From positions 62,001 through 126,000 of the IMG/VR virus record IMGVR_UViG_3300033149_003588: 64,000 nucleotides of DNA, one strand, 5' to 3'. Positions within the stretch are counted from its first letter, which is position 1; every line of letters begins with the position of its first letter. The position numbers and the translations under genes were made by a program. Origin of the DNA: a virus. The notes below the pieces were generated by a model. The model worked only from the letters and a program-made list of their open reading frames with translations, was not told where the DNA came from and ran no database searches. Positions 1 to 64,000 of the stretch are shown one piece after another.

Positions 1-3000
1 CTAATCACACTAGTATATGGACCACGCCACGCAGTCATAGTGAGACGTCCAATAACCTCGCGCGCCCTAGGAGTCAGTTTGCTCTTTATAAAATCTTGCC
101 TAACAGTATCAAGTTTTCTCCATTGCCTAAGAAATTCTAATACACCAGGAGAACCAGTATTTTTCAATATGTCAACTAGTGACATATTCCAAAACTCAAG
201 ATTGTGATCACTAACAGATATGTGACCAATCTTTTCTATTAATTTAGCTATTGCGGCACTTATCTTTTCTATATTGTTAGATACCCTGTCAGCAATATGG
301 GCCGACATAGTACTCGTAATTTTCCATCTTAAATAAGATAATTCCTTTCCACCCAATTCACTAAATGATGGCCATTTATCAACAGCCCCCTTTAGTGGCA
401 CACCACTAGGGTTAAACCCACCATATATCATATCATATATTTCCTTATTAGTATATAAACCTGTATCTTTCAACTCTTGTACAACTTTACCTACGGCCTC
501 GACACCATAAAATTCCACACCACTAGGATCAGTATATAAATACTTGTCAAACAAAGCGATATTAAACGCTTCACATATCTTATCTTGCTCGGCATTCAGA
601 ACAGACTTAATATCAAGTCCCAAAGAATCAACGAGTTCGGTTATAACCGAGTCAGCTGCTATTATACGTCCATTCACTATGTTCCTCGCCATAAGATCTA
701 TGGCCATACTAATATCGCCAGACTCATAAAACATTTTTAGCGCGTCTTCAATTTCCCGAAGAGTTAATTCCTTGTGCCTTTCCGCAAGCTCTTCGGCACT
801 AAGCCCTTCGTCACGATGTTCCTTAAATAAAGTAAACAATCTATCATATATATGATCGTGTGAAATACTACCCAATAAAACACGTATATCAGATGTCACA
901 CCCCCATCTACCAATGAAACAGTATTATCTACTGCAATCTTTTGAATAGTCCGGACAATATCTGTGTTACCCTTGCTAAAATTTATCGCTGCATCAATAG
1001 AATCTGGTCCATACACAATTCTAGATATAAGACTTCTATTATATTTATCTTTAAACTCAGACCATAATTCGTCCCCACGTTTAACCGGCATAGCCTCCTT
1101 CCACTCATATATCTTATCATGGACAACCCGTGGAGATAACCCATTAGTAAATACCCCTTCCATATATAGTACACCATAATTAGAATTAACATTAAATCTG
1201 CCCCCCAAATCATCAGGCGAGGTTACAGCTAATTCAAACAAAGACTGCTGATATTCCACCTCACCAGCACTTCCAATCTTATCCCGTATTCTTGATAACC
1301 TTTTTCTATCTATCTCGACAGTAGAACGATTAGCCATTACAGCAGTGGGGAGGAATATTGGTGTATAAGTACACCTACATCTTCTATGACGTGGTAGAAC
1401 TGGCATTATGTGCCACTTTTCTTGTGGATAAATCTTGCCAGCATCAGCCAGGCAAACCGGACAAGTCATATTATCCATTACAACAGTAATCATAATGCCT
1501 TGCAATAAATCAGCATTGTCATTCATAAGCTGCTTTACAGCCGTGTTCACATATACACGCGCAAAATCCTGATATACAGCATATCTCCCAACCATCTTAT
1601 CTTTGCCACTATATTGCCCCCTCAATATACCATATATATTATCTTCTAATCTATTAAAATTAGTACCAAGATAGGCCTCTGGATTATTCTTAACCCTCAT
1701 TTCTAAATCATCAAGATCTTTATACATATCTAATAATAAACGCCTATCATAGTGTGACAATGTTAATTTATTATCTTTAAACCCAATCTTACTATATATC
1801 CTCCTCATCGTGGCCATAGTCTTACGATTATCAACAGTTACACCGATATCAGAATACATGGTATTAACAAGAGCCGAATTAGAAACTATAGTATCATGTA
1901 TACTCTTATCAATCTCACTAGACAATATACTGTTCCCAACTATCGAATCTATAACTTCCAAACCCCAATCATGCCCAATCCTCCCAAGTAATTTTTTAAT
2001 GGGTTTATATATAAGACCTTTACGCCTAGGAACCCTACCAGCCATTATGCTCTTTACATCAGAAAATAATCTACTAATAGCTCTCTTAGTAGCGCGTAGT
2101 TCTATGAATAAACCACCATATTCTTTGGCAAAATCACCTAATATTGAAATAACTTGTTGCGCCTTCATACCCATGATACCACGGAACAATAACATCATCT
2201 TGTAATATAAATTAGTACCATCATTCATTATTTTGGTAACCATACCAGGAATAGGTCTGGCACCAGTGGTTGCTGCACGCCTTTTTACTTCCTCAATTAA
2301 TAAACGATACTCCTCGATATATGCCATCTTAGTTAAAAAAGACATTCTACGGGCCTCGATATTATCCAAGCCAAACCTATCAAGCTGCCCAATATAACCA
2401 CTCACTATATCATCGGGTGATATGCCAGTCGCTGCTCTTATCTGCGCGGGCCATGCATAAACTATGAATCTAGCATAAGATAATACATCACTGCGACCCA
2501 TGTCTGGATTTGTTCTTAGCATTTGAAAAGCAGACTCTAAATCAAGCTTAGGCGCAAAATCATTCAACCGACCAATAATATGATCAACAACAGACACCTT
2601 CCTATACATGGCTTCATCTATCCACCCAATAATAGTTCTCTTATCTAGTCCCTTAACTCCTGCATTATTAGCTATATCCAATACCCTTCGAGCATACCTA
2701 TTGCAATCCGCTTTATATAAGTCCCGCATAGTATCTATTATATCTCTAACAGCATCCCGGGCGTTTATATTTATATATGATGGCCTATCAACAAATGATG
2801 TGGCCTCACTCAATATACTTTGATACCTAGCATATTTAGCCTTTGTAGCCATAAGCTTATCTATACGTTTTTGTATAGCCGACCACGGTTCATTGTGAAT
2901 CGGTAGCATTATCTCTCTTTTAGCAGAGGGTATCTTTTTAGTAGGAAATTCAAATGATAGCACCTCGGTATATGCGGTAGTATTCCTAGCCCTCTCATAT

Positions 3001-6000
3001 AGGGGGCGAAGATGATCCAATTTCTCTGATGCACTACCCAATGCCCCCTCATATTTTGCAAGATTACCAAATAAAACCTCAACAGCCATACCAGGATCAT
3101 CATATATAACGTTGGCACTATACTCAACCCCAAAATATGATGACAATTTAGCCCATATGTCCTTTTTAACAGAGTCATCAATATATTTAAATATCTCATT
3201 AGCCAAATACCCATACTGGGTATTAATTATATTACGAGATCCAGATGTATGCAGGAGCGTATTCTCTATTCGTTTAAGTGCATATAAAACCTGGTCCAAA
3301 TCATTACTACGTAATTTAGCCTTAATAACGCTCTTGTCCAGTATATTTATATTATCAACAATATTATCTAATATCCTCTGAACATTATCAATACCACCGA
3401 ATATATCATACATTTTATCCAGTGTAGATCTCAGATTATATTTAATAATACCTATATCCTTCTGAACATCTTGTATTCTATCTATTACTTGCCGAGGGGA
3501 AACCATTTTAATCTTTTTCTTGGTTATACGCTCTTTCACCTCGATGTCCTCAATAATACTTCTAAAGATAGACCATGCCCCATTATAATCACGATTATCA
3601 ATCGCCTCATACATGTCAAGCCTATACATATCATATTTTTGCCTAGGTAATGCATATCCAACCAATGCATCTATTTGTGCTATCATATCTCTAGCCAACT
3701 GCTCTTCACCAGCAAACATCCCATTTTTATATGGGGCTTCTACACCCAATATATCTGCCAATGCTGCTCTACCATCAGGTGTAGAGATTATCTGCTTCAA
3801 AGTAGCATTATTATCTACATATGTAAATACCGCAGCCCTATGGGCCCGTGCAAGTTCTAGTTTATCGAACATTTCTAAAAATATAACATCGCCAGGCTTC
3901 ACTCCGGCATGCTTTATATGTAACAACTCATCCAGCCTAGATGCCAATACCTTATATTCGTCAGTATGCTTATCTAAATACTTCAATCTATCTTCAATAG
4001 TAAGTATAGCACTATCTATACTAATAGTGGTAAATTCTTCCCATGATGATATATTATACTTGTAGCGTAAAAATTCGGTCATTCGACCAATAATACCACC
4101 TGACCCTGTATCACCACCATCTAACATATCTATTAACTTGGAATAATATAAAACATTATTAGGTTTTATACCACCAGAAACACCAGTTAATTCATCTAGT
4201 GAACGATATGCTACCCAGCCACCTATATAAGCATTGATTAATTCATCAAGCTGTTTCTCTGTAAATGTCAAGCCAGTATTATTATTCATTAAAAAAGCTT
4301 TCGCCTTCTTTAATAATAATTCCTGGGGCCCCCAATCTTTATCAAATGCCTTTCTCATCCTAGCAATAACCTTGGCGGGCTCTCCTCTTGCTCTGGCTAG
4401 AGCTTCTTCACTGTCTTCACCCATCTTGGCAAGCATAATCTTTGTATATAGCTTGACATACTGTGTGGGGGTCATATCAGATGGTAATACCCGTTCAAAT
4501 AATTCATCAATCTGAGCATGAATTTGTCTAAATTGTGGCCTAACAACATATTTATTGCTAGATATTATCTCTCCTAATCTGTCTCTTAGATAATCCGGCC
4601 TACCAATATGCATTAAAATCTCTTCCAAACGTCTGTGTACACGCATCACTGCCTCTGGGTCTTCCTTAACAGTCACACGAAATAGCCTATTCATTAAAAT
4701 AGCATATGCTTCATCCGCCGAAAAATCTGGCACACTAGAAATATTCATACTGTGCTTAATGGCTTCAGCGATTCGTGCAATATCTTTGTCTACCTTAGTT
4801 ATGTTGCCAGCAAGAACATTAGCAATCATAGCGCGAAGTGCGGGGTCAACAGATAAAAGCCTATAGTAATTGACCGCACCCATAACATCGGGTTCTGGGA
4901 AAAATAGTGACAGCGGAGCATCTCCAAGATTATATCCGGCGAACAATCGTTTAATAATGTCATCTATGTATTTACTAATTCTATATTCGGTAAATCCACG
5001 AATATTACGACCACCAGCTTCGACACGGACAGGGGTCTTATCCAATATATCATAATATATTCCATGCGCCATATGTGAAGATATCTCTTCACCAAACGAA
5101 ATCGTATAATTACCTATAAGATTAGGGACTATCCATTCTTTCCCACCACGTTTGAAAGATAACTGAAGCCTATATAATGTCCGTATCTTCCCATCTGATC
5201 TAACATAGGCTGGTATAATCTCTATTTCTTTAAACACCGCTCTACCCTGATAAGTAGTAAATCCTATAGGAATGCGTACCCTACCACGCAGTAACTGCTT
5301 AGCAATACTATAGGGATCAAGGTGAGCCATTCTCATTGCCTTTATAATATATTGCTTAGTAACCGGCGATGTTATCATATTAAGCATTCTATTGATAGCA
5401 GTAGATGATATTTTTGCTTCACTAACACCCATCCCTACTAATATAGATCGTACAACAGATTGAGTGGCGCGTTTATTGGTAACAACGTTTAACCACCTAT
5501 CTTTTCTAGGGGTAATACCAAACGGAATTAATATGTGCTCCAACAAATCAACCAGATGTGCGCTATCTTCGGGAGTGGCGCCCAGCCCCTGAAGAAAATG
5601 TGACAATAATCTAGTATCATCCGAATCACCGATTCCACCTAATCCTAATATACGTCTTAGCATATTTAATCTTCTATATAGACGCATACTCGTATTTAAG
5701 TGTGCCCTGTTACTTGTCATAAATATATCTATAATAGAATTGATGCCATCATCTGGTGGCACCTTGCGTAGAACAGGAATCAATTGAGCAAGGCTTACTG
5801 ACGAATATTCTAACGAAGGAATCGCTACCGGAATACCCGATTTTAACAATGACAATTTGTATTGAAGATATTTCATAGTACCAGCATCAACTTGTCCCCT
5901 AAGACTTATTAATAGCTGACGTTTATAATCCAATTGGCGAGCCAAGGGTATTCCCTTAGAACTCAAATCTCTTATAGTATGCATTGCAAAAAGTTTAGCT

Positions 6001-9000
6001 CCGATATCGATTACCTCATCATAAGTCCTGTCAGCCAATTCTGCAAACAATCTATCAATTTTTATGTCAACACCAATTTTTTTAAGATCTCTCGTAGTAA
6101 TACTCGCTATAGTATTAGTTTCTTTAAGAATATTAATTATATCATTCTGGGAATATAGCCTCAACAAAAGAGCATTATGCTCATATAAAGTATCAAATAG
6201 TACAATGTTAATCTTCCGCACACCTAATTTATATATATCAGCTATTGCTATATTTTTAGAAGCAATATAGTGTTCTAGTATATTTGTTTCAAGCTTGAGA
6301 GCACGCTTTAATTGACTACTAATAATGCCATACTCTTTAACAGCAACAAAATTATCAACCATATTATCATCTAGTGCCTGTACAACTTGCTTTGCATTTT
6401 TTATATAAAAACTATAAGCAAAATCTGTAATACTGTTAGCTACCTCCAAAGGCAATTTATCTAAATGTGGCAAATCAAGCTGTCTCAAAAATTCTGCCCT
6501 ATCAAGTATCTGACTATCTATGTGTCTCTTAGCCCACGATGTGGCCACACTTAAATACTCGTCCCTTAATATGCCCATCTCTTTGGCCATTAATATATCT
6601 TGCGCTATAAATTTAGCTGCAGTATCAATTCCAGTTGTAACAGTTGGTGCCTCAGAAATTGTCCGTATTATATGCTGAACATTATCACCTAATATACTAT
6701 ACAACACATTAACATCCTTATGCATCCTGTCATCATATACAAATCTAGCTAAACGCTCAGCCATGTCCTTAATATTGTCAGGAATAAGCTCATACCTAAG
6801 ATTGCCGATATCATCGAGCAATCTCTTTAAATCATCACCGAAATAAACAGCATTTTTATTAGACAGTTTAACTAGATCATCCACTACAGTCATAGCAGTA
6901 CTATATCCAGCACTTATATTATTAAATGCGTTATCTAATATAGCTATATCTTGAGGTGTAGTTTTAGTACCAAATCGTGCTGCATTCCTCAGTCTGACTA
7001 ATATACTATCCAGCGTTTTACCAACGGCCGCATTGGTAGTCCAGGGCAAGTCTCTCATGTCAACAATTATTGAAGTTATGGCTTTATCAGCGGGAGATAA
7101 TTTTGTAATAGAAAGCATATTGAGAACCCTCAACCTAATGCTATCCATATAATTGACAATAGTATTGTCAAGACCGATTTGTTTAATAAGTCTTTGTGCC
7201 TTTTTTCTACTTTTGGCGAGCTTAATACCACCATCCGTTAATTCTTTTAATCTTAGACTGAAAGCTTTACCTATTTCACGTGTAGCCCTATTAAACTCAG
7301 CTGTATATGTATCTACTGTGGCTACATTACTAATATTACGCATGAGCCTATTAAACAAATGCACATGCTTATCATACACAGTAACAATGGGTTCCCCTGG
7401 TCGACTTATAATTTGATCCATTAATATCTTTAATGTACTAATAGCTTGATCATATTCTCCGACGGCTAGGTGAGTCTTTATCTTGCTAGTTTGTATCCTC
7501 GAAACATTATATAGTACTGCCAAATCATTATTAATACTATCTAATATATTACTCTTAGCCCCCATCGATGGAACAATCAACTTATTAAACATATTATCAC
7601 TATGCCCCATAACTATAGCCAGAGCCTGATCTGCCCAATAGGTCATCCTGTAAATATCATCACGTGCCTGGGATTCTATATACTTCTTGATACATAGACT
7701 GATCTCCTTATTCATACCAGATAATGATAACATTATTTCTTGTGCATCACCAGAACGGATACTACCAGCAATATCGCTAATCCTACCAATATATGTTCTC
7801 CATGCATCTAAAGTATTAGATATATGTCGCTGCGTAACATGCCTAATTACTTTCGGTTTAAACATATTGGTTATGGCCTGTGATGTAGGTTGACGGCTAA
7901 CTATTTTTACTATGTCAGTAGGCCTAGCCCTAATAAATATCCTGCCACTACCTTTATCCACCAAAGAAAAACTTATGTTATCTAGCTCGGCAACAATTTG
8001 ATAAAACTCTATCCGAGCAGCAGCTGGTAGTTTTTTGCCAGCTTCCAGCATCATAAATATACGCCGCTGGTGCCCGGCCATATTCATATCGTCGGCCCTT
8101 TCTATAATATCAGCAATAATGGTGGCCTTACTCTTAGGAACAAATGGTAAAAACTCATTGTTTAATACAGTATTGATAGCCCTTCTAGTACTATCATCAA
8201 CATTATATTTAGCAAAAAACTCATTAAGTCTATATCTACCAGCCAACACAAACATTATTTGATCACCCATGGACCCTTCACTTTTCATGATCCATGTTAA
8301 CAATCTAGCTCTAGACATTTTCTTTAATATAACATCAGATGGAGTTTTATCAGGCGGTAATTTATCAGCAATATATCTAGCTATCTCTAGCAAGTCATTC
8401 TTAGAATATCCAGAGAATTTTGTACGCCATGGTCTACGTATATTATTCGCATCTCCTAATTCTAGTCTAAAACTATCTGCACCAACAGAACCCGCCAATT
8501 CCTGTGCAACAGCTACTATATCCATAATACCCTTACGCTGTCCAAGCGGATCAAACTTAGGCACCTCGATACTATGTTTGGCACCCATATATGATAACAA
8601 TGATTTTAATTCTTTTTCTTTTATATTTCTCTGGTTCGTCATTGATACAATCTCGGCATTCAATATAACAGGATCCCCTATACCCCTAAGCCTACCAACC
8701 ATACTAGCTACCTTTGTATCATCTAACCATATATTAATAGATGTTGTCCTTATAATCTCTGATAAAACATCTTCAACGAGCTCCGCCCGAGGTATCCCTA
8801 TCGCAGCCAAATGTTTATTAACACGATCCCAAAATTCTGGATGCTGTTTTAAATATTTAAAAAGCCTATCAAATTCATGATTCCATCTATCAACATCATG
8901 ACGTAATCCATTTATTGCCCTGTCAATGCCAGATAAATGCGATTTTAAGCGATTTATTTGTAGTTTAGATATGCTAGCCGTAATAACTTTGTCCTCTGTT

Positions 9001-12000
9001 AACACAGTATTAAGCTTTAAATAATACTGACTAGTCTTTGGATCCCTATATAATATAAAATTAGCAATACCATCATCAGGCAATCCTAACGGTATATTAT
9101 ATTTACCAATCACTTCAGCAGTGGAAGAATGAGCCATGTGTCCAAATTTGCCACCAAGATCACGAACAGATATAGCACCATCAGCATGTAATACAATTTG
9201 CACAGGCTGTCCACTATATGCCACCCCAGGGCCAACAGATCTTATTACTACATCTGCCGGTGGTACATATTGAGCACCTTCTACAACTAATTTATCTACT
9301 ACCATACTGCTCGTATACTCAGATATTAAAAGTTGTTTATCACGATATGCAAGTTCAGCCAAAATGTCATCTCTACCCTGGGCCAAATTGTAACCACCTA
9401 AATAAATCTCTAACATACGCTTCTGTGTGTCAATATCACGTGCATAAAGCTTCACTGTATCACTAGGGACATCTTCGGCACCAACTATCTTCCATGCAGC
9501 CACCAGATCTGGCCTAAAGCTACCCTTGCTCGACCTGACTGACACTTGTTTATCGCCAACCCATATCGAACGATCGAATTCAGCTAACTCATGCCAACCA
9601 GCCGGAACCTTGCCCTCTGGAAATAAACTATAAACAAGCACAGATGTTCCTAGACTATCTTCGGCTACCATGGCGGAAGATGGCATACTAGATCTCCATC
9701 TAACAACATTAGCCAGTGCATTATTAATACTAGCTTGTGTGTCACCAATCACATCTACGGACACACCATATATGCTGCCATACCTCTTCATTGCACCATT
9801 TATGTCCCGCAATAATTTAGAACGTAATTGGGCACTTTTAACATGGGGCAATCGTCTTAATATACCTTCCATAGCCTCTAAAAATTCACGCTTCTTTTTA
9901 TTGGGGTTCTTCACCCTCATATCTAAATCGCGTTTTATATCAGTAACTATTTTATTAATAGCAGTATCTATAGACTTGCTATCCATATCTAGAAAATTCG
10001 CGCTAGGCATAATAACAATATCAACAGGGTCAACATCTCCAGCGATTGGTAATATAACATCCTTGGGAGCCCACGCAGATCTCTTAATAGGACCCACTAC
10101 AGTAGTACCAACCCCCTCTATATCACCAAGGTTACCATGCCCCTTCATGGTTCTAAGAGCTATATTACCTCCAGTGGGTGCACCAGCATCAACCCAATTA
10201 GATGGTATATCAACATACGCCATATCTCGGGTACCCGGGTTATAAATAAAAATCTTGTTACCAATATTTTTAAATGCGCTAGACTCAACTGGTAAATCAA
10301 GCTCAGTAGTTCTAATAACGCCAGCAGACATTGATAAAAATTTTTCTAAATTATCATAGCCTTCACGTATAACACTCAATTGTCTATCCAGGCTATCTAT
10401 AAAATCTAATAATTGTTTTTCAGAGGCTATACCAGGTTCAGATAAAGAATCAAAAGCACTCCTCCAATGAACGATAGTATGTCCAACAACGGGATCATCA
10501 ACACTAATATGCTTACCCAGATCATCAAATACCCTAGCAACATTATTATATGTTTCATGCCATATAGTCATAGAATCAACCTCTACCCGCCGCCCCCTAT
10601 CGTATGCTAGTTTTTTCAATTTTTTTCTACTATCATGTAATTCCCTCATGGATTCATCAATAGTATCCCTGAGATGCATAAGGGTTTCTTTATCTCTCCA
10701 TTGTATATATGTATCTGGTAATATGGTGGGTTCACGCATGGTCTTTGTCTTAGATAAAATATCCTCTAATTCATCCCTTTTGCGTTTAAGTTCATCTTCT
10801 AAATTTTGCCTCTCTAAAGAGAATACATGCATTCCATCTTCTATTAAATCTTCATCTTCTATGCCAGGTAATAAATCCGGCATGCCATCTAATTGTTTTT
10901 CCAAACTAGCTATCTCTATCTTTAACTTTCTAGCATCATCAAATATATCGACTCTTCTATCGGTGGAATCGTTTATAACATGTGTCCAAAATTCAACCAT
11001 GGCCTCAGATTCTATAGCTTTAGCATTGTTAGCTTTAATTCTGTTTTCAATTAATAAACGCTTATCAGTAGTAAGACCAGGAGTAGCTACTAATAATTTC
11101 TTATCATCATCTATAGCATTATAAATACTCTTACGTTTATAAATCTCCACCTCACGCTCAATATATGGGTCGAGCACCATCCCAGGAAAACCGAGAGTAT
11201 TATAATAATTTAATGCTTTATTCATAAGCCTTTTACTAAGCGCGGGGTCATCTACTAATTTGGATGCTATCGCAGCCACCCTTGGAGCAGACAACACAAA
11301 TTCTGTAATCCTTGCAGATGATTCAGTAGCATGAGCAGTAAATCTAAGATCTATGGCAGCAAGGGTAGACATGGCACGTTTTAGAAGTCTATCCACTCGT
11401 TTTCTTTGAACAGGACCAAGATCAGACACATCAATCATATTTTTAAGAATTTCAACATTTTGTCGCAAATGTAGATATGCATCATCAAACTTTGTTCTAT
11501 GATATATAAGTTGGCGAAGTCTATCTTGCATATAAACATCGGTATATTGATCACGGATTCTTTTAGCCATAGCGGCCGTTTCTTCTACTCTCTTTATAAC
11601 ACCCCGCTTATCTTTTGGAATGGTAGCTATATCAGCAAGCGCCTGTCGAGCAGAGTTAATAGCATCAACATAATCAGTTATCCCGATATCATACTCTATT
11701 ATACTATCTGTAGCCCTCAATGCAGTGGTCAACTTTAGTACCCTATTATATATTTTTTTCCATGCATCTTTTCTTAGTACACCATTATGGTCTCTTAAAG
11801 TAGCAGGTGCTTTTATAACACCAATAGTGCGATCTGCGATAATCGCTCTATAATTAGCCCTTATATTCTCAATCTGCGCATCACTAAATCCCATAACTTT
11901 GTTAGTATCCAGTAGCCTAGATATTAGATCATCAAGCATGTTATCAGATGATGCATTTTTAGCAACCCTACCCATAGATGACAATATATTCACCATATCA

Positions 12001-14666
12001 TCCACAATGTCGTCAACCTCAGTAGTCTTACTTAATAAATATCGTAGCGAATACTTCTCTTCTGGAATCGCTTCAATTATTCTCTTAAGGTGAACCTTAA
12101 ATTCCTGGATATCATAACCTGTATAAAATGCCTTCCCATCCCTAAAATCTGGCGAAACTTTATAATAATACATCAAATCACGTGCTAAATCAGCTCTAGC
12201 ATTAGCACTCAATAAATCCCATGCCCTACGCTGGTGCTTCCTACCAGACGGACCCTTAATAATGTTGGATGCATGAATAAGTCCCCAATCACTTTTTACC
12301 CCCCTTAATGCTACCCTATTTACAGAACCATCAGTGCCCACTTCGTAGGCAGTTTTGATACCCCTATCTAAATGTACAGTCACACCATGCTTTAGTAATA
12401 TTCTTTCGTACTCGGGATCTAGTGGAGCACCCCCATACACCCATTCTATCCTACAATTATCACCATATTTACTCTTTAATTTGTCTATAGTTTCAAGAGC
12501 CTGTAAAAAACTAGGATGATTAATCGCATTGCCATAAAATTGTCCACTGCCACCAGTTATATATATAACAAGTTTACCACCTTTGGCCACGGTATCAAAA
12601 TACTTATCTACCTGTCTAACAAATTCAGGACCATAAAATGTATCAGTAGGAGCAAAAATCGCGGCATGTTTTTCACCCACTCCACCACCCAATACGGGTA
12701 TTATACCACCGGGAGTATTATGTGTCGCAGGTAATGCCATAATAGGTATATCAATGTCATCAATTGTAACATGAAAAACATCGCCACTATCTATAAATTC
12801 GATATTATCCTTAAAATCCTTTATATTAACTACTTCTTTATTATTAAACATAGCAGATTTTTTACCATCAAGTAGTCCTTCTAACATACGGTATTCAACT
12901 TCGGTAACATAAATCTTTAAATCAGGGTTTATCTTTAACATATCAGATAAACCTAAAATATGATCTGGATGTGTATGCGTCAACACTATACCACTTATTT
13001 TCTTACTATTATCTATTTCGCGAGGATCGAGTGTAATACCAAGAGCTTCAAGATTTTTGTTAAAAAAAGAATATGGGGCCATATCTGGTCTGGCAATGTC
13101 CTCAGCAATGCCAGTGTCTATTAAAAGGTTGCCAACTATATGATCAATATTGCCCTTGGTCTTTATTACTTGAACTATGGATATATTCCCAGCTGTATTT
13201 GTTGCCGTATGATATGAAAATGGTATGACACGTATTTTATCATAATTAGTAGCACTATGTAATCCAGCAACCCAGTTATGATATTTCGTCGTATCAATAC
13301 GGTGCTCTATAGCAGCATGCACCATATCGGTAGTCATATGCTCTATCGCCATTGAAGCCCTTTTGGTAACCAAATCTGGCCTCCAGGCTTCATCAGAGAA
13401 TAATATGGGTTTAATAGAACCAAATTTTCTAGCAGCATTAATAATATTAGTGTCAGACGTTAGTATAATGCCAGGGCCCCATTCAAAAACACGATGATAG
13501 GCATCCTGCTTGTCAACACCCCTGATTGCCGCTGTAATACCAACCGGTGCATTAAGATTTTTTACGCTTTCCCATATTAGCTTTTCATCTTTACCAGAAC
13601 TAGATGTGTAAATCACAATGGCATTGTCAACACGATCATATAGTCTATTTAAATTATCAACAGCGCTGGGAATAACCGTACCATCTGAAGCATATATATA
13701 TTTATCTATATCAACATATATAGCAATCCTACCAGCACTAGTTAAATGCTCTTTAGAAAGCCTGCTCACCTTGGCCCCATGATAACTAACTAACTGTGAT
13801 GATAATTCATCAGAAATCGATGGACCAATAATATTGCTAGCAATATGATCACCATATAAATATATATTAGGGAGCTCTCTATTAGTTGGTTTCCTATTAG
13901 TTATCTCAAATACTCTAGACTGCTTACTCCTTAAATAATCTAAGAACTTTGTTTTCTGTAATACATCTTTCTCCTTATGTGCCCCAAATGACATCTTAAC
14001 TAACTTACCATGAGGATCGTGAATCCCATCCAAATCATTAGAGTGCTCTGCTAATATGCCAATCTTGCTCTTCGTCCTAGTAGCATGTGTCACCCTGAAT
14101 TTCACCCTACACCTTGTAGGAATATGACCATTAGATACAGCATCTAACATCTCCACTAACTCATCATTAGATAATTTATCCGACAAATAAACATCACTAA
14201 TAACATGATGCCCAGAAATAACTGCTATTATATCATCAACCCCCATAGTACTCGACCCATCAAAATCAATGGCCAATGAGATGCTCTTATCAACTGACGA
14301 AAACCTATTAATCACTGCAGATATCTCATCAATGTCAGATAATAATTCATCGTGAGCAGCAAACGTAATACTGTCGAATCCCCTATCAATTAATGCACTC
14401 TGAAGTGCATCAACATGTATTTTGGGGCCAACACTATCATAAATCACATGCCCTATGTTTTTATATCGAGATATCCTGTTCTTCAAGGTATTTCTAAGTG
14501 TAGCCTCGTCGACTTTATGAATTACAATACTCTTTATAACATCATTAATATCAGATGATAATTCTGGGACATAAATATTATTACGCCCCATAATAATAAG
14601 CATGTCTGCTATTAAGTCGGAGGAATCAACAATAATTGGAATAGTAATGTGTCTATATTGAGACAT
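1..14666 (-). CDS. Giant multidomain MuF-containing virion protein (C-terminus beyond window)
   Basis: One uninterrupted frame runs from ATG at 14666 to the window edge, at least 4,888 codons. I read most of it codon by codon and met no in-frame stop. Residues ~310-420 resemble a HAD fold (VDIDKYIY, then YTSSSG, then LTSDTNII). Residues ~490-780 form a metallo-beta-lactamase domain: NLLIDTG, HTHPDH (H564, H566, D568, H569), H649 and D675. Residues ~900-4,300 look mostly helical with charged, coiled-coil-like stretches and no domain I recognise. At ~4,395-4,440 is a MuF/SPP1-gp7-type zinc motif: MTCPVC, GKIYP, PRHRRCRC. At least 450 residues follow it. MuF minor head proteins normally sit right after the portal, as here, but have a few hundred residues. 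By family analogy it may be packaged and injected (polyvalent-protein type); that is inference. An in-frame TAA lies upstream and no Shine-Dalgarno precedes the ATG. Confidence 0.85.
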   Translation of the reverse strand, partial: MSQYRHITIPIIVDSSDLIADMLIIMGRNNIYVPELSSDINDVIKSIVIHKVDEATLRNTLKNRISRYKNIGHVIYDSVGPKIHVDALQSALIDRGFDSITFAAHDELLSDIDEISAVINRFSSVDKSISLAIDFDGSSTMGVDDIIAVISGHHVISDVYLSDKLSNDELVEMLDAVSNGHIPTRCRVKFRVTHATRTKSKIGILAEHSNDLDGIHDPHGKLVKMSFGAHKEKDVLQKTKFLDYLRSKQSRVFEITNRKPTNRELPNIYLYGDHIASNIIGPSISDELSSQLVSYHGAKVSRLSKEHLTSAGRIAIYVDIDKYIYASDGTVIPSAVDNLNRLYDRVDNAIVIYTSSSGKDEKLIWESVKNLNAPVGITAAIRGVDKQDAYHRVFEWGPGIILTSDTNIINAARKFGSIKPILFSDEAWRPDLVTKRASMAIEHMTTDMVHAAIEHRIDTTKYHNWVAGLHSATNYDKIRVIPFSYHTATNTAGNISIVQVIKTKGNIDHIVGNLLIDTGIAEDIARPDMAPYSFFNKNLEALGITLDPREIDNSKKISGIVLTHTHPDHILGLSDMLKINPDLKIYVTEVEYRMLEGLLDGKKSAMFNNKEVVNIKDFKDNIEFIDSGDVFHVTIDDIDIPIMALPATHNTPGGIIPVLGGGVGEKHAAIFAPTDTFYGPEFVRQVDKYFDTVAKGGKLVIYITGGSGQFYGNAINHPSFLQALETIDKLKSKYGDNCRIEWVYGGAPLDPEYERILLKHGVTVHLDRGIKTAYEVGTDGSVNRVALRGVKSDWGLIHASNIIKGPSGRKHQRRAWDLLSANARADLARDLMYYYKVSPDFRDGKAFYTGYDIQEFKVHLKRIIEAIPEEKYSLRYLLSKTTEVDDIVDDMVNILSSMGRVAKNASSDNMLDDLISRLLDTNKVMGFSDAQIENIRANYRAIIADRTIGVIKAPATLRDHNGVLRKDAWKKIYNRVLKLTTALRATDSIIEYDIGITDYVDAINSARQALADIATIPKDKRGVIKRVEETAAMAKRIRDQYTDVYMQDRLRQLIYHRTKFDDAYLHLRQNVEILKNMIDVSDLGPVQRKRVDRLLKRAMSTLAAIDLRFTAHATESSARITEFVLSAPRVAAIASKLVDDPALSKRLMNKALNYYNTLGFPGMVLDPYIEREVEIYKRKSIYNAIDDDKKLLVATPGLTTDKRLLIENRIKANNAKAIESEAMVEFWTHVINDSTDRRVDIFDDARKLKIEIASLEKQLDGMPDLLPGIEDEDLIEDGMHVFSLERQNLEDELKRKRDELEDILSKTKTMREPTILPDTYIQWRDKETLMHLRDTIDESMRELHDSRKKLKKLAYDRGRRVEVDSMTIWHETYNNVARVFDDLGKHISVDDPVVGHTIVHWRSAFDSLSEPGIASEKQLLDFIDSLDRQLSVIREGYDNLEKFLSMSAGVIRTTELDLPVESSAFKNIGNKIFIYNPGTRDMAYVDIPSNWVDAGAPTGGNIALRTMKGHGNLGDIEGVGTTVVGPIKRSAWAPKDVILPIAGDVDPVDIVIMPSANFLDMDSKSIDTAINKIVTDIKRDLDMRVKNPNKKKREFLEAMEGILRRLPHVKSAQLRSKLLRDINGAMKRYGSIYGVSVDVIGDTQASINNALANVVRWRSSMPSSAMVAEDSLGTSVLVYSLFPEGKVPAGWHELAEFDRSIWVGDKQVSVRSSKGSFRPDLVAAWKIVGAEDVPSDTVKLYARDIDTQKRMLEIYLGGYNLAQGRDDILAELAYRDKQLLISEYTSSMVVDKLVVEGAQYVPPADVVIRSVGPGVAYSGQPVQIVLHADGAISVRDLGGKFGHMAHSSTAEVIGKYNIPLGLPDDGIANFILYRDPKTSQYYLKLNTVLTEDKVITASISKLQINRLKSHLSGIDRAINGLRHDVDRWNHEFDRLFKYLKQHPEFWDRVNKHLAAIGIPRAELVEDVLSEIIRTTSINIWLDDTKVASMVGRLRGIGDPVILNAEIVSMTNQRNIKEKELKSLLSYMGAKHSIEVPKFDPLGQRKGIMDIVAVAQELAGSVGADSFRLELGDANNIRRPWRTKFSGYSKNDLLEIARYIADKLPPDKTPSDVILKKMSRARLLTWIMKSEGSMGDQIMFVLAGRYRLNEFFAKYNVDDSTRRAINTVLNNEFLPFVPKSKATIIADIIERADDMNMAGHQRRIFMMLEAGKKLPAAARIEFYQIVAELDNISFSLVDKGSGRIFIRARPTDIVKIVSRQPTSQAITNMFKPKVIRHVTQRHISNTLDAWRTYIGRISDIAGSIRSGDAQEIMLSLSGMNKEISLCIKKYIESQARDDIYRMTYWADQALAIVMGHSDNMFNKLIVPSMGAKSNILDSINNDLAVLYNVSRIQTSKIKTHLAVGEYDQAISTLKILMDQIISRPGEPIVTVYDKHVHLFNRLMRNISNVATVDTYTAEFNRATREIGKAFSLRLKELTDGGIKLAKSRKKAQRLIKQIGLDNTIVNYMDSIRLRVLNMLSITKLSPADKAITSIIVDMRDLPWTTNAAVGKTLDSILVRLRNAARFGTKTTPQDIAILDNAFNNISAGYSTAMTVVDDLVKLSNKNAVYFGDDLKRLLDDIGNLRYELIPDNIKDMAERLARFVYDDRMHKDVNVLYSILGDNVQHIIRTISEAPTVTTGIDTAAKFIAQDILMAKEMGILRDEYLSVATSWAKRHIDSQILDRAEFLRQLDLPHLDKLPLEVANSITDFAYSFYIKNAKQVVQALDDNMVDNFVAVKEYGIISSQLKRALKLETNILEHYIASKNIAIADIYKLGVRKINIVLFDTLYEHNALLLRLYSQNDIINILKETNTIASITTRDLKKIGVDIKIDRLFAELADRTYDEVIDIGAKLFAMHTIRDLSSKGIPLARQLDYKRQLLISLRGQVDAGTMKYLQYKLSLLKSGIPVAIPSLEYSSVSLAQLIPVLRKVPPDDGINSIIDIFMTSNRAHLNTSMRLYRRLNMLRRILGLGGIGDSDDTRLLSHFLQGLGATPEDSAHLVDLLEHILIPFGITPRKDRWLNVVTNKRATQSVVRSILVGMGVSEAKISSTAINRMLNMITSPVTKQYIIKAMRMAHLDPYSIAKQLLRGRVRIPIGFTTYQGRAVFKEIEIIPAYVRSDGKIRTLYRLQLSFKRGGKEWIVPNLIGNYTISFGEEISSHMAHGIYYDILDKTPVRVEAGGRNIRGFTEYRISKYIDDIIKRLFAGYNLGDAPLSLFFPEPDVMGAVNYYRLLSVDPALRAMIANVLAGNITKVDKDIARIAEAIKHSMNISSVPDFSADEAYAILMNRLFRVTVKEDPEAVMRVHRRLEEILMHIGRPDYLRDRLGEIISSNKYVVRPQFRQIHAQIDELFERVLPSDMTPTQYVKLYTKIMLAKMGEDSEEALARARGEPAKVIARMRKAFDKDWGPQELLLKKAKAFLMNNNTGLTFTEKQLDELINAYIGGWVAYRSLDELTGVSGGIKPNNVLYYSKLIDMLDGGDTGSGGIIGRMTEFLRYKYNISSWEEFTTISIDSAILTIEDRLKYLDKHTDEYKVLASRLDELLHIKHAGVKPGDVIFLEMFDKLELARAHRAAVFTYVDNNATLKQIISTPDGRAALADILGVEAPYKNGMFAGEEQLARDMIAQIDALVGYALPRQKYDMYRLDMYEAIDNRDYNGAWSIFRSIIEDIEVKERITKKKIKMVSPRQVIDRIQDVQKDIGIIKYNLRSTLDKMYDIFGGIDNVQRILDNIVDNINILDKSVIKAKLRSNDLDQVLYALKRIENTLLHTSGSRNIINTQYGYLANEIFKYIDDSVKKDIWAKLSSYFGVEYSANVIYDDPGMAVEVLFGNLAKYEGALGSASEKLDHLRPLYERARNTTAYTEVLSFEFPTKKIPSAKREIMLPIHNEPWSAIQKRIDKLMATKAKYARYQSILSEATSFVDRPSYININARDAVRDIIDTMRDLYKADCNRYARRVLDIANNAGVKGLDKRTIIGWIDEAMYRKVSVVDHIIGRLNDFAPKLDLESAFQMLRTNPDMGRSDVLSYARFIVYAWPAQIRAATGISPDDIVSGYIGQLDRFGLDNIEARRMSFLTKMAYIEEYRLLIEEVKRRAATTGARPIPGMVTKIMNDGTNLYYKMMLLFRGIMGMKAQQVISILGDFAKEYGGLFIELRATKRAISRLFSDVKSIMAGRVPRRKGLIYKPIKKLLGRIGHDWGLEVIDSIVGNSILSSEIDKSIHDTIVSNSALVNTMYSDIGVTVDNRKTMATMRRIYSKIGFKDNKLTLSHYDRRLLLDMYKDLDDLEMRVKNNPEAYLGTNFNRLEDNIYGILRGQYSGKDKMVGRYAVYQDFARVYVNTAVKQLMNDNADLLQGIMITVVMDNMTCPVCLADAGKIYPQEKWHIMPVLPRHRRCRCTYTPIFLPTAVMANRSTVEIDRKRLSRIRDKIGSAGEVEYQQSLFELAVTSPDDLGGRFNVNSNYGVLYMEGVFTNGLSPRVVHDKIYEWKEAMPVKRGDELWSEFKDKYNRSLISRIVYGPDSIDAAINFSKGNTDIVRTIQKIAVDNTVSLVDGGVTSDIRVLLGSISHDHIYDRLFTLFKEHRDEGLSAEELAERHKELTLREIEDALKMFYESGDISMAIDLMARNIVNGRIIAADSVITELVDSLGLDIKSVLNAEQDKICEAFNIALFDKYLYTDPSGVEFYGVEAVGKVVQELKDTGLYTNKEIYDMIYGGFNPSGVPLKGAVDKWPSFSELGGKELSYLRWKITSTMSAHIADRVSNNIEKISAAIAKLIEKIGHISVSDHNLEFWNMSLVDILKNTGSPGVLEFLRQWRKLDTVRQDFIKSKLTPRAREVIGRLTMTAWRGPYTSVI

Positions 14667-14676
14667 AATATATTTA

Positions 14677-14700
14677 GGACGGGCAATACATCGCCCGTCC
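14677..14700 (-). promoter_or_regulatory. GC-rich stem-loop just upstream of the giant gene
   Basis: A perfect 8-bp inverted repeat (GGACGGGC / GCCCGTCC, 8-nt loop) lies in the short gap between the portal stop and the ATG of the giant gene. It ends 10 nt before that ATG, where a ribosome binding site would normally be. It stands out as GC-rich in AT-rich surroundings. On the minus-strand transcript it is followed by AU-rich sequence but no real U-run, so it is a weak terminator candidate. It could instead control translation, processing or stability of the giant mRNA. Confidence 0.55.
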
Positions 14701-14729
14701 CATTAGTCTAATGCATGATTATTACATTA

Positions 14730-16481
14730 TTAAAGCATCGGAATTCCACCACCCTTGCCACCCCCCTCACCTTTGTCCTCCAGTTGTGCTGGTAGTGTAC
14801 CCAATTCATTTTGCCTCTCCAATAGTTTGGCTTCGTGGCGAGTGGCAGCAAGTCTCTCTAATTGTATCAATGCCATTTCATCCTTGAAATTTAGATTCAA
14901 TTTACTTGCGGCAGTATGCTTAGACATAATACCAGCCATGAGAGCACCAGATAGTGCATTAATGGTACCAGGAAGGTCTTCAGTATCTAATGCAGGGAAG
15001 TTTATAGATATTACATCAATAATCGGCTTATCAACTTTCTTTACTTCACCCTTATCATCGATCTCTTCTGTTTCTACAGTATAGGTGGGTTGTAATTCTT
15101 TCCGCAATTTTACGCCAACATATAATATAAAGAATATTATTCCATACCTATAAGCATACTCCCATGTAGCCTGCATGGCTTCCATTATTCTAACAAATGT
15201 AAATTTGGTTTCGTTAGATGGTGCCTGACCAGCATATTCAACATTACCAGTGGCAATCGGCTCGGGTAATAACGACCCATGCACAGCCATTAATTGAATA
15301 AATCTAAGATCGCCAGCCGCTTCTCCAGCACCCAAATTGGGTGCCTTATAATCATATTTAAAACGATTAGAGTGAATATTTATCTGCCCGGGCCTCGGAG
15401 GGTACCTGCGTAATTGCTTTCTTATTTTTTCTACATCTTCCCTACCACCCTGTACTTCAATATCTAGTACATTGGCACTGCGATACTTATTAACAATAAT
15501 ACGATATGTTTTTAGTATCTCGTCCTCCTTCAACCACCTCAATATAGATGATAAAAATGGCAGCCCTCTCGATCTAGTACTTATAAGTGGATTTTTAATA
15601 TGAAACACAAATCTGCGCCATTTAGCATTGCGAATAAGTGCCTTGATATCCTGTTGACCCCTAGTTAACGAAGTAATTCTTTGGTGACTACTGGTAGACC
15701 CATCGGTTTTATCAGATGGGGCAATAAATCTACTGGGAGCTGTAGCTTCCCATGGAACATCTGCCCTACACAATAAATGAGTTCTAACATTCCAATTATC
15801 ATCTATAATATCTAGACTAGGTATAACTTCAACTACACTATTCGTAACCTTGGTAGCAACTGACTGCCCCTTACTAAGGGTAGCCTTTTGAATCCGCCTT
15901 TTACGCACAAACCATAACGGCGTATTGTAATCATCATACGGATCATATAGTATATCTGTTATTTCTTTACTCTCAATATCTCTTATAGTAATATTATTCG
16001 CGGCATCCACTTCAAACAGCAAAAAACACTCTCCATCGAGCAATAGCCTATTCATAAACATTCTTTGATTGAACTTGAGTCTATTCTTTCTAGAATTAAT
16101 CACCCTATCTATATGAAGCTTAACATCGGGCTCCTCGCTATCAACAACCATATCACGCCCAACAACCATATTGGCAATAACATGGATTATCCTCCATGCT
16201 AGTGGATTATGTAAAAATGCATCCCAAGAACTTTCGACTTGCTTCTGGTGCTTGGTGAGCGGCAAATCTCGTTTATATAAACCAGCATTATCCCCCAAAT
16301 TGGTCCACCCACGATCCGACTCAGAAGATTGTGCAGTTACAACGACAGCTTCTTGAATTTGTTCAGCGAGTTCTTCATTAATATAATCAGATATTTCATC
16401 ATTAGAATGCTTCAATTCATCTATTTGTTTTTCAAGCCTATCCACGCCAGTCCACTTATCAATTATATCTTTAATAAACAT
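14730..16481 (-). CDS. Phage portal protein
   Basis: A 583-residue protein, normal size for a portal. The portal forms the dodecameric vertex ring through which DNA enters and leaves the capsid. Support: it lies directly downstream of the large terminase, has a central domain with portal-like segments (residues ~290-420: STRSRGLPFLSS, LKTYRIIVNKYRSANVL, then a GGREDVEKIRKQL helix) and a later SNETKFTFVRIMEAMQ helix. The N-terminus is acidic and coiled-coil-like; the tail is Gly-rich (GEGGGKGGG). The ATG is preceded by AAGGAG at 6-nt spacing. It is 11 nt from the terminase stop and followed by the MuF-containing giant gene, the usual order terminase, portal, minor head. Which portal family it belongs to is not clear by eye. 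Confidence 0.85.
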   Translation of the reverse strand: MFIKDIIDKWTGVDRLEKQIDELKHSNDEISDYINEELAEQIQEAVVVTAQSSESDRGWTNLGDNAGLYKRDLPLTKHQKQVESSWDAFLHNPLAWRIIHVIANMVVGRDMVVDSEEPDVKLHIDRVINSRKNRLKFNQRMFMNRLLLDGECFLLFEVDAANNITIRDIESKEITDILYDPYDDYNTPLWFVRKRRIQKATLSKGQSVATKVTNSVVEVIPSLDIIDDNWNVRTHLLCRADVPWEATAPSRFIAPSDKTDGSTSSHQRITSLTRGQQDIKALIRNAKWRRFVFHIKNPLISTRSRGLPFLSSILRWLKEDEILKTYRIIVNKYRSANVLDIEVQGGREDVEKIRKQLRRYPPRPGQINIHSNRFKYDYKAPNLGAGEAAGDLRFIQLMAVHGSLLPEPIATGNVEYAGQAPSNETKFTFVRIMEAMQATWEYAYRYGIIFFILYVGVKLRKELQPTYTVETEEIDDKGEVKKVDKPIIDVISINFPALDTEDLPGTINALSGALMAGIMSKHTAASKLNLNFKDEMALIQLERLAATRHEAKLLERQNELGTLPAQLEDKGEGGGKGGGIPML

Positions 16482-16492
16482 AATGCTCCTTA

Positions 16493-18208
16493 TTACTTTT
16501 TATCAGAGAAATCATATTGTGAATCCTTGAAATATGAATCATATGTATCATCACCTACCTCGATACGACCAACAACATCCTGATATCTAGTTAAACTAGC
16601 ATCATCCATAATAGTAATATCATCAGTAGATCCACCGTATCCGGCATAATCAAATTCTTCCAACATAAGACAAATTAACGCATCACAAAAATGATCATTG
16701 CGTTTAACAATTCTACCCATCTTATTTCTACGCCATCCCTTAAGTTGTTTTGTAAAAACCACGGTATCGTGCCCACAATCCATAATAAATAGTTTATTGG
16801 CCTCAAAATAATATTTAATAACTCCCACTGCATCTTCTTTAAATTTATGAAAATTAACAGGATGAACACTAAACCCTATTCTAGCCAAATAATCATTCTG
16901 AAATGGGTGACTCTGATCAGCCCACACCTCGGTAATGCCTGTTTCAACTCTGAGCGCATCTAACCATTCCCTTATTTGAGTGTCAGTTGTGTTATTAAAA
17001 GCTTTCTGTTTAAACAAAATATAGTCCCTGTTATGATCTATCTGCGCCACCAATATAGCAGTCTGTCCTCTGGCACCCCAATCGATACCTATCTTGTAGC
17101 TATACTTAGAAAAATCTATACGATCCACACTCTTGGGGGCGCGAGCTATAGCACTATCTACACTATGTGAATCCAAGACCCCCCCCACTATACTGGGACG
17201 TAACCCCATATAATCGGTCTCAAAAGTATTTGTATCTATCTTATCGACATAAAAAAACATATCAGCCAGATCGAGCCACCCACCACCCAATCTGGCCTTA
17301 CGTACATACTTAGCGCCACATATTGGGCATCTTTCAGTTGTAATGTGTGCTGGATGATGTTCTTTCCTAGTGCCATTCGGCATAATACAATCGCACACAT
17401 ATTTACAATATTGATTACGAATTCTTTCATGACACAAATTGCAGTCTCTATTGCATGGCTTAGATATATCAAATGCATCCCAACTATATCTAATGAATGG
17501 CTCTGAAAATCCTTCAATCTCAATATCATTTGCATCCCAAAATTCTTGAAATATACCAGTAGGCTTGTGGAAAGTGGTTAGCATTATTAGAACCTTAGGA
17601 TCTGCAGTATTTATCATCGGCAATGCCGATCTTACTATATCATCTTCGGCCTCAAATACCTCATCTATTACTAAAACACCAGGAACACCACTCCTACCAG
17701 GATGGGGACCACGAACAGACTTCTCTGATGCAGTCCTACAATTTACATATGGTATGGGAAATATGCCACCCTTAGTAATGCGTTCCCTTAGTAAATCACC
17801 GTCACCCATACTATCACGGGCTTCACTATCACTATATAAAAAACCAGATATATGATCATAAACAGCCCTAGCTTGCTCTTCACTACCACCCAGATTGACA
17901 CACTGAGCATTTAAAAACATCCATGCTGCATATTCTATCATCGCAACTAAATAACTCTTACCAGAACCTCTAGGCCCAACCATTAATACCCTAGTGTCCT
18001 TGCCAGCACGTATTCTATTATAAATAGTATTAAACATAATGCGAATTTTGGGTGGGAACAAAGCATTATGTCTAGTTTCAAAATATTTTATTGGATCATC
18101 TCGATATTTCTCTATAAATGTCGGCTCTATATTGATCCCATTAATAAGATCTTCAATAGAAGTGTTAAGTTCTATTAATTTGCTACCTATGCCTTTATAC
18201 TCACTCAT
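16493..18208 (-). CDS. terL: Terminase large subunit (ATPase-nuclease)
   Basis: DNA-packaging motor, 571 residues. Walker A is GPRGSGKS (78-85) and Walker B VLVIDE (178-183) with a following acidic run. The C-terminal RNase H-like nuclease starts at GIDWGARG (~374) and has a later acidic site DHFCDALICLML (~520). Between the domains is a Cys-rich insertion (~255-300): CNRDC, NLCHER, CKYVCDC, then a CPICGAKY knuckle, so one or two zinc sites. That is more cysteine than most large terminases carry and may be a clade marker. The gene is followed after 11 nt by the portal and preceded by the candidate small subunit, as in a head-packaging operon. Confidence 0.95.
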   Translation of the reverse strand: MSEYKGIGSKLIELNTSIEDLINGINIEPTFIEKYRDDPIKYFETRHNALFPPKIRIMFNTIYNRIRAGKDTRVLMVGPRGSGKSYLVAMIEYAAWMFLNAQCVNLGGSEEQARAVYDHISGFLYSDSEARDSMGDGDLLRERITKGGIFPIPYVNCRTASEKSVRGPHPGRSGVPGVLVIDEVFEAEDDIVRSALPMINTADPKVLIMLTTFHKPTGIFQEFWDANDIEIEGFSEPFIRYSWDAFDISKPCNRDCNLCHERIRNQYCKYVCDCIMPNGTRKEHHPAHITTERCPICGAKYVRKARLGGGWLDLADMFFYVDKIDTNTFETDYMGLRPSIVGGVLDSHSVDSAIARAPKSVDRIDFSKYSYKIGIDWGARGQTAILVAQIDHNRDYILFKQKAFNNTTDTQIREWLDALRVETGITEVWADQSHPFQNDYLARIGFSVHPVNFHKFKEDAVGVIKYYFEANKLFIMDCGHDTVVFTKQLKGWRRNKMGRIVKRNDHFCDALICLMLEEFDYAGYGGSTDDITIMDDASLTRYQDVVGRIEVGDDTYDSYFKDSQYDFSDKK

Positions 18209-18234
18209 AGTTTATTAGTACAATATATCCATTA

Positions 18235-18813
18235 TTAGTCAACTACTTCATATTGTGCATCTTGAACTTCTGTAACAGCAGGTATTGATTTAAGATTAAT
18301 ATTAATTTTTTTTAATTGCCGATTAAGCTGGGCGGTAAATTCTTTCTTTATTTCAGGATATGATTCTAATATATTATTAATAATCGATAATAATGCCTGC
18401 TGTGCAGCATATGCCTTATCTACAGTGTGGGTGACCTCTATTTTATTAGTAAGTAATTGTAAAACCTTCGCCTTCGCAAGGGACGCATCCATAATTTTAC
18501 CAAATAGAGCAATTTTGTTTTTAACGCTTATTTCTTCATCTCCCTCTAACAATGTCCAACAATGTCGATTAACAAGCTCCAATTCTTTAAGACGATCATA
18601 TATGTGCCTAGATTTGTCATCAAGAATATTATTTTTCTCTAGTTTATCCCTAATAGCATCAGTACGGGTGGCTATGGCATCAATAATATCTCCATCCGAG
18701 GCATTAATACCAACCTCCTGCAATAATTTACGTATATCTGGTATGGTAAGATCTTTAGATACTGCCTCGGAAATTATACGAGTCATGTCCTCTTTATCAT
18801 AATCTACTGCCAA
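18235..18813 (-). CDS. Putative terminase small subunit
   Basis: A 192-residue acidic, helical protein directly upstream of the large terminase, where the DNA-recognition subunit usually lies. The N-terminal part (~20-60: LTIPDIRKLLQEVG, then DGDIIDAIATR) could form a helix-turn-helix. The remainder is predicted helix with a basic C-terminal stretch (RQLKKININLK), compatible with an oligomerising small terminase. The start is TTG at 18813, chosen because a perfect AGGAGG sits 5-6 nt upstream. Small terminases are poorly conserved, so the call rests on position, size and helix content. Confidence 0.55.
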   Translation of the reverse strand: MAVDYDKEDMTRIISEAVSKDLTIPDIRKLLQEVGINASDGDIIDAIATRTDAIRDKLEKNNILDDKSRHIYDRLKELELVNRHCWTLLEGDEEISVKNKIALFGKIMDASLAKAKVLQLLTNKIEVTHTVDKAYAAQQALLSIINNILESYPEIKKEFTAQLNRQLKKININLKSIPAVTEVQDAQYEVVD

Positions 18814-18834
18814 TATATCCTCCTATAATGTCCA

Positions 18835-19719
18835 TTATGTACCCTTAATCTGGCGATCCCGCTGTGCCTTTTTCCTACATAAAACTGAACAATACTTTTG
18901 AAACGGCTTAGGATTCTCAATAATATTATCGCAATACTTATATGCACATTTTATTGGAGTAACTTTGGATTTATTCATCCTGGACTTCTTGCGTAAAAAC
19001 GACATTCTACATTTCGCAGAACAATATTTTTTGACAGATCCTATTGGAACATTAAATTCGACACCACAATTCGGACATACTTTAGTAATAGTGGTAACGA
19101 TATTGTTATTTTCATCGAGAGTAACTTGTCTAAACTTATTAAGTGCCAATGCAAGATGTTCTTTAATGGCAAACCAGGAAACCCCCTTATAGCTGGCAAT
19201 CTGAGGCATTGACATATGATCATAGAAATACATATATAGTGTAGACCGCTGTTCATCTGTAAATATATTAGATTTATCACATATCAACTTCAACAGAACA
19301 CGCAACTCCGTCGAAGTCAGATCAAATTCTGACTGACGCGGTAACATAACATAGCCTAAAGTCTTAATCTTATCCATAATACATTTGTTATAATAATGAG
19401 TTATACATGCTTCCCCATCATAACCGTCATTCGGAGTATCTTCGCTATCCCCAGATAAATAATCATATGACACAGACGCTAGAGAATCATTTTCAAAAAT
19501 ATTTGGATCCATGGGTACTTCTACAAACATCCCCCTATTCATGTGGTCACCATTTATATAATCCATAATAAGCTTATTGTGACATACAAATTTATAACTA
19601 GTTGATTTTTCTTGACATATATAATTTGTACACCCCTTACAACATGGAACAAGCGGATTAATCATTATAATGCCCGTTGCATCTACAATACTCAAGTATA
19701 TCTGAATCCCCATGTTCAC
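18835..19719 (-). CDS. HTH and zinc-finger protein, sigma-region-4-like
   Basis: A 294-residue protein with three parts. The N-terminus (~25-50) has a Cys cluster (CCKGC, ICQEK, FVCHNK). Residues ~155-205 form a sigma-70 region 4-like helix-turn-helix: FTDEQRSTLYMYF, MSMPQIASYKGV, then a recognition-like helix. The C-terminus carries two zinc knuckles, CPNCG...KYCSAKC and CAYKYC...KYCSVLC, ending in a basic tail. This suggests a sequence-specific DNA-binding regulator, perhaps of late transcription or packaging. It lies between sbcC and the candidate small terminase; an alternative is that this is the DNA-binding terminase subunit. GTG start at 19719 with GGAG 8 nt upstream, coupled to the sbcC stop (TAGTG). 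Confidence 0.6.
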   Translation of the reverse strand: MNMGIQIYLSIVDATGIIMINPLVPCCKGCTNYICQEKSTSYKFVCHNKLIMDYINGDHMNRGMFVEVPMDPNIFENDSLASVSYDYLSGDSEDTPNDGYDGEACITHYYNKCIMDKIKTLGYVMLPRQSEFDLTSTELRVLLKLICDKSNIFTDEQRSTLYMYFYDHMSMPQIASYKGVSWFAIKEHLALALNKFRQVTLDENNNIVTTITKVCPNCGVEFNVPIGSVKKYCSAKCRMSFLRKKSRMNKSKVTPIKCAYKYCDNIIENPKPFQKYCSVLCRKKAQRDRQIKGT

Positions 19720-21392
19720 TATAATGTCTCCATATAATAATCACCTACCACACCATTAATTGAGTTCAATGTTAATACATGATCGAAATTATTTTTCAAT
19801 ACCCCAACATCACTATGCGTTATAAGTATCAACAACCCTATATTATATCTGTCCACACAATATCTAAGCATATCAACAAATTTGTCCCTATAAATTATAT
19901 CCATTGCTCCAAGCCCTTCATCTATGGCAGCTATTCTGGGAGCCTTAGGATACCTTTTATAAAATATAGATAACATAGCAATTCTTAAAGCAAATGATAT
20001 CCATACCTTCTGGGAATATGACAAAGCACTAATATGATATTCAATATTCGTTGATCTCTTTATAAATGAAAAAGTAATCCCCTTACTCGTCTTCCCACTC
20101 GTAAATTGCTTGTCAGTATTTATCTTGAATACAAAAGGAAACTCGATCCTATTAAGAATGTCATTCACAGCTACCTCGATAAATTGCTTATACTTATTAA
20201 ATATCGACAATTGAATCCCATTGCTACCAAATATCTTGGTCAAATTATTATATATAATTATATCTTTATTATATCGTTCTTTCTCTTGCAATAAAGTAAC
20301 TCGTTGCTCTTCGAGTGACTCAGCAATACCCCTATCATGTGCAAACTGCTGAATCTTACTCATCAAGATAGATGAACAACGTTTTGCAAGTTTATATCTA
20401 TGTTCTGCAAAATCATCCAGAATATCACAGGTATTAACCCGAGATCCAGAAGCTATAATGGTTTGTAATCTATTAATCCTATCCATTATAATATCAGCGT
20501 TATCACTACTTAGTTTTTCTATTATCAACCTTAGCATATTTACATTAGAGCCACACACTGGGCATATCATGTCATTTTGATAATTCATCAAGGCGGATAT
20601 AAGAGTCGGATCATATGTCTCAGTGTTACGCAATATTTCTAATTCGTAACGAGCACACTCAACCTCGCGCAACTTATTAATCTGCGCACGTATCATAGGT
20701 AGTGTAACACCAGAACATTTAACAGAATATCTCTCGGCATATCTATTAAAATTATCCAATTTCTTTTTTAATCGATCAATATGTTCAGCAGAAACACAAT
20801 AAACATCATCACTAGGTAATTGTTTTAATTTATATTCCACATCACTTAACAATAATTTTATTTCCTTTAACTTATGTTTAGTATCACCATTATACTGTTC
20901 CCAACTATCTAACTGTAAAAGATAATACAATAACGACTTGATACCCTTATCAGTGCTAGCAATCAAATCGTTCCCATATTCCTGGCTCATGTATAATATA
21001 TTATCTACCACATTTGTTGTTATCCCAGTAATAGATTTTATAAACTCCTTTATATCTGGCTGTCTATTGCCCCCCTGCGCCTCGCCATTCACCATACACT
21101 TTAATATTGTGCCGTCTTTCTGCTTACCCCTAATAATAGAAATACCATCATATGATAGCATAACGCTCATATCATCATATTTTTGGGGGTGTCGTCTAAC
21201 AAGCTCACCGATAGTTTTAAACTTATTCCATCCAGACATGACATACCATATAGCTTCACATAAACTAGATTTGCCAACATAATTATTGCCACCATCTTCT
21301 CTAACACCTCTTAATAACATTAGACCAGATGATGGCAATTCTATATTAATATCACTAAATAATTTAAAATTGTGGATTTTTAATAATATCAT
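19719..21392 (-). CDS. sbcC: SbcC/Rad50-like recombination ATPase (T4 gp46-like)
   Basis: SMC-family ATPase subunit of the SbcCD/Mre11-Rad50 DNA-end-processing complex. Residues ~35-44 are an SbcC-type Walker A (NNYVGKSSL), preceded by the usual N-terminal strand. Two coiled-coil arms flank a zinc-hook CPVC at 277-280. The ABC signature is ISALSYSQKVWI, and Walker B is RIAAIDEGLGAMD (D491), followed by a switch His (LITHSD). At 557 residues it is short like T4 gp46, rather than the ~1,000 residues of bacterial SbcC. It is immediately downstream of the sbcD-like nuclease. Role: processing double-strand ends for recombination-dependent replication. Confidence 0.93.
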   Translation of the reverse strand: MILLKIHNFKLFSDINIELPSSGLMLLRGVREDGGNNYVGKSSLCEAIWYVMSGWNKFKTIGELVRRHPQKYDDMSVMLSYDGISIIRGKQKDGTILKCMVNGEAQGGNRQPDIKEFIKSITGITTNVVDNILYMSQEYGNDLIASTDKGIKSLLYYLLQLDSWEQYNGDTKHKLKEIKLLLSDVEYKLKQLPSDDVYCVSAEHIDRLKKKLDNFNRYAERYSVKCSGVTLPMIRAQINKLREVECARYELEILRNTETYDPTLISALMNYQNDMICPVCGSNVNMLRLIIEKLSSDNADIIMDRINRLQTIIASGSRVNTCDILDDFAEHRYKLAKRCSSILMSKIQQFAHDRGIAESLEEQRVTLLQEKERYNKDIIIYNNLTKIFGSNGIQLSIFNKYKQFIEVAVNDILNRIEFPFVFKINTDKQFTSGKTSKGITFSFIKRSTNIEYHISALSYSQKVWISFALRIAMLSIFYKRYPKAPRIAAIDEGLGAMDIIYRDKFVDMLRYCVDRYNIGLLILITHSDVGVLKNNFDHVLTLNSINGVVGDYYMETL

Positions 21393-21425
21393 CTACATTG
21401 TGTCCCTGGATCATGCCCAATTTGA

Positions 21426-22355
21426 CTAATCAACACTAGCTGATCGAATAATATCCACCCCAGTCTTAATAGTATCATCACGATACTGAAAATCAAAAGC
21501 ATTTACATAATCGATAAATATGTCAACATCATCATCGCCAGTATCAAGATAACTACATTCAGCATCTGTATCTTCTTGTTTATTGTCATATGGCTTGATA
21601 TAAACAATACAATCATCGAACACATCACTATCAATTGGATTAGAAAGAACCACAATACTACCAGGAGACACATCGTATTGGCTATATGGATTAACCACAA
21701 CTGGCCTGGTCGGAGTTGATATACACTCATGTTCCAATGTATTAATATCAAATACTACAAAATATTTATCCTCAAATATTTCGCTAGCTCTTGTATAATC
21801 CACACTACCTGGATACAAGATATCACCCCTATTACTATAGGTATGTATATCCCCCAAAACATAATATCTGGCACCAGGCAAATCACTAATACCAAAATGT
21901 CCATGTCCCTTCTTGAGAAATTCATTCAACCTAACATGTGACATTAATATCATGTCAGGGATATCATCAATATCTAGGTATTCCAAATTTGGATTAAACG
22001 ATACCAATCTTATTTTATCACCTATATCATATGTGTTATCCACAATAATGACATTACCAGACCCACCAACTATCTCTTCTATCGGTGATAACACATTAAC
22101 ACCATCGGGACACCAATCATGATTACCCAGTATAATATAAACCCTCAAGTTAGCATCCGTCAATCTCCTAATAAAAGAATGAAATATAACTTGCTCACCT
22201 ATGTTTGGGTGCGAAGATTCATATATATCACCGAGTATTATAACATCATGGCCAAGAGTAATAAGTCGCACGGCCAGGAATGTAAACATAATATCAGTGT
22301 TAGCATATTTGTTTCTAGTATTAATGTGTAAATCTGCTAATATTGAATATTTCAT
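21426..22355 (-). CDS. sbcD: SbcD/Mre11-like nuclease (T4 gp47-like)
   Basis: Metallophosphoesterase partner of the SbcC-like ATPase. The two-metal motifs appear in order: ADLHIN (D8, H10), LGDIYESSHP (D43), ILGNHDW (N78, H79, D80), MSHVRLNEF and VLGDIHTY. Size (309 aa) is typical of phage gp47/SbcD proteins; the C-terminal ~80 residues are acidic and probably contact the ATPase. The gene overlaps the thioredoxin gene by ATGA and precedes sbcC by 33 nt, so the nuclease and ATPase are probably made together. Confidence 0.93.
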   Translation of the reverse strand: MKYSILADLHINTRNKYANTDIMFTFLAVRLITLGHDVIILGDIYESSHPNIGEQVIFHSFIRRLTDANLRVYIILGNHDWCPDGVNVLSPIEEIVGGSGNVIIVDNTYDIGDKIRLVSFNPNLEYLDIDDIPDMILMSHVRLNEFLKKGHGHFGISDLPGARYYVLGDIHTYSNRGDILYPGSVDYTRASEIFEDKYFVVFDINTLEHECISTPTRPVVVNPYSQYDVSPGSIVVLSNPIDSDVFDDCIVYIKPYDNKQEDTDAECSYLDTGDDDVDIFIDYVNAFDFQYRDDTIKTGVDIIRSASVD

Positions 22356-22657
22356 TTCATCAATGCCAAAGTCTTTTGCTCTAATGTATCATATGGGATA
22401 GCACCAATGGCTATATCTATAACCTCATCATCCATAATCCATATAACAGTTGGTATGCTCATTATATGATATGCGTCAGCCATTTGAGGACAAGTGTCTA
22501 CGTCAACCTTATATATGTCAACTCGATTATCCATTTCTTTATCAAGTTTTTTAATATTCGGTGTCATAGCCCCACATGGCCCACACCACAGTGCACTAAA
22601 ATATAGAATAGTTAATCTATCTCTAACCATATTCATATTGTCGTCCCATTCCTTCAT
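22352..22657 (-). CDS. Thioredoxin-like protein
   Basis: A 101-residue thioredoxin fold with the classical active site WCGPC (24-28), followed by helix MTPNIKKLDKE and the conserved cis-Pro loop SIPTVIWI (~67-74). No signal peptide, so cytosolic. Neighbouring genes are coupled by ATGA overlaps on both sides. Possible roles: electron donor for reductive enzymes, redox control, or a polymerase processivity factor as host thioredoxin is for T7. NrdD-type reductases generally use formate or a thioredoxin system, so service to the nearby NrdD is possible but inferred. Confidence 0.93.
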   Translation of the reverse strand: MKEWDDNMNMVRDRLTILYFSALWCGPCGAMTPNIKKLDKEMDNRVDIYKVDVDTCPQMADAYHIMSIPTVIWIMDDEVIDIAIGAIPYDTLEQKTLALMK

Positions 22658-22998
22658 TTTAACTCCTGAATATCGATTGTTGGCATGTTTAATTTCCTTT
22701 TAAATTCATTGTGCTTTGGCAAAACTAACTTAGGCACGAATCTATCTCTATAGCGCAATACAATATTAATATCAGCCACATTTGTAATAGTGGTACTTTT
22801 AATATTTTGTTCATACACATCATAGTCTATTTTCCCCAAAGTAGCCAACTGGACTACTGCACCTGACTCCACGCAAGTCCTTACAATACCGCAAAAACAC
22901 CTAATAATATGATCTACAGTAGATAGATCAACACCAGTATCATTGGATACCATGGTCGACAGGTCTGACACGCTAATATTTATTTTAGTTCTACTCAT
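22654..22998 (-). CDS. HU/IHF-like DNA-binding protein (divergent)
   Basis: A 114-residue protein that follows the HU/IHF pattern: a helical N-terminus (SDLSTMVSNDTGVD, then a long helix VDHIIRCFCGIVRTCVES), a beta segment VVQLATLGKIDYDVYE matching the HU segment VQLxGFGxF, and a closing RFVPKLVLPKHNEFKRKL like the end of HU. The arm region between is divergent and lacks the usual basic RNPxT motif. Probable role: nucleoid-like DNA bending during replication or packaging. It lies between DnaE and thioredoxin with overlaps on both sides. Fold assignment moderate, function inferred. Confidence 0.7.
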   Translation of the reverse strand: MSRTKINISVSDLSTMVSNDTGVDLSTVDHIIRCFCGIVRTCVESGAVVQLATLGKIDYDVYEQNIKSTTITNVADINIVLRYRDRFVPKLVLPKHNEFKRKLNMPTIDIQELK

Positions 22999-25900
22999 AG
23001 GTGTATATAGTTTTAAACCGACTAAGTTTTAATATTGTACTAGAATCAATATACCCATCAACATTAATTATATACTTACTGTCATGCGCACCCCACAATT
23101 TTTCTGATGTATTAAATTTTAAACCAGCATCCTCACATGCTCCAATAGCCTCAATCATCTCTACCATATTGTCACACTCAATGCGGGCAGCCACAGCATG
23201 TCTGGGTTTTTCCATAGCACGAATCGTCATTAAATTTACATACCTTCTATTATTTTTGCTAGTTTTAATAACACCAATAAAATACAAGTGTGCACCCTTT
23301 TTAATATATGCAGCATGCTTATCATAGTTTCTAGGTACCACCTGCGCACGTAGTGTCCCCGTATTATCTTGGACAAATAATGATATTATATTGTCACCAT
23401 TGCCAAATGTTATAATCTTGGTATCCACAATAATTCCCGAGAATGAGACTATCGTACCATCACTCAACTGCAGAATATTAGATATAGAGGTAACCCCATC
23501 ATATCCAGTAGATATACAATATGGTAAAACCTGAGATTCACATTGAATCTTATAATCTGGTGTAAAATCATCTAGTCTAGTCGTCGTTTCATTATCAACA
23601 TAGTAAATCATCTCCCTACGATTCATATCACCGATCGAATCAAAACACCCAGCATATATTAGTGCCCTTTTGACAGTGGCATTACATCTAACTTTGGGTA
23701 TTCTGTTATGAAAATCAACATAGGAACTAAACAATCCATTACTCTCTCGTTCACTTATAATAGCATCAATACTCTTCTCTCCCACCCCCTTAACACCAGA
23801 CAATCCTATCAATATAATATCATTATCTACTGTAAAATCTTTCTCAGATACATTAATGTCAGGTGCTTGAATCTTAATATCAAATAACATAGCATCTTCT
23901 AGGATCTGTCCCATACGGTCCTTGGATCCAGATGACGAATAATTTAACATAGCGCATATAAATTCCGTGGTATAGTGAACCTTTAGATAAGCCATGGTAT
24001 AGGCCAACATGCCATAAGATACACTATGTGAATAATTCCATGAATATCTAGCAGCAGGTTTAATCAATTCAAATATTTTTACTGCTAATTCTTTAGTATA
24101 CCCGTTGTTTATACAACCAGCAATAAACTTATCTTCTTGTGCTAATAATAAATCTTCATCCTTTTTCCCCACGGCCTTTCTTAATACATCGGCCTCTGAT
24201 GCTGTATAACCAGCCATGGTCCTGCCAACCATCATAATCTGCTCTTGGTAAATCATCTGACCATAGGTGTCTGATAATATAGATTCAAGATCTGGGTGTA
24301 TATATTGCACCTGGGCACCATGCCTGCCCTGAATATAAAAATCTGTCTGTCCACTATTCATTGGACCAGGACGATATAGTGCACATGCGGCAACTATGTG
24401 TTTAAATTCTGATGGTTTAAACATTTTTAGCATATCTCTAAATCCAGCACTCTCCATTTGAAATACACCGAACGTCTTACCACTAGATAATAGGTCATAT
24501 GTATCTCTGTCATCTAGTGGTAGATTATAGATATCGATATCAATATTCCTAGTGCGTTTCACATAATCTACAGTTTTATGTATTATATCCATCGATGTAA
24601 GCCCAAGAACATCGAATTTGACATAACCGATTTTCTCTATGTCATTCATGTCATATTGGGTTACCTCAATACTCTGAGAAGTCTTAGCAACTGGTATATT
24701 AGAATCTCCACCACCCAGCACTATACCAGCAGCATGTACTGTTAAATTAATGGGAAGTCCAGCAAGTTTAGTAACTAAAACTGGCCATTCTGCATTAACA
24801 GAGGCAAATTTGTGGAACAACATAGTATCTGCTACAAATTCATCAATATCATAATCGTGCATCGGTATATCCGCTATATATTTATTAATAACAGTAGACT
24901 GTATACCAAGCACAGTACCAATCCTTCTAAGAGCTGATTTGAGATGAAGTCTATTAAACGAACCTATTTGAAATGCACCATTATATTTATCACGAATATA
25001 TTGAAGCAACTCCTGCCTGCGATCCCTTTCATAATCACAATCGATATCAGGTGGCGACACCCTATCCTCATTTAAAAATCTCTCAAACAACATATTGTGC
25101 TTAATAGGATCTAGATTAGTAATACCAAGTAACCACACCACCAAACTACCAGCTGCACTGCCACGCCCATATGACATATAAATATTGTTACAACGAGCAT
25201 ATTCAGCAATATCCGCAACAATCATAAAATAGTCAGAAAACCCCAGTTTCTCTATTACCGATAGCTCATAGTCCAATCTATCAACATACTCATCATTATT
25301 AAGCCCCAATTCAAATAATCTCCTAGTACATTTATCTCTAATTTGAGACATCGTATCGCCATAAATCCGAGGCATTTTTAGTGACTTATCTATATTATAT
25401 CCCTCAAACCATTCCAAAATCTGAGTAGTATTATTAATATACCTATCATCTACGCCTAATGATCTTATTTCATCTATCGTACAAAAATGATAATTACTGC
25501 CTTCAAATTTTAACCTCTTTATATCGGATAGTTTTTTCTTGGTGCGTATACATAATACCACATCATGAGCAAATGCATCATCTGGATTCAAATAATGCGC
25601 ATCATTGGTATATATTATTTTATTGTGATCAAAATGTTCCAATAGAAAATTATTAATAGTTGATTCTATTTCTATACCATGATCCATCATTTCATATAAC
25701 AATTTGTCACCAAACAAATCAAGAAGCTTGGCATTCCATTCTAGGGCGGCATCGATGTTACCAAGCTCAATATTCTTAGATATAGGACCGGCAATACATG
25801 CTGTAGAGCATACTAATCCCTCGGAATACTGAGTTAACAACTCATAATCTATCCTAGGATTACGATAAAACCCCCTAGTATACGCCAATGAGGCAAGCCT

Positions 25901-26215
25901 TACTAAATTATTATATCCGATATCATTCATGGCATAAAGCACTAAATGATACCTATGAAGCTCACCCTTCTTATATTTCTTTTTGTCCATAGAATCTGGA
26001 GCCATATAGGCTTCCATGCCTATAATAACAGGGATATCAATACTACTCGATAATTCTAGCAAAGATGGCATATTAAATATGTTACCATGCTCAGTAATGG
26101 CTACCGCTGGGTACCCTCTTTCTTTTGCACGCCTCAAATAATCCTCACGACGCATAATGGAATCCAACATCGAATATTCTGTATGCATGTGTAATGGAAC
26201 ATAATTCACAGACAT
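22991..26215 (-). CDS. dnaE: DNA polymerase III alpha subunit (DnaE type)
   Basis: Replicative C-family polymerase, ~1,074 residues. The N-terminal PHP domain has HMHTEYS (H9, H11) and ITEHGN. Catalytic Asp residues lie in PPDIDCDYE and VKFDVLGL. Other family blocks: GRGSAAGSLV, YRPGPMNSG, YGQMIYQEQIM and the NYSHSVSYGML block. A C-terminal OB-fold segment (VSFSGIIVDTKI, SLFVQDNTGTLRAQV) is present. No separate 3'-5' exonuclease, tau or clamp is seen in the window, so it may use host accessory factors or PHP proofreading. The ATG at 26215 is preferred to the TTG 15 nt upstream because GGGAG lies 5 nt before it. Phage genomes usually carry family A or B polymerases, so this type is unusual. 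Confidence 0.96.
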   Translation of the reverse strand: MSVNYVPLHMHTEYSMLDSIMRREDYLRRAKERGYPAVAITEHGNIFNMPSLLELSSSIDIPVIIGMEAYMAPDSMDKKKYKKGELHRYHLVLYAMNDIGYNNLVRLASLAYTRGFYRNPRIDYELLTQYSEGLVCSTACIAGPISKNIELGNIDAALEWNAKLLDLFGDKLLYEMMDHGIEIESTINNFLLEHFDHNKIIYTNDAHYLNPDDAFAHDVVLCIRTKKKLSDIKRLKFEGSNYHFCTIDEIRSLGVDDRYINNTTQILEWFEGYNIDKSLKMPRIYGDTMSQIRDKCTRRLFELGLNNDEYVDRLDYELSVIEKLGFSDYFMIVADIAEYARCNNIYMSYGRGSAAGSLVVWLLGITNLDPIKHNMLFERFLNEDRVSPPDIDCDYERDRRQELLQYIRDKYNGAFQIGSFNRLHLKSALRRIGTVLGIQSTVINKYIADIPMHDYDIDEFVADTMLFHKFASVNAEWPVLVTKLAGLPINLTVHAAGIVLGGGDSNIPVAKTSQSIEVTQYDMNDIEKIGYVKFDVLGLTSMDIIHKTVDYVKRTRNIDIDIYNLPLDDRDTYDLLSSGKTFGVFQMESAGFRDMLKMFKPSEFKHIVAACALYRPGPMNSGQTDFYIQGRHGAQVQYIHPDLESILSDTYGQMIYQEQIMMVGRTMAGYTASEADVLRKAVGKKDEDLLLAQEDKFIAGCINNGYTKELAVKIFELIKPAARYSWNYSHSVSYGMLAYTMAYLKVHYTTEFICAMLNYSSSGSKDRMGQILEDAMLFDIKIQAPDINVSEKDFTVDNDIILIGLSGVKGVGEKSIDAIISERESNGLFSSYVDFHNRIPKVRCNATVKRALIYAGCFDSIGDMNRREMIYYVDNETTTRLDDFTPDYKIQCESQVLPYCISTGYDGVTSISNILQLSDGTIVSFSGIIVDTKIITFGNGDNIISLFVQDNTGTLRAQVVPRNYDKHAAYIKKGAHLYFIGVIKTSKNNRRYVNLMTIRAMEKPRHAVAARIECDNMVEMIEAIGACEDAGLKFNTSEKLWGAHDSKYIINVDGYIDSSTILKLSRFKTIYTYE

Positions 26216-26223
26216 GGTGCTCC

Positions 26224-26913
26224 CTAACAATTTAATAATTTAACATCATCTATATTGCTAGTCATTTTGATATCGTTTACTAATTGTCCCAATTCATTAC
26301 ATGGATACCCATGTTCACTAGGATCGATTAATTGTTGAATATAATAATGCTTAGCACCTACGATAAAATTCATAACAACATTATGAATATCTAGTATATC
26401 AACAATACGAGAATCCATTGTGGTCCTAAAATATATATTATCGCTACCCAAGCTAGCAGCATGACGTATGTTGCTACAGACAGTATCGACAATTGGAGTG
26501 TGCTTCTTAAATACTCGATGATATTTTGTGGGTACTGTTTTCACATCTAGCGCTATAATATCAAACAAATCAAGGCACTCAACAAACAACGATTGAGAAC
26601 AAGATGAATTACTATCGAGTTTTATGTTCCACCCAAGATTAAGAGCATATTCTGCAGCTTCAATTAACCTAGTGCCATACATAGTTGGTTCCCCACCACT
26701 AAATACTAAATTTTGGGTAAAACCACCATATTTACGCAATAGCGGAGTAAGAGAATTTATTAATGATCCAGTAATGGGATGCGCGCGTGCTATGTCAATA
26801 TTGTGACAATAAGGACATGACATGGTACAACCAGGTAAAAATAATACAAGAGAATTACCATTAGGATAATCTATAGTAGAAAAAAGGTGAGGTATTTCAA
26901 ATACCTTGCGCAT
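26224..26913 (-). CDS. nrdG: Anaerobic ribonucleotide reductase activating enzyme
   Basis: Radical-SAM activase that installs the glycyl radical on NrdD. The CxxxCxxC cluster motif is CTMSCPYC (C29, C33, C36), followed by the SAM-binding FSGGEPTMY. Length 229 fits the family. It follows nrdD after 17 nt and precedes dnaE by a few bases, so reductase, activase and polymerase form one transcription unit. The cluster is oxygen-sensitive, which points to growth in anaerobic hosts. Confidence 0.95.
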   Translation of the reverse strand: MRKVFEIPHLFSTIDYPNGNSLVLFLPGCTMSCPYCHNIDIARAHPITGSLINSLTPLLRKYGGFTQNLVFSGGEPTMYGTRLIEAAEYALNLGWNIKLDSNSSCSQSLFVECLDLFDIIALDVKTVPTKYHRVFKKHTPIVDTVCSNIRHAASLGSDNIYFRTTMDSRIVDILDIHNVVMNFIVGAKHYYIQQLIDPSEHGYPCNELGQLVNDIKMTSNIDDVKLLNC

Positions 26914-26930
26914 TATTTTAATGCACCACT

Positions 26931-29900
26931 TTAATAAATATGTCTATTCTCAAATTCTGTTTGCTTACCAGCATTCCATAAACTCACAGGCCTATAATAT
27001 CCTACCACCCTAGAATAAGTATCTATAGTATATGGTTGGCCATCACTATGGTCATATGGGCATTCGGAATATTTCCCAGTCATATATCCGTGCCTGGAGC
27101 ATATGCTGTATACCGGTGTTATACTAAAATATGGTAATATGGTATTATTAGCTATGGACTTCACTATATCTCTAGCTTGCGCTGGTTTCAATTCTGAACC
27201 AATATGTAAATGTAAAACAGTGCCACCAGTAAAATTACTTTGAAGATCTTGTTGAGCGATGGCATGCTCTATAATATCACCATCATATGATGGATGGAAA
27301 TGCACAGAATTAGAAAAATATGGCACACCATTACCCTCAGATGATTCATATATATCTGGATATTTTATCCTTGCGAGCCTAGCTAGTCTAGTAGTAGCAC
27401 CTTCAGCGGGTGTAGCTTCTAAATTATATAATGTCTGGTCCTCATCTCGCATATGATCAAGCCTATCAAGTATATATTCCATAGTTTCGATACCAAACCT
27501 GGTAGCAGTACTATCGTGCAATGGTAAACCCAATAAATTCATAGTAGCGTCATGCATGCCTATGATACCTATTGTATTAAAATAGGTCTTCCAGTATTCA
27601 TTGTATGTTTCTTTATTGTCCTTTAGCCACCTAGCAGACATCGGATATAATCCCTGATCTGCACGCCTTTCTATTTCAGCACGCCTTGCCATCGATACAT
27701 TTCTTGCAATGTCAAGATATTTATCTAATAATACCCTAAACCTATCAACACTACCATCAGCTTCATATGCTAACATGGGCAATGAAATAGAACATACTGT
27801 CGTACTCCCTGTTCCAGCAGCGCTACCAAATAATCCAAATACTTGTTTCTTTTCCTTGGTATGCTCCGACAATTTACACTCGTAATTATTATTCATTACA
27901 TTGTTAATCTCATTGTGATCTATGCGTAGACGGCAATTATGCGTAACAATGCCATTAGGCAACTGAATGGCATGCATATCATTATCCACTTCTACATCAT
28001 ATACATATCCGGTGTAATCTACCGATTCAATACTGGCAACACGTCTAGCGTGTAAACCACCGGTTATAAACATCTTTTGAAACTCAGTGATGGATTTTAG
28101 GTACCCGGCGATTATCTCATAGTTAGAGGTGTACGATTTACGATATGTATTAATAGCACCGGGGTGCTTCTCGCATGTTATATTATCCTCGGTGATACCA
28201 AGCACGCTAGGATCTATACCATACCACCTACTTTTAGTATCGTAATTAAGTTGTGGTATTATCTTTGGTATGTCCTCAGAAATAATAGTAACTATATAGG
28301 AATCCCAATATGTATTAGTACGCCAACTTCTTTCTTTTTTATATCTAATAGTGGAGTTTATACCAACGGAACGCATTAGTGCTTGCATGCCAACTGATAA
28401 ATCATATGATGCTATGTGAAACATAACTTCATGTCCACCAGTTGTTTTGACTCTGTGGTACCCGTCGCCATCTATAAACCCAGCAATAACACCAGACCTG
28501 AAATCTAGTGGAGTACTAAATATATATTGCCCAATACCCTTATCCCTAACTATATCATCTGTACCAAACAAATTACGTAATAAATCATAAAGTCCGTGAT
28601 CACTACAAATGGCGATTCTTATTGAATTGTCTCTATAATGAGTAGTATATGAACATTTAATACCAAGTATATCATTAACAAATCTGCACACGAACTCTAC
28701 CAAATCTAGTTCATCAGTGCCAAAATACATGGCCAAACTCTTGCTACCATTATGTTGCTTGCATCCCTCGGCCAGATATAACCCAACAAATCTACCAAAA
28801 TTATAGTCTAACTCGACATTGCGACCATTAATATTTATGTACTCATCATATTGACATACATCAAATCCCTTTGTCATCAATAACCAATCACCCAACACTA
28901 ACGATTCAGCAGACACTTCTATAATATTACCACCAACAACAGTAAAACATGGATGGTCTGGAGTTATAGACATCGCTCTACCATCATCCAGCGTCACCTT
29001 AATAATATTGCCATTGTATTTCTTCCTTAATATATGATTTACCGGTGCATAAACTGATTCGCCGTCACTATCAATCGACAATATAGATAATCTATCGCCG
29101 GGTTTATACCACTCGGCATCATCATCGGCTCGAATGCTTTCGTCACAATAGTCATCAAGACCGCTAGCATTAATATATTCCGTACGCCCTCCTATTTGTA
29201 TAAGTAATGGAGTATTGGCGGTAAAGCAACACATACTAGTTGTATCATCAGGGCTATTATCAGAATTGATATAATTGGAAAAATATGGGGTACCATATTT
29301 AGCAGTAACATTCCATAACATCTCACGATCATCATCGAAATTAAACTCTTTAGTAATACTTATTGTAGGAATGGGGAATGTCATAGGTATAGGTGCATCA
29401 TAAAACAATTCAAACAACACCTCAGCTATTAACAATGCTTGATCAGAAAAATCCCCATATGTATAAGAATCAACATGCTTGCCTGCGTGTATAATCTTTT
29501 TATTATATAGTGATGGTGTATAACCATAATCTAACGTAATATTAGAGAAAACAGTCTGATAACCCGGTCGTATAAGACTATTATTTAAGAAATATATGAA
29601 TTCTTGTAATGATTGTTTAACCTGTGCCCTAGTAAGACCATCAAATGCCACATAGGGACTCAATAGCGTGTCAAAATTACTTACAGCAATCGCCCCTGCA
29701 TATTCATTTTGCATAATAAACATAAAACTAGCTAGCTGCATAAGGGCAGAACTAAAATGCTTGGCTGGATCATGCCCAAGATAAGATGCATATTGGGCAT
29801 TACCGTTTAATAAAAGGTCAGATAATGAAAACCCCGCACAATATGGCCCGAGAAATCCTAAGTCGTGTATATGTATATATCCATCCTGGTGGGCAACTTT

Positions 29901-30062
29901 AGCTTCACTATCAAATACTTCATTTAGCCAATAATCCTTAATAGCATCATTAAGATATGTACTATATAGATGCGATATACTTGGCGATGAATTGGCATTT
30001 TCTGTTCTAATGTCAGCATTTAGCAAATATCGATCAATTGAAGTCCTAAAATCTCTAGACAT
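26931..30062 (-). CDS. nrdD: Anaerobic ribonucleoside-triphosphate reductase with intein
   Basis: Class III reductase making dNTPs without oxygen. The precursor is ~1,043 residues; removing the 431-residue intein leaves ~612, close to T4 NrdD. Extein marks: YCAGFSLSDLL (active-site Cys region), the CCRLRID block where the intein sits, TTVCSISLP, and the C-terminal glycyl-radical motif RVVGYYRPVSLWNAGKQ. The zinc site before it reads CSRHGY...ECPYDH; the last Cys of the usual CPxC pair is Asp, with His next to it. Start choice is uncertain: ATG at 30062 has GGGAG at 11 nt; GTG 30074 and ATG 30071 are also in frame. The mRNA leader can pair with this binding site. Confidence 0.95.
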   Translation of the reverse strand: MSRDFRTSIDRYLLNADIRTENANSSPSISHLYSTYLNDAIKDYWLNEVFDSEAKVAHQDGYIHIHDLGFLGPYCAGFSLSDLLLNGNAQYASYLGHDPAKHFSSALMQLASFMFIMQNEYAGAIAVSNFDTLLSPYVAFDGLTRAQVKQSLQEFIYFLNNSLIRPGYQTVFSNITLDYGYTPSLYNKKIIHAGKHVDSYTYGDFSDQALLIAEVLFELFYDAPIPMTFPIPTISITKEFNFDDDREMLWNVTAKYGTPYFSNYINSDNSPDDTTSMCCFTANTPLLIQIGGRTEYINASGLDDYCDESIRADDDAEWYKPGDRLSILSIDSDGESVYAPVNHILRKKYNGNIIKVTLDDGRAMSITPDHPCFTVVGGNIIEVSAESLVLGDWLLMTKGFDVCQYDEYININGRNVELDYNFGRFVGLYLAEGCKQHNGSKSLAMYFGTDELDLVEFVCRFVNDILGIKCSYTTHYRDNSIRIAICSDHGLYDLLRNLFGTDDIVRDKGIGQYIFSTPLDFRSGVIAGFIDGDGYHRVKTTGGHEVMFHIASYDLSVGMQALMRSVGINSTIRYKKERSWRTNTYWDSYIVTIISEDIPKIIPQLNYDTKSRWYGIDPSVLGITEDNITCEKHPGAINTYRKSYTSNYEIIAGYLKSITEFQKMFITGGLHARRVASIESVDYTGYVYDVEVDNDMHAIQLPNGIVTHNCRLRIDHNEINNVMNNNYECKLSEHTKEKKQVFGLFGSAAGTGSTTVCSISLPMLAYEADGSVDRFRVLLDKYLDIARNVSMARRAEIERRADQGLYPMSARWLKDNKETYNEYWKTYFNTIGIIGMHDATMNLLGLPLHDSTATRFGIETMEYILDRLDHMRDEDQTLYNLEATPAEGATTRLARLARIKYPDIYESSEGNGVPYFSNSVHFHPSYDGDIIEHAIAQQDLQSNFTGGTVLHLHIGSELKPAQARDIVKSIANNTILPYFSITPVYSICSRHGYMTGKYSECPYDHSDGQPYTIDTYSRVVGYYRPVSLWNAGKQTEFENRHIY
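27936..29228 (-). other. Intein with LAGLIDADG homing endonuclease inside NrdD
   Basis: In-frame 431-residue protein intron at precursor residues ~279-709. It begins with Cys in CFTANTPLLI (block A), has block B TPDHPCFTV, two LAGLIDADG-type helices (FVGLYLAEG and VIAGFIDGDG) and ends with YDVEVDNDMHA then GIVTHN (blocks F and G), followed by Cys as the +1 extein residue. Excision rejoins MC to CRLRID, restoring the conserved double-Cys motif of NrdD. Both endonuclease acidic residues (E and D) and the terminal His-Asn are present, so splicing and homing may be active. Confidence 0.93.
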
Positions 30063-30073
30063 GATACTCATCA

Positions 30074-30152
30074 CTCCCTAATAAAATTAAATTCCTATAT
30101 CACTAGTATATCGACTAATGACAATACCTAAAAATGAAGATTTATTAGGGAG
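30074..30152 (-). promoter_or_regulatory. nrdD leader able to hide its ribosome binding site
   Basis: A perfect 12-bp inverted repeat (CTCCCTAATAAA at 30074-30085, TTTATTAGGGAG at 30141-30152) flanks 55 nt. In the minus-strand mRNA the upstream arm CUCCCUAAUAAA is an exact complement of the downstream arm that carries the nrdD Shine-Dalgarno GGGAG. The loop holds its own 8-bp hairpin (UCAUUAGU / ACUAGUGA, one G-U pair, 6-nt loop). The layout resembles a translational switch controlling nrdD, with ligand, protein or temperature sensing unknown. A TTGTCA / GATATA pair 17 nt apart in the same stretch could be a promoter, but this is weak. Confidence 0.55.
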
Positions 30153-30225
30153 ATTTAGGGACTATGAATATATCGTTGATTCATAACAATAATTTTATGT
30201 GTGATAGTATAATCTTACGCTATGT

Positions 30226-30588
30226 CTACTGAATGGGTTCTAAATATGGGCTTGTTGCCACTCTCTTAGCCAGCCATGTTGAATCAACAAAATAATAAGT
30301 AGTACATGGATCTATAGTATATTCCTTATAATATAGTGAATCCATGGCAATCAGACTATCATTTATATAATACGATCGTTTAATGACACGGTATATGATC
30401 GCCGTATCGATAATGACAGGTCCAAAATATAGTGTATCAAGCAACCACAACGAGTCAACAGCACTGACATATATGCTATCTGCAACACTTATAGCAATCC
30501 GCATATCCTCCAATGTACCAGGCTCCAAACATAGGGCAATCACTATCACCAACAATAACATTAAAAATATTCTCGCTGTCTCTATCAT
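30226..30588 (-). CDS. Small exported protein, function unknown
   Basis: 120 residues. The N-terminus (MIETARIFLMLLLVIVIALCL) is a hydrophobic signal peptide or anchor; the rest has repeated hydrophobic-DS-hydrophobic strands (VADSIYVSAVDSLWLLDTLYFG), a composition shared with the exported proteins upstream. ATG with AAGGGAG at good spacing, 2 nt after the beta-helix gene. Last gene of the exported cassette (transcribed direction). I recognise no family; a periplasmic or envelope location is inferred from the signal. Confidence 0.7.
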   Translation of the reverse strand: MIETARIFLMLLLVIVIALCLEPGTLEDMRIAISVADSIYVSAVDSLWLLDTLYFGPVIIDTAIIYRVIKRSYYINDSLIAMDSLYYKEYTIDPCTTYYFVDSTWLAKRVATSPYLEPIQ

Positions 30589-30590
30589 TA

Positions 30591-32015
30591 TTATTCTCCC
30601 TTATGAAAATAAATCCTTGAGGGTTCTGGCGGACACACTTCGCATTCCGTTTCTGTGTATGGACTGCGCCAACCGATTGCAGGCGTCGTCGAGCCGTCCC
30701 GAAAACAATGCCCGATGTCGTCTGTGCGAGGGGCGTAGAGTCCAAACGCATCATTAACTCCTATAATTTTTGCGCTGTCAGCTTGCGCTACTTTGTCAGC
30801 ATCGAGTTCGGGGTCGAAGGTATAGTAAGTTATATTTGTATCTGTAGTAGATTGAAAATTATTATCATTATTATATAGACAAAGTCCGTCAGCGTCAAGC
30901 TCTGAAACAAGGTAAATTCCATATTGGCAATTTGAAAAAATACTATTTAATATCGCAACAGAGGACTCTTTACCTCCAAAACCCCTGTAAAACGAATCAA
31001 TAACAGTATTAACGATACTGGCGCTAAACAATATTCCACTACCATCTGTTCTTATTGCATAGTCACTTCCTCTATTGCCCAAAAACTTACACCTTTCAAT
31101 ATATAAATGTTCAGTAAGTCTACAATAGATACAACTCCCACTCGACCCGCCTGAAAAATCACACGCCACAAACCTATCGCCACTATAATAATAAGCATAA
31201 ACACCATAATCAGTAAAATGGCGAAAAGAACATTTAATTGCTTCTAATTCACCTCTATGGTGAACAAGTTTTGTGGGACGGCCTTCCAAGCTATCTAAAA
31301 TAGTATTATACATAAACATATAAAAGGGACTAGCATCTTGATATATAAGGGTAGTGCCAGAATTTCCCCTTATTACAGAATTTAGGACATACAATCTTGT
31401 GCTCTGACCAGGATTTATCCCATATCCCGTTACTACATCTAAAGAGCATTCATCCATAATAAGACCAGAAAAGCTTCCTTGAACGAATATTGAGCCAGAA
31501 ATTCCATTGATACATTTTACATTATTTATCCGAGGAAGCACTTCACTAGTCCGGCCACAATATTGTTCTACTTGTATACATCTTCGTTCACCCTCTCCAT
31601 CGATATAGATATACTCTGTGCTGTCGGGATAACGCATAACTACAACACCCTCACCACCATCATCCGGAAATAACCAAGTTTCTAAAAATTTTGTTCCAGG
31701 GCCATTAGTGTAGGCATATATAGTATCGCCTGGCCCAGCATCGGCAATCGCAGCCCCAAAAGTCGCCTCCTCGTCTCCTATGCCTGTCCCGCCGTTGGCA
31801 TCATCTCCAGCAACGGTATTGACCCACCAGCAAGTCGCATTCGTCGCAACGGCAAAAGCAAACAAGGTCAAAAATATCCCGAAAGCCAGAAGCCAATTAT
31901 GCGTTATCAATATATCGAAATGCTCTTTTATTTTGTGTTTTATATCTATAACCCTAAACCAGTTATACACCACCAATAAGTCGAAACACTCTTTTATTTT
32001 ATTTTTTATATTCAT
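30591..32015 (-). CDS. Membrane-anchored right-handed beta-helix protein
   Basis: ~474 residues. Residues ~1-40 hold two tandem copies of an amphipathic motif (IKNKIKECFDLLVVYNWFR and IKHKIKEHFDILITHNWLL), followed by a hydrophobic segment (LAFGIFLTLFAFAVA) acting as signal or anchor. The remainder is a pectate-lyase-like parallel beta-helix: many short strand-turn repeats such as CSFRHFTDYGVYAYYY, CKFLGNRGSDYAIR, SIFSNCQYGIYL. The N-terminal motif AGDDANGGTGIGDEEATFGAAI and DAGPGDTIYA is the usual opening of such helices. Possible roles: polysaccharide binding or cleavage at the cell surface, or tailspike-like; no catalytic residues are evident. The ATG at 32015 with AAGGAAA is preferred to an upstream TTG. 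Codon use looks less AT-biased than in the replication genes. Confidence 0.75.
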   Translation of the reverse strand: MNIKNKIKECFDLLVVYNWFRVIDIKHKIKEHFDILITHNWLLAFGIFLTLFAFAVATNATCWWVNTVAGDDANGGTGIGDEEATFGAAIADAGPGDTIYAYTNGPGTKFLETWLFPDDGGEGVVVMRYPDSTEYIYIDGEGERRCIQVEQYCGRTSEVLPRINNVKCINGISGSIFVQGSFSGLIMDECSLDVVTGYGINPGQSTRLYVLNSVIRGNSGTTLIYQDASPFYMFMYNTILDSLEGRPTKLVHHRGELEAIKCSFRHFTDYGVYAYYYSGDRFVACDFSGGSSGSCIYCRLTEHLYIERCKFLGNRGSDYAIRTDGSGILFSASIVNTVIDSFYRGFGGKESSVAILNSIFSNCQYGIYLVSELDADGLCLYNNDNNFQSTTDTNITYYTFDPELDADKVAQADSAKIIGVNDAFGLYAPRTDDIGHCFRDGSTTPAIGWRSPYTETECEVCPPEPSRIYFHKGE

Positions 32016-32020
32016 TTTCC

Positions 32021-32257
32021 TTAACTTGATGTTAAATCTCCGTTCCAATTAGGCTTGCCTCGAAACAGTTTATTAAGAGTTTTTCTTATTTTTCCATTTC
32101 CCAAAGACAATATAGTCGCAAACCCTTTCTCCCCCCAATAAATAGATAAACCAACAAACCAAAGACACAAATAAAATCCATTGGGCTTATTAGCACCACC
32201 AGACCAACAACCAAAATCCCATTTATGGTCTCGTTTCAGTTCGATTACTAGTATCAT
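32021..32257 (-). CDS. Small protein of unknown function
   Basis: 78 residues, rich in Trp, Gly and Lys, with a possible short hydrophobic segment (FYLCLWFVGLSIYWGE) and a basic C-terminus (KIRKTLNKLFRGK). ATG start; weak GGATAA ahead of it. It sits between the 39-residue basic ORF and the beta-helix gene with only a few bases on either side, so it belongs to the same operon. Composition resembles small membrane-associated phage proteins. No recognised family. Confidence 0.55.
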   Translation of the reverse strand: MILVIELKRDHKWDFGCWSGGANKPNGFYLCLWFVGLSIYWGEKGFATILSLGNGKIRKTLNKLFRGKPNWNGDLTSS

Positions 32258-32260
32258 AAT

Positions 32261-32380
32261 TTATCCTATACCCTTGCCACTAAAAAGATACTTTATGGCA
32301 TCCCATAATTTATGATACCATCGCCACGTACGAATATCATTTGGGTCATATTTACGTCTTTTCTTTTTAGAGGTTTTCAT
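32261..32380 (-). CDS. 39-residue basic protein
   Basis: A short frame with start ATG at 32380, GGAGG 5-6 nt upstream and an ATGA overlap with the end of the lipoprotein gene, a coupling pattern typical of real phage genes. The N-terminus is very basic (KTSKKKRRK) and the rest Trp-rich (TWRWYHKLWDAIKYLF). It could bind nucleic acid or membrane. No homologue recognised. Confidence 0.55.
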   Translation of the reverse strand: MKTSKKKRRKYDPNDIRTWRWYHKLWDAIKYLFSGKGIG

Positions 32381-32760
32381 TTTTCCTCCTCTGGCTTAAA
32401 CCACCCTTCATAAAATCTACGATAATTAAACATCTCATAAACTTTAGCAGTCTTGAAGTATTTCTCATATTTTATACATCCACAACGAGGATAGGGAGAC
32501 TTCTCAACACATCTATAACATTCGACCGAATCGGGAGTTTGATAAAAGAGAATTAATCGATTATCGGCATCATAATAATTAATCCGTAACATTTTTACTT
32601 GTCTCCCGTGCCATAAAACATCGTGTATAAATACGACTGTATCAGCACGTTCAATCGCATAGACCATATCACAGGCTTTTTTACTTGATATTCTTTCGGG
32701 GCCAACACAACCCGCAAATAATATCAATATAATCGAAACCAATATTATTATATACTTCAT
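32377..32760 (-). CDS. Putative lipoprotein
   Basis: 127 residues with a classical lipoprotein signal: a short basic start, hydrophobic core (IIILVSIILILF) and lipobox FAGC (Cys at ~17). The mature part has four more Cys (CYRC, CGC) that could form disulfides outside the cytoplasm. ATG preceded by AAGGAG. Phage lipoproteins often serve as superinfection-exclusion factors or spanins; nothing here decides which. Member of the exported cassette. Confidence 0.75.
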   Translation of the reverse strand: MKYIIILVSIILILFAGCVGPERISSKKACDMVYAIERADTVVFIHDVLWHGRQVKMLRINYYDADNRLILFYQTPDSVECYRCVEKSPYPRCGCIKYEKYFKTAKVYEMFNYRRFYEGWFKPEEEK

Positions 32761-32832
32761 TTTTTCTCCTTATGTTATATCATTCTCTTTATCCAAGCCA
32801 TCAACAATACTATGTTCCAAATTTATTTCATC

Positions 32833-33003
32833 TCAGCAAAGAGGCGTAGTATTGTCTGATAGCTCTGTTCTCACGCCTTCATATTTTTTGTCGGATTCTG
32901 TAAATCTCATCAAATATCTGACTCGTATTTCTTCACTTGGTAAATGTAATTGTTTATATACTTTTAAAATTTCTTCTTCGGTAAGTAGTTCTTTCTTGTT
33001 CAC
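32833..33003 (-). CDS. 56-residue small protein
   Basis: Short frame with GTG start at 33003, preceded by AAGGGAG at good spacing and only 9 nt downstream of the preceding gene's stop. Translated: charged N-terminus (NKKELLTEEEILKVYK) then a helical middle and Cys-terminated tail (TTPLC). It looks like a small helical protein; no family recognised. A stretch of ~70 nt without coding signal separates it from the lipoprotein gene. Confidence 0.5.
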   Translation of the reverse strand: MNKKELLTEEEILKVYKQLHLPSEEIRVRYLMRFTESDKKYEGVRTELSDNTTPLC

Positions 33004-33012
33004 TTTTCTCCC

Positions 33013-33420
33013 TTATTTTGTTTTCTCATGTCTATACCATTTACTTTTTTCTGGGCATAATGCCATATATCGCCTCGATTTATTACTGCAATAGCCGATA
33101 ACCTCGACCAAGAACACCTTGCCATCTCTCCAATACAATCTCGTTTTAGACCTTACTTGATTTCCGAGAGTATCGTATTCGCCGATAGTTATCGAGTCGG
33201 GCAATCGCTCGACCGTATCCACAATAATCTCTTGATAATTAATAATTGCATTGGCACTATCTGTATCTATTGGTTTTAATTCATCAATACCCGGCAATTC
33301 AAATGTTTCTCCGCGGGTATTTTCACAGAGTGCCGCAAAGGTTAGAATTACTACTGTGACAATAAAGACTATCAAAATATAGGGGGAATTGCTCTTATGC
33401 TCCTTGCTTCTTTTTTTCAT
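33013..33420 (-). CDS. Single-pass membrane or secreted protein, unknown
   Basis: 135 residues. A basic N-terminus (KKRSKEHKSN) is followed by a long hydrophobic segment (YILIVFIVTVVILTFAAL), so it is a type II membrane protein or carries a signal peptide. The extracytoplasmic part has four Cys in total and a beta-rich middle (TITIGEYDTLGNQVRSKTRLYWRDGK split over several strands). Start ATG follows a purine-rich stretch. It lies between the YadA-like gene and small envelope genes. Function not recognised. Confidence 0.65.
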   Translation of the reverse strand: MKKRSKEHKSNSPYILIVFIVTVVILTFAALCENTRGETFELPGIDELKPIDTDSANAIINYQEIIVDTVERLPDSITIGEYDTLGNQVRSKTRLYWRDGKVFLVEVIGYCSNKSRRYMALCPEKSKWYRHEKTK

Positions 33421-33446
33421 TTCGATTATCCTCTATTACTTTATTT

Positions 33447-35327
33447 TTATTTTGGTTCCCAATTTGAATTAAGATATACCTTCAGGGTATCCCCACCAGT
33501 AGTATCTATATAGGCCAATCCTGTGGGAGGGGTCGCTATAGTATCCTTGTCATCATTGACAACAATAGTATCCGCCCCCAGAGGATATCCAGATGCAAAT
33601 TGAAAAGCATTCAAAAAAATTACAAAATTAGTGTCTGCCCCAATAGTATCCACATCAATACGAACAGGATCTTTAAACCATAACGTATCATCCACATGAA
33701 CAGTATCATAGGTACTATCTGTACCATCTATAAACCCAGCGACAAACAATTCATCCATGGTTATGCCAGTTAACTGTGACCCATCTCCAAATAGAGTATC
33801 TACGGTAAGATTCCCATCAATAACCACCGGGCATGACATAACTAAACTATCTGATTCTATAATTATAGTATCATTGCCCTCCCCAAGATGTAAACTACCA
33901 TTGGCAGGAACGAGATGGTCTGTACGAAGAGTGTCCCCAGACCTAATGCTTAAATCACCACCAAATGAAGCACTGCCCTCAGAAATAACAAGTGAATTTT
34001 GCCCCACCTTAACTTCCCCGTTACTCCAAACATGAAGCGTACCAGCAGCCATGGATATCCACCCTGAATCTGTATCATTAATATAAAGAGAAGTATCAAT
34101 ATCAAGAATGTCATATCCATTTACATCAACATCACCTGTACCGGTAAACTTACCAGATAACCCATCGGGAAAATTAACGGTGGAACCTATTATTTCTTTG
34201 ACCCATATGGTCTCAACTTCGGTAGACGCAGCTCCTATGTTATGGGCATAAATGTCACCATTAACTTCAAGAGCTACACTCGGTGTTTCTGTATTTATAC
34301 CAAAATAGCCAGGATAATCAGCATTAAAGAAACACGCAGTACTATCTTGATTAATATTAACATAAGCACCAAATGCCAATGAAAGATCAACACCATAATC
34401 GATCTTATTCCCCTTACCACCAAGTAACGTGCTCATATTGCCATAGCTCTTGTTGGATACCCCCCCACACACAACAGCATATGAACCACGTGCATAGTTC
34501 GTCCTACCGCCGGAAATAACAGAAAATGGACCACTAGCATTATTCATATCGCCAGCAACAACAACAGACCTATTATGAGCACTATTGTAATATCCACCAG
34601 GAATGGCAGAATAAGCACCTATGGCATCATTATAAATACCACCACCGATAGTACTAATACTTCCATAGGCACGATTGTGTATACCACCACCGACAGTAGA
34701 ACTAGTAGTTCGAGCAAAATTGTGACGCCCTCCCCCTATGGTAATATCCTGTTGCGGAGAACCATCTATTCCTGTGGTACATTCGATACCAAGGTTAATG
34801 TGGGTCGACGCAGAATCACCATATAAAATATTAGATAGTCTCGTTAATGACCAATTCCCAACGGGTCGAATAGCAGTGTCTGCAGTACCAACGGTAAAGT
34901 ACTCCCACCTGGCAGTATTCGATAGTGAATCACTAATAATACCTAATAAATCTGCACCATTAATAGACAAAAGGGTGTTTATATCAAGAACATTTATATC
35001 AGCCCGATTTATGATAGCTGTATCAGCCTTCAAATATACAATGGAATCAACATCAATGACGGTAGTTTCGATAATCGCATAAGCATCGATAAATATAGTA
35101 TCCATAAATCTTATCTTGCCATAAATAATAAAATCACCAAGGGTATCGACATAAGCACCCAGAGAATCATAAACCCTGCTAACCGATATATCTACAGTAG
35201 TATCTATATACGCTCCAAGAGTGTCCCAATCTAATTTATCGACCCTCAAATCATCGAACCCAAACCCCAATATAATACCAGTAGTAGCTATAAAAACTAG
35301 CAATAAGAAATAGTTCTTATATTTCAT
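33447..35327 (-). CDS. Exported fibre-like protein with YadA-type head repeats
   Basis: 626 residues. Residues 1-20 are a signal peptide (FLLLVFIATTGIILGFG). Residues ~198-320 contain about eight YadA/Hia-type beta-roll repeats of ~15 residues (pattern GGG-x-N-x-A-x-G-x-x-S-x-IGGG), which make trimeric left-handed rolls in adhesins. Before and after are short beta-rich repeats with Asp-Thr spacing (GDVDVNGYDILDID, DTLWFKDPV) and the end resembles phage fibre tips (GLAYIDTTGGDTLKVYLN). Suggested role: a trimeric surface or virion fibre. A Sec signal on a fibre-like protein is odd for a virion protein and suggests display on the infected cell. Residues 20-45 are shared with the next gene upstream (DWDTLGAYIDT). 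Confidence 0.75.
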   Translation of the reverse strand: MKYKNYFLLLVFIATTGIILGFGFDDLRVDKLDWDTLGAYIDTTVDISVSRVYDSLGAYVDTLGDFIIYGKIRFMDTIFIDAYAIIETTVIDVDSIVYLKADTAIINRADINVLDINTLLSINGADLLGIISDSLSNTARWEYFTVGTADTAIRPVGNWSLTRLSNILYGDSASTHINLGIECTTGIDGSPQQDITIGGGRHNFARTTSSTVGGGIHNRAYGSISTIGGGIYNDAIGAYSAIPGGYYNSAHNRSVVVAGDMNNASGPFSVISGGRTNYARGSYAVVCGGVSNKSYGNMSTLLGGKGNKIDYGVDLSLAFGAYVNINQDSTACFFNADYPGYFGINTETPSVALEVNGDIYAHNIGAASTEVETIWVKEIIGSTVNFPDGLSGKFTGTGDVDVNGYDILDIDTSLYINDTDSGWISMAAGTLHVWSNGEVKVGQNSLVISEGSASFGGDLSIRSGDTLRTDHLVPANGSLHLGEGNDTIIIESDSLVMSCPVVIDGNLTVDTLFGDGSQLTGITMDELFVAGFIDGTDSTYDTVHVDDTLWFKDPVRIDVDTIGADTNFVIFLNAFQFASGYPLGADTIVVNDDKDTIATPPTGLAYIDTTGGDTLKVYLNSNWEPK

Positions 35328-35347
35328 AATCTTGTCCTCTTGTATTA

Positions 35348-36226
35348 TTACTCTGTACTACAACCATCAAGTGACGTATTTATAACAGTTGTAACTATTC
35401 TCTTTCCAAAATCATCAAACAAATCGATTGTATAGCGTTCATAATGAATTATTACACACCTAGTATCGTTACAGAGTTGCCAAAGAGAATCAGTGGTAGG
35501 CTCGCAGACAGGATATAGAACTGTATCACCATCCCAATAACCAACAAAGCTATCTTCTACTTCGCCCAAACAATTATCTCTTTTAACATATAAAAACAAC
35601 GTATCAGGAACAGGCGGAATCTTGGCTGCTCCTGTGCCGTCACAAAATCTAAAATAATTAGGTTGAGAGTCATAAAGTAAACTATCACCACACTCCGGCG
35701 GAATTGTTACGCTGTCTGGATTAACAAATATGGTATCCACAGTCCAACCACCAGTATTTGTTACAACATTCTCATAAATGGCATCATAATACCATAGCGA
35801 ACAACTCATACACACAGTATCACTGTGGTCAGCTTCGGCTGTGTCTGTAGCAGTATAATTTGTATCTACCGTAAAAACAATCGAATCATAGGTTGATATA
35901 TTCGTATAATTTATATATTTCTGGATGACTTTTGTAATGTGAACTCCGTCATCTAATGACGCGATTATAGATGCATCACCGATTTCAATTGGATTTTCCG
36001 ATTTAAATCGAGTTGTATCATTACTATCATATATCCAGAATGAATCCTCCTTAGATGTGCCAAATCCCAGATACCGCTCTCCATTAGTAATTCTTATCGA
36101 ACCTATGGTATCAATATAAGCCCCAAGGGTGTCCCAATCTGTGCGACAAGCAGTATTTAGATCTTCAAAGCCAAAACCCCACAAGTAATTAAACATAACA
36201 AGCATTAATAAGAGATAATATCTCAT
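35348..36226 (-). CDS. Exported beta-rich protein, paralogous leader
   Basis: 292 residues with an N-terminal signal peptide (YYLLLMLVMFNYLWG). The following segment (GFGFEDL, then DWDTLGAYIDT) matches the same positions of the 626-residue fibre-like protein, so the two are related by duplication of at least the N-terminal ~45 residues. The rest is beta-rich with many Cys (CMSCSLW, CGDSLLY, CDGTG, CLGE, CEPTTDS, CNDTRC), suggesting disulfides outside the cytoplasm. ATG with AGGAG. Function unknown; perhaps a partner or chaperone of the fibre-like protein. Confidence 0.65.
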   Translation of the reverse strand: MRYYLLLMLVMFNYLWGFGFEDLNTACRTDWDTLGAYIDTIGSIRITNGERYLGFGTSKEDSFWIYDSNDTTRFKSENPIEIGDASIIASLDDGVHITKVIQKYINYTNISTYDSIVFTVDTNYTATDTAEADHSDTVCMSCSLWYYDAIYENVVTNTGGWTVDTIFVNPDSVTIPPECGDSLLYDSQPNYFRFCDGTGAAKIPPVPDTLFLYVKRDNCLGEVEDSFVGYWDGDTVLYPVCEPTTDSLWQLCNDTRCVIIHYERYTIDLFDDFGKRIVTTVINTSLDGCSTE

Positions 36227-36233
36227 GATACTC

Positions 36234-36674
36234 CTATTTTAAAACCCAGATAATTATAGTATCACCGGAAGCAATTTGATACCAAAGTGTATCAATCCCG
36301 ATATAATCGAATTCTACCCAAGAATTATTAAGAACTGGGAACCACAAATCCCCATCAAAGGAGAAAACAGAAACCTCATCTGCAGCAGTAGCGAAAAAAT
36401 CTATATGTGTATAGGTATCACTAAATACGACATAACCAGTATCAGCAACTATTGCAGTGTCCATCGAAGAATATAAAGTTTGCGTAAATAATATACCGCT
36501 CTCATTGCACAGAATCAACCTCACAGTACTATCGGGTTCAACACCTTTAATCGGTTCTGCAACCATATACTGTATATCTGAATCGTCCAACTGCTCACCA
36601 GGTGGTGGAACAGCAAACAATAATATCACAGTAAGACACAATATAAACGGAACATAAATTGAAGAGGATCTCAC
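36234..36674 (-). CDS. Exported protein, unknown
   Basis: 146 residues. The signal peptide is FILCLTVILLFAVP at ~10-23. The mature part is short, acidic and beta-rich (STVRLILCNESG, TGYVVFSDTYTHIDFF, GDTIIIWVLK), like an Ig-like or jelly-roll domain. GTG start at 36674, chosen because AAGGAG lies 6 nt upstream. First gene in transcription order of the exported set at 30.2-36.7 kb. No family recognised. Confidence 0.65.
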   Translation of the reverse strand: MRSSSIYVPFILCLTVILLFAVPPPGEQLDDSDIQYMVAEPIKGVEPDSTVRLILCNESGILFTQTLYSSMDTAIVADTGYVVFSDTYTHIDFFATAADEVSVFSFDGDLWFPVLNNSWVEFDYIGIDTLWYQIASGDTIIIWVLK

Positions 36675-36745
36675 GATTACTCCTTGTTTTCCAATCTGGT
36701 CGATGTAACAATACCGCAGTTAAAACACAACTAATAATATAGGAT

Positions 36746-37348
36746 TTATCCATCCTCCATACCATGAATCGTATACGGAGAGTACGGCGCTGACATATGG
36801 GAAGCATATTTCTTAACAAGTAACGATATATCTTTTCTAATATAATACGGCAATGTATTTAACATTCCAATAGTCGTTATTAATTTACCAGTCCTGACAC
36901 CGTTTTTAGATTTATAAGAATACAAAATAATAAATCTATTATTATCACGTATATCAATTATTATACTATTATCATCGTCGTATTTCTTCACAATACATCG
37001 TTTTTTCTTTGAAAAAACAAATCCAATGTCCATAAAATCACGTACCACGGCACGCCTATCGTAGGGAAAATGATCCCGCTCATCTTCCGATAGTTGTTTA
37101 TCCTTCATAGCGATACATTTAGGACAAAGTTGAGTATTCTTGGCATAAATATGAACCTCCATATCAACACCGCATCTAGCACACTGAATAATTTTTGTTT
37201 TCTTTTGATGATGTTTTCCATCTTGATTATCAGTTCCCCCATGAGCACTAGAGCACTTCGAACACATTTGCACATTTCTAGAAAATAGCCCAACCTCCAT
37301 ATCGACACCACATTTACTACACTTTATAATTTTAGTCTTATGAGCCAT
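36746..37348 (-). CDS. Protein with duplicated zinc ribbons
   Basis: 200 residues. Residues ~9-33 and ~54-78 are two copies of one zinc ribbon: IKCSKCGVDMEV...QMCSKC and IQCARCGVDMEV...QLCPKC, plainly a tandem duplication. The C-terminal ~110 residues are a basic alpha/beta domain (RRAVVRDFMDIGFVFSKKKR, then IIDIRDNNRFIILYSY). Likely nucleic-acid binding, perhaps transcriptional. Start overlaps the end of the preceding gene region with no clear Shine-Dalgarno; translational coupling is possible. Confidence 0.6.
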   Translation of the reverse strand: MAHKTKIIKCSKCGVDMEVGLFSRNVQMCSKCSSAHGGTDNQDGKHHQKKTKIIQCARCGVDMEVHIYAKNTQLCPKCIAMKDKQLSEDERDHFPYDRRAVVRDFMDIGFVFSKKKRCIVKKYDDDNSIIIDIRDNNRFIILYSYKSKNGVRTGKLITTIGMLNTLPYYIRKDISLLVKKYASHMSAPYSPYTIHGMEDG

Positions 37349-37351
37349 GAG

Positions 37352-37843
37352 TTATAATGGGTTCTGCTGCTTGATTATATCTCTAATAAGATCATATGCA
37401 GCATCGGTTGTCGTTACTATATTACGCTTATTTACCATAGTAAGTAAATAGATACTATTAACCAATTTACCACCATCCGTAAGATCTAATATAACTATGT
37501 TATCACTACCTATCGCCTTGCTAATAATATCTATTTCAAGAACAGAGCCGGCAGTGAACACACCAGATAAAACAAATACTGATATTAATGAACCGCCATA
37601 TCGATTAATTAATAAATCTATTGTAGACATGTTTATAGAATATACGATATGTGGTAAAGAACTAGAAGCGTCATATATAGCAGGACCAAATTTTGAATGA
37701 TCAAACGCCCGCTTGGGACTATATATTATTAACTCGTCGCTATCATCGATAGGCGGTGTATCATGTAATACCCTTATTAACTCATCATCATGAGCACCGC
37801 AGTCAATATTACCACCGAAGTAAATAGCATATTGTCGATTCAT
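37352..37843 (-). CDS. Protein of unknown function, Rossmann-like
   Basis: ~163 residues of alternating alpha/beta: YAIYFGGNIDCG, DELIIYSP, SLISVFVLSGVF, DNIVILDLTDGG. This suggests a small nucleotide- or sugar-binding fold. It is next to the adenylate-kinase-like and GT9-like genes. ATG at 37843 is preferred over an upstream ATG at 37861 because GGGGG stands 5-6 nt before it. No family recognised. Confidence 0.5.
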   Translation of the reverse strand: MNRQYAIYFGGNIDCGAHDDELIRVLHDTPPIDDSDELIIYSPKRAFDHSKFGPAIYDASSSLPHIVYSINMSTIDLLINRYGGSLISVFVLSGVFTAGSVLEIDIISKAIGSDNIVILDLTDGGKLVNSIYLLTMVNKRNIVTTTDAAYDLIRDIIKQQNPL

Positions 37844-37881
37844 AATACCCCCATATATCATATAGGCACGTAGCGTATTTT

Positions 37882-38442
37882 CTATAACCCTAATGAATAT
37901 GTTTCTATATCTCTTATCGCTAATGCCGTCATATCTTTAATTTCCAAACAACCATCGATAACATAAAGTTTTGTCAGCTGTTTATGTTTAAATAGATATA
38001 CTATAATTTGTAATATTCTCTTCTCTTCACTCGATAATCTCTTATTAATGGATCCCCCATCATCCCTACCCCTATTCTTAATCCTCTTTTTGGCCACACC
38101 AAATGGTACCTGAATATAATATATGGTTGGAACATTGTATTCAAGCGAATATAAAAACTCAAGTTGAGCTACTGTCCTGGGGAAACCATCTAATATAACA
38201 GTATTGGAGGCCATCATTATGCTGCCCGCAATCTCTTGCCTAATGTCATCCTCACGCGGAGATAGCCAATCAACAGAATTCAATTCACCCATAGAATCAT
38301 CACTATTGTGAATCCTCCTAGCTATATCACCAGACGATATATATCCATATCCCATGTGCTCTGCTAAAGATTTGGCAAATGTACTTTTACCACTACCTGG
38401 AACACCCATAACCACTATAACATTTTTCCTATCTTCACCCAT
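37882..38442 (-). CDS. Adenylate-kinase-like nucleoside monophosphate kinase
   Basis: 186 residues. P-loop GVPGSGKST (13-21), AMP-binding-type SSGDIARRI, the adenylate-kinase signature DGFPRTVAQ, and a short lid RGRDDGGSINKRL. This is the short-lid adenylate kinase form that phosphorylates (d)AMP-like substrates. In a phage carrying a PurZ-like enzyme it might convert dZMP or dAMP to the diphosphate; that is inference, and host kinases do this in described Z phages. ATG with AAAGGAG; overlaps the GT9-like gene by 8 nt. Confidence 0.85.
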   Translation of the reverse strand: MGEDRKNVIVVMGVPGSGKSTFAKSLAEHMGYGYISSGDIARRIHNSDDSMGELNSVDWLSPREDDIRQEIAGSIMMASNTVILDGFPRTVAQLEFLYSLEYNVPTIYYIQVPFGVAKKRIKNRGRDDGGSINKRLSSEEKRILQIIVYLFKHKQLTKLYVIDGCLEIKDMTALAIRDIETYSLGL

Positions 38443-39415
38443 CTGAATCTCCTTTCAACTTAGTGTAGGCAGCATCAAGCTCAACCGAATTAACCACCAA
38501 ACATCGTGGTTCACCAAACCTACATTGAGTATTATTGCAACCTGTGCACGCCCTTTTAATTAAAACATGATTATCACATCGCGACATGAATGGATTGCCA
38601 GGACCATTAACCATTATGGTTGGTCTATTATATCTCATGGCCTGGAATAAATCTATGCTTTCCCACCCTATAACCAAACGAGCACTACTCAATATCAACG
38701 ATTTAAATAAAAACATATTGATACTATCATCAATAAGATCACCTATCTCGACATCTCTAATGAACCCATCAGATATCATAATGGGGTGCTCAGAAAACCT
38801 ATTAAACACCCATTTATCAATAATAGCCACCACACTATCATCCAATATATGCCCTTTAGTAGAATCTGGCAATACTACAACCACTTTATTATAAAATGAT
38901 CCAGACACATCTAACACCGGTGTAGCAATATTAACCTCAGTTACATCTGGTATTTTATTGGCAATACCAAGAGCCCTAGCAAACATTTCAGTATAGCCAC
39001 ACCGCCCAGCATATGTTTTATAGATATTACTAAGTATATCAAAATGACCATTATTAGTAACAGCACCAAGATTAATAATACAATTATAAATGTCCGACAT
39101 AACATTTAAATCAATTGTAGTACCTGGCACAGAAGATTGAATCGCTGTAGCATCACAATTCCCAATAAAATATCGGGCATATCGATCAGATACTAATATA
39201 TCAACAGTATCATATTTTCTCTTCAAATAATCTATTACCGGTATTATACTAATTTGCTCAGCACCACCAAGCACAGCTCTAATTAATAAACAGCCATCGC
39301 CAGACCCCCTAATATATAATTGATTGGCCATGGCCAGGTCAAAGGATGCCGACCTATAAAACTCACCCGACAAGGGGCCCATATCTTTCTCTATTAATTG
39401 AATTGATAGTGGCAT
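38435..39415 (-). CDS. Glycosyltransferase family 9-like protein
   Basis: 326 residues with the two-domain layout of heptosyltransferases (GT9, GT-B fold): an N-terminal Rossmann half (DYLKRKYDTVDILVSD, CIINLGAV) and a C-terminal half with VVVVLPDSTKG and the late motif ARLVIGWESIDLFQAMRYNRP ... NGPGNP, which parallels the GT9 donor site. A Cys cluster follows (CTGCNNTQCRFGEPRC), a common end in phage-borne GT9-like proteins. Substrate unknown: modified DNA bases, virion proteins or host LPS are all possible. Confidence 0.65.
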   Translation of the reverse strand: MPLSIQLIEKDMGPLSGEFYRSASFDLAMANQLYIRGSGDGCLLIRAVLGGAEQISIIPVIDYLKRKYDTVDILVSDRYARYFIGNCDATAIQSSVPGTTIDLNVMSDIYNCIINLGAVTNNGHFDILSNIYKTYAGRCGYTEMFARALGIANKIPDVTEVNIATPVLDVSGSFYNKVVVVLPDSTKGHILDDSVVAIIDKWVFNRFSEHPIMISDGFIRDVEIGDLIDDSINMFLFKSLILSSARLVIGWESIDLFQAMRYNRPTIMVNGPGNPFMSRCDNHVLIKRACTGCNNTQCRFGEPRCLVVNSVELDAAYTKLKGDSDG

Positions 39416-39442
39416 TATATCATGATAAAGAGAAATTCACTA

Positions 39443-42061
39443 TTAATCAGACGAATTAAATGGAAACTCAGGGAAAGCATAATTACTACACTCACCCATC
39501 CTTAGCGATCCGGGCATATCAAAATCACAATTATCAAAAATACCATCTATATGTAACTTTTGCCTACCCTGTCTATCCTTATCAATATTATAAATAACAT
39601 TACCATGAGCTATCCCCTCGATTCTGGGCTTGGGTGCAAGAACCACAAACTTATCCGCAGCCCTACCCATGCCTTTGGCACCAGCATTATAGCGCATGCC
39701 ACCAGCCTTTGTATCAATAGCTTCATCACTCTGTTGCGATAATGCAAATATTGCTATCTCTTGGCCACTTTTGCGTGATCGCCATTTTAATTCATTTGAA
39801 GCATCTTCTAATAATTGGTATTTCTGCATGCCCTTATGTCTGGCCTCTGGTCTTATCATCTGAATATAATCTATAAATACCATCTGGACCCCATACTTAA
39901 TATAGTGCATATCAATAGATGCCATAATATTACTCATTGTAATATCAGATAACTCATCTATATAGATATTAGAATTATGTATCATTCCAAAGGCCTTTTG
40001 TATTATCTTGGCATTGTTATCATCCACATTACCGTTCATTATGTCAATACCAGAGATCCCAGTAAGAATCGCAACCATTCTACCTGCTAATTCAGTGGGA
40101 GACATTTCACAAGATATTATCAATATTGGAAGTTGATTAACAACTATGCCCATATCAACAGCCAAATTGCACATAAAAGCAGATTTACCAACCCCACTAT
40201 TACTACTAATATAATATAAATAACCTGTATTTATCCCTGACCATAATTTATTGATGGTACCCCAACGATGTGACATATGATAACCACGTATCTTATCATC
40301 AGATTGTAGCTGTTTAATAAAATCTAGACGTGCAGCTGATGCATATGTGCTAGGTGTCGAATCATATATAACCAAATTATTTACTATGCCAGATGTATAA
40401 AACCCCTCAATGGTATCATTGATTGGAGTGGAAGCGTCGGCCAATCCAGCCCTCAAATCTGATACACTATCCCATATACGTCGCCTACATGATAGGTCAG
40501 ATAATAAAAATATGGCATCTTCAAGATCATCTAATTTATCTATCGACCCTGGTAATGTGGCAATAATAGTACATTCATCTTGTGTCAAAAACTTTTGATA
40601 TGTCTCAGCACCAAACGCTGCGCCACTGATAATTAAATTAGATATCTTGTCAAACAATGATGCTATCGTACTATCCGTAAAATCATCATCATGTAACTTA
40701 CTTACAATATACTTTCGGGTTGACTTATTATTAACCAGTGTGGCTAATATTCTACGCTCAAGCCCAACATCCTTCAGCATCGACATAGTATCCGCATGAT
40801 AAAAATCACGCAATGTGTCAATATCTATATCAGATAATTCGCTCACATATTGAAGCCCGAGATCCATCTGAAATAATGATATATTAACAAAATATTTCTT
40901 AAGAGCATTAAGAAATCTATAACGATTCGTCATGTTATCAGCGGGATATCGCTCGACTAACTCATCTATCATATATTGTATTGGTATTTTAGCCGCATCG
41001 ATAATATTAAGCACAGCATCCACACCATATTCTATTATATACTCATCTGGGTCTTGGGATGTAGGAATAAGCGCAACCCTTATATTATGTTTCTTATATT
41101 TGCGAGAATGCACTATCTCATAGATACTATTACGCCCACTCATGGCGCCATCTGGTAACCATACAACATCAACACATTCCTTAATTAAATCTAATTCTAG
41201 ATGTTGTGGCTTCACTGGTTTCCCAAGAGTAGCCATTGTATTTTTTATACCGTTCTGCCACAACAATAATTGATCAAAAACACCCTCAACAAAAATCGCC
41301 TGGCCACTTCTAGATATATACCCCCTGGCCTGTTTATAACCAAATGGCAGATTAGTAGCCAACACATTGTCTTTACCCACACCCATATATTTAGGATCCC
41401 TACCCGGGGCCATGGTCTGAAAATACACAAATCTTCCATGCTCATCAGTTATGGGGAAAATATATGCAGCAGACATGCGCATATTAGAGGCAAATCCAAG
41501 CCTAACTATATCATCATACCTATACCCCTCTTGGACAAGATAGCTAGCAAGCGCATCAGGATTAGCACAAAAACCGATTTTAAATGCCTCAATAGTATCT
41601 GATCTTAATCCCCTATCGTATAATAACTGAAGCTTACTTTTACTATGTAATAAATTGTTATGCATATAGAATATGGCATCTTTAGTTATTGACAAGTAAG
41701 TAGCTATTTGAGGGTCTATATCTTCTTCAACAATATAATCATCCAAACTTAGGTCATAGTATTCAGCTAATCTTAATATAGCCTCGGTGAGGCTTTCGCC
41801 ATAATACAATGTCCGCCACTTAATAATATCTCCACCTACACCACAACCGAAACACTTAAACAAACCCAGGTTATCATTTATCTTAAATGACGGATTATTT
41901 TCTTCGTGAAACGGGCACAATATAGTTATATTGCTACCCTGCCTATCCATTGATGCTTCTGTAAGGTCTAGATCGTGAATAATTACTTCAGAAATACTTA
42001 TATTCTCTTTAAGATAGTCTATTACCTTTCTTATATCTGAAAAACGGCTCTCCAAATTCAT
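39443..42061 (-). CDS. Bifunctional primase-helicase (T7 gp4-like)
   Basis: 872 residues. The N-terminal CHC2 zinc finger is CPFH...CFGC (C49, H52, C70, C73). A DnaG-type catalytic region follows with TOPRIM glutamate in IFVEGVFDQ; the second TOPRIM motif, normally DxD, reads LPDGAMSG, so one Asp is Ala. A DnaB-type N-terminal helical linker lies at ~400-560. The RecA-like helicase has Walker A SNSGVGKS (~620-627), Walker B MVFIDYIQMI and the SQQSDEA sensor. It would unwind DNA and lay primers for the DnaE polymerase at the fork. Overlap-free, 27 nt before the GT9-like gene. Confidence 0.93.
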   Translation of the reverse strand: MNLESRFSDIRKVIDYLKENISISEVIIHDLDLTEASMDRQGSNITILCPFHEENNPSFKINDNLGLFKCFGCGVGGDIIKWRTLYYGESLTEAILRLAEYYDLSLDDYIVEEDIDPQIATYLSITKDAIFYMHNNLLHSKSKLQLLYDRGLRSDTIEAFKIGFCANPDALASYLVQEGYRYDDIVRLGFASNMRMSAAYIFPITDEHGRFVYFQTMAPGRDPKYMGVGKDNVLATNLPFGYKQARGYISRSGQAIFVEGVFDQLLLWQNGIKNTMATLGKPVKPQHLELDLIKECVDVVWLPDGAMSGRNSIYEIVHSRKYKKHNIRVALIPTSQDPDEYIIEYGVDAVLNIIDAAKIPIQYMIDELVERYPADNMTNRYRFLNALKKYFVNISLFQMDLGLQYVSELSDIDIDTLRDFYHADTMSMLKDVGLERRILATLVNNKSTRKYIVSKLHDDDFTDSTIASLFDKISNLIISGAAFGAETYQKFLTQDECTIIATLPGSIDKLDDLEDAIFLLSDLSCRRRIWDSVSDLRAGLADASTPINDTIEGFYTSGIVNNLVIYDSTPSTYASAARLDFIKQLQSDDKIRGYHMSHRWGTINKLWSGINTGYLYYISSNSGVGKSAFMCNLAVDMGIVVNQLPILIISCEMSPTELAGRMVAILTGISGIDIMNGNVDDNNAKIIQKAFGMIHNSNIYIDELSDITMSNIMASIDMHYIKYGVQMVFIDYIQMIRPEARHKGMQKYQLLEDASNELKWRSRKSGQEIAIFALSQQSDEAIDTKAGGMRYNAGAKGMGRAADKFVVLAPKPRIEGIAHGNVIYNIDKDRQGRQKLHIDGIFDNCDFDMPGSLRMGECSNYAFPEFPFNSSD

Positions 42062-42082
42062 AAGACTATCACCCTTCGCATA

Positions 42083-42691
42083 TTAATCTTCACCTAAGAA
42101 GGTTTTCTTTATATTCTGCTCTATAATAAAATCCTCCCACTCGGCATCTAATGTAGTAATAGTTTCATTAGAAACGGTAGTTATCGTTAAAGCGGGAATC
42201 TTGTTATAACCATTTTTCATAACATCCATGTTTTCGATAGCCTGATATGTGCGTGTTACAACAGCATGTATGTAAGGCAGTGTACGTTTATCAAACTGTA
42301 TATTAGCGCATGCCTTGTTAATAAAGTCAACATTATAATGAAGTAATTCTAATAATAAAATAAATTCCTTGCGACCAAAATCTGCCAATAATTTACCTAC
42401 AATCGTATCATAGATCAAACACTTAGATGCATCCCATTTCACCTCATCAAACATGCTATTAAATTTTAACCTATTAATAGGATAATAATAAGAAAAATCC
42501 TGCAATTTCTGTGGATCACTACACATAGATGCCCACTTACGCATAGTATTTAACACCGCATTAAGTGGATATCTATTCGCCATAACCTCAAGTTCATAGA
42601 TATCATATTTAATACCATCAACGGGAGAAAGCTGTATAGCAAGATTCAGTACCTTCCTCCCACGTACACTCATAACAGGAGGACTAGTCAT
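42083..42691 (-). CDS. Protein of unknown function near the primase-helicase
   Basis: 202 residues, largely helical (LNTMRKWASMCSD, LIYDTIVGKLLADF, RKEFILLLELLHYN). Ends in an acidic tail. It lies between the primase-helicase and a zinc-ribbon protein, where a helicase loader or primosome accessory would be plausible; no motif confirms this. ATG start at 42691. Confidence 0.6.
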   Translation of the reverse strand: MTSPPVMSVRGRKVLNLAIQLSPVDGIKYDIYELEVMANRYPLNAVLNTMRKWASMCSDPQKLQDFSYYYPINRLKFNSMFDEVKWDASKCLIYDTIVGKLLADFGRKEFILLLELLHYNVDFINKACANIQFDKRTLPYIHAVVTRTYQAIENMDVMKNGYNKIPALTITTVSNETITTLDAEWEDFIIEQNIKKTFLGED

Positions 42692-42735
42692 CAGCGATAA
42701 ATCTAATATTCATATCGTTAATAATCTCTTCTTCT

Positions 42736-43239
42736 CTAATCAGGATCTGTCTCACTATTTAAAATATCCTCAATATATCGTATCACCTCTGATGGAACTT
42801 TGTCTGGAACCCTAACAAGATATTGAAGATATTGAATATCATCAACTATATCACTAATATTTCGGCCAGTATACTTACCAAAAGAGATGGTCCAGTCACC
42901 AGGGGCACCCATACTACTACATTGAGCACATAGTTTATCATCGCCTTCAACCACAGCAGGTCGTCCACATTTATCACACATAATTATTTTATATTTAGGT
43001 GGCAGCACAATGTCACTATATGAACTTATAACCTCATCCTGTTTATCACTAACGAAGCCATGCACACTTTCAATAGATGAATATGATATGTTCTGCCGTA
43101 CAAGCCTGCCCCGACTTTCTATTTCTACCACAGCAGTTTTAAATTCAGCATTAGCAGAAATTATTACACCCTTGCGCACTCTAGCGCCATCTCTAAAAAG
43201 CACTTCTCTTCCGGGCAATAATTCTTTATGTTCTTTCAT
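42736..43239 (-). CDS. Zinc-ribbon protein with DUF3820-like C-terminus
   Basis: 167 residues. An N-terminal SH3-like beta domain (PGREVLFRDGARVRKGVII) precedes a zinc ribbon (CDKCG...CAQC). The C-terminus has the FGKYTGRNISDIVDD...YLQYLV motif typical of DUF3820-type domains often found attached to DNA exonucleases. It is likely DNA-linked, with role unknown. ATG at 43239 has a perfect GGAGG 6 nt upstream, so the longer frame to 43293 is not used. The start overlaps the end of the SF2 helicase by 14 nt. Confidence 0.65.
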   Translation of the reverse strand: MKEHKELLPGREVLFRDGARVRKGVIISANAEFKTAVVEIESRGRLVRQNISYSSIESVHGFVSDKQDEVISSYSDIVLPPKYKIIMCDKCGRPAVVEGDDKLCAQCSSMGAPGDWTISFGKYTGRNISDIVDDIQYLQYLVRVPDKVPSEVIRYIEDILNSETDPD

Positions 43240-44602
43240 ATTGCTCCTCCTTAAATTGGTAATATTTGTGTATATTTGATCTATATTTTGCATGTTTCTC
43301 TAAGTATGGTACATCATCACACAAATCAAATATGGTAGCTTCAGTTTTACCATCTGCGATTCTCACTGTTCTACCAACAAGTTGATAGTCATCCTTTGTA
43401 GGATAGGCCTCAATTAAACAATCGAGACTCGGAATATCTAATCCTTCTTTAGCAAGCGTCGTAACTAATATCTTAATATCTTTATTATCTAAACGAGTTA
43501 ATATATCTGTTCTATCATCTGTATCATCAACACCGTATAATTCCTCACAATTGTTGCTATTTAGCATGGACATTATTCTTTTACCATGATTAACCTGATT
43601 AACAGCTATAATAACAGACTTATCAGCATTGGAATATTCAGTGGCCATGTCAATTATAAGTTTTGTCCTAGAATCGTTTTCGATAACTTGTTTTTTAAAA
43701 ACATTTTGATAAGTACCCAACGTTTTATCGGTAGGACCAACCTTAATCCTTTTAATAGTTGGAGAAATAACATATCCATCCGAGGCAAGAATATTAAATG
43801 GAACTCTAAAACCAACCATGCCACCAATACCTTCGAGTAACATATCATTCCCATCAGCCCTATAATCTGATGCGGTAAGCATGAGTAATCTAGATACATG
43901 TTTAAAATGTTTAGTAACGTCCTGTAACATATCACTAGCCAAAGAGTGTGCCTCATCTACTACAACCATCTCGGTTTCATTGATAATTCGTTTTATATCA
44001 CTATTGCTCGCCCCAGATAAAGCTCTGATTAATGTCTGAACAGTAGCCACATTTACATCATGCACATCACACCTACCAGCGCCTATTATACCTACTGGAA
44101 TCCCAAGTATATGCTCAAGAATACGTTGAGCCTGGAATAATAAAATATTAGCATTTACCAAAAACATAGTTTTACGTTTTATTGCATGAATACATGCAGC
44201 TGCTACAGCTGTTTTACCAGAACCAGTCGGTAACACGCAAAACATTGCAGGCTCACTATAATTAATAAATGCCCGAAGAGCATCTTTTTGATATGGTCTT
44301 AGGTCAATATTAATATCGCTTGGCATATCAACTGAAGTACATGGAGGATGTCCATCATATATTACCGTATATTCATAATTATGACTACTAAGAATATTTT
44401 TAACACGCCGCAAAAACCCAACCCTAAATTTTAGACCCTTGGATATGACATATCTCCACCCACCGGTATACTCATATGCCCTGCTAAACATATATCCAGT
44501 AGGCCTATAGCGCATCTCTCTTCTAAGTATGCTATATAATTTATTGGGGGCATTAAGAATCCGCCCCCAGATATTATCTACTTGTATAATTATAGAAGGC
44601 AT
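43226..44602 (-). CDS. SF2 DNA helicase (UvsW/RadD-like)
   Basis: ~458 residues. Motif Q-like LRPYQKDAL, Walker A LPTGSGKT (~125-132), DEAH Walker B (VVVDEAH, ~215), motif III LLMLTASDYR and a C-terminal RecA domain with VIIAVNQVNHG, LVTTLAKEGLD and QLVGRTVR (arginine finger). It resembles T4 UvsW-type branch-migration helicases. The ATG at 44602 overlaps the stop of the glycosyltransferase gene (TAATG), which decides the start over an ATG 54 nt upstream. Role inferred: recombination and fork remodelling with RecA. Confidence 0.9.
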   Translation of the reverse strand: MPSIIIQVDNIWGRILNAPNKLYSILRREMRYRPTGYMFSRAYEYTGGWRYVISKGLKFRVGFLRRVKNILSSHNYEYTVIYDGHPPCTSVDMPSDINIDLRPYQKDALRAFINYSEPAMFCVLPTGSGKTAVAAACIHAIKRKTMFLVNANILLFQAQRILEHILGIPVGIIGAGRCDVHDVNVATVQTLIRALSGASNSDIKRIINETEMVVVDEAHSLASDMLQDVTKHFKHVSRLLMLTASDYRADGNDMLLEGIGGMVGFRVPFNILASDGYVISPTIKRIKVGPTDKTLGTYQNVFKKQVIENDSRTKLIIDMATEYSNADKSVIIAVNQVNHGKRIMSMLNSNNCEELYGVDDTDDRTDILTRLDNKDIKILVTTLAKEGLDIPSLDCLIEAYPTKDDYQLVGRTVRIADGKTEATIFDLCDDVPYLEKHAKYRSNIHKYYQFKEEQYERT

Positions 44603-45978
44603 TATATCAATTCTATTCCAGTCCCGGCAGCAGTAGAACGTAAAACAGCCAACCATCTTTCTCGAACTTTATCCCATGTTCTCTGTATAGACCATGCCAT
44701 ACCACGTTTAGCTAAATCGGCAAGCCATTCTCTACTATTGTACGCCTTGCACAATAATCGACCCATATCCCACATCGATGGTACTGGCCTCAGCATAGCA
44801 TTATTCAATGGTAAAGCGGCTACCATATCATATTTATAGGCCATGTCAGCATGCATAATAGAAGTATTATTGCCCCTTAAACCAAGATATTCATTATACT
44901 CATCTGTAAAATGACCATACGGACCGCCACAACTTATACCAGCTATGTATCCCCCTTTGATCCTATCTATCATTGACGTATTATAGGGAGCCATCACGGG
45001 TGTGCCAGCAGCCATAGCTTCTCTAATAGGCAAACCATCGCCTTCACCAAGACTAGTCGAAAGATAAACATCAAATAAATTATATAACATATTAATTTCA
45101 GCATCAGACACAGGCGCATATTGGTTAAGTATCGAGTCAACAGTTGGAACAATTATTTTGTCTGCTATACCAAAACTGTGAGCTACCTTGGATATAGATA
45201 TAGCTGTTTGTCCTATGTTATCGACAGTATGAATATATCCCAACAATTTAATATCTGGATTTTGCCTATATGCAGCTGCTATCCCACCTATAAATCCAGT
45301 TAACCATTTTCGTGTGGAATTCGTCGCTATATAACCAACAATCATAGCATCATCGTATCCACTAAGCCGTCCAAGATGTTTGCGTATCGCAGCAATTTGC
45401 ATAAGTAGTCTATCATCAGGTTTTTGGTCAGGCCTATATTTATAGAAAATCTGGGGATCAACAGCATGCTCTATTATTATAGACCTATCCCCTAACCTTT
45501 TATTAATTTTGGCAATATGTTTATGCGTCCAGTCATTAAATAATACCGGAACATCTGCAACTTCAAAAGCCTCTAGCCATTCTAATCTTAATGGGAGTCC
45601 ATCTATGGGACTATACCATATCCACTTAAATTGTTTGTTTCTGAGTGATCTAATCTCATTTATATATGAAGCCAAATCCTGTAACACCCACATATCTTCA
45701 AGACTAAAAAATATATCATAATCTAATTTACTCAATAATTCTTTGGTTCGTCCTAATCCATACGGATCACCAGCATTAAATTGGTTATATAACGGGTACA
45801 ACTTCATATCGGTCGGGAGGTCAAATAATGATGGTTCACCAGTATAACTTTTAGCAGCAACTGTGAGCTCTATATGACCAGCGCGATGTAATTCAACCAG
45901 AGTATTCCTCAGCACTTTAGCAAAACCAGAAGGAATCGTGGGAGAATCACAATAAGCCAACACCTTTATTTTGCCCAT
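44602..45978 (-). CDS. Glycosyltransferase, GT4-type
   Basis: ~458 residues. GT-B fold: N-terminal half starts KVLAYCDSPTIPSGFAKVLRNT with a glycine-rich loop; the C-terminal half carries the donor motif GEGDGLPIREAMAAGTPVMAP (E-x7-E retaining-enzyme pattern). TTG codon at 45993 is in frame, but ATG at 45978 with GGGTG upstream is preferred. It lies inside the replication-gene block between the helicase and an unknown small gene, hinting at DNA-base or protein glycosylation rather than envelope synthesis; that is inference. Confidence 0.88.
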   Translation of the reverse strand: MGKIKVLAYCDSPTIPSGFAKVLRNTLVELHRAGHIELTVAAKSYTGEPSLFDLPTDMKLYPLYNQFNAGDPYGLGRTKELLSKLDYDIFFSLEDMWVLQDLASYINEIRSLRNKQFKWIWYSPIDGLPLRLEWLEAFEVADVPVLFNDWTHKHIAKINKRLGDRSIIIEHAVDPQIFYKYRPDQKPDDRLLMQIAAIRKHLGRLSGYDDAMIVGYIATNSTRKWLTGFIGGIAAAYRQNPDIKLLGYIHTVDNIGQTAISISKVAHSFGIADKIIVPTVDSILNQYAPVSDAEINMLYNLFDVYLSTSLGEGDGLPIREAMAAGTPVMAPYNTSMIDRIKGGYIAGISCGGPYGHFTDEYNEYLGLRGNNTSIMHADMAYKYDMVAALPLNNAMLRPVPSMWDMGRLLCKAYNSREWLADLAKRGMAWSIQRTWDKVRERWLAVLRSTAAGTGIELI

Positions 45979-45982
45979 TGTA

Positions 45983-46318
45983 TCACCCGCCAATATCTAA
46001 ATCCATTTTTATTACTGATATAACCCTACTAGTAGCTTCATATTTTAATTTAATTGCCCTAGATGCTTCATACAATAAATCCCGTTTACTCATTAGTTCA
46101 ACACCAGCAGTCTTGTCATTGCGATATGCACGTTGAACAACACCCCACAATTCTATTAAATATCCATAATAATTGGCAAATGTACCCAATAAATTATTAT
46201 ATTCCTGCAATGAAGAATATTGAGGTTTAGTGGGCGCACTGATATCTAATAACTGATGTACTTCTTCCATAACATCATCATATGGAATAAATATAATATT
46301 GTGTATATCACAAACCAT
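45983..46318 (-). CDS. Small helical protein, unknown
   Basis: 111 residues, mostly helix (LQEYNNLLGTFANYYGYLIELWG, then a long basic helix RDLLYEASRAIKLKYEATSRV split by one turn). It stops 5 nt before the glycosyltransferase ATG. The length and helix content recall recombination mediators such as UvsY but no motif supports this. Preceded by a 93-nt gap with no obvious gene. Confidence 0.5.
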   Translation of the reverse strand: MVCDIHNIIFIPYDDVMEEVHQLLDISAPTKPQYSSLQEYNNLLGTFANYYGYLIELWGVVQRAYRNDKTAGVELMSKRDLLYEASRAIKLKYEATSRVISVIKMDLDIGG

Positions 46319-46411
46319 TAGAATCCACCATCTATGCCTCTCTATGCTCCTATATAGTCGAGAATATGTTATAACCCAACCAAATATTAGTTATTTAAGA
46401 CCAGATAATAT

Positions 46412-46804
46412 TCAGCGGACAATATTGAGATATTGGGATACCTTTTTATTATGAAAAACACGACATTTATCACACGCATCAGGGTTAACACATATAAACA
46501 CATGATTACCATCCGAATCTAATCCTATATTACATGTGCAGCCATCGTGCAATAAATTGGTTACAGGTAGTTCATCGGGTCTATCCACCTGACCACGTTT
46601 TAATTTTAAGACATGGGTAATGTCAGATATATTCGCTGTGATAATATCAATATTGACACTCAAATCATCTTTACCTTTGATATTATTAGTGGGTATCAAA
46701 ACCCTAATAGTAAAGGCGTCGTGATCTATATCACCAACAAATCCTCGTTTCCCGTCCCTTAATATAATTCCATCACCGAGTTCTATAGATTGAGAATCGA
46801 ACAT
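46412..46804 (-). CDS. Protein with Cys-rich C-terminus, unknown
   Basis: 130 residues. N-terminal ~70 residues are a beta-rich, SH3-like domain (GDGIILRDGKRGFVGDIDHD). The C-terminal part has five Cys and several His (CTCNIG, CVNPDACDKCRVFH), likely one metal site. ATG with AAGGAG; 1 nt after the nuclease stop. Cytosolic. Probably DNA- or RNA-linked by context with RecA and the nuclease; function not recognised. Confidence 0.55.
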   Translation of the reverse strand: MFDSQSIELGDGIILRDGKRGFVGDIDHDAFTIRVLIPTNNIKGKDDLSVNIDIITANISDITHVLKLKRGQVDRPDELPVTNLLHDGCTCNIGLDSDGNHVFICVNPDACDKCRVFHNKKVSQYLNIVR

Positions 46805-46805
46805 G

Positions 46806-47381
46806 TTACTCCTTTCGCTTTAGATATTTATCAAGTAACTCATTATATTGCCCCCACTTATATATCTGCCAATATAAAACATTGGTATCATCATAAGTAA
46901 TCATAATTCTGCCAGGAATCAATTCACTAAACTCGACAGAAAAACTCTTTTGATCACGCGGTGTAACTATTATATCACCAGAATATACGGTAGAATCAAG
47001 AGGAGGATCATCAATATAATCGAATATTAGAACATCAGAATATTTAGTATACTTCTGTTTATAAAATAATAACGGATGTAGTGGGAACAAATTGCCACTC
47101 TTATCTGTATGCACCATGGCTTCTTTAACTATTTGAGAAAACCATATGTGTCTAAATCTAGCCTTCGGATATACTTGCCTAGCATGATTACTTCTCCACT
47201 CCTTCGTAGCTGGATCCCTAAGCTTACATTCAGCGCCGAATACTTCATTGTATGCGTCACCCAAAGTATCATCAGATCTTATGGTATGTTTGGCAGATTG
47301 ACCATATACACGACCATGGCGACCCATTAATCTGTTGGTTCTACGCTCAAAACTTTTCCATGCCGAATCTGATGTTGACAT
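46806..47381 (-). CDS. PDDEXK-family nuclease (Holliday-junction resolvase-like)
   Basis: 191 residues. The start AWKSFERRTNRLMG matches the helix with conserved Glu and Arg residues in phage resolvase-like PDDEXK proteins. The catalytic core is D-x-(9)-ECK: SDDTLGDAY then FGAECKLRD. It lies end to end with recA (shared TAATG-type junction at 47381) and near SSB and helicases, so recombination or branched-DNA processing is likely. Exact resolvase activity is inferred from the family and context. Confidence 0.65.
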   Translation of the reverse strand: MSTSDSAWKSFERRTNRLMGRHGRVYGQSAKHTIRSDDTLGDAYNEVFGAECKLRDPATKEWRSNHARQVYPKARFRHIWFSQIVKEAMVHTDKSGNLFPLHPLLFYKQKYTKYSDVLIFDYIDDPPLDSTVYSGDIIVTPRDQKSFSVEFSELIPGRIMITYDDTNVLYWQIYKWGQYNELLDKYLKRKE

Positions 47382-48490
47382 TATCCCTTATCTTCTGATA
47401 CTGATTCTATACCGCTATCCTCAATAATATTAATATCTCCCCTGTCTTTACCTATCATTGTGTATACTCTATTTCTAATAATCTGATAATATTCATCATT
47501 TTTATGTAGTTCCTCTAAAAATGCATCACGACCATTGGCACCCATCAATTTCTTATTATTATCATCAAGAAGATTGAAATATGAAGATTTTTGTTTTATA
47601 ATACCCGCCCTAATACCGGCCTCAAACGCATCATAATATTTATCAACACCAGATCTAAAATCAACCTTTACCTTGAATCTCGCACCAACAGTTGGAGCCA
47701 ATTTATTTTTAGTTATTTGATATTCAGTTTCACATCCTGTATTAATATCATCACCATCATCAGATCCTATTAATGTATGTCTAACAACCTTTAACTGATA
47801 TGAACAATAAAATCTTAGCGCAGTGCCACCAGTAGAATATGTGGGATCACCGAACATCTGATTAGGATTCTTGCGAGTCTGGTTAATAAACATCACAACA
47901 GTTCCACTATTAGTTATGCCAGGTGTAATTCTCTTTAACCCCTGTGACATTAATTGTGCAAGATGTGCTCTCTTGCCCGGGCCATCGGCCATTGGTGTTT
48001 CTACAATTGCCTTGGGAACCATTGCTGGTACGGAATCGACCACAATTAAAGCAAATTTGCCAGTATCAATTAGCGCCTGCAATATGTCGAAATAATCCTC
48101 ACCGTATAGTGGCTTACTGTCAGACCTAACAACGAGTAACTCCTCAACATTAACACCAACATTACTAAAAAATCTAGAACTAGCAGCACCCTCTGCATCG
48201 AGGAATGCGCATAAACCACCGCGACGTTGAGTTTCCACAATAGCCATTATAGATAACAATGTCTTCCCACTAGCCTCCGGCCCATAAATATCAACAATCC
48301 TACCGCGAACGAATCCGCCCAATCCTAAGCATCTATCCATAGCTAGTATACCAGTGGGTAGTGTATCTATTTCATAATTAGACATAGCACTAAGCGGACC
48401 AATAGAATCGGCATACGACTTCAGACTGTCAACTTTTTCTAAATCAAATCGATCTTGATCAAACATGGCCATATTATCTCTCTTACTCAT
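47381..48490 (-). CDS. recA: RecA recombinase
   Basis: 369 residues. Walker A GPEASGKT (70-77), a preceding LPTGILAMDRCLG, the catalytic Glu segment DAEGAASS, Walker B ALIVVDSVPAM, and loops L1/L2 (FINQTRKNPNQMFGDPTYSTGG). It matches the bacterial RecA core rather than UvsX. The C-terminus is acidic, as in RecA. Overlaps the probable SSB by 8 nt. Role: strand exchange in repair and recombination-dependent replication. Confidence 0.95.
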   Translation of the reverse strand: MSKRDNMAMFDQDRFDLEKVDSLKSYADSIGPLSAMSNYEIDTLPTGILAMDRCLGLGGFVRGRIVDIYGPEASGKTLLSIMAIVETQRRGGLCAFLDAEGAASSRFFSNVGVNVEELLVVRSDSKPLYGEDYFDILQALIDTGKFALIVVDSVPAMVPKAIVETPMADGPGKRAHLAQLMSQGLKRITPGITNSGTVVMFINQTRKNPNQMFGDPTYSTGGTALRFYCSYQLKVVRHTLIGSDDGDDINTGCETEYQITKNKLAPTVGARFKVKVDFRSGVDKYYDAFEAGIRAGIIKQKSSYFNLLDDNNKKLMGANGRDAFLEELHKNDEYYQIIRNRVYTMIGKDRGDINIIEDSGIESVSEDKG

Positions 48491-49622
48491 TGTTTTCTTC
48501 TGCCATATACTTGATATTTAGGTGTTCAATAAATGACCGTATATTCGGAGCTGACCACGAGCCAGGACTATCGGGTTTAGATTCATTCTTGTCTTTACCA
48601 AATTCGCGGAATTCCCCCGCCAAATCTACTGCATTCGCTTTCTTATCGAGAACGATACGCCTAATCAACTCATCTAATTCATTTTGCAATGCAGTAGTAT
48701 CCTCTTCGTCACGTAAATCACTTTCAGGTGACGGTTCGCCCAACATAGCGCCGGGAGGTAATAGCTTGTCCGCTAATTTTCTTGCAGCTATCTTCAGGGG
48801 CTTCGGAATTCCAGTAGTCAAAGCCAACACACCAAGAAAGGCTGGATCATGATCAACTATATAACCCAGTGGTTTACCCTGGTAGGGAGGAGAAGTTACT
48901 ATAATCGCAAGATCACCAGTATACTTAACCTCTGTTGGAGATGCTATGCCACCTATAGTAGGATCCATATCCTCACCAGCTATAAAAGCATTTAGCTCAT
49001 CGGGATCCATAACCTGGTTCTTAATTATCTCTATAATAGCCTCTTTATTTGGTATATCTTGTCCTTCTATTAATGATTCGTCAAATGGTGAATCCGCTAG
49101 CGCTATGGCAGTATATTTTACGATATTCTTAGAAGATTTGGCTTTCTCAATCTCAAAATCGAAATTATAAGCATCACCTCTAGCTTCTATATTTTCCTTG
49201 AAAGCAGTAAACAACTGGTTACCCTGATTAAGGATCTCAACACGACCGGTAGCATAATTATAAACCGGAACCATGTGTACCTGTCTTACGGGAAAATCTC
49301 TCCTATCAGAGTTCCTGTTATATTTCTCACGTTCAAGAAGAAAATCCCATAAAGGATCTGTCTTGCCGCAGAGTCCACACATACATGGCTGCCGCCCAGA
49401 AATCTCGACAATATTACATGGCTGGGTTTTATATTTTCTGAGCAATATTTGCTCCGACTGTCCTTCATTTCTCTTGGCCGAAAAAATCTGGTGTGTCCAG
49501 AAACTAACCGGTTGAGTAATTCCAAATTTTTCGTGCAACAATAAGCGAATCCTAAACCTCTTATTATCCTGAAATTCTACATATCCAGCATGTCCATTAC
49601 TACTAACATCGTTCCATCCCAT
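48483..49622 (-). CDS. Probable single-stranded DNA-binding protein (gp32-like)
   Basis: 379 residues. A zinc-knuckle region CMCGLCGKTDPLWDFL is followed by basic and aromatic residues (RNSDRRDFPVRQVHMVPVYN) and an OB-like beta segment (GRVEILNQGNQLFTAF, NFDFEIEKAKSS), the layout seen in T4-type gp32 and many phage ssDNA-binding proteins. The C-terminus is acidic (AEENNE), another SSB trait. Directly upstream of recA and downstream of purZ. ATG with AAAGGAG. Confidence 0.65.
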   Translation of the reverse strand: MGWNDVSSNGHAGYVEFQDNKRFRIRLLLHEKFGITQPVSFWTHQIFSAKRNEGQSEQILLRKYKTQPCNIVEISGRQPCMCGLCGKTDPLWDFLLEREKYNRNSDRRDFPVRQVHMVPVYNYATGRVEILNQGNQLFTAFKENIEARGDAYNFDFEIEKAKSSKNIVKYTAIALADSPFDESLIEGQDIPNKEAIIEIIKNQVMDPDELNAFIAGEDMDPTIGGIASPTEVKYTGDLAIIVTSPPYQGKPLGYIVDHDPAFLGVLALTTGIPKPLKIAARKLADKLLPPGAMLGEPSPESDLRDEEDTTALQNELDELIRRIVLDKKANAVDLAGEFREFGKDKNESKPDSPGSWSAPNIRSFIEHLNIKYMAEENNE

Positions 49623-49634
49623 AATATTTCTCCT

Positions 49635-50900
49635 TTATAATATGTGTGTATTCTTAATCACCTCATTATAACCCTTACCATATCCCATAAGATAGATCGG
49701 TATCTTCTCTGAGGTAATTATGTCAAGAACATCAACGAGTCTATCTATAGAAGAATTAAATTGTTCAATAGTCATATCACCGAGAGGATATGAAGTGTCC
49801 TTGACTCCGAGTAGACTATCAACAAATAATTGACCAGCACCAATTCCAGCGATAATTTCACGCATGTCCGCACACATATCATCACCGATGCTAGGATAAA
49901 AATAATCTAAGAAATTGATGGCCAATATGCTAGGTCTACATATATCACATGCGTAATGAAACTCGTCTCCACTAAATTCGAATACACGTCTAACACGTTT
50001 TGAAACGGTGGTACTCTCAATTACATGCTTGCCAATGCGCTCGCTAATAATGTCCCAGCTAATTTCCTCACCCTTCGATGGGCCAGAATTGCCAGCAACT
50101 CTGATAGGATACAACCGAGTAACACCCACGATATCTCTAACGGTAAGTGGTGACAATCCTGCCTCCATAAGCCATTGTGCTGGGCCAGTAGAACGACTGG
50201 TGGTATATGGATAATATCCATGGTGAATAGATAACATCATACCCTGTGCACCCTCCAATAATATATTGCCACCAGCACGCTCTACATTATTGAGAAATTC
50301 ACTAACCCTGGTATCACACAAATATGGCTGCAACATATCGATATCTTTAGCGTGACGCATTTTACCCTTACGCTGAATCTTTTCAACCAGTGCGGCGCCA
50401 CCACCATGCCTGGTACTACCTATTATATCATTAAGATCGGGCGCATGCTCGGGACAATTACTACATCCATGAAGTCGATCATAATTCTTACATTCTGCTG
50501 GATCTTTACCATTCCGTATCCATGCACAAGCATTTTCTCCACCAGATTCGGCCATCTTGTGACGTAAATCTATAATGGATGCATATGGATCGACAATAAT
50601 GCGCTCATGCGTAGATATACCCTCAGATTCTAACCACTGTATTTCTCTCTTAAATATTTCTAAATCTATTTGAGATCCAGCACCCAACACCAATTTAACA
50701 TCAGGATCAGACATGCCAACACATGGTATAACCTGAAATGCATATTGTTTGGTTCTATCTGGATTCCAAACACTATGACCGGCATTGGGACCACCGGTAC
50801 GCACTATCGCATCGTATGTCCTATCTACTATCAAATGCTCCGCCACTCTACCCTTGCCTTCTGAGCCAAATGCTAGCCCTACTATTATATCGACTGGCAT
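49635..50900 (-). CDS. purZ: PurZ-like 2-aminoadenylosuccinate synthetase
   Basis: 421 residues of the adenylosuccinate synthetase family: GSEGKG P-loop (12-17), NAGH with catalytic His42, IGSTRHGGG, LLEGAQG, TTSRSTG and the GTP-binding PIYLMGYGKG. At residue 13, where PurA has the catalytic Asp (WGDEGKG), this protein has Ser (FGSEGKG); Asp-to-Ser at that site is a reported hallmark of PurZ, which joins dGMP with aspartate in making 2-aminoadenine (Z) for DNA. Residues ~124-152 hold a Cys-rich insertion (CAWIRNG, ECKN, CSNC). ATG with AAGGAG. MazZ and DatZ, the usual partners, are not in this window. Plain PurA activity cannot be excluded by eye. Confidence 0.82.
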   Translation of the reverse strand: MPVDIIVGLAFGSEGKGRVAEHLIVDRTYDAIVRTGGPNAGHSVWNPDRTKQYAFQVIPCVGMSDPDVKLVLGAGSQIDLEIFKREIQWLESEGISTHERIIVDPYASIIDLRHKMAESGGENACAWIRNGKDPAECKNYDRLHGCSNCPEHAPDLNDIIGSTRHGGGAALVEKIQRKGKMRHAKDIDMLQPYLCDTRVSEFLNNVERAGGNILLEGAQGMMLSIHHGYYPYTTSRSTGPAQWLMEAGLSPLTVRDIVGVTRLYPIRVAGNSGPSKGEEISWDIISERIGKHVIESTTVSKRVRRVFEFSGDEFHYACDICRPSILAINFLDYFYPSIGDDMCADMREIIAGIGAGQLFVDSLLGVKDTSYPLGDMTIEQFNSSIDRLVDVLDIITSEKIPIYLMGYGKGYNEVIKNTHIL

Positions 50901-50909
50901 AATATCTCC

Positions 50910-51092
50910 TTATTTATCTTGATTTAAGTGTGCTTTTAGTATTATCCTCTTAAGACGCTCATCAATAATCGTTATTTCCTTGGGTGAGGACAAAATAGAT
51001 AAGGCAGTATCGACATCACCCTGTCTAATGGCGTGAAACTCTTGATTCTTTATATCAAGATCATACAACAATATGGCAAACACTCTTTTCAT
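50910..51092 (-). CDS. 60-residue protein, unknown
   Basis: Small mixed alpha/beta protein (RVFAILLYDLDIKN, then DVDTALSILSSPKEITIID). ATG overlaps the stop of the 52-residue gene as ATGA. It ends 9 nt before purZ, so it is translated in the same unit. No family. Confidence 0.6.
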   Translation of the reverse strand: MKRVFAILLYDLDIKNQEFHAIRQGDVDTALSILSSPKEITIIDERLKRIILKAHLNQDK

Positions 51093-51247
51093 TTCATTTC
51101 TATATAAATAATAGTATCCTGGTAACTTCTTATTTTAACCTGATCTTCAGTTAAATTCGCGTCAACGAGTATATCTCGTATAGCTGTTTGTGCGTCTTCA
51201 GCTTCAATATCATGACGTGCACCATCTAATAATATAATTACTTTCAC
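51089..51247 (-). CDS. 52-residue small protein
   Basis: GTG start at 51247, read in a gap between two genes; codons give VKVIILLDGARHD, then an acidic stretch EAEDAQTAIRDILV. It overlaps the next gene by ATGA and follows the 123-residue gene by 9 nt, the pattern of this gene cluster. The N-terminal strand-helix pattern resembles small ferredoxin-fold domains. Weak Shine-Dalgarno. Confidence 0.5.
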   Translation of the reverse strand: MKVIILLDGARHDIEAEDAQTAIRDILVDANLTEDQVKIRSYQDTIIYIEMK

Positions 51248-51256
51248 CTTATTAAC

Positions 51257-51628
51257 TTAAACTGCGAATCCCGGAATTGGCAATCCTAATTCCTTACATT
51301 TAGCCCTAATGCCCGATATAAACACCTCAAGATTAGCAAACATATTAACCACGGTATTATGCCTATAATAAAAACTGGGCAAACTAATATAGTCGATATG
51401 ATGTGATGAAATATAATGATCATCATCCGGATTATAATCAGCGGGAAGAACACTCGTGTTGCCATATTGAACCCCGTCTATTATAATATCGGTATCCCCA
51501 ACAATCCCGATCTCAAGATCACCAATGATATACATTATAAACGGGTTAGATGTTATAATATATTGCTCCGGAAACATCTTTAATTTATCTATGGGTTCAA
51601 TTACTTCTATTTGAACTTTATCTGTCAC
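51257..51628 (-). CDS. Protein of unknown function
   Basis: 123 residues, beta-rich N-terminal half (IMYIIGDLEIGIVGDTDIII) and a helical C-terminus (MFANLEVFISGIRAKCKELG). GTG start at 51628 lies within the end of the upstream gene (GTGACAGATAA), so translation is coupled. Small unknown in a run of short overlapping genes at 51-53 kb, typical of phage middle-gene clusters. No domain recognised. Confidence 0.6.
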   Translation of the reverse strand: MTDKVQIEVIEPIDKLKMFPEQYIITSNPFIMYIIGDLEIGIVGDTDIIIDGVQYGNTSVLPADYNPDDDHYISSHHIDYISLPSFYYRHNTVVNMFANLEVFISGIRAKCKELGLPIPGFAV

Positions 51629-51965
51629 TTAATAATATTTCCTTTTCTACTGGCTTACCATCGATAATGAATTTGACTATTAATAGTGGAAAATCATAAT
51701 GTACTATTGTACCTGGCCCATAAAATGCATGAATATATGTACCACCAACAGAATATGCGTCAGATATAAATCCATTAGTGATATAATACTCTGTTATGAG
51801 TCCCTGTAATTCTGCGCGCTCAATCACGGTTAATTTCTTATTCAACATAGATTCAACAATGGGCCCTACAGTCTCGCTATTAACATTGCCCTCTCTAAAA
51901 ACATCTAGAAGATACTTAACCGCTTCATATATGCTATTCCATTTAGACATCATTGCAATTCTCAT
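51618..51965 (-). CDS. Protein of unknown function
   Basis: 115 residues. The N-terminus is a helix pair (SIYEAVKYLLDVFREGN, SMLNKKLTVIERAELQG); the C-terminal half is beta-rich (YGPGTIVHYDFPLLIVKFIIDGK). Overlaps its neighbours on both sides. The start may be ATG 51965 or an internal ATG ~12-15 nt downstream. No family. Confidence 0.55.
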   Translation of the reverse strand: MRIAMMSKWNSIYEAVKYLLDVFREGNVNSETVGPIVESMLNKKLTVIERAELQGLITEYYITNGFISDAYSVGGTYIHAFYGPGTIVHYDFPLLIVKFIIDGKPVEKEILLSDR

Positions 51966-52467
51966 ATATAATAATTGGGGCTGAAATATTCTCTCTATTT
52001 AAAACTCGTATATTGTTAACCCCAGCATTAACAATGGCCGACATGCCTTCATCAAATTCGTCCTCAAATATTATATTATCCATGTCATATGGGTAGTATG
52101 TACCATGTTGTTTTACTACTATATATACGTGTCCACCAATTAAATCCTTTTGAATATCACACAACATCCCGCGCTTGCGCTCTAAATATATACTATCACT
52201 ATCCAAATAATTATTGACCATCTCAATGTAAAATACTACATGTATATTGAATAATTCTAAAGGGTGATAAGAATAAAAACTCCAATTCCAATTATTCCAA
52301 ACTTTCACAGAATAGTCAAAAGTACTATCCGTTGTAAGGCCCATATCATTATAAACATAATTAGTTGTTGTAGAGTCCACGCTATCATAGATATAACTAG
52401 AGGTATTGGTAGTAGCCCAGTGAATATGAGTAATAGTATTGGTATCCCCATTATTAGAACTCATCAT
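51943..52467 (-). CDS. Protein of unknown function
   Basis: ~174 residues. The first ~60 residues are unusually rich in Thr, Ser, Asn and Tyr (TTNTSSYIYDSVDSTTTNYV); the remainder is beta-rich with aromatic residues (WNNWNWSFYSYHPLELFNIHV). Such composition occurs in fibre- or surface-linked proteins, but no signal peptide is present. A TTG at 52476 is in frame; ATG at 52467 is preferred. Confidence 0.5.
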   Translation of the reverse strand: MMSSNNGDTNTITHIHWATTNTSSYIYDSVDSTTTNYVYNDMGLTTDSTFDYSVKVWNNWNWSFYSYHPLELFNIHVVFYIEMVNNYLDSDSIYLERKRGMLCDIQKDLIGGHVYIVVKQHGTYYPYDMDNIIFEDEFDEGMSAIVNAGVNNIRVLNRENISAPIIIYENCNDV

Positions 52468-53026
52468 GATCTTCAATCGTTGCTAAAATAATATTGCTAT
52501 CTATAATATAGATATTACCCTCAATATGTTGTCCACCACGATGCTCTTCAAATATAATAATGTCACCCTCAGATATTTTAAGTTTAACATCAGGTCCAAC
52601 ACTTAATACTCTAGCTATAGGCGTATATTTTCTGGCCAAATATTCTGGTATAAATTCAGAGGTAGATTCTCTCAGGGTTTCAATTATAACCAGTCTGTGC
52701 CGCGCTCTAAGTGTGCCATCAATTATTTGGGAAGCCGGTTTTCGATCGTATACACAACACCATATATTATTTAGTGGAATAACATCATATTTGCCCAATC
52801 CCCATGCTCCTTCACACCGATGATCATATATTACATGCATATCGGGTACTAAATCGATCTCATTTTCAGAAAATACATTAATAATAGTACCACGTCTAAA
52901 TTTGATATTAATATACTGTATTAAATGTTCTGGTATAAAATCACAATCACCATATAATGGTTCGCTCCTAATAATAGCAGAATCAGTAATTAATTTTAAA
53001 TTATTAATATCTAAATCATCTAGCAT
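52454..53026 (-). CDS. GroES-like co-chaperonin domain protein
   Basis: ~190 residues. The C-terminal ~75 match the cpn10/GroES pattern: YTPIARVLSVGPDVKLKISEGD, then IIIFEEHRGGQHIEG and NIYIIDSNIILATIE, which fit GroES VxVGPG...VGDxVLF...YLILxExDILAVIE. The N-terminal ~110 residues include a second beta-rich unit (IDLVPDMHVIYDHRCEG, NNIWCCVYD), possibly another diverged copy. Phage co-chaperonins such as T4 gp31 replace GroES when folding the capsid protein. The typical mobile loop is not obvious. ATG 53026 preferred over GTG 53029. Confidence 0.7.
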   Translation of the reverse strand: MLDDLDINNLKLITDSAIIRSEPLYGDCDFIPEHLIQYINIKFRRGTIINVFSENEIDLVPDMHVIYDHRCEGAWGLGKYDVIPLNNIWCCVYDRKPASQIIDGTLRARHRLVIIETLRESTSEFIPEYLARKYTPIARVLSVGPDVKLKISEGDIIIFEEHRGGQHIEGNIYIIDSNIILATIEDHDEF

Positions 53027-54185
53027 CACGAACCACCTTATCTATTATGTCAACCAGCTGATTAGTAACAGTTTGAGGCGAAAAATCTGGCAAATTACCA
53101 CTTGAAATAAACCGATTCTCATAGGCATACCGCATAGTTCTCATTAAATCGTGTATAGTACAGTCAAACCATTTCTGCTCACTTCTGTACCATGGAGATT
53201 CAGGTATATCACAAACAATATCCTCATATGCTGGCACCAAAAGTGAATTAGCCGAATTAACAAAATCTGTGTGTCCACCCTTATTTAATGCTATACAAGG
53301 TGTACCAGATAATATGGCTTCCGCATATGGTAATCCAAATCCTTCGCCATGCGAAGGTAATATAAATATATCACACTCTCTATAAAGATCAAATATCTCA
53401 TCTCTATTTAAGAACTTATTTATAAGAATTATGGGCGGATAATCATGTTCATCCCTGGCTAATCCATATTTCACACGAGAAATATATTCATGTATCACCC
53501 TGGCATCACGAACTGAAGACATTTTTGACAAGTAAGTCTTTAGTACTAATATAACTTTCTCGTCATAGCTAAACTCGGCTAAATATGCCTGTAATAACTT
53601 TATAGGATTCTTACGTGGGGTCCATTGAAATATAGATAAAAACTTATAATGATCATCATATTGGGAAAGGTCGATAGTAGATGTGCCATTACTAATATCG
53701 TTAATAGTCACTATGTGTGGTACACAAAAAACCGGGATAGTGCAATCCTTTATAAATACATCACGCGAAAAAGTACAAAATGTTATCATGGCATCCATAC
53801 CATTAAACCAGTTAACCCATAATCGCGGCAACTTGTCGGTTTCCCATGCAGTCATACCTATATTTATCTTATTCTTCTCGACAAGCGGTTTATTATTGTG
53901 ATAGCCATGAAACCACTTGGGAGTGCAATGAACCATAACAACATCATATTCTATATTAGAATTAATATATGGCAGCAGGGTCCTCCCAACATCACCAAAG
54001 GACTCAAGTCTATTCTTTATTGTGGATAGGTCAGGCGGAGCATCATTAAAATTATCGATAAACATAGGAGATATGGTTACTGGAATATCAGTATAAGTAA
54101 TGAGCCCGTATAAATAATTCCTGGCGGCCTCGGCATAACCAGTCTCATCGTATATAGGAGCCACATATTTTAATCCATTAATCAT
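53016..54185 (-). CDS. Glycosyltransferase, GT4-type (second)
   Basis: ~389 residues. The C-terminal donor half has FLSIFQWTPRKNP, IFILPSHGEGFGLPYAEAILSGTP (E-x7-E) and ALNKGGHTDF; the N-terminal half has a glycine-poor but GT-B-like start (YVAPIYDETGYAEAARNYLYG). ATG at 54185 has GAGG 5 nt upstream and is preferred over ATG 54200. It overlaps the preceding gene by 8 nt. Differs strongly in sequence from the GT4-like protein at 44.6-46 kb, so it is not a recent copy. Confidence 0.88.
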   Translation of the reverse strand: MINGLKYVAPIYDETGYAEAARNYLYGLITYTDIPVTISPMFIDNFNDAPPDLSTIKNRLESFGDVGRTLLPYINSNIEYDVVMVHCTPKWFHGYHNNKPLVEKNKINIGMTAWETDKLPRLWVNWFNGMDAMITFCTFSRDVFIKDCTIPVFCVPHIVTINDISNGTSTIDLSQYDDHYKFLSIFQWTPRKNPIKLLQAYLAEFSYDEKVILVLKTYLSKMSSVRDARVIHEYISRVKYGLARDEHDYPPIILINKFLNRDEIFDLYRECDIFILPSHGEGFGLPYAEAILSGTPCIALNKGGHTDFVNSANSLLVPAYEDIVCDIPESPWYRSEQKWFDCTIHDLMRTMRYAYENRFISSGNLPDFSPQTVTNQLVDIIDKVVRDAR

Positions 54186-54525
54186 GTGTATCCTCGTCAT
54201 CTCCTAATAATTTCTTTTTGTCATGGATATATTTCCTAATATACTTATTGGCATTGCTAGCAATCCTTTGAAGTACCTCATCATCACTGTTGGATATCAA
54301 TATGTCAAACTCGACATCATTAACTCCTATTGAAATAACGACATAGTTAGTAAATTCATCTACTGAAAATTCACCATGTCTAGATATAAAATCCATCCTA
54401 ACTATATCGACAACAGAAGACAAATAGGATGTCGCATCGGTGTGCTGAGCAATTATCGCTTCTACTAAATCAGGGCGTTGATCAATAAGCCCTTCAATGG
54501 TAATATCTGTATAGTCATTATCCAT
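54178..54525 (-). CDS. Small acidic protein, unknown
   Basis: 115 residues, very acidic at both ends (DNDYTDITIEGLIDQRPDLVE; DDEDTHD). The middle is beta-rich (FTNYVVISIGVNDVEFDILIS) then helical (DEVLQRIASNANKYIRKYI). Nested between two genes with overlap downstream and a 3-nt gap upstream. No family recognised. Confidence 0.6.
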   Translation of the reverse strand: MDNDYTDITIEGLIDQRPDLVEAIIAQHTDATSYLSSVVDIVRMDFISRHGEFSVDEFTNYVVISIGVNDVEFDILISNSDDEVLQRIASNANKYIRKYIHDKKKLLGDDEDTHD

Positions 54526-54528
54526 ATC

Positions 54529-55080
54529 TTATCCCCCTAATAGTGGGTAATAGTCAGAACGAACCGAAGTAGAACAATAGGGACATCTGATATCTGGTGA
54601 ATCTTGTCCTATGGGTATATAAAATATATTTTGACACTCTGGGCACCTAATAGTATCTGCTAAAACAACGATATTGCCATCGACGACTTGGGTATCACCA
54701 TCGGGATATGTAATAATAACATTGTGCCCCTCATACACAGACTGAATAGTCTCTATTATGCTCCTGGCCATTTCTGTTTCATCATCATCAATATCATCAG
54801 CAGACAACCCATTAAGCCAATCAGCTGCGTCTTTTTTAGAATAACCAGATTCTAATAACAAATTAGTTGTAGCTGTTGTAAGTAATTCTACTTGGACATC
54901 GTTGTATTTCTTAAATTTAAGATAAACATTATATAATCTACCACTAATAATCATATCATAATGTGTAACACGCATCATGGCATCTAACACGAATATATCT
55001 TTTATCATAGGCGATTTAAGCCCACGATACTTAACATCATATACAGCTTGGGCGATGATCGATATATCGTTGATTTTCAT
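54529..55080 (-). CDS. Zinc-ribbon protein, unknown
   Basis: ~183 residues. An N-terminal alpha/beta domain (NDISIIAQAVYDVKYRGL, MIISGRLYNVYLKFK) leads to helix and a C-terminal zinc ribbon CPECQNIFYIP...IRCPYCST. ATG at 55080 with GGGG upstream is preferred over TTG 55095. The Cys-pair ribbon is typical of nucleic-acid-binding phage proteins. Function not recognised. Confidence 0.6.
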   Translation of the reverse strand: MKINDISIIAQAVYDVKYRGLKSPMIKDIFVLDAMMRVTHYDMIISGRLYNVYLKFKKYNDVQVELLTTATTNLLLESGYSKKDAADWLNGLSADDIDDDETEMARSIIETIQSVYEGHNVIITYPDGDTQVVDGNIVVLADTIRCPECQNIFYIPIGQDSPDIRCPYCSTSVRSDYYPLLGG

Positions 55081-55448
55081 AATATTTCCCCACAATTTGC
55101 TGCTATTTTATCAGCATATTCATTACACATCTGCCCTATCGTGTATTTTGTCATCGGTATACTATCATCAAATTTAAACACTGTGGTATATGTTACACCC
55201 TCATAAGAAAAATCTAGTGTTATATTGTCATCCTCTATACTTACTAAAACATAGCCGTGCCTTGTCCTGTATATTCTATTTTTATTGCCTCGCCACTCTA
55301 TCCACATAGGGTAAACACCGATGGCAACCTTATCAACAAGCTCTAGTTTATTTAGCCAACTATCAACCATTGTATTTTCATAATATATTATGGGTAGTAC
55401 TGCTGGTTTTTCTATTGGCCCCACAACTAGGCTAGAAACGGGAACCAA
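55077..55448 (-). CDS. Beta-rich protein of unknown function
   Basis: Up to 123 residues; the body is beta-rich (AIGVYPMWIEWRG, RTRHGYVLVSIEDDNITLDFSYEG). The start is unclear: TTG 55448, GTG or ATG inside are all in frame and none has a good Shine-Dalgarno. The structured leader upstream (55502-55551) belongs to its 5' untranslated region if transcription begins there. Confidence 0.5.
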   Translation of the reverse strand: MVPVSSLVVGPIEKPAVLPIIYYENTMVDSWLNKLELVDKVAIGVYPMWIEWRGNKNRIYRTRHGYVLVSIEDDNITLDFSYEGVTYTTVFKFDDSIPMTKYTIGQMCNEYADKIAANCGEIL

Positions 55449-55501
55449 TCATAATTATGTTGTGAATTCCCGATACACATAAGGTGGTATAACCAGCAGG
55501 T

Positions 55502-55551
55502 CGATAAAATACCCCCAAATTGTGACCACCAGTGTGGCCCTGATTTTATCG
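55502..55551 (-). promoter_or_regulatory. Structured leader with nested hairpins
   Basis: In the 195-nt gap at 55449-55643 the minus-strand transcript can form an outer 9-bp stem (CGATAAAAT / ATTTTATCG) enclosing an inner 6-bp hairpin (GGCCAC-ACTG-GTGGTC). A third small hairpin (TGGT-TAT-ACCA) follows downstream. There is no U-run, so it is not a simple terminator; a regulatory or structural RNA is possible. The rest of the gap shows no gene. Confidence 0.4.
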
Positions 55552-55643
55552 GCGTACTACCCATTTCAATGAACATCAATTTATCGACAAATAAAAAGCA
55601 TCGATCAAAATATAAAACAATTCATCCATTTTATATAATATAA

Positions 55644-56048
55644 CTAGTCACCTCGCTCTATTTTATAATTATAATTACTGTGCGATGTCACCATCGTCTC
55701 AATTATCGCATCTCTATTAACATCCCCATATTTAATGGTAAAGCATTTTAAACATGATTCTGCATCCCAATCATTTGAAGCACAACATATGGCAATAGCT
55801 AAAGAATCTGATCTTAATAATACCGTCTCCTTAAACATATTATAGGTGTAATCATATTTAGATAACATCACAATAAATACATTATCTAAATATGTGGTAT
55901 CTGGTTCTGCACCATCTAAAGTATTAAAATATATCGTTACCGTATCGAGAAGATCAGTATATATTTCAAGGAACACGGAATCTGGTATAATCTCAGCACA
56001 TAGGGCAGGGCACAGCATAATCATTAATAAAATAAATAATATCATCAT
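55644..56048 (-). CDS. Exported protein, unknown
   Basis: ~134 residues with an N-terminal signal peptide (MILFILLMIMLCPALCAEI, probable cleavage after CA). The mature part is acidic, with four Cys (CCASND, CLKC). ATG at 56048 or 56045 with GGAG just upstream; a longer frame to 56075 would place polar residues ahead of the signal. It is the only exported gene away from the 30-37 kb cassette. Composition is similar to those proteins (YTDLLDTVTIYFNTL). Confidence 0.65.
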   Translation of the reverse strand: MMILFILLMIMLCPALCAEIIPDSVFLEIYTDLLDTVTIYFNTLDGAEPDTTYLDNVFIVMLSKYDYTYNMFKETVLLRSDSLAIAICCASNDWDAESCLKCFTIKYGDVNRDAIIETMVTSHSNYNYKIERGD

Positions 56049-56102
56049 CTCTCCTGGGGCTATATATCTACTCATGTGTCTTTATATTCGCTAACCTCAT
56101 CA

Positions 56103-56750
56103 CTATCCAAATACTAGACGATCGGCCAACCCATCAGCCACATCTGGAAACAATGGTATAATGGCTGCTATTATCTCTTTATCTGTTATCTCGATACTAA
56201 CACCATCCAAAACATCACAAATTATTTGTAATCTATGTTTATCTAGACGAATATCTTTCTCTAAAATGTCGATAATCGTTCTTATATCGATTCTTTCTTC
56301 TGGTGACAATATGTTACTAGACATAAAACTTAGTCTATCTTCTGGCATATCATCATCAATAAAGGCAGACATATTGGTCTCAATGGGCTCAAGACGAAAA
56401 TTTGTACTTTTGCATCTTCTACATGTATTATTCCTAGGACTATATGGGCCAATATATCCACACGATAAACAACAAAATTGTAGTTTTTGAGAAAAGGCTC
56501 GCCTCTGGCCATCCAATATGGCATTATGTCCTCTCCAATTCAAATGACTCACTGGATCACCCCTCGACTCTAATTTATCTATATAATTACTTATGCCAAC
56601 CCAATAGTCATCGGCAGCGTCGTCGACACTATACACACTCTTAGAACCATCGTCACCTATTAATATCGCAGACCTGGGCACTATACTATGCCCATATTTA
56701 ACACAATGCCTCTCTATTAAGAGGGCTAAAATCTCTTCTTTAGGCCTCAT
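56103..56750 (-). CDS. Zinc-ribbon regulator-like protein
   Basis: ~215 residues. A central zinc ribbon CCLSCGYIGPY...CRRCKST lies at ~98-125. The C-terminus is helical with a segment (LSPEERIDIRTII, RLQIICDVLDGVSIEITDKEI) that could be a helix-turn-helix. ATG at 56750 with AGAGG upstream; it overlaps the end of the Clp-M41 gene by 11 nt. A transcription-factor role is plausible but not shown. Confidence 0.55.
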   Translation of the reverse strand: MRPKEEILALLIERHCVKYGHSIVPRSAILIGDDGSKSVYSVDDAADDYWVGISNYIDKLESRGDPVSHLNWRGHNAILDGQRRAFSQKLQFCCLSCGYIGPYSPRNNTCRRCKSTNFRLEPIETNMSAFIDDDMPEDRLSFMSSNILSPEERIDIRTIIDILEKDIRLDKHRLQIICDVLDGVSIEITDKEIIAAIIPLFPDVADGLADRLVFG

Positions 56751-58734
56751 CGTTCCTCTTCTTAATGTTGCTAGATATAAATTCATTATATACACTGATA
56801 CCCGACGATATATCATTCAATTCTATGTCAAGTTCTCTACAAATTCCCTCTATAGTGCGTTTGGTAAGATAAGAATTATGTAATAATTCATGTGAAAATC
56901 TGGCTAATGGAACCTTGTTATTATTTATAATATCTATAGCCCTATTATATGCATCATTGCATAACCTTTGTACTTCTTCACTATTATTGTCCGGAAGCGA
57001 TAATGTGTACTCACTGTCTGCCCCCGCATAAGGAGTATAGAGCAATGGTATAGCATTATATCCTAGACGCCGAATAAGTGATGTAGCACGCATTGTTAAT
57101 CTCTGGATATCCTCCCGTAAACCCATACTGTTGTTACCATAGCCAAACACAACTTCTTCGGCAACCTTACCACCCAAATCGACGGCCATCTTGCCTATCT
57201 CATCATTACATGTGCTACAAAATAAATCATTTGATTCTATTGACATAAAACCATGATTTATCGCCATCGTGCCATAAGCTGATACCTTGGCTGGTGCTTT
57301 TTTAAATAGATTAAGATATACTATAAGATGACCAGCCTCATGAACAGCGATTCTCATGTGCTCCAAATCAACCTTGGGCTGTCTAAGCTGATCTATCTTC
57401 AATAATACTTCTTTCTCAAATATTATCTCCCCATTATACTTAGAAATCAATTTATTGTCACCCACAGTAAGTTCTATATCCAAATTCTTAGCATGTGTTG
57501 TACCCGTGTCTAATTTATTTAATAAAGCCAATAATATCTTGGGTATATTAGATGCTATAATAGAGTCTATGGTGCTAAATATCGGCCTGGCACCCTGAGT
57601 CGGATATACGCCATCTCTATATAATAAATCAATCACTTTGTTATTATAAACAATATTTACACCAAAATGTTCTCTTATAATACTACATAGACGATCTAAA
57701 TCAAGTTTTATTAAGTCTATATAATTTTGTGACGAGAAAGCTGGATATATAATGTGATTGTTGCCTAGCCTGGCAATCTGCTCAGCCCTAAACATTCTAA
57801 ACAAACCATCCTTAACTACTGGTACTGTTATATTCTTAGATTGCCTATGTAAATCGTCAGCAGACATGTCCGGATCTACGTCGAATGTTGATGTATATAT
57901 GTGATCGATATTACCAACCACGAAAATTAACGCCTGCTTATAATATAAAATAGGTTGGGTCTTAACTTTATTAAGCTCATCTATCATCCACTCAAGTGTT
58001 TTAACAAAATTATTATCGAGCCTCTCGTGTATTTCCTCGTAAGAGATCTGTGTCTGGGTGAATTTGATAAATTCATCTATATCCCAATCCGCCAGGCTCA
58101 TATCATGCCCTTCTGTTGATGGTTTTAATTCTGATCCCATGTACTCCTTTTTTAATCCAAACCATTTCTTATAAAACCGTGCACCCTTATGAGGCGTCGA
58201 TAAATTATTATTATACTCATCTATCTTCCTAAGATACCTCGTTATAGTAGATTGTGTAAAATTTCGCTCTGGTGGTACAACCCTACCATCAGATAACAAC
58301 GACCATATTGCTCTAAGTGCATCCCTGTCTACACTGTTACCGTAGTTATCAATAGTAAATCCATTTTGTATCTCATCTAACAAAATAATGCATGTATCGT
58401 TGGCCATATCCCAGAATTTCCAGAACATATCGCTTGCAAATGTCCTACTATCATTACCTGTATATTCACCGATATCAAATTGTATTAATGGTACATTCAG
58501 AAAATCAGATATACTCCTAACTATTGAGGTCTTACCAGTACCAGTCATGCCCCATAGATTAATAATAGTTGGTCTTGTTGCATGTTTGTTAAAAATAACC
58601 CACGGAATCATATATGTTATTATCTCATTTATTACATTATCAAGTCCAACATAGTTCTCTTTTAAATACGATGATAGTTCATTAAGTCTTGCTATCTTTG
58701 TATTTAGATCAACTTTATAATCTAATAGCTTCAT
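56740..58734 (-). CDS. Clp-type AAA+ ATPase fused to M41 (FtsH-like) peptidase
   Basis: 664 residues. N-terminal AAA+ module: GMTGTGKT (62-69), IILLDE (116-121), sensor-like FVVGNIDH, and FRMFRAEQIARLGNN with a Clp-C-terminal-like segment (YPAFSSQNYIDLI, GARPIFSTIDS) matching the Clp/Hsp100 D2 class. C-terminal peptidase: HEAGH at 465-469 and D542 in GLREDIQRLTMRA; the 77-residue spacing equals that of FtsH (His417 to Asp495, 78). No membrane segment is seen, unlike FtsH, so it would be soluble. FtsH normally has an FtsH-type ATPase, so the domain pairing is unusual. Likely ATP-driven proteolysis of host or phage proteins; targets unknown. Confidence 0.85.
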   Translation of the reverse strand: MKLLDYKVDLNTKIARLNELSSYLKENYVGLDNVINEIITYMIPWVIFNKHATRPTIINLWGMTGTGKTSIVRSISDFLNVPLIQFDIGEYTGNDSRTFASDMFWKFWDMANDTCIILLDEIQNGFTIDNYGNSVDRDALRAIWSLLSDGRVVPPERNFTQSTITRYLRKIDEYNNNLSTPHKGARFYKKWFGLKKEYMGSELKPSTEGHDMSLADWDIDEFIKFTQTQISYEEIHERLDNNFVKTLEWMIDELNKVKTQPILYYKQALIFVVGNIDHIYTSTFDVDPDMSADDLHRQSKNITVPVVKDGLFRMFRAEQIARLGNNHIIYPAFSSQNYIDLIKLDLDRLCSIIREHFGVNIVYNNKVIDLLYRDGVYPTQGARPIFSTIDSIIASNIPKILLALLNKLDTGTTHAKNLDIELTVGDNKLISKYNGEIIFEKEVLLKIDQLRQPKVDLEHMRIAVHEAGHLIVYLNLFKKAPAKVSAYGTMAINHGFMSIESNDLFCSTCNDEIGKMAVDLGGKVAEEVVFGYGNNSMGLREDIQRLTMRATSLIRRLGYNAIPLLYTPYAGADSEYTLSLPDNNSEEVQRLCNDAYNRAIDIINNNKVPLARFSHELLHNSYLTKRTIEGICRELDIELNDISSGISVYNEFISSNIKKRNDEA

Positions 58735-59216
58735 TATATATCCCTAATGTGTAATATCTTATCTTTATCAATGCACATATCAGCACCAATATTATTAATC
58801 ATAGATAAGATTTTATTGTATTCTGTTTTCTTGACTTCGCTTAGTATATTCCATATCGAAGGATCTCGTTTTATATTAAGTATCTCCCTATACCTTTTTA
58901 ACATGATTTCAGCATAGTCGGGTTTGAACATAATGCGCTTAATTTTGGCCAGCTGTTTTCTATATGCTGCCCTACAGGCTGGGCACATTATCTTTTCTTG
59001 TGCTTGTCCAGAATTTATTATAATCTTGGGCTGATGTCCATCTGCGTATTGTGGTTTGCCAACTATCTCGTATTTGGGCCTACCATTCTCATCTAGATCT
59101 GGTCTCCAAGCACCAGCCTCGTTCTTATGCCATGATACTCTTACACCACGAATAACATGCCCATATTCGTTATAAGATGGATAACCCAGACAATCAACAA
59201 CCATTATCGATTTCAT
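58734..59216 (-). CDS. Protein of unknown function
   Basis: 160 residues. N-terminal beta-rich part (GHVIRGVRVSWHKNEAGAW, YEIVGKPQYADGHQPK), a single CPAC motif followed by a basic helix (RAAYRKQLAKIKRIM), then helical. Stop overlaps the start of the protease gene (TATATAATG), so the two are coupled; it might be an adaptor or substrate of the protease, as inferred from coupling only. Confidence 0.55.
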   Translation of the reverse strand: MKSIMVVDCLGYPSYNEYGHVIRGVRVSWHKNEAGAWRPDLDENGRPKYEIVGKPQYADGHQPKIIINSGQAQEKIMCPACRAAYRKQLAKIKRIMFKPDYAEIMLKRYREILNIKRDPSIWNILSEVKKTEYNKILSMINNIGADMCIDKDKILHIRDI

Positions 59217-59932
59217 TCTTCCTCTAATCTTTCCTTGATTTTACGAACATAATCGAGCATAGACTTCGTTCGATCTACTTTATCTTCTTGACCACGCATA
59301 AGTGCCAATAACCGAAAACTATTTATGAATACACCGAGATCATCTGCATCCCCGATTTCCAATTGATCCAACCAATAAATATTATCATGATTGTAACCCA
59401 TATCATAGTCATTAGCATCTAGAAGACCAACATTTATGCTTTTATGCATGTTAATATTATCTATTAACTCTTGAGCATGGGGGTCTAATCCCATATACCT
59501 AATAGGTCTAGTTGCATTAATAAATTTAAATCCTTCAGACTGAATACTTTCTGTTTCTTTTATCAGATAATAAACACTACTAGCTTCGAGATCATTTACA
59601 GGAGTAAGTGCCAAACAATATAGATCTTCAGAATAAGCATGGGCATATAATTTAAATTCATTTGCCCTATGCTCATGCACCTTAAGCCACCATAGAATAT
59701 GCTTATAGGCCTCCTCAGCATGCTCTATAATAAAAACAATATATAAATCATCATCCTGGCCCTCATAATGCACAATATCTTTCGCTTCACCGGTATCCAC
59801 AGAAAGGAAGGTCTCAATATCCTGTGGTATTTCATTAAGAAAGACTTGTTCGTCTCTATATAGGAGCGGAATATATCCAAGATAACAAGCTTTATAAATA
59901 CTTAGATCTCCACCTTCAGGTACTATAATCAT
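59213..59932 (-). CDS. Acidic protein of unknown function
   Basis: 239 residues, acidic, mixed alpha/beta (IVPEGGDLSIYKACYLGYIP, DLYIVFIIEHAEEAYKHILWW). A C-terminal basic-acidic helix (YVRKIKERLEEE) ends the protein. ATG with AGGGAG; overlaps the next gene by ATGA. First gene after the terminator-like hairpin at 60.0 kb, so it may begin the transcription unit 56.1-59.9 kb. Confidence 0.55.
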   Translation of the reverse strand: MIIVPEGGDLSIYKACYLGYIPLLYRDEQVFLNEIPQDIETFLSVDTGEAKDIVHYEGQDDDLYIVFIIEHAEEAYKHILWWLKVHEHRANEFKLYAHAYSEDLYCLALTPVNDLEASSVYYLIKETESIQSEGFKFINATRPIRYMGLDPHAQELIDNINMHKSINVGLLDANDYDMGYNHDNIYWLDQLEIGDADDLGVFINSFRLLALMRGQEDKVDRTKSMLDYVRKIKERLEEE

Positions 59933-60023
59933 ATCTCCCTCTTGTCTACTTACTGATTATCAAATACTATATTCAATATCCCTCTCTCATTTTTAAGAAC
60001 TACAAAATAAAAAATTATGATAT

Positions 60024-60067
60024 TTTCTTCTTTTTCGGATACATATTCTTATCGGAACAAAAAGAAA
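60024..60067 (-). terminator. Terminator-like hairpin between two gene blocks
   Basis: In the 163-nt gap at 59933-60095, two 18-nt arms (60024-60041 and 60050-60067) pair at 15 of 18 positions around an 8-nt loop. On the minus strand the hairpin is followed within about ten bases by a U-rich tract (ATTTTTTATTTTG). This fits an intrinsic terminator for the 60.1-62.1 kb genes. The remainder of the gap, 59933-60004, probably contains the promoter of the next unit, but no clear -35/-10 pair stands out. Confidence 0.45.
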
Positions 60068-60095
60068 TATTACCAAAATATCAGTTCTGGACATG

Positions 60096-61007
60096 CTATT
60101 GAAATAATTTTCTATGTTTTTTAACTATATCGTCTACTGTTACACCCAATTTTAATTCCATAATATGCCATATTGGATTGTGACCTATTCTATTTAATAT
60201 TTCCTGGGCCAATATGTTCTCTTCAGCCATTTTAACTATATTATAGTATAATTCTTCATGTATTTCTTCTATGGTAACTGAATCCAAATCGTCCAAGCTA
60301 TCGACATTTGCCCTTACAAAATCCATAATAGGTTCTAATGTATTAATATCTTGTTGTTTCAATATTAATGGAGACAATATACTGGTGGATGGGCCATACC
60401 AATATTGACCAGTAGTGGAAAGTCTTTTAATATGTAGGACTGCAAATGTATTACAAATTATTACCATAGATTCATGGGTATCATCCGCAATCCTGGCAAC
60501 TCCCATATATTTTATTGGAAGTCCAAACATCTCAATCGGCAGTAAAGACTCGACATGTTCAGCTATATCTTTTTTGTTTATTGTATTCATATTCAGGCCT
60601 CCGCTATTTCTTCCTATTAACCACACATATGGGAATAGGGGGCTATTCTGCATATATGCCAATCCTGGGGTAATCTTTGTAAATAAAATCTCATTTAATG
60701 GCATCATTTTTATAAGATTCCATCTACTAGGACTTACCCACGACTTAATCGTTGAATCCTTAATAGTAGTACGTAACATATACCTCTCATTGTGCATTCC
60801 CAACCATCTAAGATCACCCCATACTTTTATTAATCTATCTCGCTTGGTATCCTTTTTGTAAAATTTTATTCTCAATGGTAATCCTCTAATATTTCTATAT
60901 AATCCCGGGAGTCCTACTTCTCCATCATGCAATACTCTGTGTTGCCGACGAGAAATATGTCTATCTAGTTCATATAGGATTTGATATATATCATTATCAA
61001 TCAACAT
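60096..61007 (-). CDS. Protein of unknown function, basic N-terminus
   Basis: 303 residues. The N-terminal third is basic (HISRRQHRVLHDG, RIKFYKKDTKRDRLIKVWGDLRW); the middle has beta-rich aromatic segments (YMGVARIADDTHESMVII, TTGQYWYGPS), and the C-terminus is helical. No catalytic motif is recognised. ATG with GGGG upstream; overlaps the PLD-like gene by 11 nt. Confidence 0.55.
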   Translation of the reverse strand: MLIDNDIYQILYELDRHISRRQHRVLHDGEVGLPGLYRNIRGLPLRIKFYKKDTKRDRLIKVWGDLRWLGMHNERYMLRTTIKDSTIKSWVSPSRWNLIKMMPLNEILFTKITPGLAYMQNSPLFPYVWLIGRNSGGLNMNTINKKDIAEHVESLLPIEMFGLPIKYMGVARIADDTHESMVIICNTFAVLHIKRLSTTGQYWYGPSTSILSPLILKQQDINTLEPIMDFVRANVDSLDDLDSVTIEEIHEELYYNIVKMAEENILAQEILNRIGHNPIWHIMELKLGVTVDDIVKKHRKLFQ

Positions 61008-61479
61008 TATAACCCCACAAATTTATAAATGATTCTTTCAGATGGTTATATAGTTCTTTATCTTTGATATATATTGATATGTCATGCCAATCACTACTAG
61101 ACAAATAATTCATTCCGCCCATCATAACATTATCATCATTCCATAATATAAATTTTAAATGACTTAAAGGAACGAATCTTATATCTAATATGTTGGAATA
61201 TTCAACCAAATGCCTATTTAATCTCTTAATATAATTATCTCTAGCTCTTGTGCTTCCACAATTGGGACACGGTTGAGGATAAAATATCCCCACTATGGCC
61301 TTGATTTTTACATTGAATTTCTGAATATCACTAAGAAACTTTGCAGTATCATTATACCGGTCTGCCCCACAAGCATTCAAACCACAATATATGCCATAGC
61401 TAGCTATTAACATTTCACCACTAGGATTAGTAGATAATATATATTCATATACATCCTTTATCAATTTATATAGTTTCAT
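60997..61479 (-). CDS. PLD-like phosphodiesterase-fold protein
   Basis: 160 residues. A single HxK motif (HLKFILW) is followed at the expected spacing by GGMN (PLD consensus GSxN); the usual Asp four residues after Lys is Asn. Residues ~72-80 hold a CPNCGS pair. The motif spacing (H-x-K ... G-x-x-N at +14/+17) supports a PLD/Nuc fold, but the altered Asp makes activity uncertain. It overlaps the uracil-DNA glycosylase gene by 4 nt. Confidence 0.6.
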   Translation of the reverse strand: MKLYKLIKDVYEYILSTNPSGEMLIASYGIYCGLNACGADRYNDTAKFLSDIQKFNVKIKAIVGIFYPQPCPNCGSTRARDNYIKRLNRHLVEYSNILDIRFVPLSHLKFILWNDDNVMMGGMNYLSSSDWHDISIYIKDKELYNHLKESFINLWGYNVD

Positions 61480-62060
61480 AAATATTGTTTCAATGATCTT
61501 AGGTCATCAATAAATTGTGGTAACTTCGTTTTATCTCTTAATATATATGATGGATGATATGTTGCTATTACGGGTACAGTAAATTTATCCAAAATTAATA
61601 CATCCTTTATAATATTCATTAATGATTTCAAACTCCTAGATGCTGGCTCTTTCATTAGTGCTCTGGCAGCTACGCGTCCTAGACAACATATTATACTAGG
61701 ACGTATTATATCAATTTGAGAGTAAAGATATCCTATGCATGACAAGATTTCTTCTTTATGGGGATCTCTATTATTAGGTGGGCGACAATGTACAACATTG
61801 CTAATATAAACATCTTGTCTACTCATACCAGCAGCCTCCAGTGCTTTATTAAGCACTTCTCCCGATTTACCAGTAAATGGAAGTCCCACAAAATCCTCGG
61901 TTACCCCAGGGGCCTCACCCACAAGCATAATGTGGGCATCATGATTGCCATCACCAAACACTACAAAATTTCTCTCTAAGTGTAGGGCACATTTCCTACA
62001 TGTTGCCATATCTGCAAATAGCGCCAACAATCTATTAGCTTTAGAATCAGATAATTGCAA
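61476..62060 (-). CDS. udg: Uracil-DNA glycosylase, family 4 (Fe-S)
   Basis: 194 residues. The Fe-S Cys pair CRKC (C21, C24), GEAPGVTEDFVGLPFTGKSGEVL split by the catalytic loop, NVVHCRPPNN, further Cys residues around IICCLG, and the late ATYHPSYILRD motif all match the bacterial/archaeal family 4. It removes uracil from DNA. The TTG start at 62060 is preceded by GGAG 5 nt away; the conserved Cys pair is inside this frame. A short ORF ends 13 nt upstream. Confidence 0.93.
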   Translation of the reverse strand: MQLSDSKANRLLALFADMATCRKCALHLERNFVVFGDGNHDAHIMLVGEAPGVTEDFVGLPFTGKSGEVLNKALEAAGMSRQDVYISNVVHCRPPNNRDPHKEEILSCIGYLYSQIDIIRPSIICCLGRVAARALMKEPASRSLKSLMNIIKDVLILDKFTVPVIATYHPSYILRDKTKLPQFIDDLRSLKQYL

Positions 62061-62073
62061 TTGTACTCCAATA

Positions 62074-62229
62074 CTATATATTTAATAATATTATAATCAA
62101 AATAGGGCAGTATGAAAATATATCCCATACTGCCCGCTCAACCAAGGAGGTACTCTTGGTGATACATACTAACGAAACACTCAAAATATTTATAGAATTA
62201 ACTGATGAGCTATTTTGATTTTTCAACAT
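62074..62229 (-). CDS. 51-residue leader-like ORF upstream of udg
   Basis: A frame starting ATG at 62229 with AGGAGG at 5-6 nt spacing, ending 13 nt before the udg start. Translation reads MLKNQNSSSVNSINILSVSL, then a helix-like middle and a hydrophobic C-terminus (CPILIIILLNI). It contains the full stem-loop at 62105-62135, odd for an ordinary gene but compatible with a leader peptide or attenuator. Only part of the 393-nt gap at 62061-62453 is thus explained. Confidence 0.4.
   Translation of the reverse strand: MLKNQNSSSVNSINILSVSLVCITKSTSLVERAVWDIFSYCPILIIILLNI
62105..62135 (-). terminator. 10-bp stem-loop (terminator or attenuator)
   Basis: GGGCAGTATG at 62105-62114 and CATACTGCCC at 62126-62135 are a perfect 10-bp inverted repeat with an 11-nt loop. 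On the minus strand it is followed by TATTTTG, a short U-rich tail. A second hairpin (CCAAG/CTTGG) lies at 62142-62159. Placed between the accessory genes on the right and udg, it could end or modulate transcription. Confidence 0.5.
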
Positions 62230-62453
62230 TTATACCTCCTATAACTCTGCGATCTAGAATTACCAATTCTACAAACAAAAAAGTACATAGCAAGCTTGTT
62301 GTCAAGCTCCAACAAATTCAAAATCACAAGTGAATTTATTTCTCACAGTCTAGAACTTTAATTACTATATATGCCAAATAAAGTGACAACAATAAAGTCA
62401 TTTAAATCCCCACTTCTCTTGTCTGGTATTAACTATGGATCAAATATTATTTA
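62230..62453. other. Non-coding stretch
   Basis: Between the leader-like ORF and the Lar-like gene. AT-rich, with no frame of useful length and no tRNA-like fold noticed. A TTGACA box on the minus strand at 62300-62305 has no matching -10 at 16-18 nt. It may still hold the promoter for udg and following genes. Confidence 0.4.
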
Positions 62454-62627
62454 TTATCCTTCTTGCAATTTAGTACTCCCCACATAGACCAGTTTATACC
62501 ATTCTACTGATTTCCTATTACATTCATTACAAGAGATCTTGTAGCCTAGTTGGTCACCCCCTATAACACTTTCCCCATACTCTATATCTTCACTACCACA
62601 CCAAACACACTTACCTATACACTTCAT
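62454..62627 (-). CDS. Lar-like zinc-ribbon protein
   Basis: 57 residues. Cys pairs CVWCGSEDIEYGES and ISCNECNRKS match the Lar (restriction alleviation) zinc-ribbon pattern CPFCGSEDI...CxxCG. Lar-type proteins counter host type I restriction, but many phage Lar-like proteins are uncharacterised. ATG at 62627 with AAAGGAG is preferred over the longer frame to 62678, which would overlap the neighbour. Confidence 0.6.
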   Translation of the reverse strand: MKCIGKCVWCGSEDIEYGESVIGGDQLGYKISCNECNRKSVEWYKLVYVGSTKLQEG

Positions 62628-62644
62628 TCTTTCTCCTTTGGCTT

Positions 62645-62857
62645 TTATTTCCCAAATCTTTCTTTCAGTATTTTCCAATTCTTAGCCAGCCACCAAGTTG
62701 CCTCTAACGAGAGATGTGCCAATGGGTCTGTTGGTCGTCCTCTCTCTATCCTGATTAGAGCGATTAAATCTTGAGGGGTAATATTACTAGCATCCAATTC
62801 CCGTATAATCTCGATTGCCCTATCGGGGTTATCTTTCAATTTTTTTCTGATTCCCAT
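62645..62857 (-). CDS. Small helical protein
   Basis: 70 residues, all helix (NPDRAIEIIRELDASNITP, QDLIALIRIERG, LEATWWLAKNWKILKERF). ATG with AGGAGGG. The border upstream repeats a sequence found again at 63.36 kb. Small accessory protein; family not recognised. Confidence 0.6.
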   Translation of the reverse strand: MGIRKKLKDNPDRAIEIIRELDASNITPQDLIALIRIERGRPTDPLAHLSLEATWWLAKNWKILKERFGK

Positions 62858-62866
62858 TTTCCCTCC

Positions 62867-62884
62867 TTGGTTTTGTATCTTGTT
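62867..62884. repeat. Gene-border direct repeat, copy A
   Basis: The 18-mer TTGGTTTTGTATCTTGTT occurs here and at 63366-63383 in the same orientation. Each copy lies immediately upstream of a Shine-Dalgarno (minus strand ...ACAAGATACAAAACCAA then AGGAGG). Flanking bases (TTGTTGTACTA) are also partly shared. It looks like duplicated gene-border sequence. Confidence 0.85.
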
Positions 62885-62887
62885 GTA

Positions 62888-63355
62888 CTATCGTTGAGTT
62901 TCGTTTAATTTTTTCCGGTCATAAAAAAGCTCTCGCCGTTCCACTGCTCGGTCAAATTCATATAGGCAATTAGCGAGATATTTGGCGAGAACGAAATCCG
63001 GTGTATCGCTACCGTTTCCTTTAGAGTATTTATTTATTAGGATAGCGAGTTCTTCTACAAACGGGTCGGCATCTTTTAATTCATCGTATATCTCCATCAT
63101 TTCCTTTTTATCTTTGCTCATTTTTTCTCTCTCTGGATATACCTCCAAATATATCTTGTCGGCTAAGTCTAATAACTCAGACATTTTCTCTGATAGATGC
63201 GTTATTCGCCTTATTCTGACACCCGGATACAATCCATCAACTTCGATGTAGGGTATTTTTGCACGAGGCGACCATCCGCGCTTTATATCGAGTTCTTCAG
63301 TCAACCGTTCGGCTAATTCCTCGTCCCTGTCTCCTGGGGGGTAACCGTAGTTCAT
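62888..63355 (-). CDS. Conserved phage protein of unknown role
   Basis: 155 residues with the SDTPDFVLAKYLANCLYEFDRAVERRE segment (split: DTPDFVLAKYLANCL, EFDRAVERRELFY), a motif common in uncharacterised phage proteins. The N-terminus is acidic and basic mixed (DEELAERLTEELDIKRG). ATG with GGAGGAAAA. Codon use looks less AT-biased than that of replication genes. Confidence 0.65.
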   Translation of the reverse strand: MNYGYPPGDRDEELAERLTEELDIKRGWSPRAKIPYIEVDGLYPGVRIRRITHLSEKMSELLDLADKIYLEVYPEREKMSKDKKEMMEIYDELKDADPFVEELAILINKYSKGNGSDTPDFVLAKYLANCLYEFDRAVERRELFYDRKKLNETQR

Positions 63356-63555
63356 TTTTCCTCCTTTGGTTTTGTATCTTGTTCTTGTTGTACTACTATT
63401 GTCTGGCCACGTAAGTGCACTGGATTACCACGGCAATCAAGGCCATTATGGGTATATACACAAGACTCACAATCACGTTTATTGCGCGAGAGTGCATACA
63501 TACAATATTCGTCATCCTCCCATTGGGGCATTGTAGATAACTGTTCTATTTTCAT
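63352..63555 (-). CDS. Small zinc-binding-type protein
   Basis: ~67 residues with four Cys (CMYALS, CESC, DCRGNP), probably one zinc site, and an acidic Gln/Glu-rich tail. ATG at 63555; a GTG at 63567 is also in frame but too near its purine run. Overlaps the next gene by 4 nt. Confidence 0.55.
   Translation of the reverse strand: MKIEQLSTMPQWEDDEYCMYALSRNKRDCESCVYTHNGLDCRGNPVHLRGQTIVVQQEQDTKPKEEK
63366..63383. repeat. Gene-border direct repeat, copy B
   Basis: Second copy of the 18-mer described at 62867-62884, inside the 3' end of the small zinc-type gene, where the minus strand encodes the QDTKP part, and just ahead of the Shine-Dalgarno of the 155-residue gene. Confidence 0.85.
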
Positions 63556-63634
63556 TTTATTACTCACTCTCCTTTGCTCTTTTCATCTCCCCCCCCTGGT
63601 CTTGGCACTTTCATCCCTCTTTCAAGTGCTAACT

Positions 63635-63811
63635 TTATCCAATCCTCTCTGACAAGTGCAAGATTTGCCTTCCAACTCGCCCATATAGCGCTTTAACTAC
63701 GTCGGGTATCTGCATATAACGACAATTATGGATTTGGGCAACAAATTTTAGGTGATTTGCGAATTGCACTTCTGAAGAATAAGACAATATACTTTTATAT
63801 GTTTTTGACAT
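63635..63811 (-). CDS. 58-residue protein, unknown
   Basis: ATG at 63811 with GGCGG ~7 nt upstream is preferred to the ATG at 63847 that would overlap the upstream gene. Basic, helical (SSEVQFANHLKFVAQIHNCRY, then RVGRQILHLSERI). A 79-nt spacer with no gene follows to 63555. No family recognised. Confidence 0.5.
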   Translation of the reverse strand: MSKTYKSILSYSSEVQFANHLKFVAQIHNCRYMQIPDVVKALYGRVGRQILHLSERIG

Positions 63812-63831
63812 TTTAGTTCCGCCCTTTCCAA

Positions 63832-64000
63832 TTATGATTTTATCCATCCCTGAAAATAGTGTAAAGGTATTTCTTTAGCTTCGTCCCACTCATTTAATTC
63901 TGTAATTTCTTCTACGAAATTATAGAATTTTTCGATAATCATGCTCTTATTATCCGACGTCTGAAATCTGCCTATTTTGCAATCAGAGCAATCGCAATCA
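63832..64000 (-). CDS. 3' end of a gene entering from beyond the window
   Basis: An open frame enters from the right edge and stops at 63832 (TAA). The visible ~55 residues begin with a Cys cluster (CDCSDCKIG) and continue as acidic helix (IIEKFYNFVEEITELNEWDEAKE). The Cys cluster is the end of a zinc site whose other half is outside. The stop lies 20 nt before the next ATG. Confidence 0.6.
   Translation of the reverse strand, partial: DCDCSDCKIGRFQTSDNKSMIIEKFYNFVEEITELNEWDEAKEIPLHYFQGWIKS

Follow-up and report, generated by a model that had tools for sequence, protein, structure and literature searches.

The window, a stretch of 64,000 nucleotides covering positions 62001-126000 of a 144,798-bp virus record (IMGVR_UViG_3300033149_003588; the 144.8-kb query genome, G000), carries a purZ-like gene together with genes of replication and nucleotide metabolism (Table 1). 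The open reading frame is intact, with an ATG start and no internal stops. Its product, a predicted dGMP:aspartate ligase (succino-amino-deoxyadenylate synthase), is a full-length PurA-family protein (Pfam PF00709, 9e-44; PHROG 1211, 2e-66), and among the NCBIfam models the PurZ model NF038379 scored best (3e-64, 217 bits, versus 2e-47, 162 bits, for the PurA model TIGR00184). Though this was the best-scoring family, the score lay below the curated NF038379 cut-off of 300 bits, which is an annotation threshold and no biological definition. The top PDB sequence match was the PurZ of vibriophage phiVC8, and the AlphaFold model (pLDDT 87) matched the folds of archaeal PurA (5k7x), phiVC8 PurZ (6fko, 6tnh and 6fm1, dGMP-bound), PurZ0 (7vf6) and S-2L PurZ (7odx). 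Among known phages, there was no relative with more than ~33% identity across most of the protein length. A single-sequence search of viral contigs returned no relatives, which were found by a profile search, while the search of genome contigs returned canonical PurA only.

Table 1. Features of the purZ-like gene and of the query genome; coordinates are those of the window unless prefixed by G000.
Feature	Coordinates	Strand	Remarks
purZ-like gene	49635..50900	-	421 aa; predicted dGMP:aspartate ligase
FGSEGKG motif, codons 11-17	50850..50870	-	Ser13 codon at 50862-50864
Insertion of ~33 aa, residues 119-158	50427..50546	-	unique; four Cys (125, 137, 146, 149)
Asp332 codon	49905..49907	-	corresponds to E. 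coli PurA Asp333, the guanine-binding Asp
379-aa protein adjoining purZ	48483..49622	-	G001 homologue (2.8e-22) matches SSB PHROG; likely ssDNA-binding protein
RecA/UvsX-like recombinase	47381..48490	-	
SF2 DNA helicase	43226..44656	-	syntenic in G001
DnaG-type primase fused to DnaB-type helicase	39443..42061	-	
Adenylate-kinase-family NMP kinase	37882..38442	-	G001 homologue adjoins its adenosine deaminase gene
Anaerobic ribonucleotide reductase NrdD	26931..30074	-	with intein
Radical-SAM protein	26224..26913	-	likely NrdG activase
DnaE (Pol III alpha)	22991..26230	-	1079 aa; catalytic PDIDCD and FDVLGL and PHP-domain motifs present
Family-4 uracil-DNA glycosylase	61476..62060	-	one also in G001
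ADA-family gene	G000:10217-11164 (L002:10217-11164)	-	outside the window

A sequence-only reading of this locus had pointed to a Ser in place of the catalytic Asp of PurA, with His42 retained, as a signature of PurZ. Both residues were borne out by the alignment, in which Ser13 corresponds to Asp13 of E. coli PurA, Ser23 of S-2L PurZ and Ser14 of phiVC8 PurZ, and His42 to E. coli His41. As a signature, the motif stood with respect to the Ser change, but FGSEGKG differs both from the motif of classical PurZ (GSTGKG) and from the one most often seen in PurZ0 (GSEAKG); GSEGKG was present in 19 of the 91 alignment rows. Asp13 is the essential base of PurA and is 99% conserved (PMC12884076). The aligned phage relatives of the Ser/Gly type had Ser at this position in 79 of 80 cases and Gly in one, and all 11 PurA-side rows had Asp. 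Since the phage relatives also form a single clade (see below), the Asp13-to-Ser change in the query is, judged from the alignment, no chance change. Furthermore, the residues of the dGMP pocket matched those of S-2L PurZ (query G12, S13, N39, A40, T163, Q219 and V268; S-2L G22, S23, N49, A50, T132, Q190 and V241). The PurZ-specific Thr297 was present (S-2L T273; PurA Gly298), as in every aligned phage PurZ except L061, which has Ser. So was the PurZ-specific loop (AGN..SGP) following the base-contacting Val268, described as an insertion favouring deoxyribose and tied to deoxyribose selectivity (PMC8342488). The PurZ-like phage protein L061 also has Gly at the Asp13 position (FGGEGKG) and a long branch, recalling the Gly noted in archaeal sequences.

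The position of PurA Asp333 was occupied by Asn or Gln in 31 of the 33 GSTGKG proteins and by Asp in most others. PurZ0 uses GTP and PurZ uses ATP, and the Asp/Asn pattern is in line with this division. The query, with Asp332, shows the guanine-binding residue of the GTP-using PurZ0 type and not the Asn/Gln of the ATP-using classical type. Because Asp332 is kept as in PurA, and most GSTGKG PurZ proteins have Asn or Gln, the query enzyme is predicted to take GTP as donor. The donor preferences of PurZ0 and PurZ are given in the opposite order in PMC12884076. Arg302 of the query, like Asp332, agrees with PurA. The four-Cys insertion was absent from all 90 other alignment rows and was poorly modelled (pLDDT 51-65).

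The phylogeny covered 91 sequences: besides the query, these were references for phage PurZ and PurZ0, relatives from IMG/VR, and PurA proteins of E. coli, of metagenomes and of Pyrococcus, the last with its aligned part only. All Ser-type phage proteins, including the query, and the one Gly-type protein fell into one clade apart from PurA (100/100). This placement, together with the additional PurZ-specific features, supported the proposed PurZ-type identity, and a PurA identity of the query was rejected. Decay of the gene was also rejected in view of the intact reading frame and the conserved synteny. Within the clade, the query paired at 98/91 with L029, a protein of IMG/VR contig G001 (102,947 bp) with 43-47% identity to the query, and this pair was sister to all GSTGKG proteins (100/92). 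The query was thus inside neither the classical PurZ clade nor the PurZ0 clade. A previous study recovered 147 phage sequences, which without exception had Ser and fell into two groups (PMC12884076). Going by its position in our tree, the query is a lineage outside both of these groups, that is, a third, early-branching PurZ-type lineage. The gene of the 735-kb phage LR756501 (L016) was rejected as a PurZ candidate, as its DEG motif and its grouping with bacterial PurA mark it as a canonical PurA.

Comparison with characterised systems showed what the query shares with each of them. The phiVC8 enzyme (6fm1/6fko; ~33% identity) likewise has Ser for Asp13, the dGMP pocket, a TTV(T/S)K loop and the PurZ-specific loop, but it combines GSTGKG with Asn where the query has GSEGKG and Asp332, and the query adds the four-Cys insertion and a longer C-terminus. 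The phiVC8 phage encodes PolA (DpoZ) and DatZ, neither of which was found in the query genome. PurZ0 of Gordonia phage Ghobes/Archimedes (7vf6) and of Arthrobacter phages shares Ser13, the GTP-type Asp and the GGPNAGHxVW and RVAGNSGP motifs with the query, which lies outside the PurZ0 clade; the PurZ0 phages carry PolA, DutZ and DmtZ. The PurZ of cyanophage S-2L (7odx) shares the dGMP-contacting residues, but S-2L differs in having PrimPol, DatZ, MazZ and a genome of 45 kb. Archaeal PurA (Pyrococcus, 5k7x/2d7u) resembles the query in its fold, short form and GTP-type Asp, but has Asp13, Gly at the Thr297 position and no PurZ loop, and groups with PurA.

DnaE was the sole replicative polymerase found in the query genome, in which there was no match to PolA (family-A polymerase), PolB, PrimPol or PurB; PolB and PrimPol were therefore rejected as the replicase. 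In this respect the genome departs from the published Z (2-aminoadenine) systems, where the polymerase is a PolA-type DpoZ or, in S-2L, PrimPol. PolA occurs in all ZTGC phages except S-2L (PMC8342488), and its groups correspond to PurZ and PurZ0 (PMC12884076). Since the Pfam MazG model PF03819 matched only 2 of 48 PurZ contigs and is a poor probe for MazZ, HMMs were built from PurZ-phage loci (DatZ, 40 loci; MazZ, 32; Dut-type proteins, ~40; PolA, 59). None of these matched in the query genome, nor did the Pfam MazG and HD-domain models. The search for MazZ and DatZ in the rest of the genome that had been suggested along with the PurZ identification thus turned up neither. DutZ, DmtZ, DpoZ and MazZ-2 were not found either, and the published set of DatZ or DutZ/DmtZ plus MazZ/MazZ-2/DUF5664 was missing from this possibly incomplete record. 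No terminal repeats were found in it, and completeness on this ground was rejected, as there was only a local repeat of ~300 bp; the gene absences are therefore provisional.

The contig G001 provided a close point of comparison. Both genomes have the gene order portal, terminase, DnaE, NMP kinase, primase-helicase, SF2 helicase, RecA, SSB-like protein and PurZ, and the conservation of this collinear replication block at only 43% PurZ identity argues for purZ being functional. Like the query genome, G001 combines a PurZ with Ser13 and Asp332 with DnaE, an NMP kinase, a uracil-DNA glycosylase and an ADA-family gene, and PolA, PrimPol, PolB, DatZ and MazZ were all absent from it. Unlike the query, its PurZ has no Cys insertion, and its genome encodes an adenylosuccinate lyase, PurB, directly upstream of purZ (TIGR00928, 237 bits; PDB 1c3u, 1e-49). 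A gene run at 56358-61863 of G001 comprises a dUTPase, the NMP kinase, the adenosine deaminase and the primase-helicase. This dUTPase matched the HMM built from Dut proteins of PurZ0 phages and is DutZ-related; the Dut-like and DUF5664 enzymes of PurZ0 phages hydrolyse dATP and dGTP (PMC12884076).

Across the 48 PurZ contigs, PolA was detected in 26 and DnaE in 2. A third PurZ contig on another deep branch (G010, L038) has DnaE, and no PolA was found in it. PrimPol was detected in 9 of the 24 PurZ records searched. These nine PurZ0-like contigs (G005, G007, G011, G013, G018, G019, G034, G039 and G047) had PrimPol and no detectable PolA, and S-2L may therefore not be the sole PrimPol Z phage. 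In the 81-kb PurZ contig G012 (L040), PolA, DnaE and PrimPol were all undetected.

The ADA-family protein of the query genome has all the catalytic motifs (HxH, HxGE, RxGH and TDD), with HAHLGG where canonical ADAs have HLDG (HxHLDG). The Asp replaced here contacts the 5′-hydroxyl in ADA, and it is also changed in the ADAL/MAPDA enzymes, which take monophosphates. For this reason dAMP is a plausible substrate, and the protein a possible dAMP deaminase. The G001 ADA is canonical (HLHLDG), shares 22% identity with that of the query genome and is located at a different genomic place, so the two genes may be separate acquisitions. G001 was the only one of the 48 PurZ contigs with an ADA-family gene (0/47 others). 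Among 50,697 phage records, a canonical ADA query matched 10 and the query-genome ADA 1. We regard the link between ADA and PurZ as suggestive only, because the two ADA genes are not positional orthologues and most controls are smaller than these two genomes. Deamination of 2-aminoadenine nucleosides, of which ADAs are also capable, would work against Z.

The reading that we favour, and that we hold to be probably correct, is that the gene encodes a genuine PurZ-type enzyme of a third lineage, supplying the precursor of dZMP in a phage lineage replicated by DnaE, in which ADA perhaps stands in for DatZ. It builds on the sequence, the phylogeny, the active-site correspondence, the gene content and the synteny described above. 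PurZ would join L-aspartate to dGMP, using GTP, to yield succino-2-amino-dAMP, which would be cleaved to dZMP by host PurB, or by phage PurB in G001. The phage NMP kinase and host kinases would then convert dZMP to dZTP, and the phage DnaE replisome would insert Z across from T, so that the genome would be Z-substituted, wholly or in part, and resistant to host nucleases. Meanwhile, the ADA-family enzyme would drain the competing dA/dAMP pool, a job done elsewhere by DatZ or DmtZ. The enzyme identity in the first step is the only well-supported step, the others being drawn from gene content; we infer catalysis, the use of GTP, what the kinase and the deaminase do, and the presence of Z in virion DNA. 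Counted against this reading are the NF038379 score below the cut-off and the lack of DatZ, MazZ/MazZ-2, DutZ, DmtZ, DpoZ and purB in a record that may be incomplete, and, against the role of ADA, the different places and subtypes of the two ADA genes. Even so, it is hard to see the protein as a diverged PurA supplying only AMP or dAMP to the infected cell, with Ser13 incidental or the enzyme degenerate. Asp332 and Arg302 are as in PurA and the PurZ score is below threshold, but placement outside PurA at 100/100, the joint occurrence of Ser13, Thr297 and the PurZ loop, the loss of an otherwise essential base, and an intact, syntenic gene make this explanation very improbable.

A true dGMP-using PurZ could also act in a phage that, without DatZ, MazZ and DpoZ, makes only some dZTP, resulting in an A/Z mosaic genome or in Z that mainly disturbs host DNA. 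No known A-removing or Z-selecting enzyme was found in the query genome, and the S-2L replicase is itself non-selective for Z and depends on DatZ (PMC8342488, PMC8065100). Set against this are the ADA-family gene and NMP kinase, the possibility that the missing jobs fall to uncharacterised proteins, and the purB and DutZ-related dUTPase added by the sister phage; we consider this alternative unlikely. There is a stronger case for ADA having nothing to do with Z, as a general purine-salvage or nitrogen-scavenging gene of big phages that co-occurs by chance, which would be compatible with the PurZ and DnaE parts of the favoured reading. Both genomes are far larger than most control contigs, and the evidence comes from two genomes only, with non-syntenic ADA genes of different subtype; yet ADA is very rare in phages, and that of G001 sits between NMP kinase and primase-helicase genes. 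On balance, this is a serious possibility to which we incline slightly less than not. We put forward with similar reserve the wider proposal that a DnaE-type large-phage lineage makes Z-DNA with ADA, not DatZ or DmtZ, removing A, and with a GTP-using PurZ that, as sister to the ATP-using PurZ, represents a step before the donor switch.

In every characterised Z phage the replicase is a Z-selective PolA, except in S-2L, where it is a PrimPol. A DnaE-type Z phage, if true, would mean that Z-DNA synthesis is within reach of a bacterial-style replicase and that the trait spreads over replication systems not related to one another; Z-DNA may then be commoner, and produced in more ways, than thought. 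An A-removing role of ADA, if true, would add another example of functional convergence to those reported in PMC12884076. The lineage position and Asp332 together offer a testable point in the succession from PurA through PurZ0 to PurZ. In the literature searched, we found no report of a DnaE-type Z phage or of ADA in an A-removing role; our own comparison for DnaE covered part of the public PurZ phages.

Several other features of the query genome were observed. One open reading frame of ~5,279 aa occupies positions 3-14666 of the window (G000:60827-76666); visual inspection showed a motif, HTHPDH, resembling that of metallo-beta-lactamases, and an end, CxxC...RCRC, resembling phage head-morphogenesis proteins. 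DUF4116-repeat proteins cluster at both ends of the record (start of L002, and L006), with 13 proteins matched in two scans. The protein encoded at 56740-58734 of the window combines an AAA domain with a peptidase domain of the M41 (FtsH) type, but lacks the architecture usual for FtsH. At G000:12960-13490 lies a cytidine/deoxycytidylate deaminase-like gene, whose top NCBIfam match was the C-terminal part of an anti-phage dCTP deaminase.
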